A stretch of DNA of 40,875 nucleotides. Source: Desulfobacteraceae bacterium (lineage in GTDB: Bacteria > Desulfobacterota > Desulfobacteria > Desulfobacterales > ETH-SRB1). The notes beneath the pieces are model-generated. The model was not told the origin of the DNA and ran no database searches. It saw only the letters and a program-made list of their open reading frames with translations. The stretch is taken from NCBI GenBank assembly GCA_030593145.1, contig JAUVHU010000013.1:1-40875 (forward strand), given 5' to 3'. Of the stretch, positions 1-40,875 are shown one piece after another. Every line of letters begins with the position of its first letter. The first letter of the stretch is position 1. A program made the translations under genes and the position numbers.

Positions 1-145
<145 letters not shown>

Positions 146-223
146 TTAGAACAACTCTAAGAAAGAATATTTACGATTAAACTCTGCATAATGTATGCAT
201 GATATATTACTATAGATTCAACC

Positions 224-694
224 TTACCATCGATAATGAGCAAATGCTTTATTGGCATCAGCCATTTTATGCGTATCTTCTCTTTTTTTAACAGAAGCGC
301 CCTTTCTGTTGGCAGCATCTAAAAACTCGCCGGCCAGCTTGTTTGCCATACTCTTTTCCGGCCTTTTACGCGCATAACCTATAATCCATCTTATTCCTAA
401 AGCTGTTCGACGGGATAGACGAATTTCGGTTGGAACCTGATAAGTTGAACCACCAACACGTCTGGACTTTACTTCGATAAGAGGCTTAACATTATCAATA
501 GCCTTTTCAAAGATCTTGAGCGGATCCTCATTCGTCTTTTTTCCAATAATATCAAACGAATCGTAAAGTATCGACTCCGCCAGACTTTTTTTGCCATCAC
601 GCATTATAGATTTTATAAATCTTGACACCAGCTCACTGTTATATTCTGAATCTGGTACAATTAATCGTTTAGGAACTTCTCTTCTTCTTGGCAT
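224..694 (-). CDS. rpsG: 30S ribosomal protein S7
   Basis: 156 aa; [10 protein letters not shown]...[16 protein letters not shown]...RRTALGIRW...[15 protein letters not shown] is typical of S7. Confidence 0.98.
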
Positions 695-794
695 TTGTTA
701 CACCGTAAAATTGTTATATGTTGCTTTAAGTTGTTGTATATAAATTACCCTGTTTATTATTTACTGTCCATCCACAAGTGGTAGATTTTGGACA

Positions 795-1184
795 CTATTT
801 GGGTTTCTTTGCGCCATATTTGGATCTTCCCTGTTTTCGATCCTCAACACCAAGTGCATCAAGTATACCCCTGACAACATGATACCTGACACCAGGCAAA
901 TCCTTAACACGTCCTCCACGAACCAAAACCACCGAATGTTCCTGAAGATTATGCCCTATACCGGGAATATACGCAGTAACCTCTACACCGGTGGTCAGCC
1001 TGACTCTTGCTACCTTCCGTAAGGCGGAATTTGGTTTCTTTGGAGTTGAAGTGTAAACACGTACACACACACCCCTTTTTTGCGGCCCCCCTTTTAGTGC
1101 CGGGGTATTTGTCTTTTTCTTTATCCGCTTTCTGCCTTTTCTTATTAACTGATTAATTGTAGGCATAATCTCCTCATAAAACAT
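795..1184 (-). CDS. rpsL: 30S ribosomal protein S12
   Basis: [12 protein letters not shown]...[54 protein letters not shown] is typical of S12. The start is probably the internal Met at MPTINQ. Confidence 0.98.
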
Positions 1185-1285
1185 TAAAACAAAAAATCAA
1201 AGTCTGATAGCTTTGACAAAAGATAATTATCTATCTGTATAACCTTTCATTGTCAAGCTTTTTATGGAAAATATTAATCTAAATT

Positions 1286-4200
1286 TTATCTCTGATCAAC
1301 AGCAATATTATAATGTAAAGGAAAGCCTGTTCCGGCAGGAATAATTTTACCCATTATAACATTTTCCTTTAGCCCGTGCAAATAATCTTCAGCCCCGGCG
1401 ATACATGCATCTGTAAGAACTTTTGTTGTTTCCTGAAATGAAGCAGCGGAAATAAAACTGTCTGTGCTAAGCGATGCCTTTGTAATGCCAAGTATAAGTG
1501 GCTCAGCAACAGCCGGCTGGCCGCCTTTATCGATCACAGCCATGTTAGCCTCTTCAAATTTAATTCTATCCACCCGCTCTTCATCAATAAAATCCGTATC
1601 TCCAACATCAATAACCTTAACACGCCTCATCATCTGTCGAACAATCACCTCAATATGTTTGTCATTTATACGCACGCCCTGCAAACGATAAACTTCCTGA
1701 ACTTCATCAACAAGATACTTGGCCAATGCGATTTCGCCCTTGATATTTAAAATATCCTGGGGTACGGATGCACCGCCTATTAAAGGTTCACCTGCCCTGA
1801 TATAATCACCCTCATAAACATTTATATGCTTTCCGCGTTGAATCAAATATTCCTTCTTATCTCCAACATCCACCGGAGTAACTGTAATCTTCTGTTTTTC
1901 TCTTTTTGAACTTTTTGATATTGAAACATAACCGTCTATTTCACTCAACACAGCGATTTCCTTAGGTTTACGCACCTCAAAAAGCTCGGCTACCCTTGGA
2001 AGACCGCCTGTAATATCCTTGGTTTTAGTTGTCGCTCGCGGAAGCTTGGCAATAACAGTACCAGCCTTGACATCATCTCCTTCTTCAACCAGAAGGATTG
2101 CGTTCACAGGCAGCAAATAACGGGCTACCCCTTTTGATGTAGACAACTTGACTGTTTTTCCATCTTTACCCTTAATAGAAATCCTCGGAGTTTCCTCAAC
2201 GCTTTTTGATTCGATGATCGTACGGCTTGATTTACCTGTAACAGGATCCACTTTTTCCTGCATTGTCTTACCGGGTATAATGTCGCCAAATTTAAGAATT
2301 CCGTCGACCTCTGTAATAATTGGCGTCGCAAATGGATCCCACATTGCAAGTAAATCACCTGTTTTTACATCCTGCCCGTCTTTCACAACAAGATGCGTTC
2401 CAAAAATAACGGGAAACCGCTCCCGTTCTCGCCCGGTCTTGCTGACAATTGCGAATTCTCCACCACGGCGGTTCATTACTACAAATTCATTTTTATCATT
2501 CTTCTCAACATTGATGTCAATCAGTTTAATATTCCCTTCCATACGCGCCCTGATATCGGCCTGTTCAACTCTACGACTGGCCGTTCCGCCAATATGGAAC
2601 GTACGCATTGTTAACTGGGTCCCTGGTTCACCAATCGATTGTGCAGACAGTATTCCGACTGCCTGACCGATTTCAATCATTTTCCCATGCGCGAGATCAC
2701 GACCATAACACTTGGCACACACACCATGTTTGGTTTTACATGTCAGGACTGATCGAATTTTCACACTTGCCAAACCAGCATTTTCAACCTTTTTTGCCAA
2801 TTCTTCATCAAACTCTTCTCCTGACTTTATAAGGATTTCATCTGTAAACGGATCGCGAACATCCTCCGTAGCGATACGGCCTAAAATACGTTCACCAATA
2901 CGCTGGATGATCTCTCCGCCTTCAACCAATGATTCAACCTCAACCCCCATCATCGTACCACAATCATCTTCCATAACAACGCAATCCTGGGCAACATCCG
3001 CAAGCCGCCTTGTAAGATATCCTGAATTTGCGGTCTTTAAAGCAGTATCAGCCAGCCCTTTCCTGGCGCCATGGGTTGAAATAAAATATTGAAGCACTGA
3101 AAGCCCCTCCCTGAAATTCGCAGTAATGGGGGTTTCAATTATTTCGCCTGATGGTTTTGCCATAAGTCCACGCATACCGGCCAATTGTCGCATCTGGTCT
3201 TTGCTGCCCCTGGCACCTGAATCCGCCATCATGTAAATAGGATTAAAGCTTTCATGCACAACAGGCTTTCCTTTCTTACCCAAAACCGACTTGCCCTCAT
3301 CTGTAGCACCAGCCATTTTCATGGACTGCATCATCTCGTTTGCAACATCATCCGTTGCTTTTGCCCATATATCCACAACCTTATTATATTTTTCGCCCTG
3401 AGTAATCAGTCCTTCAACATATTGTCTATTGATTTCCGAAACCTGCTTTTCCGCCCCTTTAATGATATCCCATTTTGCAGAAGGAATTATCATAGCATCA
3501 ATCGAAATGGAAAGCCCGCTTGCTGTTGAATATCTATAACCAAGATCTTTCAATCTGTCGGAAAGAATGACTGTAGCCTTTGCCCCGCTATTCCTGTAAA
3601 CATAATCCACCAGGTCGCGAAGAGCCTTCTTGTCCATGACTTTATTTACTATCTGAAAAAGTATCTCGGGCCGCCTGTTAATTACTTCAAAAAGATGATA
3701 GTTGTCTTCGGCAAAAACTGTTTCGCTGATCTGCCCATGTTCAAGGGAAAAGACCGCGTCAACATCAGCTTCTTTTGCGTTAAACATCCTTTTAAACTCA
3801 TCTTTTGCGAGAAAGCCGAGAACTCCGTCATTTTTCTTGTCAGGGTCCTGGGAATATTCTTGGACCATATCAACAAAAGAAACTCCATTCTTTATTTTAC
3901 TAAGAACCGCCTTAATCTCTTTTTTAGAAGAAACCATGATATGCCGCATTGAAATTACGTTCTCCCGCGGCAGAATTTCCCACAGGAGGATTCGTCCTAC
4001 AGTCGTATCCACCAATTTTCCCTTAATACGAACAGTAATTTTAGCGTGAATATCAATGGCTTTCGAATTATATGCAGACCTCACCTCATCAGGGCTGGCA
4101 AACATTTTACCTTCCCCTTTTGAACCATGAACCTCTCTTGTCATATAATAGATGCCAAGAACAATATCCTGACTGGGAACAATAATGGGGCTCCCGTTAG

Positions 4201-5683
4201 CAGGAGAAAGGATGTTGTTGGTAGACAACATCAATACACGCGCCTCTATCTGAGCTTCTACAGAAAGCGGAACATGAACGGCCATCTGATCACCATCAAA
4301 GTCAGCATTGAATGCTGTACAGACAAGCGGATGAAGTTGCAGAGCTTTTCCTTCGATCAGAACAGGCTCAAACGCCTGAATGCCTAATCTGTGAAGCGTT
4401 GGAGCGCGGTTAAGCATAACCGGATATTCCTTTACCACTTCATCCAGTGTGTCCCAAACTTCAGGAGTTTCCCGCTCTACCATCTTCTTTGCGCTTTTAA
4501 CAGTGGAAACAAGACCCTTATGCTCAAGACGGTAATAAACAAAAGGCTTGAACAGCTCTAGCGCCATTTTTTTCGGCAAACCGCACTGGTGAAGTCTGAG
4601 ATTCGGCCCCACTGTAATAACGGTTCTTCCTGAATAATCAACCCTCTTGCCAAGCAAATTCTGACGAAAACGGCCCTGCTTCCCTTTTAATGTATCGCTT
4701 AAAGACTTTAACGGTCTCTTGTTGGTTCCGGTTATAACCCTGCCGTGGCGACCGTTATCAAAAAGAACATCTACAGCCTCCTGAAGCATCCTTTTTTCAT
4801 TACGAATGATAATGTCCGGAGCTTTCAGGTCTATAAGACGTTTTAACCGATTGTTACGATTTATCACCCTGCGATAAAGATCGTTGAGGTCAGATGTAGC
4901 GAATCTTCCACCCTCAAGAGGAACCAGCGGACGTAAATCAGGAGGAAGAACAGGAATAACATCCATAATCATCCAGACCGGATTTAATCCAGACCGCCTG
5001 AATGCATCGACTACCTTAAGCCGTTTGGCAAATTTTTGACGTTTTGCCACCGACCCAGTATTTTTAATATCTTCCTTCAGTTGTTTATATTCTTTATCAA
5101 GATCAATTTTACTTAGAAGCTCCTTTATAGCCTCGGCGCCTATTCCAACTTCAAATTTTGTCCCGCCATAGGTCTCGATCGCTTCATTATAGTTATCTTC
5201 TGATAAAAGCTGTCCCTGTGTTAAACCTGTATCCTTTGGATCAATTACAATATAGTTATCAAAATAGAGTACCTTCTCAACATTTTTAAGTGTGAGGTCA
5301 AGAAGGTTGCCTATTTTACTCGGAAGACTTTTCAAGAACCATATATGCGCGCAAGGTGAAGCCAGTTTTATATGCGCCATGCGCTCTCTTCGGACCTTGG
5401 ACTGAATGACCTCCACACCGCATTTTTCACATACAACTCCCCTGTGCTTCATGCGTTTATATTTGCCGCAGTTGCATTCATAATCCTTTGTAGGGCCAAA
5501 AATCTTGGCGCAAAAAAGACCGTCACGTTCCGGTTTAAATGTTCTATAATTTACTGTTTCCGGTTTTTTTATCTCACCATATGACCACTTTAAAATCTGT
5601 TCCGGCGATGCCAACGCAATACGAACACCAGAATATTTTCTTGGGTCAACAGGCTTTGCAAAAAAATCATAAAGATTTTCCAA
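1286..5683 (-). CDS. rpoC: DNA-directed RNA polymerase subunit beta' with an inserted parvulin/PpiC-like domain
   Basis: 1465 aa; zinc-binding [23 protein letters not shown], catalytic [12 protein letters not shown], bridge helix/trigger loop region [41 protein letters not shown]-like aaggag lies upstream of the ATG at 5683. Confidence 0.98.
3665..3955 (-). other. Parvulin/PpiC-like peptidyl-prolyl isomerase domain inserted in RpoC
   Basis: [56 protein letters not shown]...[29 protein letters not shown] follows the parvulin pattern HILV..., G.sF...a..yS.Dp...G.LG..., l..GqiS..v....yHl..v..R. Confidence 0.85.
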
Positions 5684-5712
5684 GGGCTTCTCCTTATTTC
5701 AATATTAAACCG

Positions 5713-5870
5713 TAGAGGCAGTTTCAAAATGTTCAATTTTGTTCAAAATCAAGAAAGGCGACCAAATTTTAAATCAGGTTTAAACATAGGAATACATTGA
5801 GTATTTCGAGGCTTAAAATTTGAACCTGACGCAGTAATCGGGCAAAAGGGGGCGTTTTGCAAAGGTCTTT
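5713..5870. repeat. Family A palindromic element (MITE-like), copy A1, decayed left end
   Basis: Shares ...tgttcaattttgttc...aag.aaggcgaccaaattttaaatcaggtt...gcctgacgcagtaatcggrcaaaagggggcgtttt.caaaggtct with 13992-14146. Confidence 0.8.
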
Positions 5871-5882
5871 AAGGAGTGGACA

Positions 5883-6326
5883 ATGAAGTACAAGGTATTG
5901 CTTGTTGATGATGAGGAAACAATGCTTAAGTACCTTTCAAGATTCTTGATAAAAAGGGGTTTTGATATAACTACGGCAACGAATGGCAGTGAAGCTCTGG
6001 AGAAGATTAAACAGCAGGATTTCATTACAGTATTACTGGATGTTTTAATGCCGGGAATAGATGGAATAGAAACACTCAGAGAAATAAAGAAAATCAAGCC
6101 AATGACAGAAGTAATAATGCTTACCGGCCATGCCTCAGTTCAAGTCGCCATCAAAGGTATGAAGTTGGGGGCTTTTGACTATCTTATGAAGCCTTTTGAC
6201 CGTGATGAACTCATTGAAAAGTTGCGGTTGGCTTGCGAAAAAAGAATGTTTAATGAAAAAGGCATAGACGCTGTCAATATACCGGAAATGATGTCGAATA
6301 ATTCAACTCAAGACAATAAAAAGTAG
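5883..6326 (+). CDS. Response regulator receiver domain protein
   Basis: KVLLVDDEETMLKYLSRFL...LLDVLMPGIDGIETL...VIMLTGHASV...GAFDYLMKPFDRDEL; SD aaggag upstream of the ATG. Confidence 0.93.
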   Translation: MKYKVLLVDDEETMLKYLSRFLIKRGFDITTATNGSEALEKIKQQDFITVLLDVLMPGIDGIETLREIKKIKPMTEVIMLTGHASVQVAIKGMKLGAFDYLMKPFDRDELIEKLRLACEKRMFNEKGIDAVNIPEMMSNNSTQDNKK

Positions 6327-6327
6327 C

Positions 6328-6502
6328 CGTTCACGGCTTGAAACTTGAAATTGGAAAGTAGAAATTCGGGAGAGATTAAAATAGAAATTGGAAATTAGGA
6401 AGAACAGTACACGTGCAGCGCAGGCGCTTGCGCCGCGTGAAAGCATGAAGACCAAATTTCCAATTTCTATTTTCTAATTTCAACGTTTCGTGAACGCTTA
6501 CA
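6328..6502. repeat. Intergenic inverted-repeat element (family D)
   Basis: Arms built from gttcacg...aatagaaattggaaattagg and ccaaatttccaatttctattttctaatttcaacg...cgtgaac, with a GC-rich hairpin in the centre (gcgcaggcgcttgcgccgc). Confidence 0.6.
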
Positions 6503-6577
6503 ATAAAAACTCGTCTTTTTTACATGTTAAATAATATTTTTTCTTTCCAGGCATTTCCCCTTCTATACGCAACGTTA

Positions 6578-6689
6578 ATTCCAAAATGAAACATAGTTCC
6601 AAAATGAAACGCAACTCCAAATATCTGCAGATAAGGCCTAGATGGACTGAAATACAATTAATGCATTTTGAAAAGTTTCATATTGAAAC
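6578..6689. promoter_or_regulatory. Three 15-bp palindromic operator/UAS-like sites
   Basis: ATTCCAAAATGAAAC (6578-6592), GTTCCAAAATGAAAC (6596-6610), GTTTCATATTGAAAC (6675-6689); shared form GTTnCA-N3-TGnAAC. Confidence 0.5.
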
Positions 6690-6754
6690 ATTAATCAATT
6701 ACCTCTAATCTCCCTTAAAAGCATAACTATTTATAATTATTAAATAAATACATC

Positions 6755-6770
6755 TGGCATATTTTTTGAA
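6755..6770 (+). promoter_or_regulatory. Candidate sigma54 (-24/-12) promoter
   Basis: TGGCATATTTTTTGAA has the spacing of TGGCAyr-N4-TTGCA, with a mismatch at the conserved C of the -12 element. Confidence 0.35.
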
Positions 6771-6871
6771 TACAGTTTAATCAATATTAAATTGCTTTGA
6801 TTATAAGAAACTGTAGTAGCGTTTATAGCCTAAGCCATATAATTTATTTAACAAATAAGGAATAAGATTAG

Positions 6872-7312
6872 TTGAACAAGATACTTGTACCTTTGGATAA
6901 TTTTTCTGAGATATCGCTTAATGCAGCTCGCTATGCTGTTGAATTCGCCAAAAGAAGCAGTTCTAAGCCAATTTTTCTTTTCTTATCTATAAACGATGAT
7001 GCCAGGTCGGATTGTCTTGTAACAAACCTTTCGCAAGCAAAGGAGAAAGAAAAGAAAATAAGGGAAAAAATAGAGTCGCTTATAGACCGAAGTGCTCTGG
7101 AAGGAATCAATATTGAACAGTACGAGTGTCGTGGTGAATACATTGAAAAGGTCTGCGAGTTTGCACGAGATTTGAGCATAGCTGAGATCGTGATTGCCGT
7201 TCCTGATAAAAAGGACAAGCATTATAAAAAAATAAAGAAAAATATATCTTTGCTGGTTCAGATGACGTCATGCCGTATATTGACTGTAAAGGAAAAAGAG
7301 AAAGAAAATTAA
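6872..7312 (+). CDS. Universal stress protein-like (UspA fold), TTG start
   Basis: NKILVPLDNFSEISLNAARYAVEFAKRSSSKPIFLFLSI...IAEIVIAVPDKK...LVQMTSCRILTVK is a USP-like pattern. Confidence 0.7.
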   Translation: MNKILVPLDNFSEISLNAARYAVEFAKRSSSKPIFLFLSINDDARSDCLVTNLSQAKEKEKKIREKIESLIDRSALEGINIEQYECRGEYIEKVCEFARDLSIAEIVIAVPDKKDKHYKKIKKNISLLVQMTSCRILTVKEKEKEN

Positions 7313-7317
7313 ATGTG

Positions 7318-7481
7318 ATACCTAAGTTGAGTGATTTTTTGCGAAAATATGTGCTGAGATCTTGATGCATAAGGATTTGCAAAAACCGCAGGCATACCCA
7401 CGTATATGTCGAGGATTTTTGCGAAGCCTTTATGCGCAAGAGATCGGCGCAGATCGAGTAAAAAACCGCTCAATTTAGGTA
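7318..7481. repeat. Family B palindromic element, copy B1
   Basis: Ends atacctaagttgagtgatttttt ... aaaaaaccgctcaatttaggtaat; nearly the full length matches the reverse complement of 19738-19910. Confidence 0.8.
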
Positions 7482-7505
7482 ATAAAAAAAGGAGATTGAG
7501 TATTT

Positions 7506-9320
7506 ATGGAAGCTAATGCGTTAACAACAGAAATGATGTTAGTTATGTTTATGATTGGAGTGGCGGTATTCCTTTTTATCGTCGAATGGATTCGCGTTGA
7601 TATGGTAGCTATACTAATGACGGTTACACTTCCTTTGCTTCATTTAGTTACACCTAAAGAAGCGTTTTCCGGTTTTAGCAGCAACGCGGTTATTTCCATC
7701 ATTGCGGTTATTATCATAGGCGCCGGCCTTGACAAAACCGGCCTCATAAACAGGCTGGTTAAGCCTGTTATGAAGGTAGCCGGCAACAGTTCATCGCGTG
7801 TTGTTATAGCAATGGGCGCCACTGTAGCTGTAATTTCAAGTTTTATGCAGAACATCGGCGCTGCAGCTCTTTTTCTCCCCGCTATTAAGCGCGTGAGCAA
7901 AGCAATGAACATATCGCTTTCCCAGATGCTAATGCCTATTGGTTTTTGTGCAATTCTGGGGGGAACTATAACCCTGGTTGGATGCAGTCCGTTGATTCTT
8001 CTCAACGATTTACTGGCGCCCTTTAATCTTGAACCCTTCGGCCTTTTTGATGTATCACCTATCGGTCTGGCGCTGGTCGGATCTGGAATCGTATTCTTCA
8101 TTTTTTTCGGACGATTTGTGCTGCCTAAAGGAAAAGTTGGTGATAGTGGTTCTTCTGCTGAATCTATAGGTTTAGAAAGTTCCTACGAACATCTTGGTGA
8201 TCCTTTTGAATTAAAGGTGCCTGATGATTTCACCGATTTCAGAGATCCTTTGACGATCAAAGATTTACGGGAAGAATATCTGGTAAATGTTGTTGCAATT
8301 GCAGGCAGGGACGGTTTTAAGCTGCTTTCCGTTGATCAAGACATGGAAATAAGGTCTGATGTTGATATCGTTGTTTACGGACTGCAGAAAAATGTCGAGA
8401 AAATGGCCAAAGAACTTGGCATAACCATTAAAGATTCATTGGATGTATTCCAAAATGAAATGTCTGAGGCACTATCCGGAACAATTGAGGCGGTTGTTGC
8501 ACCACGTTCCGATCTGATCGGCAAAACCCTCAAAAAAGCCAACTTCTGGGAACAGTTTCAGGTAAACCCCCTGGCGATTTACCGATCAGACAAAGCTTTT
8601 TATTCCGGATTGTCAGATTTTGTATTGCGCGCAGGTGATTCAATACTGCTTCAGGGAACATGGGAAAGGTTTAACATATTACAGAAAAGACACAATTTTA
8701 TTTTTTCAACCCCGGTAAGTGAAGTTCTCAAACCTGAGAAGGCTTTAATATCCGGTATTTGGCTGGCAGTGGCTCTCACAATGATAATTATATTCAAAAT
8801 CCAGTTGTCAGTAGCTCTTATGACCGGAGCCTTTGGAATGATTGTTTGCCGAGTTCTGACGATTGACGAAGCATACAAATCTGTTGACTGGCGAACGATT
8901 TTTCTTTTGGCCGGCCTGATACCCCTTGGCATTGCAACCGAGAAAAGCGGTACAGCAGCATGGATTGCCTACACTATTCTTAATTTAATAGGAGATGTTT
9001 CTCCTGTTGTGCTTTTAACGGCAATAGCAGTACTTTCCACATTCTTTACTCTGGTTATTTCGAACGTGGGCGCCACTGTACTTCTTGTGCCGCTTGTGGT
9101 TAATATGGCTATGGCAGCAGGAACTGATCCCAGAATGGCTGCACTTGTGGTAGGCCTGGCAACTTCTAATTCGTTTATGCTGCCGACACATCAGGTTAAT
9201 GCGCTTTATATGGGTCCCGGAAGATATAAAAGTATAGATTTTCTAAAAGCCGGCGGGTTTATGACTATATTATTTATAGTAGTATTAATCGGGATGCTTT
9301 ATCTGTTTTACGGTGTTTAA
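7506..9320 (+). CDS. SLC13/DASS-family permease with two RCK_C (TrkA-C) domains
   Basis: 604 aa; N- and C-terminal TM blocks flank two RCK_C-like segments (EEYLVNVVAIAGRDGFKLLSV..., LKKANFWEQFQVNPLAIYRSDK...LRAGDSILLQG); GATVLLVPLVVNMAMAAGTDP...SNSFMLPTHQVNALYMGPG. Confidence 0.88.
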   Translation: MEANALTTEMMLVMFMIGVAVFLFIVEWIRVDMVAILMTVTLPLLHLVTPKEAFSGFSSNAVISIIAVIIIGAGLDKTGLINRLVKPVMKVAGNSSSRVVIAMGATVAVISSFMQNIGAAALFLPAIKRVSKAMNISLSQMLMPIGFCAILGGTITLVGCSPLILLNDLLAPFNLEPFGLFDVSPIGLALVGSGIVFFIFFGRFVLPKGKVGDSGSSAESIGLESSYEHLGDPFELKVPDDFTDFRDPLTIKDLREEYLVNVVAIAGRDGFKLLSVDQDMEIRSDVDIVVYGLQKNVEKMAKELGITIKDSLDVFQNEMSEALSGTIEAVVAPRSDLIGKTLKKANFWEQFQVNPLAIYRSDKAFYSGLSDFVLRAGDSILLQGTWERFNILQKRHNFIFSTPVSEVLKPEKALISGIWLAVALTMIIIFKIQLSVALMTGAFGMIVCRVLTIDEAYKSVDWRTIFLLAGLIPLGIATEKSGTAAWIAYTILNLIGDVSPVVLLTAIAVLSTFFTLVISNVGATVLLVPLVVNMAMAAGTDPRMAALVVGLATSNSFMLPTHQVNALYMGPGRYKSIDFLKAGGFMTILFIVVLIGMLYLFYGV

Positions 9321-9379
9321 TCAGGTTGTGAAAAATAAAATAAATAATAAACTTAAAATATATTTTAAGGAGGGGCAAA

Positions 9380-10213
9380 GTGTCCATTATAACAATTAGC
9401 GCGGGTTCTTACAGCAATGGAAGGCAAATAGCCAAAAGCGCCGCCAAAAGATTGAATTACGAGTATGTAGATAGTGAAAATATTTTACCACTGGTTTCCA
9501 AGGAATTCGGTGTTTCTGAATCAAAACTTATGCAAACTCTTAAGGAAGCACCATCAGGTGTTGGCATGTTTTCTAAGACTAAACCTGAATACATAATATT
9601 TATTGAGACTTTGATTGCAGAATATTTGTTAAAAAATAATATAGTATATTATGGAGTCGTCGGACTTCCACTTATCCAGGAAGTATCCCATGTTTGCAAA
9701 GTTCAGATTATTGCTGATTTAGAGGGCAGGATAAAAAACAAAGCAAAGCTGGATGGCGGATCTGAAGAAAAAGCACGTAAAGCAGTTATCAAGGAAGATA
9801 ATCAGCAAAAGAAATGGTCGGAAGCTGTTTACAATATAAACACTACAGATCCAAACTTATATGATCTGGTAATAAACATAGGACATATTAAAGATGATGA
9901 TTTTGAACATGCCCTTGAGACCATTATTAGTGCCGTAGAGCACAAGAAATTTCAGCCCATGACATATTCCTTAAGATGTATGAAAAATGTTGCGATGTCG
10001 TGTCGTGTTCGGACAACTCTGGCGGATATAGATTCAAAAATGCAGGTAAAATCCGATGAAGGAACTGTATATATATATACTAAAGCCGTTAAGAAAAAGG
10101 CACAGGATAAGGTATTAGAAATGAAACAAAAGGTAATGAGAATCGAAGAAGTCAAACATATTGAAGTTTTTATAGATTATGATTTGTTTGCAAAAGTTTC
10201 CCATGGGCAGTAG
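9380..10213 (+). CDS. Cytidylate kinase-like family protein with a C-terminal BON-like segment
   Basis: GTG start; MSIITISAGSYSNGRQIAKSAAKRLNYEYVDSENIL resembles Cmk-like proteins. The C-terminal CRVRTTLADIDSKMQVKSDEGTVYIYTKAVKKKAQDKVLEMKQKVMRIEEVKHIEV is BON-like (weak). Confidence 0.7.
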   Translation: MSIITISAGSYSNGRQIAKSAAKRLNYEYVDSENILPLVSKEFGVSESKLMQTLKEAPSGVGMFSKTKPEYIIFIETLIAEYLLKNNIVYYGVVGLPLIQEVSHVCKVQIIADLEGRIKNKAKLDGGSEEKARKAVIKEDNQQKKWSEAVYNINTTDPNLYDLVINIGHIKDDDFEHALETIISAVEHKKFQPMTYSLRCMKNVAMSCRVRTTLADIDSKMQVKSDEGTVYIYTKAVKKKAQDKVLEMKQKVMRIEEVKHIEVFIDYDLFAKVSHGQ

Positions 10214-10307
10214 TCCTGTTTTGGGTAATTTTATTGGGAAGTTGAAAAATATTAGTATTAAGAGTTCGCCCGAAGGGCGCTAATTTAATATCTATTGGGG
10301 GATAAAA

Positions 10308-10691
10308 ATGAAAGAAAAATTAGAGATCCTGTTGCTGGATGATGAAACTATAGTTGGAAACAGGTTGGGACCTGTGCTTGAAAAAGTTGGTTATGATGTA
10401 GAAGTGTTTGAGGATCCCAAAAAAGCTCTAAACAGGATAAATGAAAAAGAGTTTGATATAGTTATTACAGATATAATGATGGAAGATGTTAACGGAATCC
10501 AGATTTTGGAAGAGGTGCAAAAAAAATCAGAAAAAACCAAGGTTATTATAATTACAGGCTATGCAACAGTAGCTCTGGCCCGTGAAGCCATGGAGAAAGG
10601 CGCTTTTGATATGATTGCCAAACCATTCAGACCCAACGATCTTCGTTCTGTAGTTGCAAAAGCGGCGGATTCTCTTGGCTATAAGAAATAA
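10308..10691 (+). CDS. Stand-alone response regulator
   Basis: LEILLLDDETIVGNRLGPVLEKVGYDVEVF...DIVITDIMMEDVNGIQIL...IIITGYATVALAREAMEKGAFDMIAKPFRP. Confidence 0.93.
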   Translation: MKEKLEILLLDDETIVGNRLGPVLEKVGYDVEVFEDPKKALNRINEKEFDIVITDIMMEDVNGIQILEEVQKKSEKTKVIIITGYATVALAREAMEKGAFDMIAKPFRPNDLRSVVAKAADSLGYKK

Positions 10692-10710
10692 ATTATATTG
10701 CAGTAGTAAT

Positions 10711-10852
10711 GAGACCTTTGAAAAAAGCTCCCTTTTGCCCAATCTTGGTGTTAGGCTCAAATTTTAAGCTTCGAAATACTCAATGTATTCCCGTAATTAA
10801 AATTTTCGCCTTCCTTGAGATTGAGCAAAATTGAACATTTTTCAAAGGTCTC
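10711..10852. repeat. Family A palindromic element, copy A2 (inverted relative to A1/A3)
   Basis: Perfect 15-bp TIR GAGACCTTTGAAAAA at both ends; flanked by direct 5-bp repeat gtaat. Confidence 0.88.
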
Positions 10853-10937
10853 GTAATTTAGAACTTAGGCTGAGCGTAAATTTATTGCTTGATAATTAAA
10901 GTCAAGGATGAAATATTCAAAATTTTATGGAGGTTAA

Positions 10938-12497
10938 ATGCCCGATATGGTAAACCCTCTTGAATTGGAATCCGACTTTATAAAAAAATCAGAAGAAACG
11001 GAATCCAGAAATAAATTTGTACTGAACAAAAACGATAGGGAACTGCTTGAACGGCCGCGCTTTACCTTCCGGCTGCATATGCTGCTGGTGTTTCTCCTTT
11101 TCTCCTTTTTGTCTATGGCAATTATTATAGGCTCAGTTATAGGCATAAACCGTATACAAAAAAAGCTTCATTTCGTTCAAACCTCTGAAAGATATCTTTT
11201 TCAAATTGAGCAGGCCAGAAGATGGGAAAAAAACTATTTTTTGTATAATACAAATCTCGAAGATGCAGTTCAAAGCGCCGATAATGCGAAAACTCTTTTA
11301 TCCCAAAACCTGAAAAAGGTCATAACTGTTTTATCAACAAAAGAGACAGACACAATAATTAAGCACCTCGACAGATATAGGGATCTTCTGCAAGAGCTAA
11401 TAGTGTTAGAAAAAAATGGAATTGAGAATACTGAAAAAAAAGAAGAAATCGAGACTTCATTAAGAAAACACGGCGCTAAAATGGTTGAAGTAGCATCTGT
11501 TCTTGCTTATGAAGAGCAGGAATCAATGAATGCCATGCTCGATCTCATACAGAGAATTCCTATATACTGCCTTGTGGTTGTCCTGTTATTAAGAGTTTTT
11601 GCCGCGCGTTTCCTTACACAAAGATTGGTGAAACCACTTAATCACCTTGTTAAATGTACACGAAGAATAGCTAAAGGAGATTTTTCTCCACTTGTTCCGA
11701 TGCGTAAATACCGTGATGAATTTACAACGGTGGAGGTAGCTATCAACCGTATGCTTGAGCAGCTTAAATTACATGAAACCGCGATGGTGGAATCACATAA
11801 ACTTAGAGCGGTCGGGACCCTGACAGCTGGAGTTGCTCACGAGTTAAACAATCCTTTAAACAATATAATGCTCACGGCGCATGCCATGCTTGAGGACCAT
11901 AAGGATTTGTCTGAAGATGAGCTGCTTGAAATGATAAATGATCTTATTAACGAAGCAGACAGATCACGCAGCATCGTGCGCAATCTGCTGGATTTTGCAA
12001 GAGAAAGTGAGTCTGTCTCCGAGCCCCTTGATTTGGGAGCGCTGGTTAGCGAAACAATTAAGTTGGCGCTTAATCAAGTTAAAGTTTCTGGAGCAAAAAT
12101 AGAATCTCAAATTCAGCCAAGCCTTCCTCGTATGCGCGGGGACAAACAACAATTGAAACAGGTCTTCTTGAATCTGATCCTTAATGCTGTTGATGCTGTT
12201 GAAAAACAGGGAAATATTAAAATAAGCGTTAAAAAAGCTGATATGCCTGGATTTTTGTCTGTTCAGATAAAAGACAATGGGTGCGGAATACCCGCTCATA
12301 TTTTGCCTAATATATTTGATCCGTTTTTTACTACAAAAGGGCCGGGAAAGGGCACCGGACTGGGTCTTTCTGTTTCCCATGGTATCATTACAATGCACGG
12401 TGGACAGATCAGCATTGAAACTGAAGTAGGAAAATATACAAGGTTTACGGTAATTCTCCCTTCTAGAAGCGTTCCTGCAAATTTTAATAGAACATAA
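10938..12497 (+). CDS. Sensor histidine kinase (TM, HAMP, HisKA, HATPase_c)
   Basis: LTAGVAHELNNPLNNIML H-box, NLILNAVDAVEKQG N-box, DNGCGIP, FDPFFTTKGPGKGTGLGLSVSHGII. Confidence 0.95.
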   Translation: MPDMVNPLELESDFIKKSEETESRNKFVLNKNDRELLERPRFTFRLHMLLVFLLFSFLSMAIIIGSVIGINRIQKKLHFVQTSERYLFQIEQARRWEKNYFLYNTNLEDAVQSADNAKTLLSQNLKKVITVLSTKETDTIIKHLDRYRDLLQELIVLEKNGIENTEKKEEIETSLRKHGAKMVEVASVLAYEEQESMNAMLDLIQRIPIYCLVVVLLLRVFAARFLTQRLVKPLNHLVKCTRRIAKGDFSPLVPMRKYRDEFTTVEVAINRMLEQLKLHETAMVESHKLRAVGTLTAGVAHELNNPLNNIMLTAHAMLEDHKDLSEDELLEMINDLINEADRSRSIVRNLLDFARESESVSEPLDLGALVSETIKLALNQVKVSGAKIESQIQPSLPRMRGDKQQLKQVFLNLILNAVDAVEKQGNIKISVKKADMPGFLSVQIKDNGCGIPAHILPNIFDPFFTTKGPGKGTGLGLSVSHGIITMHGGQISIETEVGKYTRFTVILPSRSVPANFNRT

Positions 12498-12500
12498 GGA

Positions 12501-12583
12501 AACCTAAATTGAGCGATTTTTTACTCGATCTACGCCGATCTCTTGCGCATAAAGACTTCGCGAAAAATCGCTCAACTCAGGTT
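12501..12583. repeat. Family B palindromic element, short internally deleted copy B2
   Basis: aacctaaattgagcgattttttactcgatctacgccgatctcttgcgcataaag...cgcgaaaaatcgctcaactcaggtt; matches both ends of B1/B3 but lacks the middle. Confidence 0.75.
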
Positions 12584-12609
12584 AAAGCCAAATCGCTATT
12601 GGAGGAAAT

Positions 12610-13992
12610 TTGTCGTTGAAAAGAGACGATAAGAATATATTGATACGTATTGCGATTATTGACGATGAACCTTTGGTCCTGCGAAATTTGCAGAGAAAAA
12701 TTGGTAAAAGCGGCTTTCAAGTCGAAACGTTTCAAAATCCCCGAAAAGCTATCGATCGAATGGAAATAGCGCCATTCGACATTATTCTCACCGATTTACA
12801 CATGCCGGGAATGGATGGCATGCAGGTTTTAGAGAAGGTCAAAGAAAAATATCCCAGGACAGAAGTAATAATTATTACAGGCTATGCGTCAATAAAAAAC
12901 GCTGTTGAAGCAGTCAAGCGAGGCGCTTTTTACTACATTGAAAAGCCCTTCACGCCTGAACAGGTTTTGTTGATAATAAACCGAGCTATTGATAAGGTGC
13001 GTTTGGTCCACGAAAATAAACGGCTTAAAGATGATCTTCTTAAAAAAGATAATGTGCGAAAAATCATTGGCGTAAGTTCTCCTGTTCGTGAGTTAATTAA
13101 AATAATTCAAAAAGTGTCCAGGGTTAATTGCAATGTACTTATTCAGGGTGAAAGCGGTACTGGTAAAGAGCTGACAGCAAGAGCGATACATTTTGGCAGC
13201 CCGAGGAAGGACGAACCATATATCAGTTTTAATTGCGGCAGTTTTACGGAAGAGTTGATAGCCAATGAACTTTTTGGGCATGAAAAAGGAGCTTTTACCG
13301 GCGCAGAAAGTGTAAAGGCAGGCTTGTTAGAAGCAGCACAGGGAGGAACTGTTTTTCTCGATGAAATTGGGGAGATGCCACTTTCCATGCAGGTAAAGCT
13401 GCTTAGAGTAATTCAGGAAAAGAAACTGCTGAGAGTGGGAGGATCTAAGCTCGTTGATCTTGATATTAGAGTGATATCTGCCACAAATAAGGAGCTTGAA
13501 AACGAAATCAAGGCTGGAAGGTTTAGAGAAGATCTTTATTTCCGTCTTAAAGTAGTCAAAATCCGTGTTCCTTCACTCAGAGAAAGAAAAAAAGACATAC
13601 CTGTATTAATAAAACATTTTATAGCTAAATATAACAGGCTGTATAACAAAAACATTAAAGGCTTTACAAAACAGGCATTAGAACTTTTGATGAAATATTC
13701 TTTCCCAGGGAATATACGAGAACTTGAACATATTGTTTCAAGCGCCATTGCTCTCGGAGAAGAAATCTGGATAGATGAAAATGAACTTCCTGAGGATCTT
13801 GACCATCTCGTAGTGGAGACTGTTGAAAACAGAGATTTGCTTCCTCTTTATGAAGAAGAGAAAGCTCACATAATCAGAGTGCTTGAGGCTACCAACTATA
13901 ATAAGGCAAGGGCTTCAAAAATACTTGATATCCCAAGAACAACCTTGTGGAGAAAGATAAAAAAATACAATATTATGGAATCCTTGGGATAG
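12610..13992 (+). CDS. NtrC-family sigma54-dependent response regulator, TTG start
   Basis: Receiver domain; AAA+ GESGTGKELTARAIH, GAFTGA, FLDEIGEMPLSMQVKLLRVIQE; Fis-type HTH NYNKARASKILDIPRTTLWRKIKKY. Confidence 0.96.
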   Translation: MSLKRDDKNILIRIAIIDDEPLVLRNLQRKIGKSGFQVETFQNPRKAIDRMEIAPFDIILTDLHMPGMDGMQVLEKVKEKYPRTEVIIITGYASIKNAVEAVKRGAFYYIEKPFTPEQVLLIINRAIDKVRLVHENKRLKDDLLKKDNVRKIIGVSSPVRELIKIIQKVSRVNCNVLIQGESGTGKELTARAIHFGSPRKDEPYISFNCGSFTEELIANELFGHEKGAFTGAESVKAGLLEAAQGGTVFLDEIGEMPLSMQVKLLRVIQEKKLLRVGGSKLVDLDIRVISATNKELENEIKAGRFREDLYFRLKVVKIRVPSLRERKKDIPVLIKHFIAKYNRLYNKNIKGFTKQALELLMKYSFPGNIRELEHIVSSAIALGEEIWIDENELPEDLDHLVVETVENRDLLPLYEEEKAHIIRVLEATNYNKARASKILDIPRTTLWRKIKKYNIMESLG

Positions 13993-14146
13993 AGACCTTT
14001 GAAAAATGTTCAATTTTGTTCGAGTACAAGGAAGGCGACCAAATTTTAAATCAGGTTCAACCGGAGGAATATATTGAATATTTCGAGGATTGCAATTTGA
14101 GCCTGACGCAGTAATCGGACAAAAGGGGGCGTTTTTCAAAGGTCTC
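13992..14146. repeat. Family A palindromic element, copy A3
   Basis: gagacctttgaaaaatgttcaattttg...gggggcgtttttcaaaggtctc; 15-bp perfect TIR; 5-bp flanking direct repeat ggata. Confidence 0.88.
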
Positions 14147-14163
14147 GGATAATCGGAAGATTT

Positions 14164-14201
14164 GATGAACTCGTAAAAATTATATTTTTTACGAGTTCAT
14201 C
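14164..14201. terminator. Long hairpin, candidate bidirectional terminator between convergent genes
   Basis: gatgaactcgtaaaaa ttatat tttttacgagttcatc: 16-bp perfect arms with A/T tracts. Confidence 0.6.
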
Positions 14202-14239
14202 ATTTTATGCCATGTGATTAAATATATATGTTAATCGGT

Positions 14240-14929
14240 CTAATGCTCCAGCCTCATGCCCCATCCTTCGAACATGAACATAATGCCAAAGCCGTACCAC
14301 AAAGTGTAAACCACATAGAAGATCAGAGAAAAGACTACAACACCGAGACGGTCGGTGATCTTCTGGGGTTGGATCCCGTAGTAATTATAAGACGTTTCAA
14401 CGGCCTTTTTCACCACTGAGGCGATTACCTTGGCCTCCGGAAACTTCGACTGCTTCTTTAAGTCCTTTTCCATAAAATGCAGCGCCGTATACCAGTTGAA
14501 AACAACCCGTTTCGCTTCATAGCCGTATTTGTCGGAAATTTCCTGTCCCTTGTTATAATACATAAGATCTGCATCGGCAAGACAGTTGTCCAGGATCTTG
14601 CTCAGATCGCCTGAGACTTTCAAGTCAGCGCCTGTTACTTCTACTGCGGCGCCACCCTTCTTAAATAAAGAGGCTGCCTGTAGCGCCTTTTCCTCGTTTG
14701 CCATGGTTATGGTTACGCTCACAGAAGTGCCGGCGAACTTGTCGGCTTCTTCTTTTACCTTTGGAATATAATAAGCAGAGCCTTTTGAAATAGAGTTATA
14801 CAAGGCATCAAGATATTCCAGACCATTCTTCTTACCTTCGAAAAGAGGTGAAAATATTAGTACCAGTACAACCACAAAGCTTAAGAGCATCGCGAATCCG
14901 CCGTAAAATTCTTTCTTATGCGCAATCAT
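14240..14929 (-). CDS. Conserved hypothetical membrane protein coupled to the TauE/SafE gene
   Basis: 229 aa, N- and C-terminal TM helices; its ATG overlaps the stop of the upstream TauE gene (14926-14929). Confidence 0.8.
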   Translation of the reverse strand: MIAHKKEFYGGFAMLLSFVVVLVLIFSPLFEGKKNGLEYLDALYNSISKGSAYYIPKVKEEADKFAGTSVSVTITMANEEKALQAASLFKKGGAAVEVTGADLKVSGDLSKILDNCLADADLMYYNKGQEISDKYGYEAKRVVFNWYTALHFMEKDLKKQSKFPEAKVIASVVKKAVETSYNYYGIQPQKITDRLGVVVFSLIFYVVYTLWYGFGIMFMFEGWGMRLEH

Positions 14930-16227
14930 GAACTCACCCCCTCTCCTTTAAGAACACCGATATTCTTAACAAATGTTCCGATCACCCAGACCGAAAACGC
15001 GCCTATAACAATAAAGAATGCCCAGACTCCGATAGTCTCCAGTATAGCGCCAAACCCCGGTGATATAGGAATAACATCCATAGCGCCCAACTTGGCCGGT
15101 AAAGCAAAAATACGATTTACAAAACCAGCCAGAACAGCCATGGCGTAAAAGCCGCGAATGGTGATTCCAGGCACGACCTTGGTAACCATTGCGCCGATCT
15201 GGATACCAACCAGAGACCCCAGGAGCATACCCATGGCCAAAGTGTAAAAAATAAATCCGTATACGGCGTACTGGGTTATAGCAGCATAACCGGCAGTAAA
15301 GATGATCTGGAAAATGTCGGTTCCCACTGTGGTCATGGACGAAACACCGAGGACATAGACAAATATGGGGAAGGTCAAAAAACCGCCGCCAACGCCCATA
15401 ATACCTGCCGCAAGTCCGACAAGCGCGCCGCTGGCAACTAAAAATACCCATGAGATTCCCCTGCCGCCAGGAACAAGGTCGGCGTCAAACTTGACAATGG
15501 GAGGTATTTTTACAGACTGGAGCTTTTTGGGAAGACCGCCCATCTCAGCCCCTTCTTCCTTTCCACCATGGACGTCTCCGCCAGCGCCCGGAGCCTTCCT
15601 TGCATTAAGAAAATCGAGCAAGGCATAGGTTCCCAGAAAACCGAGCATAAGGGAATAGACGGTCGTGATAAAAGCGTCGCTGAGCACCGGGTTGATCTCA
15701 TAAAGAACGCGGTTGATAAGCCCGCCGAAAGTAGCTCCCAAGATGGCCCCGATCAGGAAAACTACGGCAAGAGGTACTGACACATTGCCCAGCTTTCTAT
15801 GGATTACGCTACCCATGATCGCTTTCGCGAATATATGGAAAAGATCCGTTCCTACAGCCAGGATACCTTTGATGCCCGCACTCATCAGAGCCGGAGCAAT
15901 GATAAACCCGCCGCCTGCGCCAATACAGCCGGTGATCAGGCCCGCACCCATGCCGATAAGGATAGAGACAATAAATATCCCGGTAGTGTAAAAGGCCGGG
16001 CTGTAAGCCTTATGTCCCCCCAGCAGTTCAGGCAGGATGCCATTAACCTCTTCGGAAAGGTGCCCGGCAAAAGCGATGCTCCCGATGATAATCGGAATCA
16101 ACGACAGACCAAGTAAAATAAGCCGCTTACGATCATGAAGTATGGTATTTGATATGTCAAGTTCCCATTTTGCATGAGCTCTTGCGCCCATCATCATAAA
16201 TCGTCCCAACTCTTTCATAAAATTCAT
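14926..16227 (-). CDS. Sulfite exporter TauE/SafE-family permease
   Basis: 433 aa; GMGAGLITGCIGAGGGFIIAPALMSAGI...GLAAGIMGVGGGFLTFPIFVYVLGVSSMTTVGTDIFQIIFTA, the duplicated TauE/SafE motif. Confidence 0.92.
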   Translation of the reverse strand: MNFMKELGRFMMMGARAHAKWELDISNTILHDRKRLILLGLSLIPIIIGSIAFAGHLSEEVNGILPELLGGHKAYSPAFYTTGIFIVSILIGMGAGLITGCIGAGGGFIIAPALMSAGIKGILAVGTDLFHIFAKAIMGSVIHRKLGNVSVPLAVVFLIGAILGATFGGLINRVLYEINPVLSDAFITTVYSLMLGFLGTYALLDFLNARKAPGAGGDVHGGKEEGAEMGGLPKKLQSVKIPPIVKFDADLVPGGRGISWVFLVASGALVGLAAGIMGVGGGFLTFPIFVYVLGVSSMTTVGTDIFQIIFTAGYAAITQYAVYGFIFYTLAMGMLLGSLVGIQIGAMVTKVVPGITIRGFYAMAVLAGFVNRIFALPAKLGAMDVIPISPGFGAILETIGVWAFFIVIGAFSVWVIGTFVKNIGVLKGEGVSS

Positions 16228-16370
16228 GATAATTTCTCTCCCTGTTTTTTATCTGATTCTTGCCTCACCGGCAAGTATTCTGATGGTAAAATTTGTGTTC
16301 TCCAAATCCTCTTTTTTATACCTCCTTTCTATTATATATGCTATTTGTGATATATAAGTATTTTTTTTAG

Positions 16371-16658
16371 TTATCCTTGTTCATCTATACCTTTAATTAC
16401 AATCTTGCGGCCATGAACGACAACAATTCTTGTTCCCTTTGATTTCAAATCTCCTTCTAATCCGATTGCTTTCAAGGCATCTTCAAGTCTTATCATCCCA
16501 ACAATCACATCTTTTCTAATCACCGCAATCTGTTTGAGGTCATTGTTGAGTAAGACCTCTATAGCCTCTGTAATATTATCTTTTTCGGCAACCGATGGTT
16601 TGGCGGCAAGTTTTTTATCTATGGGAACAATAATGTCTTTAACTTCACGCTTTTTCAT
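16371..16658 (-). CDS. Small single-CBS-like domain protein
   Basis: VSVAEKDNITEAIEVLLNNDLKQIAVIRKDVIVGMIRLEDALKAIG-type CBS pattern (read as PSVAEKDNITEAIEVLLNNDLKQIAVIRKDVIVGMIRLEDALKAIG). Confidence 0.65.
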   Translation of the reverse strand: MKKREVKDIIVPIDKKLAAKPSVAEKDNITEAIEVLLNNDLKQIAVIRKDVIVGMIRLEDALKAIGLEGDLKSKGTRIVVVHGRKIVIKGIDEQG

Positions 16659-16950
16659 TACGTTTCTTTATAAGCAAAAAATGTACCATGAATATAGAAC
16701 CGGACAGGATCAACAGATAACAGTTTGAAGTTATTGCTATAAAAGCTTATTTTTTCTGGACTCCCGGCAAGCTTGGCAGACGTTTTGTAAACTTTTAGAT
16801 TACAGTAAAAGGCTGGCGGGAAAAAGAGATGGTGATAATTATTGAAATTCCAATATGTTAGGTAGGTGAACCAATTAGTTTACACATACCCTTTTCAGGG
16901 ATTCAAGGGTTCAGAAAGCGATGAACCGTGAATTGTGAACCTGAGAATAA

Positions 16951-18351
16951 TTACATATTTTCCTTAAGGGACTCGACATTGATGTTTTCATCTTTTATGA
17001 GGCGATGAAGATATTGTCTTTGCAGGCCTGCCCGCTCAGCAGCTCTGGAAATATTTCCATTGCTTTGCTTGAGGATTGATACAATATAACTCTGGTGAAA
17101 GGCCTTGATAACGTTTTCCTTGGCCTCCTTAAAGGGTATGTCATAAATATCCTGATCAAAAAGAAAATAGGGAGGTATATGAGACTTTTCGGGAAAAATA
17201 TCCGAGAGCTCAATGTGATCGGAACGGCAAAAGACAACGCCCCGTTCAATAACATTTTCCAGCTCTCTGACGTTTCCGCGCCACTTTTTGGCCATGAGTG
17301 CGGACATGGCTTCAGAGTCAATCCGGTGTATCTCTTTTTTGTTGAGCATTGTATGTTTTTCAAGAAAATGATGTGCCAGAATTGGAATATCCTCTTTTCT
17401 GTCACGAAGCGGGGGAAGCTGAAAATTAATTACGTTAAGACGGTAAAACAGGTCTTCTCGAAATCGCTTTTCCGCTATCAGTTTTGTCAGATCTTGATTT
17501 GTAGCAGCCAGAAATCGTATATCGACATGTTTTGTGGTCAATCCGCCTACAGGCTTGTACTCTGCCTCCTGCAAAAGTCGAAGCAGTTTTGCCTGCATCA
17601 CCATGTTTAGATCTCCGATTTCATCAAAGAAAAGAGTCCCTCCGTCTGCTTCTTCGACCAGGCCTTTTTTATCTTTCCATGCTCCGGTAAAGGCCCCTTT
17701 AACATGTCCAAAAAGTTCGCTTTCAATGATCTGTTCAGGCATGGCTGTGCAGTTAACCGTGATAAACGGATTGTTATTCCGGTGGCTGTGGTAATGAATA
17801 GCCATGGCCACAAGTTCTTTACCTGTGCCGCTTTCGCCGCAGATCAAGACCGTAGCGCTTGATTGCGCCACCTGTTCGATTCCTCTTAGAATCAACGTAA
17901 TGGCCTGGCTGAATCCGATAATGGAAGAGAACTTCTTTTGCTGTTTGAGGGAGTTGAGTAAGGCTTTATTTTCCTGAGTAAGACTCTGCAACTTCATTGC
18001 GTTGTTAATTGTCAGCAATATGCGTTCTTTACGAAAAGGTTTGGCAATATAGTCAAAGGCCCCTTTGCGGGTGGCTTCCACAGCAGTTTCAATAGTAGCA
18101 TAGGCAGTCATGACGACAACAACAGCGGTTGGTTGAATTTTTTTAGCCTGCTCAAGCAAAGCAATTCCATCCATCTTGGGCATTTTCAGGTCGGTGATTA
18201 TTAGATTAATTGGCTGGTTTTCCAGTATTTCAATTGCGTTCAAAGAATTATGCGTAGTTACTACATCATAATCGGTCTTTTCGGTTATAATCCTTGTCAA
18301 AAGGATCAGCATGTCTTTTTCATCATCTACGATCAAGATTTTTCCTGTCAT
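16951..18351 (-). CDS. NtrC-family sigma54-dependent response regulator
   Basis: Receiver KILIVDDEKDMLILL; GESGTGKELVAMAIHYHS, GAFTGA, FFDEIGDLNMVMQAKLLRLLQE; Fis-type HTH NGNISRAAERAGLQRQYLHRLIKD. Confidence 0.96.
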   Translation of the reverse strand: MTGKILIVDDEKDMLILLTRIITEKTDYDVVTTHNSLNAIEILENQPINLIITDLKMPKMDGIALLEQAKKIQPTAVVVVMTAYATIETAVEATRKGAFDYIAKPFRKERILLTINNAMKLQSLTQENKALLNSLKQQKKFSSIIGFSQAITLILRGIEQVAQSSATVLICGESGTGKELVAMAIHYHSHRNNNPFITVNCTAMPEQIIESELFGHVKGAFTGAWKDKKGLVEEADGGTLFFDEIGDLNMVMQAKLLRLLQEAEYKPVGGLTTKHVDIRFLAATNQDLTKLIAEKRFREDLFYRLNVINFQLPPLRDRKEDIPILAHHFLEKHTMLNKKEIHRIDSEAMSALMAKKWRGNVRELENVIERGVVFCRSDHIELSDIFPEKSHIPPYFLFDQDIYDIPFKEAKENVIKAFHQSYIVSILKQSNGNISRAAERAGLQRQYLHRLIKDENINVESLKENM

Positions 18352-19682
18352 GTCCTGTCTTCCTTTTTTGCCCTGAGCGCCAGTGTAAAAGTAGTTCCTC
18401 TATGTTTTTGAGATGTCTCTGCCGTGCTGCTTTCGCATGTAACAGTTCCTTTATATTTGCTTATAATACCGTGGCTCACAAAAAGTCCAAGACCTGTTCC
18501 TTCTCCCTCGCTCTTTGTTGTAAAAAACGGATCGAATATCTTGTCAATATACTCTTTTGGTATGCCATGCCCATTGTCACGAACTACTACAATTATTTTT
18601 TCCAGATCAGCATCTAACACAGTTTTGATCTCTAACCTGCCGTTTTGCCGCATAGCTGCCACAGCATTGTTAATGAGGTTTAATAATACCTGCTGCATTT
18701 GCCGCGAATCGCCTTCTACCATGGGAAGTTCGGAGGCCATATCCAGTCGAAGTTCAATATCATTCATCTGTAATGAATGATCGACCACATTAACGATATC
18801 CTTAATAGCCTCATTGATATCACAATGCACAGACTGACCTTCTCCCTGGCGTGCAAAGCTCAAAAGATTTTCCACCACCGCCTTGCAATGGAGGCCGTGG
18901 CGCTCAATAGTTTTCAGGTCCTGGTAGCTTTGACTGTTTTTGTCAACATTTTCCAGCAGGAGATCTGTAAACCCGAGTATAATCCCAAGAGGGTTGTTGA
19001 CCTCGTGCGCTACTCCTGCTGCCAGTGTTCCCATTGATGCAAGCTTTTCGGTGTTAACAAGCTGTTTTTCCAGCTTCTTGCTTTCTGTAATATCCCTGGC
19101 AATGCACATAACCGAAATTACATTGCCTTTCTCATCTTTGCGGGGCATAAAGTTAGCGCTAAGCCATATCTGGTATTCCCCTCTCTCTATCATAAACTCA
19201 TCCCGTATGCTTTTTCCAAACTGGAAGACCGATTTAATAAGCTTGAGTTGTTTTTCGGCAATTTCTTGTGAAAAAAGATTTGAAAGAGGCCGGTGTACAA
19301 ATTGCGAAGGAACTCCTCCAAAAAAAGCAGCGGTAAAGCTATTAAGAGATCGAAAGCATCCGGAGTCGTCTACTGTAAAAATAAAGTCTTCAGCGCTTTC
19401 CACCAAAATCCGGTATTTCTCCTTACATTGTTTGATTTCTTTCGATTGATCTGAAATTTGATTTTGAAAGCTGAGAAAACGCCATCGGCTATAACATAAA
19501 GCGCTTCCCATCCCTATAAATAAAGCAAAAATGCCCAGGCTTTGAAGCCAGACAAAGTTATTATGACCGGCATAGGGCAATCGCATGCCTGTCATTAGTG
19601 TCATAATAAAGCAGAACAGGCTGATACTCCAGGCAATTATCAGAACAGCTCTAATGCGTTTAAGTAGGTTTTGGAAATCCAT
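18348..19682 (-). CDS. PAS-domain sensor histidine kinase
   Basis: TM segments, PAS, LAAGVAHEVNNPLGIILGF, NLINNAVAAMRQNG, FDPFFTTKSEGEGTGLGLFVSHGII; overlaps the start of the downstream regulator gene by 4 bp. Confidence 0.95.
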   Translation of the reverse strand: MDFQNLLKRIRAVLIIAWSISLFCFIMTLMTGMRLPYAGHNNFVWLQSLGIFALFIGMGSALCYSRWRFLSFQNQISDQSKEIKQCKEKYRILVESAEDFIFTVDDSGCFRSLNSFTAAFFGGVPSQFVHRPLSNLFSQEIAEKQLKLIKSVFQFGKSIRDEFMIERGEYQIWLSANFMPRKDEKGNVISVMCIARDITESKKLEKQLVNTEKLASMGTLAAGVAHEVNNPLGIILGFTDLLLENVDKNSQSYQDLKTIERHGLHCKAVVENLLSFARQGEGQSVHCDINEAIKDIVNVVDHSLQMNDIELRLDMASELPMVEGDSRQMQQVLLNLINNAVAAMRQNGRLEIKTVLDADLEKIIVVVRDNGHGIPKEYIDKIFDPFFTTKSEGEGTGLGLFVSHGIISKYKGTVTCESSTAETSQKHRGTTFTLALRAKKEDRT

Positions 19683-19737
19683 TCGAGTCAGCTTTTGATA
19701 GAAATCAAGGGTGCGAAACTTGAGTACAAAATTAACT

Positions 19738-19910
19738 AATACCTAAATTGAGCGATTTTTCACTCGATCTGCACCGATCTCTTGCGCATTCCCGCCTGAG
19801 CGGGACGAAAATCCTCGACATATCCACGGGTATGCCTGCGGTTTTCGCAAACCCTTATGCATCAAGATCTTAGCACATATCTTCGCAATAAATCGTTCAA
19901 CTTAGGTATT
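19738..19910. repeat. Family B palindromic element, copy B3 (inverted relative to B1)
   Basis: Reverse complement reads aatacctaagttgaacgatttattgcgaagatatgtgctaagatcttgatgcataaggg...caatttaggtatt, parallel to B1. Confidence 0.8.
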
Positions 19911-19990
19911 ATAATTAGAAATGCCTTTAATGCAAGAAAAAGATCGAGTCCAAAAAATATCGTTTTTTTGGTAGGGTTGCGAGTTTGGCT

Positions 19991-20013
19991 GTTGAAAAGT
20001 TACAAAGGTCTCG
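19991..20013. repeat. Possible family A end remnant
   Basis: gttgaaaagttacaaaggtctcg resembles the ...ttcaaaggtctcg right end only. Confidence 0.35.
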
Positions 20014-20093
20014 TAAACACTACGACAGGATAAAACCTGGTTTTTTGTTTTTATGTATTGTCTTTAAAGCATTGATTATGGTATTTTATTTTT

Positions 20094-22694
20094 ATGTTTG
20101 GATTAAAACGGTTTTTCAAAAAACTACTGAAAGATGATACCCAAAAGGTTGAGCAGAAGTTCTCAGTTGATACCGTTAGGAATACCTTTACAAACAGATA
20201 TTTGAATTTTAAGACTCTTCTAAATACAAATAACGAGGTATTGGAACTCATAACCGACATGGAACAAGCCTTTTCCGGAAACCGCACTTTCGGCATGTCC
20301 TTTATTCGGACGAACTGTACAGCAATTTCAGTCAATATATATAAAATTATCGATTGCTTAAATGAAATAGCAAATGATAAATATAAAGTACTTCCGGAAG
20401 TACTTGAAGGTATTCTTCCAAAAATCGACAGGGAATTACAGCAGAAAAAGTTAGAGTCCGGGGACGAATTAGTTCTTCCTCTTGAGAGCGTCGATAAAAC
20501 TATGGCTGACCTTGTTGGAGCCAAGATGGCAAATCTTGGCGAGGTTAAAAATGCTGTTGGGCTTTCTGTCCCCGAGGGTTTTGTCATTACGGCTGCGGCC
20601 TATGAGCGCTTTCTGGAATACGCCGGTCTGCAGGATGAGATTAACCGTCAGACTCAATCCCTCGATCCGGCCGATATTGCCCGGCTTCATGAAACCAGTT
20701 CCGCCATCCAAAATCTTATCATTAATACGCCCTGCCCCCCGGAACTTGAAGATGCCATTATGAAAGCATACACAAACTTAATAAAAAAAACAGGGCATGA
20801 TATTCATGTTTCCATGCGCAGCAGCGCTCTTGGAGAAGATACAAAGAATGCCTCTTTTGCCGGACAGTATCGTTCCATACTCAACGTGGGCAGGGAAAAC
20901 CTGATCCTTTCCTACAAGGAGATTATTGCCAGCAAATATTCGGTTCCTGCAATTTCCTATCGTTCAAACAGGGGATTTCGTGATGAAGATATTATTATGA
21001 GTGTCGGCTGTATGGCTATGGTCGAGGCAAAAGCCGGCGGCGTCATGTATTCTGCAGATCCCGGCAATATACGTAATGAGTGCATTATAATTAATGCTGC
21101 CTGGGGACTTGGCAAGTCGGTGGTGGATGGAAGTATGGCCCCGGACCTCTTTATTCTTTCCAAAGAAAATCCGAAAATTATATTGAAAAATAAAATCAGC
21201 GCTAAGAAACAGCAGCTTGTTCCCGGAGTTTCAGAAGGAATACATCTTGCGGATGTGGCCGGAGAACAGGCAAACAATCCGGCAATTACCAATGAGCAGT
21301 CTGCCCTGTTAGGTGCATTGGCTCTACGCCTGGAAAAACATTTTGGCGATCCCCAAGATATTGAATGGGCCTTTAAGCCGGACGGCAGCGTCTCGATCTT
21401 ACAGAGCCGACCGCTGATGGTGCTTGGCGAAAAACTGACAGAGATTCAAACAAAGGTTGACTCTGCTACGGTAATCCTGTCAGACGGTGTGACAGCCAGC
21501 CCGGGAGTGGCCAGTGGTCCTGCCTTTGTGGTTGAGACAACTGTAGATATGCTGCGGTTTCCTTCAGGAGCCGTACTTGTGACCAAAAATCCTCTGCCTC
21601 AATGGGCAGCGCTCTTAAATAGTGCTGTTGCCGTCATTACAGACAAAGGAGGCGTTACTGGTCACCTGGCGGCTGTGGCTCGAGAATTCAAGATTCCAGC
21701 TCTTGTTGGAACTTCAACTGCTACCAAACATATCCATAATGAAGACCTCGTTACAGTCGATGCGACCGGTCGCACAGTCTATGCCGGCAGAGCCGAATCC
21801 CTTCTTAAAAAGGCGGTTGAAAAGACAAGCTTGATAAAAGGAAGTCCTGTTCATAACACTCTTGGAAATGTCTTAAAATATATTGCACCGCTCAATCTTA
21901 CCGATCCGGATGCATCAAATTTTACACCTGAAGGATGCCGGACTATACACGACATTACCCGTTTCGCTCATGAGATGTCCCTGCAAGAGCTTTTTGGGTT
22001 CAAAAAGGATCCTTCTTTCCCGGAGCATTTAGCCAAAAGACTGGTTATTGATGTTCCTATGCAGTGGTGGATTATTGATCTAATTGGTGGTTGTAGAGAA
22101 GGAATTGAAGGGGATACGATAAAACTTAAAGATATAATATCCGATCCCATGCTGACCTTGTGGGAGGGGATAACAGCTATACCTTGGAAAGGTCCGCCTC
22201 CGATAGATACAAAAGGATTTTTTTCCGTCATGTATGGAGCGACATTAGACAGGAGTCTTGTCCCTGGTATGCCTTCACGTTATAATGAACGCAATTATCT
22301 TATAATATCCAAAAATTTTTGCCATCTCAGTTCACGATTCGGTTTTCATTTTTCGACTGTAGAAGCTTTTTTTGGCGAGAAAGTAGCGGAAAATTACATC
22401 TGTTTTAATTTTAACGGCGGAGCTGCTGATGATGCACGCAGGGCGCGAAGAGCTAATCTTATTAAATTGATTCTGGAAAAATTCGATTTTTGGGTTAAGA
22501 TCAAGGGCGATACGGTTTTTGCCCGGCTGGAGCGACAGGAAATACCCTTTTTAAAAGAAAGATTAAAGGTTCTCGGTCATCTTGTAATGCACACAAGACA
22601 GTTGGATATGGTCCTGTCCAACAACGGAAGAGTGAACAAATACCTGGAAGAAATGCTAAAAGAACTTTCTTCATTTGTGGATGTTGCCCAATGA
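20094..22694 (+). CDS. PEP synthase/PPDK-like protein: ATP-grasp + swivelling phospho-His domain + unusual C-terminal domain
   Basis: 866 aa; PPDK_N-like GAKMANLGEVKNAVGLSVPEGFVIT...HVSMRSSALGEDTKNASFAGQYRSILNV...DIEWAFKPDGSVSILQSRPL; PEP-utilizer mobile domain GGVTGHLAAVAREFKIPALVGT. The C-terminus does not read as the PEP/pyruvate TIM barrel. Confidence 0.88.
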   Translation: MFGLKRFFKKLLKDDTQKVEQKFSVDTVRNTFTNRYLNFKTLLNTNNEVLELITDMEQAFSGNRTFGMSFIRTNCTAISVNIYKIIDCLNEIANDKYKVLPEVLEGILPKIDRELQQKKLESGDELVLPLESVDKTMADLVGAKMANLGEVKNAVGLSVPEGFVITAAAYERFLEYAGLQDEINRQTQSLDPADIARLHETSSAIQNLIINTPCPPELEDAIMKAYTNLIKKTGHDIHVSMRSSALGEDTKNASFAGQYRSILNVGRENLILSYKEIIASKYSVPAISYRSNRGFRDEDIIMSVGCMAMVEAKAGGVMYSADPGNIRNECIIINAAWGLGKSVVDGSMAPDLFILSKENPKIILKNKISAKKQQLVPGVSEGIHLADVAGEQANNPAITNEQSALLGALALRLEKHFGDPQDIEWAFKPDGSVSILQSRPLMVLGEKLTEIQTKVDSATVILSDGVTASPGVASGPAFVVETTVDMLRFPSGAVLVTKNPLPQWAALLNSAVAVITDKGGVTGHLAAVAREFKIPALVGTSTATKHIHNEDLVTVDATGRTVYAGRAESLLKKAVEKTSLIKGSPVHNTLGNVLKYIAPLNLTDPDASNFTPEGCRTIHDITRFAHEMSLQELFGFKKDPSFPEHLAKRLVIDVPMQWWIIDLIGGCREGIEGDTIKLKDIISDPMLTLWEGITAIPWKGPPPIDTKGFFSVMYGATLDRSLVPGMPSRYNERNYLIISKNFCHLSSRFGFHFSTVEAFFGEKVAENYICFNFNGGAADDARRARRANLIKLILEKFDFWVKIKGDTVFARLERQEIPFLKERLKVLGHLVMHTRQLDMVLSNNGRVNKYLEEMLKELSSFVDVAQ

Positions 22695-22764
22695 CTGATC
22701 GAGCAGCCAAGTATTAAACGATAATTCTGATAGCGCTGAATTAGATCTTACTGGGGGTTTAGAC

Positions 22765-24531
22765 ATGACTCAGGAAAAGGAGTTACACAGATATTATGCC
22801 CGCTTGCGCGCAAAGTTCATAGCCATCATTTCTTTCATAGCTTTTATTCCATTAATACTTTTAGGCGGAACTACTTACTATCACTATAGCACTACGGTCA
22901 AGGAAAAGATAAGAAACGAATTAAAATTAGTAGCAAAAAACAGAAAAAGCACCATTGATCTTTTTCTAAATGACAGGGCTAACAGTTTAAGTGTTCTGGC
23001 TTATACGCACCGCTTTGACTTCTTGAAGAAAAAAGAAAACCTGCACAATGTTTTTCAGTCGTTAAAAATGGTTGACAGCGCCTTTCAGGATATGGGCGTG
23101 ATCAACAATAATGGTAAACAAGTTGCTTATATCGGGCCATATCACTTAACCGGCAAACAATACAGTGCGGCAAAATGGTTTAAGGCGGTTATGGAAAAAG
23201 ATATCTATATCAGTGATGTCTTTCTTGGTTTTAAAAAAGTTCCTCATTTTGTCATTGCCGTAAAAAGTATAGAAAATGGAAAGCCGTGGATATTGCGAAC
23301 GACCATAGACCTAAACATGATAAATCATTTTATGAGCACAGCCCTTCTGGATAAACACGGAGGTAACGCATATATCCTGAACAGAAAAGGTATCTATCAA
23401 ATAAGCACCACTGATCACAACATGATACTGACTAAATCCGAATTCAAAATGCCTTCCGTCTTTCGAGGCATACAAGAAACGGAAAAACGCCGGAAAGGCA
23501 AGGCTCTCTTTTGTGCCAGCGCCTGGTTAAAAAACAACGACTGGCTGATGGTAATCGAACAGGATTTAAAATATGAGCTGGGCACTATGGTTCGTGTTAA
23601 AAATACCATTCTTTTCATCTTTATAATCAGCTCCCTTATTATCATTATCAGCACCATTCTTATTACCACTCGGGTATTTGCAAGGCTGGAAAAAATCGAC
23701 AGAGAAAAATTGCAGCTTAGTGAGCAGCTTATTCGCTCTGACAGATTAGCGGCCATCGGTAAATTAGCAAGCGGTATCGCTCACGAAATCAACAATCCCC
23801 TGGCTGTTATCGCTGAAAAGGCCGGCTGGATAGAAGACCTGCTGACCGAAGAGGATGTAAAGAATAGCCCTAATTACAGTGAGTTGATCAAATCTACCGA
23901 GGATATCAAAAAACATGTTAAGCGGGGTAAGAAAGTCATCAGTCGTCTTATGGGGTTTGCCCGTAAGGAAGATATTGTGCATGAAAATATAGATATAAAC
24001 TCTGTTCTTGATGAAACACATGATTTCTTGAACAAAAAGGCAATGTTTCAGAATATAACCATAATGAAAGAATTCCAGGATAACTTGCCAAGTATAGTCA
24101 CTGACGGGGCGCAATTACAACAGGTCTTTATCAACATAGTAAATAATGCTATAGATGCGATTAATAAAGATGGCGTGATACGTCTCATTACAAAGGAGCA
24201 GGACAGGGGTGTTCTGGTTGCTATCACTAATACGGGGCCGGGCATACCGAAGGAAATTCAAGAAAAGATATTTGATCCGTTTTTTACGACTAAACCGGTC
24301 GGCAAGGGTACCGGCCTGGGACTTTCCACGAGTTATGATATAATTGAAAAATTAGGAGGCCAGCTTACGGTAGAAAGCGAAGTCGGCAAGAGTGCCGGCC
24401 TGGTACTTTCCACGAGTTATGGTATAATTGAAAAATTAGGAGGCCAGCTTAGAATGGAAAGCGAAGTCGGCAAGGGGACAACATTTTATATTACGCTGCC
24501 TCCTTCTTGTAAGCAGGAAACAAAAGTCTAA
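22765..24531 (+). CDS. Sensor histidine kinase with a Cache-like extracytoplasmic domain
   Basis: N-terminal TM, approximately 240-aa sensor region, second TM, LASGIAHEINNPLAVIAEKAGWIEDLL, NIVNNAIDAINKDG, GPGIPKEIQEKIFDPFFTTKPVGKGTGLGLSTSY. Confidence 0.94.
   Translation: MTQEKELHRYYARLRAKFIAIISFIAFIPLILLGGTTYYHYSTTVKEKIRNELKLVAKNRKSTIDLFLNDRANSLSVLAYTHRFDFLKKKENLHNVFQSLKMVDSAFQDMGVINNNGKQVAYIGPYHLTGKQYSAAKWFKAVMEKDIYISDVFLGFKKVPHFVIAVKSIENGKPWILRTTIDLNMINHFMSTALLDKHGGNAYILNRKGIYQISTTDHNMILTKSEFKMPSVFRGIQETEKRRKGKALFCASAWLKNNDWLMVIEQDLKYELGTMVRVKNTILFIFIISSLIIIISTILITTRVFARLEKIDREKLQLSEQLIRSDRLAAIGKLASGIAHEINNPLAVIAEKAGWIEDLLTEEDVKNSPNYSELIKSTEDIKKHVKRGKKVISRLMGFARKEDIVHENIDINSVLDETHDFLNKKAMFQNITIMKEFQDNLPSIVTDGAQLQQVFINIVNNAIDAINKDGVIRLITKEQDRGVLVAITNTGPGIPKEIQEKIFDPFFTTKPVGKGTGLGLSTSYDIIEKLGGQLTVESEVGKSAGLVLSTSYGIIEKLGGQLRMESEVGKGTTFYITLPPSCKQETKV
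24301..24468 (+). repeat. In-frame tandem duplication (2 x 84 bp) inside the kinase ATPase domain
   Basis: GKGTGLGLSTSYDIIEKLGGQLTVESEV followed by GKSAGLVLSTSYGIIEKLGGQLRMESEV; the nucleotides are nearly identical. Confidence 0.95.
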
Positions 24532-24662
24532 GCTCAGAAGAATTAGTCGAGTGATCGAGCGGGGAAATGGTATCAATGATAATAGGTAACCGTTCACGGT
24601 TTACGGTTCGCAGTTAACGGTTAACCGTTGAACCGTAACAATATTATAAAGGAGATAGGAAA

Positions 24663-25064
24663 ATGCAGGAAATTCAGGTGCTGCTGGTCGATGACGAGGA
24701 TGACTTTAGAATAACTCTTGCTAAGAGGCTGAAATTAAGAAAGGTAAATGTCACGGATGTAGCAAGCGGCAACGAGGCTATAGAGCTGGTCAAACAAAAG
24801 TCTTTTGACGTAGCTGTTGTAGACGTTAAGATGCCGGGGATCGACGGTATTGAAACCTTGAAGCAGCTCAAGCAGATACAGCCGGCCATGGAGATCGTCA
24901 TGCTTACCGGACATGCCTCGATCGAGTCGGGCATGGAAGCCATGAAATTAGGCGCTTATGATTATGTAATGAAACCTTGTGATATCGACGAACTGCTTAT
25001 CAAAACCGGAGACGCTTTCCAACACAAACTGCTCAAGGAAAAAGAAAAAACAAGCGGCAATTAA
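24663..25064 (+). CDS. Response regulator receiver protein
   Basis: IQVLLVDDEDDFRITLAKRL...VVDVKMPGIDGIETLKQL...IVMLTGHASIESGMEAMKLGAYDYVMKPCDIDEL. Confidence 0.94.
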   Translation: MQEIQVLLVDDEDDFRITLAKRLKLRKVNVTDVASGNEAIELVKQKSFDVAVVDVKMPGIDGIETLKQLKQIQPAMEIVMLTGHASIESGMEAMKLGAYDYVMKPCDIDELLIKTGDAFQHKLLKEKEKTSGN

Positions 25065-25068
25065 CAGA

Positions 25069-25749
25069 TTATGACCATATCTCTCTTCTGTCCTCATCGT
25101 GATCTATCATATAAAGAAGAGTGGTCTTTGTTTTTAGAACTTCAATAAGTTCAGGAAACCTTGACCGGTCAACACCGTATGTGCGAATGTAAACATTGTG
25201 GCACCCTTCCGGCACCCGTTCATATGAACTCAAAATACTTGCAATACGGCCATCATATTCCCGGATAATATCGGCAATCTCCTTGATAGAGCCCGGCCGG
25301 TTTTTCAACTGAAGAGCAAACTGAACCCCTTTGTTACTAACTCCTGTCAGTGAAATTAATACTCTGAACAGATCTGTTTGAGTAATAGTCCCCACGACCT
25401 TATCATCATGGTCAACCACAGGAACGCCTGATATTCTATTTTTCAGAAGCACCCCGGCTGTCTCTTCCACAGTATAATCAAAAGGAACTGTGATAAGCCT
25501 TTTGGGCATAATCTCCTTTATCTTGACCGTGGACAGTATATAATTAAGCTCATGAACCGATAGCGTGGTAGCATCAGAGGCTGACGCCCTTTTTATATCC
25601 CTGTCGGTAATGACTCCGACAAGCTTATCTTTTTTCGTAACCGGCAGCATACGAATTTCATGTTTTTTCAAGAGGTTCATGGCATCATGAATGGATTCAT
25701 TTAAATCAATAGTGAAAACAGTTCTACTCATCCAGTTCTTAACTAACAC
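25069..25749 (-). CDS. CBS-pair + ACT domain protein (AcuB-like), paralog 1
   Basis: MLVKNWMSRTVFTIDLNESIHDAMNLLKKHEIRMLPVTKKDKLVGVITDRDIKRASASDA... two CBS; FALQLKNRPGSIKEIADIIREYDGRIASILSSYE is ACT-like. Confidence 0.9.
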   Translation of the reverse strand: MLVKNWMSRTVFTIDLNESIHDAMNLLKKHEIRMLPVTKKDKLVGVITDRDIKRASASDATTLSVHELNYILSTVKIKEIMPKRLITVPFDYTVEETAGVLLKNRISGVPVVDHDDKVVGTITQTDLFRVLISLTGVSNKGVQFALQLKNRPGSIKEIADIIREYDGRIASILSSYERVPEGCHNVYIRTYGVDRSRFPELIEVLKTKTTLLYMIDHDEDRREIWS

Positions 25750-25782
25750 GCTAATGCCTCCACAAAATGATCAATATTACAT

Positions 25783-25825
25783 GAGACCTTTGAAAAATGT
25801 TCAATTTCGTTCAAGTTCAGGAAAC
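25783..25825. repeat. Family A element fragment (one end only), copy A4
   Basis: gagacctttgaaaaatgttcaatttcgttcaagttcaggaa matches the A3 left end, then diverges. Confidence 0.75.
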
Positions 25826-25926
25826 GGGGATCAGGGCTGAACTAATGCTTACCTCCTTTTCACTAACCCCGACTACTGCAATAAATTCCGGCCTGAATAT
25901 TTTCTCCAGTTTATTAACACCCATTC

Positions 25927-26604
25927 CTAAAAAACCATCCTTTTCCTATCAATATGATCAATTATATAAAGCAGGGTGGCCTTTTCTCTGATCTCTTCAA
26001 TCAGCCTTTCAAGAGAGGGACGATCAATATCGATTATCCGGATAAAAACCTTGCGATGTCCATTAGGAACCTCATCATAAGAAGTCAGAATGCTCGACAC
26101 GCGGCTGCCATAGCTTCTGATAATATCTGTAATCTCCTTAAGTGTATGCGGCTTGTCAGTCAATTGAATGGCAAACTGGATACCCTTTTTCCCAAAACCG
26201 GTTAAGGAAAATATCACCCTGCATAGATCCGACAGGGTAATTATTCCCACCAGACCCCCTTCATGATCAACCACAGGCATACCTGATATTTTATTTAGCA
26301 AAATGATTTCGGCTGCTTCCTCTACGGTTAAATCAAAAGGAGCTGTATAGGGATCTCCGGTCATGATCTCCTTTATCTTAATTCCGCTAATTAATTCTTG
26401 TATAGCATGGGGTTCTAATGAGGCAGCACTTGAAGCCGATGCCCTTTTTACATCTCTGTCTGTCACCACCCCGACAAGCTTGTTTTTTTCCATAACCGGT
26501 AGCATGCGTATTTCGTGCTTTTCCAACAGCGCCTTAGCATCCTGCATGGTATCTTCTATATCGACTGTGATAACCGGCTTAGACATCCAATATCTTACAA
26601 GCAT
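25927..26604 (-). CDS. CBS-pair + ACT domain protein (AcuB-like), paralog 2
   Basis: MLVRYWMSKPVITVDIEDTMQDAKALLEKHEIRMLPVMEKNKLVGVVTDRDVKRASASSA...; alignable with 25069-25749 over its whole length. Confidence 0.9.
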   Translation of the reverse strand: MLVRYWMSKPVITVDIEDTMQDAKALLEKHEIRMLPVMEKNKLVGVVTDRDVKRASASSAASLEPHAIQELISGIKIKEIMTGDPYTAPFDLTVEEAAEIILLNKISGMPVVDHEGGLVGIITLSDLCRVIFSLTGFGKKGIQFAIQLTDKPHTLKEITDIIRSYGSRVSSILTSYDEVPNGHRKVFIRIIDIDRPSLERLIEEIREKATLLYIIDHIDRKRMVF

Positions 26605-26614
26605 TATAGACCTC

Positions 26615-26697
26615 TTTGAATTGTTGATTTATGATTGTTGATTGTTGATTGATGGAATAGGATAGCTCTATCTTTTCAATCGACAATCATCAATCCT
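26615..26697. repeat. Short inverted repeat of ttgattgttgattg / caatcgacaatcatcaatc
   Basis: gaattgttgatttatgattgttgattgttgattgatgg ... caatcgacaatcatcaatcctt. Confidence 0.6.
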
Positions 26698-26724
26698 TGC
26701 TCTGACCACTCGACCACTCAAAAG

Positions 26725-26891
26725 ATGAACGTCCAACATCGAACATTGAACATCGAACGTCGAATAATGATGTCGCTCCGCTCTTCAAATTGTTTTAAAA
26801 TCGAATAAAAAAAACCTCTGACCTCTGACCTCTGTTTCTTCATTTTTTACATTCAACATTCGATGTTGGACGTTCGATGTTCGATGTTCAT
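26725..26891. repeat. Family C palindromic element, copy C1
   Basis: Arm atgaacgtccaacatcgaacattgaacatcgaacgtcgaat, inverted arm attcaacattcgatgttggacgttcgatgttcgatgttcat. Confidence 0.8.
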
Positions 26892-26956
26892 TTTAACTGT
26901 TTATAATCTACATTATCATATAGATGAAAGTCAATTTATTGCTTGTTTTTATAGAT

Positions 26957-28978
26957 TTACGAAACCGCCTCCAGAACAATTGCCGTCCGTGTCGGAAGAT
27001 ATAAACTGAGCAAATTTCTCTTCTCGCTCCCTGAAGCAGTAACATCGGTCAGATGAAATTGATCCGGCACCAACCTGCCATAGCCACCGTATTTGGCGGC
27101 ATCGGTGTCAAGGATCATCCTGTATTTCCCATGCGGCGCATCAAAACGGTAATTATCATGGGAGCAGGCTGGATGAAAATTGAACACAAACAGAAGTCTG
27201 CCTCGTTTAAATGCAATAACCTTATCATCTATATGTTCAAATAATAAATGCGGCCCCGGAAACTCTAAAAGCCTGTACTGTTTGGCCAGTGCAATCATAT
27301 CTCTGTCAAAACGGGCAATAAAATGATACTTCAGAGTTGTATCATCAACAAGGCTCCATTGACGCCGCGCATAAAAGTATGACCATGAATTTTCCTCGCG
27401 CGGAAAATCAATCCATTCAGGATGACCGAACTCGTTACCCATAAAGTTGAGATAACCGTTTCCCGCAGTACACATGGTAATAAACCGGATGAGCTTATGC
27501 AGAGCAATGCCCCTGTCAATAATGATATTTTCATCAGAAACACTCATATGGTCGTACATCTCCGAACCAATGAGCCGGAATATGAGAGTCTTATCGCCCA
27601 CGAGAGCCTGATCGTGGGATTCAGCATAACTTATGGTTTTTTCGTCAATTCTTCTGTTAGTCAGTTCATGCCACAAATGCCCCATATGCCAGCTCTCGTC
27701 ACACACTTCTTTTGTCAGCCTGATCCAGTAATCCGGAACACCCATTGCAAACCTGTAATCAAAACCGATCCCTCCATCTGATGATGAAACAGCCAGCCCC
27801 GGCATTCCGCTGATATCTTCCGCTATAGTAACCGCATCAGAACGCAATTCATGAATAAGCCGGTTAGCCAGAGATAGATATACAAGCGCTTCCTCATCAA
27901 CACTATCGTTAAAATAATCGTCATAAGAAGTAAATGCTGTTCCCAGTCCGTGGTGATAGTAAAGCATGCTGGTAATGCCGTCAAAACGGAACCCGTCAAT
28001 ACGATATTCGTCAAGCCAAAAGCGACAATTGGAAAGAAGAAAATGCAGGACCTGATGTTTTCCGTAATCAAAACAGCGAGAATCCCAGGCTTTGTGTAAT
28101 CCCCGCAGCCCATCGTGAAAATACTGGTATAGGGTACCATCAAAAAGGCTGATCCCTTCAACCTCATTTGAAACCGCATGGGAATGAACAATATCTATGA
28201 TCACTGTCAGGCCGGCCGCATGAGCTGTGTCCACCAGCTCCTTGAATTCTTCCGGCGTCCCGAATCTTGATGAAACGGCAAAAAAACTCGAAACATGGTA
28301 GCCAAAAGAACCGTAATAAGGATGTTCAGGGATTGCCATTAACTGCAAAGTATTATAACCGGCGGCTGCTATCCTTGGAATAATGCGTGCTGTAAATTCG
28401 TTGTAAGAACCGACCTTTTCCTCTTCCTGGGCCATGCCGACATGGGCTTCGTAAACAAACAGAGGTGTTTGCGCGGGCTGAAAATCGCTGCATTGCCAGC
28501 AATATGGTGAAGGAGGCAGCCAGACCTGAGCATTAAAAATTAGTGTTTTCGGATCCTGAACCACACGTCTTGCATATGCCGGTATCCGGTCACCCTCTCC
28601 GCCGGGCCAGTGTATGCGAAGCCGGTAAAGATCTCCATGTTCCAGCGTCTTTGAAGAAAGCCTGATTTCCCATACGCCTTCATTTCCAACAGGCTCCAGC
28701 TCAAACTCCTTTTTTTCCTGCCAGCCGGACATATCTCCGATCATATATATTGCACTTGCGTTGGGCGCCCATTCACGGAATATCCATTCGCTGCCGTTAA
28801 AATGAAGACCAAAATATTCGTGACCGGACGCAAATTCCGGCAGGCTCATTGTTCCACCGGTCAGCCTTTCCTCAGTTTCACGGATGCACTTTTGTCTGCT
28901 TCTAAGAATTTTTTCATACGGCCGCAGATATGGATCGGAATCAATAAATCGCTTTAATGGATCAACAGTTAGTTTCAT
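26957..28978 (-). CDS. glgB: 1,4-alpha-glucan branching enzyme, eukaryote-like (GH13_8-like)
   Basis: 673 aa; DPYLRPYEKILRSRQ..., GFRFDGITSMLYYHHGLG, TIAEDISGMPGL, NRRIDEKTISYAESHDQALVGDKT, GYLNFMGNEFGHPEWIDFPRE, YARRQWSL, FNFHPACSHDNYR. Confidence 0.93.
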   Translation of the reverse strand: MKLTVDPLKRFIDSDPYLRPYEKILRSRQKCIRETEERLTGGTMSLPEFASGHEYFGLHFNGSEWIFREWAPNASAIYMIGDMSGWQEKKEFELEPVGNEGVWEIRLSSKTLEHGDLYRLRIHWPGGEGDRIPAYARRVVQDPKTLIFNAQVWLPPSPYCWQCSDFQPAQTPLFVYEAHVGMAQEEEKVGSYNEFTARIIPRIAAAGYNTLQLMAIPEHPYYGSFGYHVSSFFAVSSRFGTPEEFKELVDTAHAAGLTVIIDIVHSHAVSNEVEGISLFDGTLYQYFHDGLRGLHKAWDSRCFDYGKHQVLHFLLSNCRFWLDEYRIDGFRFDGITSMLYYHHGLGTAFTSYDDYFNDSVDEEALVYLSLANRLIHELRSDAVTIAEDISGMPGLAVSSSDGGIGFDYRFAMGVPDYWIRLTKEVCDESWHMGHLWHELTNRRIDEKTISYAESHDQALVGDKTLIFRLIGSEMYDHMSVSDENIIIDRGIALHKLIRFITMCTAGNGYLNFMGNEFGHPEWIDFPREENSWSYFYARRQWSLVDDTTLKYHFIARFDRDMIALAKQYRLLEFPGPHLLFEHIDDKVIAFKRGRLLFVFNFHPACSHDNYRFDAPHGKYRMILDTDAAKYGGYGRLVPDQFHLTDVTASGSEKRNLLSLYLPTRTAIVLEAVS

Positions 28979-29007
28979 GTATAATTAAATTCAGACCTCC
29001 TGAGCTC

Positions 29008-30534
29008 TTAATCATTATTAATAAGAGGACGCAGCAGCATTTTTTCATATAGTTTAATATACCGGCTCGCTGTAACCGCATGGTTAAAACTCGCAAGACT
29101 CTGGTTCATAATCCGTTTTATCTGAAGCTCTTTTATTCCCAGAGGTAATTTATAAAAAAGCATGGCCTGTTCAATCGCCCAAAGCAGCCCCTCTGAATCA
29201 AACACATTAAAAAGAAAGCCATTACCCTTGTTATTATCAACATCCATGCGTACAATTGTATCGTGGATTCCTCCTGTATCATGAGCTACCGGAAGCGCTC
29301 CATAAATAGGACCTATCATCTGGGGAAGACCACATGGTTCAAAAAGTGAAGGCATGAGCACAAAATCAGACGCTCCATAGGCAATACGTGCCAGGCGCTC
29401 ATCAAAGTCGCATATAGCGACCCTGTTATACAGATTATGATGTCTTACAATATCTTCAAAATGTTTCCTAAACTCACCATTGGCCACAAAAACAATCTCT
29501 AGATTCTGGTCCCAATAGCGGGAAACAACCTCATAAAGAATTTCAGCTAATAACTGACAACCTTTTTGAATCATATCAAGACGGGAAGGCCAGAAAAATA
29601 AAGGCGCCCTGTTATCCTGAATAAGCCCTAATGACCGCTGTATAAAAAGCTTGTTGTTTTGTTTGTTTTCAACATGATTATCCGAGCCGTATTGAAACTT
29701 AATATCCCTGTCAATAACAGGATTAAAGGAAGGATCAGGAGCATTGAGTATCCCCGCAGCACATCCGGCATCCCATTTGTTAGATAGTTCCTGTTTTAAT
29801 GGTTGTTCAACAAAATTGTGCCTCCCTTCCACCAGTTCCATCAGAAAGGTCGGGCTTACGGTATTTACAAAGTGGGCGGCAAAAACCCCGCTGACCAAAA
29901 AATCCACAGGATTCGATTCCCGGGTTTCCTCATATTCAGATGCCATATTCTCGTAATAAAGGTTCTTCCAGAAGTATGCCGCATCTATACCTCTGTCTTC
30001 AATATAGGACAGTGGGCTTTTGACGGTATGAATATTATGAATTGTAAAAAGGCATGGAATATTAAGCTGTCTTGCCATTGCCGGAATAAGTCCTGTCATC
30101 CAGTCATTGCAATGAATCAGATCCGGCCGTACATGGGGAACAATATTGTTAATAACCTCCCGTTGAAAGGCAAGAGCTATCTTTATGTTTTCACCCCCAT
30201 AATTCGAGTAAACACGATTTAGATAATAAAAGGCTCTGTCTTCTGCAAGATGCACCCTCTCTTCAGGCATACTGCTCTGGAATGTGTTTCTTTCCTGCAT
30301 TAACAACGGCCACAGAGGCCCGATGTTGTCGCCGAATATAGCCCTGTAATCCGGAAGCGCCACATGAACGTCGGCACCCTGTTCAAACAGGGCGCTGATT
30401 AAGGCCGCTGAGACATCAGCAAGCCCTCCTGCCTTAGCCGTAAAATAATTTGCAAGGTTTCCCATGTCATTGGGCAGATAGGTGACTTCAGGGGTTACTA
30501 TAAGAATGCGGGGGTTTGGGGAAGAATATATCAT
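29008..30534 (-). CDS. glgA: Glycogen/starch synthase (GT5)
   Basis: ILIVTPEVTYL...KAGGLADVSAALISAL; LIHCNDWMTGLIPAMARQ; FTIHNIHT; DFVLMPSLFEPCGLPQMIGPIYGALPVAHDTGGIHDTI. Confidence 0.92.
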   Translation of the reverse strand: MIYSSPNPRILIVTPEVTYLPNDMGNLANYFTAKAGGLADVSAALISALFEQGADVHVALPDYRAIFGDNIGPLWPLLMQERNTFQSSMPEERVHLAEDRAFYYLNRVYSNYGGENIKIALAFQREVINNIVPHVRPDLIHCNDWMTGLIPAMARQLNIPCLFTIHNIHTVKSPLSYIEDRGIDAAYFWKNLYYENMASEYEETRESNPVDFLVSGVFAAHFVNTVSPTFLMELVEGRHNFVEQPLKQELSNKWDAGCAAGILNAPDPSFNPVIDRDIKFQYGSDNHVENKQNNKLFIQRSLGLIQDNRAPLFFWPSRLDMIQKGCQLLAEILYEVVSRYWDQNLEIVFVANGEFRKHFEDIVRHHNLYNRVAICDFDERLARIAYGASDFVLMPSLFEPCGLPQMIGPIYGALPVAHDTGGIHDTIVRMDVDNNKGNGFLFNVFDSEGLLWAIEQAMLFYKLPLGIKELQIKRIMNQSLASFNHAVTASRYIKLYEKMLLRPLINND

Positions 30535-30608
30535 GCTCCTTTGCTCCTAACCTTGATGACGTCGTAAAAAGTCATGTTCCAAGTTATTGCGAGGAGTGTA
30601 ATCATCTC

Positions 30609-30634
30609 GTTCCCATGTAGAAGCGTGGGAACGA
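30609..30634. repeat. Short perfect hairpin (cgttcccatg tagaag cgtgggaacg, one mismatch-free arm pair)
   Basis: cgttcccatgtagaagcgtgggaacg read directly in the glgA-glgP intergenic region. Confidence 0.6.
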
Positions 30635-30639
30635 AAAAA

Positions 30640-30771
30640 ATGAACGTCCAACATCGAACATCCAACGTCGAACATCGAATGACTGTACACCTTCGGTGTT
30701 TCAATTATATGATCTAATGGAGCGAAGCGATATCCTTATTCGATGTTCGATGTTGAGCGTTCGATGTTCAA
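30640..30771. repeat. Family C palindromic element, copy C2
   Basis: atgaacgtccaacatcgaacatccaacgtcgaacatcgaatga ... ttattcgatgttcgatgttgagcgttcgatgttcaa. Confidence 0.8.
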
Positions 30772-30807
30772 ATTGTTGCATCTGATATTTCACTCGACCA
30801 CTCGACT

Positions 30808-33357
30808 TTAAGCCCGTACAATAAGATCGGGGGTAAATTTAATCCAGTCATCCGCCCTTGGTTCCACTCTGGCAGTAAAACCATACCGGCCTGAATCGCT
30901 GCAGGTTATTGTGCATTCATACATATAATGTCCCTCTCCAAGCTCTTTGCATACGGTCATCTGCTCAGTCCTGGTATCTTCCAGGCTACCTATGGATTTT
31001 ATATGCCCATAACAGAGCAGCACTTCCACTTCATCCGGACGGAGTTCTCCAAGAACGACTTTGGCTGTAACACGAAAGCTATCTCCCACCAGGAATGGAC
31101 CGTCTAAATCTCTAACAAGTTTGCTAATACTTATATTGTTCCAGAGGTCGCAAAATCGCTTGTGCCTGACGGCCTGATTTTTGGCTTCTTCAGCATTATG
31201 CGCGATCAGATCATTAAAATTCTTTGCGGCCGGAATATAAAAGCGTTTTTCATATTCATCCACCATGCGCAGGCTGCAATAATCCCGCATCCCCATTTTT
31301 ATAGATTTTTTCATCATGCTGACCCACCGCTGTGGCACATTTCCGCCCTTTCTCTCATAAAAACAGGGAATTACATCGTTTTCCAGTATGTTATAAAGGG
31401 CCTGGCTTTCTACAATATCCTGATAAGAATGGTCTGAATACTCTTCCCCGCTACCGATAGACCAGCCTCTTTCTTCGGAGTATCCTTCGCACCACCATCC
31501 GTCAAGAATGCTGAGATTCAGCCCACCATTTACAGCCGCCTTCATTCCGGAGGTGCCGCATGCCTCAAAGGGTCTCCTCGGAGTATTCAACCATACATCG
31601 GCTCCCTGCACCAGATGCCGCGCCATATGCATGTTATAATTCTCTAAAAAGACAATCCGATGACTCATATTCGGCCTGCCCGCAAACTGGACAATACGCT
31701 GTATTAAATGTTTCCCCTCATTATCTTTTGGGTGCGCCTTTCCCGCAAATATAATCTGAACCGGATATTCTTTGGAATTAAGCATGGCTTCCAATCGTTC
31801 TGGATCCTGCAGTAACAGATCGGCCCGCTTGTAAGTTGTAAAACGCCTGGCAAAGACAATAGTCAGTGTGTCCTGATCCAGAACCGACTCTGCCCGTTTC
31901 ATTGCCGCCTTTGGCGCATTGCGTCGTCCATACTGCTTTACCATTAAATCCCGAACATTCCGGACAAGATCGAAGCGGCTCATTTCATGGGCGCGCCAGA
32001 GTTTATCATCGAATATCTCGTCAATCCGTTTGACATTTTCAGGCTTCAGGGAACTCATGTGCCAGTCGGGTCCAAGATAACGTTCAAAAAGTAGTGCAAT
32101 CTCTCGGGAAATAAAAGATGCTACGTGTATCCCGTTTGTTATATGGGTAATAGGAACCTCATCTTCTGGCCTGTTCGGCCATACATGGGACCACATTTTT
32201 CGTGCCACCTTCCCGTGCAGCTCACTGACCCCGTTGCAATACTGTGACATGCGCAACCCTAAAATAAACATGGAAAAAGGACCGTCAGGGCCTGATTCCA
32301 CTGACTGTCCCCATGACAGTATTTCCTTCTCCGTAACCCCAAGATGTTTTTGCATAGGCTGGAGATAAGGCATTACAAGGTCAACAGGAAATTCATCATA
32401 ACCGGCGGCCACAGGTGTATGTGTTGTAAAGACCGTGGTTCTCGGAACAACCTCTAAAGCTGTCTTAAGATCCACACTGTATGCCGAAATTATCTGCGCA
32501 AGCCGTTCCAGGGCGGCGAACGCGCAATGCCCTTCATTCATATGACAAACCTTTGGGCAAATCCCCATAGCCGCAAGAGCGCGCATGCCGCCGACTCCAA
32601 GCATTACTTCTTGCGCCAGCCTTGTTTTTTGCCCTCCAGCATAAAGACTTGATGTAATATCACGGCCCTGTTGTGAATTCTCAATCAGATCGGTATCAAG
32701 CAAATAAAGCGGAATACGTCCAATATTGACTTTCCAGACTTCGGCATATATTTTGCCCTCAGGACCGTCAATAGAAACGCGCACTTTTTCCCCTGAATGA
32801 TCCTTTACTCTTTCCAGAGGAATACTATAAAGATCGGTTTCCGGATACTCCTCTTGCTGCCATCCATCCTTATCGAGAAACTGGCGAAAGTATCCATGCT
32901 GGTATAAAAGCCCGACCCCTACTATTGGAAGAGACATGTGGGAAGCCCCCTTTAGATGATCACCGGCCAGGATTCCGAGCCCTCCCGCAAACAATGGAAG
33001 ACTTTCGTGAATTCCAAACTCCATGGAAAAGTAGGCGATCACACCTTCCTGCCCGTATGGAGACCTGGATCTGTCAACAGGCGCTAAGATACGCTTTTCA
33101 AAACGTTCTTTTACCCGCCGAATATGCGCAAGAAAACTGTCGTCATTTGCCAGTTCATCAAGCCGTTTTTGAGAAATTAATGTTGAAAAAACAATGGGAT
33201 TTCGTCCTGATTCCTCCCAGAGTTCGGGATCAATACGGTTGAAAAGCGCCACGGCATCCGGTTTCCAGCTCCACCAGAGATTTCTTGACAATACCTCAAG
33301 AAAAGAAAGCCGATCAGGAAAGGTCGGAAGTACCTGATATGTTTGAAACTGATCCAT
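30808..33357 (-). CDS. glgP: Alpha-glucan phosphorylase (GT35)
   Basis: 849 aa; DUF3417-like N-terminus LSRNLWWSWKPDAVALF, VCHMNEGHCAFAALERL, VFTTHTPVAAGYDEF, FARRFTTYKRADLLL, NTPRRPFEACGTSGMKAAVNGGLNLSILDGWW. Confidence 0.95.
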   Translation of the reverse strand: MDQFQTYQVLPTFPDRLSFLEVLSRNLWWSWKPDAVALFNRIDPELWEESGRNPIVFSTLISQKRLDELANDDSFLAHIRRVKERFEKRILAPVDRSRSPYGQEGVIAYFSMEFGIHESLPLFAGGLGILAGDHLKGASHMSLPIVGVGLLYQHGYFRQFLDKDGWQQEEYPETDLYSIPLERVKDHSGEKVRVSIDGPEGKIYAEVWKVNIGRIPLYLLDTDLIENSQQGRDITSSLYAGGQKTRLAQEVMLGVGGMRALAAMGICPKVCHMNEGHCAFAALERLAQIISAYSVDLKTALEVVPRTTVFTTHTPVAAGYDEFPVDLVMPYLQPMQKHLGVTEKEILSWGQSVESGPDGPFSMFILGLRMSQYCNGVSELHGKVARKMWSHVWPNRPEDEVPITHITNGIHVASFISREIALLFERYLGPDWHMSSLKPENVKRIDEIFDDKLWRAHEMSRFDLVRNVRDLMVKQYGRRNAPKAAMKRAESVLDQDTLTIVFARRFTTYKRADLLLQDPERLEAMLNSKEYPVQIIFAGKAHPKDNEGKHLIQRIVQFAGRPNMSHRIVFLENYNMHMARHLVQGADVWLNTPRRPFEACGTSGMKAAVNGGLNLSILDGWWCEGYSEERGWSIGSGEEYSDHSYQDIVESQALYNILENDVIPCFYERKGGNVPQRWVSMMKKSIKMGMRDYCSLRMVDEYEKRFYIPAAKNFNDLIAHNAEEAKNQAVRHKRFCDLWNNISISKLVRDLDGPFLVGDSFRVTAKVVLGELRPDEVEVLLCYGHIKSIGSLEDTRTEQMTVCKELGEGHYMYECTITCSDSGRYGFTARVEPRADDWIKFTPDLIVRA

Positions 33358-33465
33358 TATTTCATATCCTTTTTAAACTTAACTGCTTGAGTACCTTGCC
33401 ACAAAGACACCAAGGCCCTAAGATCATAAAATTATTATTCACTTCGTGCCTTAGTAGCTGAATAT

Positions 33466-33780
33466 TTACCTTTGAAGAACAACTACAGAATTTTCACTAT
33501 CCCCATATGGAGTCAACACATACCTGTCAGCCTCCCAATCATTTTCCCAGGTTTTATCATCCAGCAAATAACGAAACTGATATTCTCTATCCGGTTCAAG
33601 ATCAACGGTTACGGTAAATGACCCGTTTTTTAACTTTCTCATGGGAGTAGCATAAATATTCCAGTTATTAAACTCGCCGACAATGCAGGCTGATCCGGCA
33701 GATTTACCCGCCTCCTCAGGTAGCCTGAAAGTAACTTTGCATACAGGTTTGCTTTTAAGATACTGCTTCTTAATGCTCAT
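33466..33780 (-). CDS. CBM48/isoamylase-N-like glycogen-binding protein
   Basis: CKVTFRLPEEAGKSAGSACIVGEFNNWNIYATPMRKLKNGSFTVTVDLEPDREYQFRYLLDDKTWENDWEADRYVLTPYGDSENSVVVL. ATG at 33778-33780 overlaps the TGA of the upstream gene. Confidence 0.88.
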   Translation of the reverse strand: MSIKKQYLKSKPVCKVTFRLPEEAGKSAGSACIVGEFNNWNIYATPMRKLKNGSFTVTVDLEPDREYQFRYLLDDKTWENDWEADRYVLTPYGDSENSVVVLQR

Positions 33781-36700
33781 GACAACCCCCTTTTTTGATT
33801 GTTGATTGTTTTTACCCATACCCTCAAGAGTTCACTTGCCCCCCATGCCTGCGCGTCACATCCACGCTGGGTGTGCGGAAAATCCCCATCCAGGATTTCC
33901 GGCACATGACCTGCGCATCCAAGGTCAATAAGCCTGGCGCCGCTTCCAAGCCATGCCATAGCAGTATCCCTGCCCTGATCGCCGTATGCTTTTACCCACG
34001 CTTCGCAAAATGCGGGGAAAAACCATGTCCATGCAGTGCCGTTATGGTATGCGGGCTTCCGTTTTGCATCCTCATCACCGGTATATTCTCCATGGTATGG
34101 ATTATACGGATCGTTGATTACATCCCCATTATAAACTATTTCAAGAGGATAGTGTACAGGACGGTCTGCCAGGCTCCGAATAGCGCCGGGAATCAGAAGT
34201 TCTTCACATGCCGCCACAATTTTGCGGATAACTGTTTTGTCTGTTACAGCCCCCAGCGTTACCGCCAAAAGCTGGTTTGGCCGCAACGCATCGTCGCGGT
34301 CTGCCTGTCTGGCCGGTTTTTTGGAACAGGCGTGAAGACAATCCGACAGATATCCCTCATCTTCCATCCAGTATAATTCATAAATCGACGAACGAACCTG
34401 TAAGGCAAGTTTCTCCCATTCACCCTCTTTGCCTTTATTATCAACACGTGCCAAAAAGGAAAGGGCAAAAAACCAGAGCGCCTGGATTTCAATCGGATAT
34501 CCCTCCCGTGGAGTGCCTGCCGGATGGTTGGTATCCATCCATGTAAAATGAGCTGGGCTGAAAATAAGGCCCGATTCCCGATCCATCCTGATGCCGTTGA
34601 AAGTGCCGGCGATCATAGAGCGACCAATGGAAAGAAGTATCTCGCGAATTGTCCGGTCGTTGCACCGCACGTCAAGAAAGGCCTCACTTTTTTCAGCCTT
34701 TATAAGATCGGAACAAGTCACAAAATACCAGAGAGATGCGTCGGACGTGTCCCTGTTTTCAGCGCTTTCACCCCTGATCATGTTTGGAAGGGTACCTCCT
34801 TCCTCAAACCGTCCGAACTGATGCAAAATGTCCCTGACATCTCCGGTATTGCCTGCCGCGATCAAACCACGTGCAAAAATAAGGGCATCCCGCCCCCAAT
34901 CCAGAAACCAGGGATATCCGGCAATCACGGTTTTAAAGTTTCCCCGCTTCACCACATAATGTTCCAGAGCTTTTTTCAGCGCTTCATTTAACTTCCATGA
35001 ATCACCGTCATCAATCAGACATTCGGGCAAACATTCAGGCAGACATTCAGAATTATTGCTTGTTGCTTTTATGGGTGATCTCTTCTCTTTTTGAGATTCC
35101 ACAATACCGGCATAAAGCTCCGCGGTCTGACCGCCTTTTAGAAAAGCTGTAAAATAACCAGGGCTGAACAGATCCGAATCAGGATCGATTCCACGCTCAG
35201 CATCCTCAGAACGATGCACCATATAATGCCATTCAGGCTCACTGACAAAGCTGCCTCTGGAAATCTCAATATTGAGCAAATGCCCTGTTGCAGGGGAAAA
35301 AGTAAACCCTACGGGATGTATTGTAACAGCCTTAGGCCAGAGAAGTTCCGGCCCCTGATATGCTTTTGTGCTTTCATGAAAGTTGCGGTCTTCTATATCA
35401 GGCCGAAGTATAAGCTTTATTCGCTGATCGTCGGCCAGCTTCCCTTTCTTACCTTCAGCCAAATGCCGGGAAAATAGTATTTTTACGGCATTTTTCCCAG
35501 GAATCATCTCAATTCTTACAGCAAGCAAAACATGTTCACCCTGGCCTGTTGGAATAAAGTATCTCCATACCCCCCTGGAATTATAATCAAAGCAAAATGA
35601 ATCAATGCAATCGATTGAGATTTCCTGGGAATAATCTTGAAACACCACCCATGCCCTGCACCGGGTAAACATAATCCTCCTGTCTTCCGGAAATTCAGGA
35701 TTCAAGTTTGCTGCAAGAAGGGCATCATACCGGCTGCCTAAATTTCCCCAGGAAACATTGGCGCGAAGCATGCCTCCACTGCCGTTAGTACCTAACAAAA
35801 AAAAGGGCCTGCAAAGCAATTCAGACCTTTGATAACACTTTTTGATCATGACATCTTCAGGCCTGCACAGAAAAAGAATTGGCGCCTCAATATGTTCGCA
35901 TTTGCCGGGTGTATAAACAGACATCTTCAAAATAGCAGGGCGAGGGGATTTTGAAGGAGGCAAAGGAGATAAAAGGGCAAAAAAAGACCCGTCAGAACAT
36001 TGAAGGCTTTTTTCATGTAACATGGTACGATCTTTATCCACAATCTCTGCGCAAAATGGAGCGCTGGAACGTACCATCAAAAAATGATCCGGAGGCACCA
36101 TTACTTCCCGCCTTGAATCACAGGGCCACTGCCAGGTTATAACCCGCGTCTCCTTGCTCAGACAATTAACACTGCGGCAGTATTCAACAGGATTATCCGC
36201 TAAGTATTGCGCTGCATAATCGGGGTCAAAGTCTTTCAGAGCGCTGACTTCCTGTGAGTCTATTTCATTATAAAAACAAAACACGTCAAGAGCTTTGGCG
36301 CGAAGCCGCTGCTTTACTATCCGTTCCGGAACAATAAAGTCCGGAAAAGCCGCATCCTGCAAAAGATCAATATCGTTTTTATTGTCAGTCAGGCAGAGAA
36401 CCTGGCCGGGATCAAGAAGATATGTGTGCCGCCCTCCTGACCCGGTAACAGTAATCTCCTTTTCTGTAAGAAGATCAATATAAACCAAACCTGTCATGCC
36501 GGCCTGCCGAGACTCCCATACAGCTATGGTCTTGTTTTTATCATCAAGGTTTGCAACTATTATAAGCTTCCTGCCGGAAGGGATATGTCGCCGCAGCAAA
36601 GCAATCTGATTTCCCCCGCCCTGATGTATAAATCTTAAATCTGTCATATCATGAAAAACAGGATGGGCTTTAAGCAATCTGTTTAGACGGCGTATATGCT

Positions 36701-38135
36701 GAACCTGGTTAATATCAGCGCCCCAGTTAAGGGAAACAGCATTATGAACATCGATTTTTTCCGTTGCAAACCATTCCACACCATTGGCAAAACCAAATGC
36801 CCCGTTATGAGAGCAAAGAGCGCACAGGGCTGTGCGCATCATGGCATATGTTTTTGAGCATTCAGCCAGGCGGTTGTTGTCATGAGTTTCAGCAAAATGA
36901 ACCATGATTCCATCGCGTTGAGATGTCTCAATAGTCCCCGGAAGATACGCTTCGATCTGATCGCGGTCATAATTTTGAAACAGCTCCGAGTATGCCTGGT
37001 TGAAATTTGCCTTGCTTAATATGTCGCGAGTAACAGAAATCTTTCCGCCAAGTCCCTCGAGAATGAAAAGTGTGTCAGGATACTGATCCCTGACCTTTGC
37101 AACAATATATTTCCATGCCTTAACAGGAATCATGTAGCCTGCATCGCATCGAAAACCGTCCACTCCCCGTCTGCACCATAAAAGAAATACTTCCGCCATG
37201 TATTTCCACAAATCCTTGCGGGTATAATCCAGCCTTGTCAGGTCTTCCCATATTGTGCCCCATGCTCCAGGAGCTTCAATGCGTCCTTCTTTATCCCTGA
37301 CAAGCCACTCAGGGTGTGTTTCATGGAGATAGGCAGCCCAGCCTGTATGGTTGATGGCAATGTCTATAACAATTTTTCCGTAGCGTTCATGGATTGCGTC
37401 AACAAGTTCGACAAACTGCTCCATTGGAGTAGCGAACTGATCGAATTCAGCAAGGGCCGGATCAACGGAAGTAAAATTCAGCGCTGCATAGGGGCTGCCA
37501 AACCGTCCCATGCGTGCATAGATAACCGGTGCAGGATGGATAGGAAGAAGCTGGATAATCCGGCAGCCGAGTTCGCCAATAATGAAATCAAGCTCCTTTA
37601 TTAGATCACGAAATGTTCCGGAAGGAGGGATCACAGCATAACCGGACCTGTCGAACGATTTGATACAGGTTTCTTCTGTTGGATCAAGAATTTTGCCGGA
37701 TATCCTGTTTGGCCCGAATTGCCGCACAAAAGCATTGTATATGATGTTTGCGCAACATGTATCTGATGGCTCAACATTAATAACAGCATTGGGTCCATCC
37801 GGCCATATGGGATCAGACTCACCTTTGCCTAAAAACAGACACTTTGCCATAAAATGACCGACTTCGCAAAGAGGAAGAATAACCCGAAAATTTTGATCAT
37901 CAACCCGGGTCATGGGAATGTCAAACCAGTCACGTCCAAGAGGAGATTCATCATAATGAACTTCCCTGATTTTTTCCCTGCGCGAAATTCCGGCATGTCC
38001 TATGTTTGTGCGAAGCCAGGCACATCCCTTTACTTTGCAAGACAGTGAAAGGGTAAATGTAATGGTATCGCCCCGGAATAAAAGGAGGTGGGTCCCCGGA
38101 GCTGGAGACTGTGTAACTAAAACTGAATTATTCAT
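33777..38135 (-). CDS. Bifunctional-looking glycogen debranching protein: N-terminal GH13 alpha-amylase-like + C-terminal amylo-alpha-1,6-glucosidase (GDE_C)
   Basis: 1452 aa; GH13 motifs IVIDIAINHTGWAA, GVDGFRCDAGYMIP, LFILEGLGG, HFAETHDNNRLA; C-terminal FKTVIAGYPWFLDWGRDALIFARGLIAAG...GTLPNMIRGES...TSDASLWYF...LRPNQLLAV...YHNGTAWTWFFPAF. Confidence 0.92.
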   Translation of the reverse strand: MNNSVLVTQSPAPGTHLLLFRGDTITFTLSLSCKVKGCAWLRTNIGHAGISRREKIREVHYDESPLGRDWFDIPMTRVDDQNFRVILPLCEVGHFMAKCLFLGKGESDPIWPDGPNAVINVEPSDTCCANIIYNAFVRQFGPNRISGKILDPTEETCIKSFDRSGYAVIPPSGTFRDLIKELDFIIGELGCRIIQLLPIHPAPVIYARMGRFGSPYAALNFTSVDPALAEFDQFATPMEQFVELVDAIHERYGKIVIDIAINHTGWAAYLHETHPEWLVRDKEGRIEAPGAWGTIWEDLTRLDYTRKDLWKYMAEVFLLWCRRGVDGFRCDAGYMIPVKAWKYIVAKVRDQYPDTLFILEGLGGKISVTRDILSKANFNQAYSELFQNYDRDQIEAYLPGTIETSQRDGIMVHFAETHDNNRLAECSKTYAMMRTALCALCSHNGAFGFANGVEWFATEKIDVHNAVSLNWGADINQVQHIRRLNRLLKAHPVFHDMTDLRFIHQGGGNQIALLRRHIPSGRKLIIVANLDDKNKTIAVWESRQAGMTGLVYIDLLTEKEITVTGSGGRHTYLLDPGQVLCLTDNKNDIDLLQDAAFPDFIVPERIVKQRLRAKALDVFCFYNEIDSQEVSALKDFDPDYAAQYLADNPVEYCRSVNCLSKETRVITWQWPCDSRREVMVPPDHFLMVRSSAPFCAEIVDKDRTMLHEKSLQCSDGSFFALLSPLPPSKSPRPAILKMSVYTPGKCEHIEAPILFLCRPEDVMIKKCYQRSELLCRPFFLLGTNGSGGMLRANVSWGNLGSRYDALLAANLNPEFPEDRRIMFTRCRAWVVFQDYSQEISIDCIDSFCFDYNSRGVWRYFIPTGQGEHVLLAVRIEMIPGKNAVKILFSRHLAEGKKGKLADDQRIKLILRPDIEDRNFHESTKAYQGPELLWPKAVTIHPVGFTFSPATGHLLNIEISRGSFVSEPEWHYMVHRSEDAERGIDPDSDLFSPGYFTAFLKGGQTAELYAGIVESQKEKRSPIKATSNNSECLPECLPECLIDDGDSWKLNEALKKALEHYVVKRGNFKTVIAGYPWFLDWGRDALIFARGLIAAGNTGDVRDILHQFGRFEEGGTLPNMIRGESAENRDTSDASLWYFVTCSDLIKAEKSEAFLDVRCNDRTIREILLSIGRSMIAGTFNGIRMDRESGLIFSPAHFTWMDTNHPAGTPREGYPIEIQALWFFALSFLARVDNKGKEGEWEKLALQVRSSIYELYWMEDEGYLSDCLHACSKKPARQADRDDALRPNQLLAVTLGAVTDKTVIRKIVAACEELLIPGAIRSLADRPVHYPLEIVYNGDVINDPYNPYHGEYTGDEDAKRKPAYHNGTAWTWFFPAFCEAWVKAYGDQGRDTAMAWLGSGARLIDLGCAGHVPEILDGDFPHTQRGCDAQAWGASELLRVWVKTINNQKRGLS

Positions 38136-38268
38136 GGGAACTTGATCTTGGCCTCTGTCTTTTCAGGACGCTTTTTACATCCTCGGTGGATTCCGCCTTG
38201 GCGATCATCTGTCTAAAGTTTGGAAGGGTTTTATGCTCGTGCCTGGTAAAGGAAAGTTGTTTTATCAT
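38128..38268 (-). CDS. 46-aa small ORF overlapping both neighbours
   Basis: MIKQLSFTRHEHKTLPNFRQMIAKAESTEDVKSVLKRQRPRSSSHE; start overlaps the TGA of the upstream ORF (ATGA at 38265-38268), stop lies 8 bp inside the debranching gene. Confidence 0.6.
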   Translation of the reverse strand: MIKQLSFTRHEHKTLPNFRQMIAKAESTEDVKSVLKRQRPRSSSHE

Positions 38269-38447
38269 GAGGCTCTCCCTTTCTTTTGTTTATGCGCAGT
38301 TGCAAACCCTAAAACCGTCGAAGCATCTTTAAAGCTTTTAGTTTTCACCGGCAGCATCTGTATCTCACACTCTGGAAACAGCCACATTATATAATATAAC
38401 ATATTATCAGCTTCAGGGCAATCTGTTTTGATCACTATTTTCTTCAT
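38265..38447 (-). CDS. 60-aa small hypothetical protein
   Basis: MKKIVIKTDCPEADNMLYYIMWLFPECEIQMLPVKTKSFKDASTVLGFATAHKQKKGRAS; strong SD (agagggggtttaag) before the ATG at 38447, so the longer ORF called from 38615 is probably over-extended. Confidence 0.6.
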   Translation of the reverse strand: MKKIVIKTDCPEADNMLYYIMWLFPECEIQMLPVKTKSFKDASTVLGFATAHKQKKGRAS

Positions 38448-38652
38448 CTTAAACCCCCTCTGTAAAAGTTCAGCCATTAAGTCACAAAGGCACAAAAGAA
38501 AAATATGATTGATAAATTGAGCAGGTGTGATCCCAGAGAGTACACCTGCCTCGACGGGCGCGAGCACGGCGGGAGGGGTCAAGGATTCAATGGTTCGAGT
38601 GGCACGAAGTAACACGTAGTGAAGCCAAAGCGCTAAGCCTCAGCACTCAACG

Positions 38653-38913
38653 CTAAAGAATTACAAAGAGTTGAAAGTCTGGCAAAAGTCATACAAACTC
38701 TGTTTAGAAATATATAGAATAACAGCAAGATTCCCAAAGGAAGAAAGATACGGTCTAACTTCACAGATAAGAAGATCTGTTGTGTCTATTCCTTCGAATA
38801 TAGCGGAAGGATATGGAAGAAAGACAACCAGGGATTACATCAGGATGCTTTACATGTCTTATGGTTCTGTAAAAAACAGCTCGTTGCTCGTTCTCTTACC
38901 ATCATTCCCATAG
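38653..38913 (+). pseudogene. Four-helix-bundle (S23/23S IVP-like) protein remnant
   Basis: Reads LKNYKELKVWQKSYKLCLEIYRITARFPKEERYGLTSQIRRSVVSIPSNIAEGYGRKTTRDYIRMLYMSYGSVKNSS then degenerates; CTA where the start Met would be expected, and the C-terminal helix is missing. Confidence 0.75.
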
Positions 38914-40047
38914 TAGTGTGAAATGAACCGCCACACCGCTCTCCTCTCCTGGCAGAGGAGACTCAACCCAGATTCTTCCCCCATGTAATTCTATGACCAG
39001 TTTACAAAAGGCGAGACCAAGGCCTTTGCCTCTTTTTCTCGCCTCTCCGTTTGGAATCTGTTTAAATCTTTCAAAGATTGATTCATGGTATTTTTCCGGG
39101 ATAGGGCTGCACTGGTTGGAAATAGTTACTTCCACACATTGAAGGGAGTCTCCGGGTCCTTCTTTTCTCTTTCTTGCCGCAATACCTATTTCAGTGTCGG
39201 GCCAGGAAAATTCAATGGCATTGCCTATAAGATTTACCAGTACCCGCAGGAGTGAACCGCTATCTCCGCAGACCTTAAGAGGATCGGGTTTTTGCAGATC
39301 AAATCTTAGATTCTTTGATTCCATCTCCGTTTCAAATAGCGCTAAAGCATTCTTTATTAGATCAATAATATTCATAAGAGTAAAATCCACGTTAGTCACG
39401 ATTGATTTAAAGCATGTTATGTCCTGGGCCTTTTTAAGCATTTCATTCGTATTCATAACGGCAGATAAGGCTTTCCCCACATAGTTCTTGGCGCTTGCAG
39501 ACTTATCTAATCTCATTATAGCTAGTTCGAGATTGCCTGAAATGATCGTATTCAAATTGGCTAAATCGTGGAAGGCCATACTCGCAAAGTCTTTATTGAG
39601 AGCCAATTTCTGTCCGGCATTGTCAAAAGCTTTTTTTGTCTTGAGGAATGTCTTTACGTAGGCCCGGATTAAACCCTCATTAAAAGGTTTGACTAAAAAT
39701 CCTGCCCCCCCGAACTCAATCCCCCTTTTTTGAGAATCAGTATCCGAAAGAGCGCTGATAAACAGAACAGGAATATCCTCGGTATCTTTATCATTCTTCA
39801 AGATATTACAAACCTCAAATCCTGAAATCCCCGGCATCATGATATCGAGAATAACCATCTCCGGCTTGATATCTTTGACCAATTTCAACGCTTTTTCGCT
39901 GTTAGCAACGTAATGTATCTGATAATTATCGGGCTGGAGATACCCTTCTAAAATCATACCGGAAACCGGATCGTCGTCCACGATTAAAATTTTAGGCTGA
40001 TTATCCGTATTAACCATTGAGTTGGCTCCCTCTTTCCAATTCTTCAC
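38902..40047 (-). CDS. Response regulator-histidine kinase protein (REC-HisKA-like-HATPase_c)
   Basis: KILIVDDDPVSGMILEGYL...LDIMMPGISGFEVC...ALSDTDSQKRGIEFGGAGFLVKPFNE; AFHDLANLNTIISGNLELA; VNLIGNAIEFSWP; GLGLAFCKLVIELHGGRIWVES. Confidence 0.92.
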   Translation of the reverse strand: MKNWKEGANSMVNTDNQPKILIVDDDPVSGMILEGYLQPDNYQIHYVANSEKALKLVKDIKPEMVILDIMMPGISGFEVCNILKNDKDTEDIPVLFISALSDTDSQKRGIEFGGAGFLVKPFNEGLIRAYVKTFLKTKKAFDNAGQKLALNKDFASMAFHDLANLNTIISGNLELAIMRLDKSASAKNYVGKALSAVMNTNEMLKKAQDITCFKSIVTNVDFTLMNIIDLIKNALALFETEMESKNLRFDLQKPDPLKVCGDSGSLLRVLVNLIGNAIEFSWPDTEIGIAARKRKEGPGDSLQCVEVTISNQCSPIPEKYHESIFERFKQIPNGEARKRGKGLGLAFCKLVIELHGGRIWVESPLPGEESGVAVHFTLLWE

Positions 40048-40099
40048 ATGAAGAACTCATCCACCCTGCAGGAGATGGTTTGCCCCGCCTGAAACGATT

Positions 40100-40128
40100 C
40101 GTAGGGGCGGTATAAAGCCGCCCCTACG
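40100..40128. terminator. Perfect GC-rich hairpin (terminator or REP-like)
   Basis: cgtaggggcgg tataaag ccgcccctacg: 11-bp perfect arms. Confidence 0.55.
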
Positions 40129-40148
40129 ACCAATCAACAACCAGCCAA

Positions 40149-40875
40149 TCAGAAATCTTTAAAATCTTTATCATCTAAAGGTATTACCTGATCAGGGCTT
40201 ACTTCCGCACCCTCGCTGATCTCCGCTGGTTTTGTTTTGCGAACCACTATGGCTTTGGCCTTTTCCGCAAAAGCCGGAAGGGCTTTTATTGCTTCTATCT
40301 TATGATTTCCGCTTAATGTCTGCTGTGTACTTATACTGTCTTTACTGCTTCCATCTTTACTGCTTCCACCAACCAGGGCTGACAGTCCCTCTACAATCCC
40401 CATCATCTGCTCTGCCTGCGCGTTCAACTCTTCAGAAGCGGAGGCGGACTCTTCAGCATTTGCCGCGTTCTGCTGGACTACTTTGTCCATCTCGGCCACG
40501 GCGGTGTTTGTCTGCTCAATACCCTGGGCCTGTTCATTCGATGCCGCGGAGATCTCGGCAACCAGTTCTCCTACCTTGGAAGAGCTTTCAGCAACCTTGC
40601 TGAATGCATCATTGGTTCGCACTACCAGTTCGGATCCGCCTTTAATCTTTTTTACTGTTCCATCTATCAGCTCAGCCGTGTTTTTGGCTGCGTCGGCGGA
40701 ACGAAGCGCGAGATTTCTAACCTCTTCAGCCACTACTGCAAAACCTGCTCCTGCCTCACCTGCACGGGCTGCTTCCACAGCCGCGTTTAAGGCAAGCAGA
40801 TTGGTCTGAAAGGCTATTTCATCTATTGTCTTAATGACCTTCTGGGTTTCATCGCTTGCTTTTGAAATATCTTCC
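40149..40875 (-). CDS. Methyl-accepting chemotaxis protein, C-terminal part (gene runs off the window)
   Basis: [37 protein letters not shown] hairpin-tip signature; [45 protein letters not shown]. The ORF stays open to the window edge. Confidence 0.95.

Follow-up and report, generated by a model that had tools for sequence, protein, structure and literature searches.

A PEP-synthase-like dikinase family with a new C-terminal domain, encoded beside anion permeases and two-component genes mainly in bacteria with dissimilatory sulfite reductase

The window, that is the whole stretch of 40,875 nucleotides analysed here, comes from a Desulfobacteraceae bacterium (GenBank assembly GCA_030593145.1, contig JAUVHU010000013.1). 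Near its centre lies a gene encoding a dikinase-like protein. The following genes were identified at and around this locus:

6872..7312, plus strand: universal stress protein, recurrent neighbour in family loci
7506..9320, plus strand: SLC13/DASS-type anion symporter (CitMHS, Na_sulph_symp) with TrkA_C domains
9380..10213, plus strand: cytidylate-kinase-like protein (CMPK cluster), recurring beside permeases and receivers
14240..14929, minus strand: MEM229, a small membrane protein of 229 aa and partner of the TauE permease, present in 59 of 117 family loci, no Pfam match
14926..16227, minus strand: TauE/SafE-type permease, 433 aa (Pfam PF01925, E 1.5e-34)
16951..18351, minus strand: NtrC-type sigma-54 response regulator
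18348..19682, minus strand: PAS histidine kinase, oriented divergently to the dikinase
20094..22694, plus strand: dikinase-like protein, 866 aa, member of a family of more than 560 loci
22765..24531, plus strand: dCache histidine kinase of 588 aa, immediately following the dikinase gene (Pfam dCache_1, HisKA, HATPase_c)
24663..25064, plus strand: stand-alone receiver-domain response regulator, 133 aa (Pfam Response_reg)
25069..25749, minus strand: protein with two CBS domains and weak ACT similarity (Pfam)
25927..26604, minus strand: second protein with two CBS domains, paralog of the preceding one (same cluster)

The TauE gene lies 3.9 kb from the dikinase gene, and no other member of the TauE family was detected in this assembly. 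The window carries a complete set of associated genes, comprising the SLC13 symporter, the TauE-MEM229 pair, two NtrC/kinase pairs, the dikinase, the dCache kinase with its receiver, and the two CBS proteins. A first reading of this DNA, made from the sequence only, had placed a Cache kinase and a receiver directly after the dikinase, and the Pfam matches identified them as the dCache kinase at 22765 and the stand-alone receiver at 24663. The ATPase domain of the histidine kinase at 22765-24531 contains a near-identical tandem duplication of 28 aa (84 bp; LGLSTSYDIIEKLGGQLTVESEVGKSAG / LVLSTSYGIIEKLGGQLRMESEVGKGTT) that is absent from the compared orthologs; this duplication could impair the kinase or could be an assembly artefact. 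At the left contig end, positions 1286-5683 correspond to rpoC (beta' subunit, with RNA polymerase Rpb1 domains), and positions 26957-38135 hold an ordinary glycogen operon encoding a branching enzyme, a glycogen synthase (assigned by sequence), a phosphorylase and a debranching enzyme.

Pfam searches and an AlphaFold model were used to delimit the parts of the 866-aa protein, all encoded on the plus strand:

20094..20465, plus strand: N-terminal ~124 aa, three long helices (AlphaFold), family-specific, without Pfam match
20508..21455, plus strand: ATP-grasp nucleotide-binding domain (PPDK_N), residues 139-454 (Pfam E 2e-94)
21558..21767, plus strand: phospho-His swivelling domain (PEP-utilizers mobile domain), residues 489-558 (Pfam E 1e-19)
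21663..21665, plus strand: codon of the predicted phospho-histidine H524 (GGVTGH), kept in 178 of 182 members
21819..22691, plus strand: new C-terminal domain, residues 576-866, without relatives in PDB, Pfam or NCBIfam
21948..21974, plus strand: HDxxRxxHE motif (H619, D620, R623, H626, E627), invariant, in helix 618-634 of the C-terminal domain

Beyond PPDK_N and the PEP-utilizers mobile domain, no further Pfam match was found in the protein. A helical stretch of about 130 aa had been noticed ahead of the ATP-grasp domain, and AlphaFold indeed predicted three long helices within residues 25-115 (25-61, 68-92 and 99-115). This N-terminus is weakly conserved, with 2 of 124 positions reaching 95% or more in the family alignment. 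In PEP synthase, pyruvate phosphate dikinase (PPDK) and rifampin phosphotransferase (RPH), the intact ATP-grasp and swivelling His domains convert ATP to AMP + Pi via a phospho-histidine. Both domains had been judged intact here, which was borne out by the Pfam matches and by six residues that are invariant in an alignment of 56 sequences (K144, R242, E424, Q437, R439 and H524) and that we take to be the equivalents of PPDK K22, R92, E323, Q335, R337 and H455. All six residues occur together in 171 of 182 family members, and about half of the 11 members without the full set are short or incomplete sequences. These conserved residues suggest that the protein is an ATP-dependent phosphotransferase that would act through a His524 intermediate.

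Comparison with solved structures and profile models showed where this resemblance ends. The closest structures in a PDB sequence search were PEP synthases, over residues ~125-583, and Foldseek with the full-length model matched PEP synthase, RPH and PPDK, mainly via the first two domains. The NCBIfam models for PEP synthase and rifampin phosphotransferase align only up to about residue 577, and all score far below their cut-offs. Residues 576-866 gave no match in Pfam, in NCBIfam (56 sequences) or among PDB sequences. For this region AlphaFold confidently predicted a mixed alpha/beta fold that is not a barrel, the pLDDT being 86.5 for the full protein and 82 for the C-terminal domain alone (56-sequence alignment). 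Foldseek searches of the PDB with the C-terminal domain returned no relative (best E 0.03, TM about 0.1-0.2), and a viral fold library yielded nothing significant. The weak PDB look-alikes, YbjN and type III chaperone folds (prob about 0.5, TM about 0.2), were discounted. The sequence-only reading held that the last ~280 aa are not the usual barrel; the missing profile match, the non-barrel prediction and the lack of a PDB relative all agree with it, and a PEP-utilizer C barrel, looked for in the AlphaFold model and with Foldseek, was absent. Profile, PDB-sequence and fold searches likewise ruled out a degenerate PEP/pyruvate barrel, and they gave no profile or fold match to a substrate domain of the RPH or phenylphosphate synthase type. 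The first 577 residues do match PEP synthase best. Nevertheless, it is highly improbable that the protein is an ordinary PEP synthase or PPDK with a diverged barrel, given the predicted C-terminal fold, a score of 385.8 bits against the NCBIfam PEP_synth cut-off of 739.75, and the presence in the same genome of other proteins that resemble PEP synthase more closely (G000 C47 and C77) and that match the window protein over residues 122-580 only.

The protein was then set against the known dikinases that share parts of its architecture. PEP synthase (TIGR01418; PDB 2OLS, 8A8E) has the same succession of ATP-grasp and phospho-His domains (31% identity over 462 columns) but ends in the PEP/pyruvate barrel, whereas the window protein carries an unrelated domain in addition to its extra helical N-terminus. 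RPH (PDB 5FBS, 5HV1) also joins ATP-grasp (27-30% identity) and phospho-His domains to a substrate domain other than the PEP barrel. In RPH this substrate domain sits between the ATP-grasp and His domains, whereas in the window protein the phospho-His domain directly follows the ATP-grasp domain and the candidate substrate domain is C-terminal, with no sequence or fold match to that of RPH and a score of 243 bits against the NCBIfam cut-off of 999. The phenylphosphate synthase-type dikinases (L186-L188; HpeI, PDB 9GOJ) have a homologous ATP-grasp subunit and a phospho-His domain; those of L186-L188 consist of two proteins, with a C-terminal His domain and, by sequence, a UbiD-like carboxylase neighbour, whereas the window protein is a single chain. 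The family C-terminal profile did not match the L186-L188 subunits. PEP synthase, RPH and phenylphosphate synthase were each rejected as the identity of the protein, on domain order, barrel, cut-offs or chain number, and searches of Pfam, NCBIfam and the PDB found no characterised family of the same architecture. RPH and phenylphosphate synthase phosphorylate small-molecule substrates and, to our knowledge, this holds for the characterised relatives of the chassis in which the substrate domain has been replaced. By analogy, the C-terminal domain could bind and phosphorylate a metabolite, either an imported compound or a signal molecule, a possibility that we consider rather unlikely for reasons that emerge from the gene neighbourhoods below.

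Within the C-terminal domain, 28 positions are conserved at 95% or more, including H619, D620, R623, H626, E627, H752, R786 and D838. Because of their spacing within helix 618-634, H619, R623 and H626 lie on one face of the helix. The eight residues named first form a polar invariant set that resembles an active site, which speaks for phosphorylation of a metabolite. Three Desulfovibrio-type loci (L141, L143 and L158) encode tandem pairs in which one member has lost K144, E424, Q437 and H524 and kept the C-terminal motif; judging from these residues, the decayed member is likely a pseudo-enzyme partner. That the motif is retained in paralogs with decayed ATP and His sites hints, more strongly than any other observation here, that the C-terminal domain forms an independent functional site.

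To assess the distribution of the family, GTDB genome contigs were searched with a profile of the C-terminal domain, which confirmed at least 563 loci; the best 80 of these belong mostly to Desulfobacterota, with two from Nitrospirota. In the alignment used for the locus, genome, PDB-sequence and Pfam searches, the first 17 residues of one row were wrong, which left the structures, the residue counts and the Nitrospirota scan unaffected. Among 297 sampled genomes of Desulfobacterota, 107 encode the domain. DsrA scored above cut-off in 101 of these 107 carriers, compared with 41 of 190 non-carriers (odds ratio 61, for genomes that are phylogenetically non-independent), and a hand tally by GTDB family gave a dsrA table of 37/0 versus 13/43 (p 5e-15). 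Of the six carriers without DsrA, five have a completeness of 62-80% and the sixth is the assembly that contains the window (94% complete); dsrA is present in G001, a congener of the window's genome. In Nitrospirota, DsrA was detected in 35 of 39 carriers versus 29 of 109 non-carriers, and one carrier (L078, G423) gave no dsrA match. Since relatedness inflates the statistics within a phylum, the Nitrospirota serve as the better replication. In the sample, which covered Desulfobacterota and Nitrospirota, family members thus occur chiefly in genomes that encode dissimilatory sulfite reductase.

Analysis of the gene environment revealed a recurrent order, HK - RR - (RR) - TauE - MEM229 - dikinase. 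In variant loci, the TauE-MEM229 pair is replaced by a DASS permease and CBS proteins, or by other TauE subtypes together with Alph_Pro_TM or other small membrane proteins. In four locus sets, a TauE, DASS or SLC13 permease was found within 5 kb of the family gene at 22/27, 36/43, 14/30 and 12/17 loci, and a kinase or receiver at 25/27, 41/43, 26/30 and 16/17; some family members have no permease within this distance. With about four TauE genes per relative genome, co-location with TauE would be expected by chance at ~1.5%, compared with the 13 of 27 observed. The linkage to kinase and receiver, which had been suggested as a check on the locus described here, is conserved in many family loci. 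The nearest receiver lies within 2.5 kb of the dikinase in 149 of 199 cases; most of these receivers are shorter than 200 aa (124 of 142), and the phospho-acceptor Asp is kept in 140 of 143. Genes encoding CBS, Usp and nucleotide-kinase-like proteins are also recurrent neighbours. From the domains and these neighbourhoods, we regard the family as genuine, widespread and coherent in function, with a known dikinase chassis joined to a new, putative acceptor domain. The receiver is the most constant partner of the dikinase and may be its acceptor or its regulator.

These neighbourhoods bear on the nature of the phosphoryl acceptor. Permease and dikinase genes commonly adjoin, which would suit phosphorylation of an imported metabolite, but the partner permeases vary (three TauE subtypes, DASS and SLC13) while the C-terminal site stays constant, and none of the neighbours found consistently is a metabolic enzyme. 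A constant site beside varying permease types favours a common protein or signal acceptor over the transported anion. The linkage to the receiver is also compatible with another arrangement, in which the receiver may regulate the dikinase instead of accepting its phosphoryl group. The dikinase would then be an effector, or an AMP-producing energy sensor read by CBS or Usp proteins, with water or phosphate as the acceptor. This would fit the adjoining receivers, which are output-less and phosphorylatable, and the recurrence of CBS, Usp and nucleotide-kinase-like neighbours, which belong to nucleotide-binding families. It leaves unexplained, however, a strongly conserved C-terminal domain that persists even in members whose ATP-grasp and His residues have gone, and we regard such an arrangement as distinctly unlikely.

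Genetic data come from a cluster involved in nitrate sensitivity in Desulfovibrio. Korte et al. (2014; PMC4001038) describe a D. vulgaris cluster (DVU0251-0245) encoding a TauE permease, a small protein, PtxB, a kinase, a receiver, a PPDK-like protein and a phosphatase. Insertions in DVU0251 (TauE), DVU0250, DVU0247 (receiver) and DVU0246 (PPDK-like) each conferred nitrate resistance, and growth of the four mutants at 100 mM nitrate was indistinguishable from nitrate-free growth. They had no advantage in nitrite, and a DVU0245 mutant remained nitrate-sensitive. Nitrate resistance on loss is reported there for both D. vulgaris and D. alaskensis, and the authors hypothesized that resistance results from the loss of a leaky uptake route, perhaps for thiosulfate (PMC4001038); a later paper refers to putative thiosulfate transporters (PMC9723548).

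We found the same gene order in L148 (TauE, small protein, Phosphonate-bd, kinase, receiver, dikinase and dual-specificity phosphatase) and parts of it at L175 and L178-L183. The dikinases of these loci align with the window protein in the N-terminus and in the ATP-grasp, His and C-terminal domains, at 28-33% identity over the full length. DVU0246 and Dde_0604 share with the window protein the PPDK_N and PEP-utilizers mobile domains and an operon with TauE, a histidine kinase and a stand-alone receiver. The nitrate cluster differs in its additional phosphonate-type binding protein and dual-specificity phosphatase and in its dikinases, which are ~31% identical to the window protein; DVU0246 is annotated with 744 aa, versus 866 aa in the window, and neither its mechanism nor its C-terminal domain is taken up in the passages of Korte et al. 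consulted. From gene order, domains and homologs, DVU0246 appears to be a divergent branch of the family. A polar effect in the DVU0246 mutant is unlikely, because the dikinase gene is second to last and the DVU0245 mutant is sensitive; the dikinase-like protein itself therefore appears to be needed for the permease phenotype. Beyond this cluster, we found no description of the family in the library searched, and a survey that compares the sulfate transporters of sulfate-reducing organisms mentions no dikinase. The tie of the family to anion uptake in sulfate reducers is strong, and it is unremarked in the literature searched.

A role in an oxyanion-uptake module of dissimilatory sulfate reducers is thus, in our view, quite probable. 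We see about an even chance for the fuller proposal, in which these PEP-synthase-like dikinases work within such modules and relay a phosphoryl group from His524 via the new domain to an accepting protein, and we hold the choice of a protein as acceptor with somewhat less than even confidence. In this proposal, a Cache or PAS histidine kinase would sense an outside signal and set the stand-alone receiver. ATP would be bound in the ATP-grasp domain, and the dikinase would phosphorylate its own His524 (ATP to AMP + Pi). The phosphoryl group would next be moved by the swivelling domain to the C-terminal domain, whose HDxxRxxHE site would hand it to a protein acceptor; the receiver and a TauE or DASS permease partner are the candidates. 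Such a transfer would switch anion uptake on or tune it to the energy state. In its most specific form, which we put forward tentatively, this would be a PTS-like, ATP-driven phosphorelay running from the dikinase through a new acceptor fold to receivers or permease partners and gating oxyanion uptake. The more general proposal of the sequence-only reading, a dikinase without the barrel and with another acceptor, possibly a protein or metabolite, in a signalling region, is supported by fold, searches and linkage alike.

The control of the uptake of sulfate and its analogues in sulfate reducers is poorly understood (PMC5840216, PMC9723548). Rates of sulfate reduction depend strongly on uptake, as does the resistance to nitrate and perchlorate, which are agents used against souring in oil wells (PMC5840216, PMC9723548). 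A dikinase family encoded beside permeases, largely in genomes with dissimilatory sulfite reductase from two phyla, is a testable candidate for this control. With this family, the dikinase chassis would reach further than PEP, antibiotics and phenols and, if the PTS-like reading is true, a previously unrecognised class of protein phosphotransferases would gate oxyanion uptake in sulfate reducers.

Members of unusual length were also observed. Two Nitrospirota members of about 1065 aa (L193 8257-11454 and L198 6832-10023) have an extra C-terminal domain of ~200 aa, which is weakly galactocerebrosidase-lectin-like and contains no receiver; with only this weak lectin-like domain added, these longer members were dropped as a clue to the acceptor. 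An ORF of 1833 aa in L152 was rejected as a true longer member, since it looks like upstream read-through of an open frame. In the nitrate-cluster group, L183 8262-10226 encodes a homolog of 654 aa that lacks the second half of the ATP-grasp domain and the phospho-His domain and keeps the N- and C-terminal regions.
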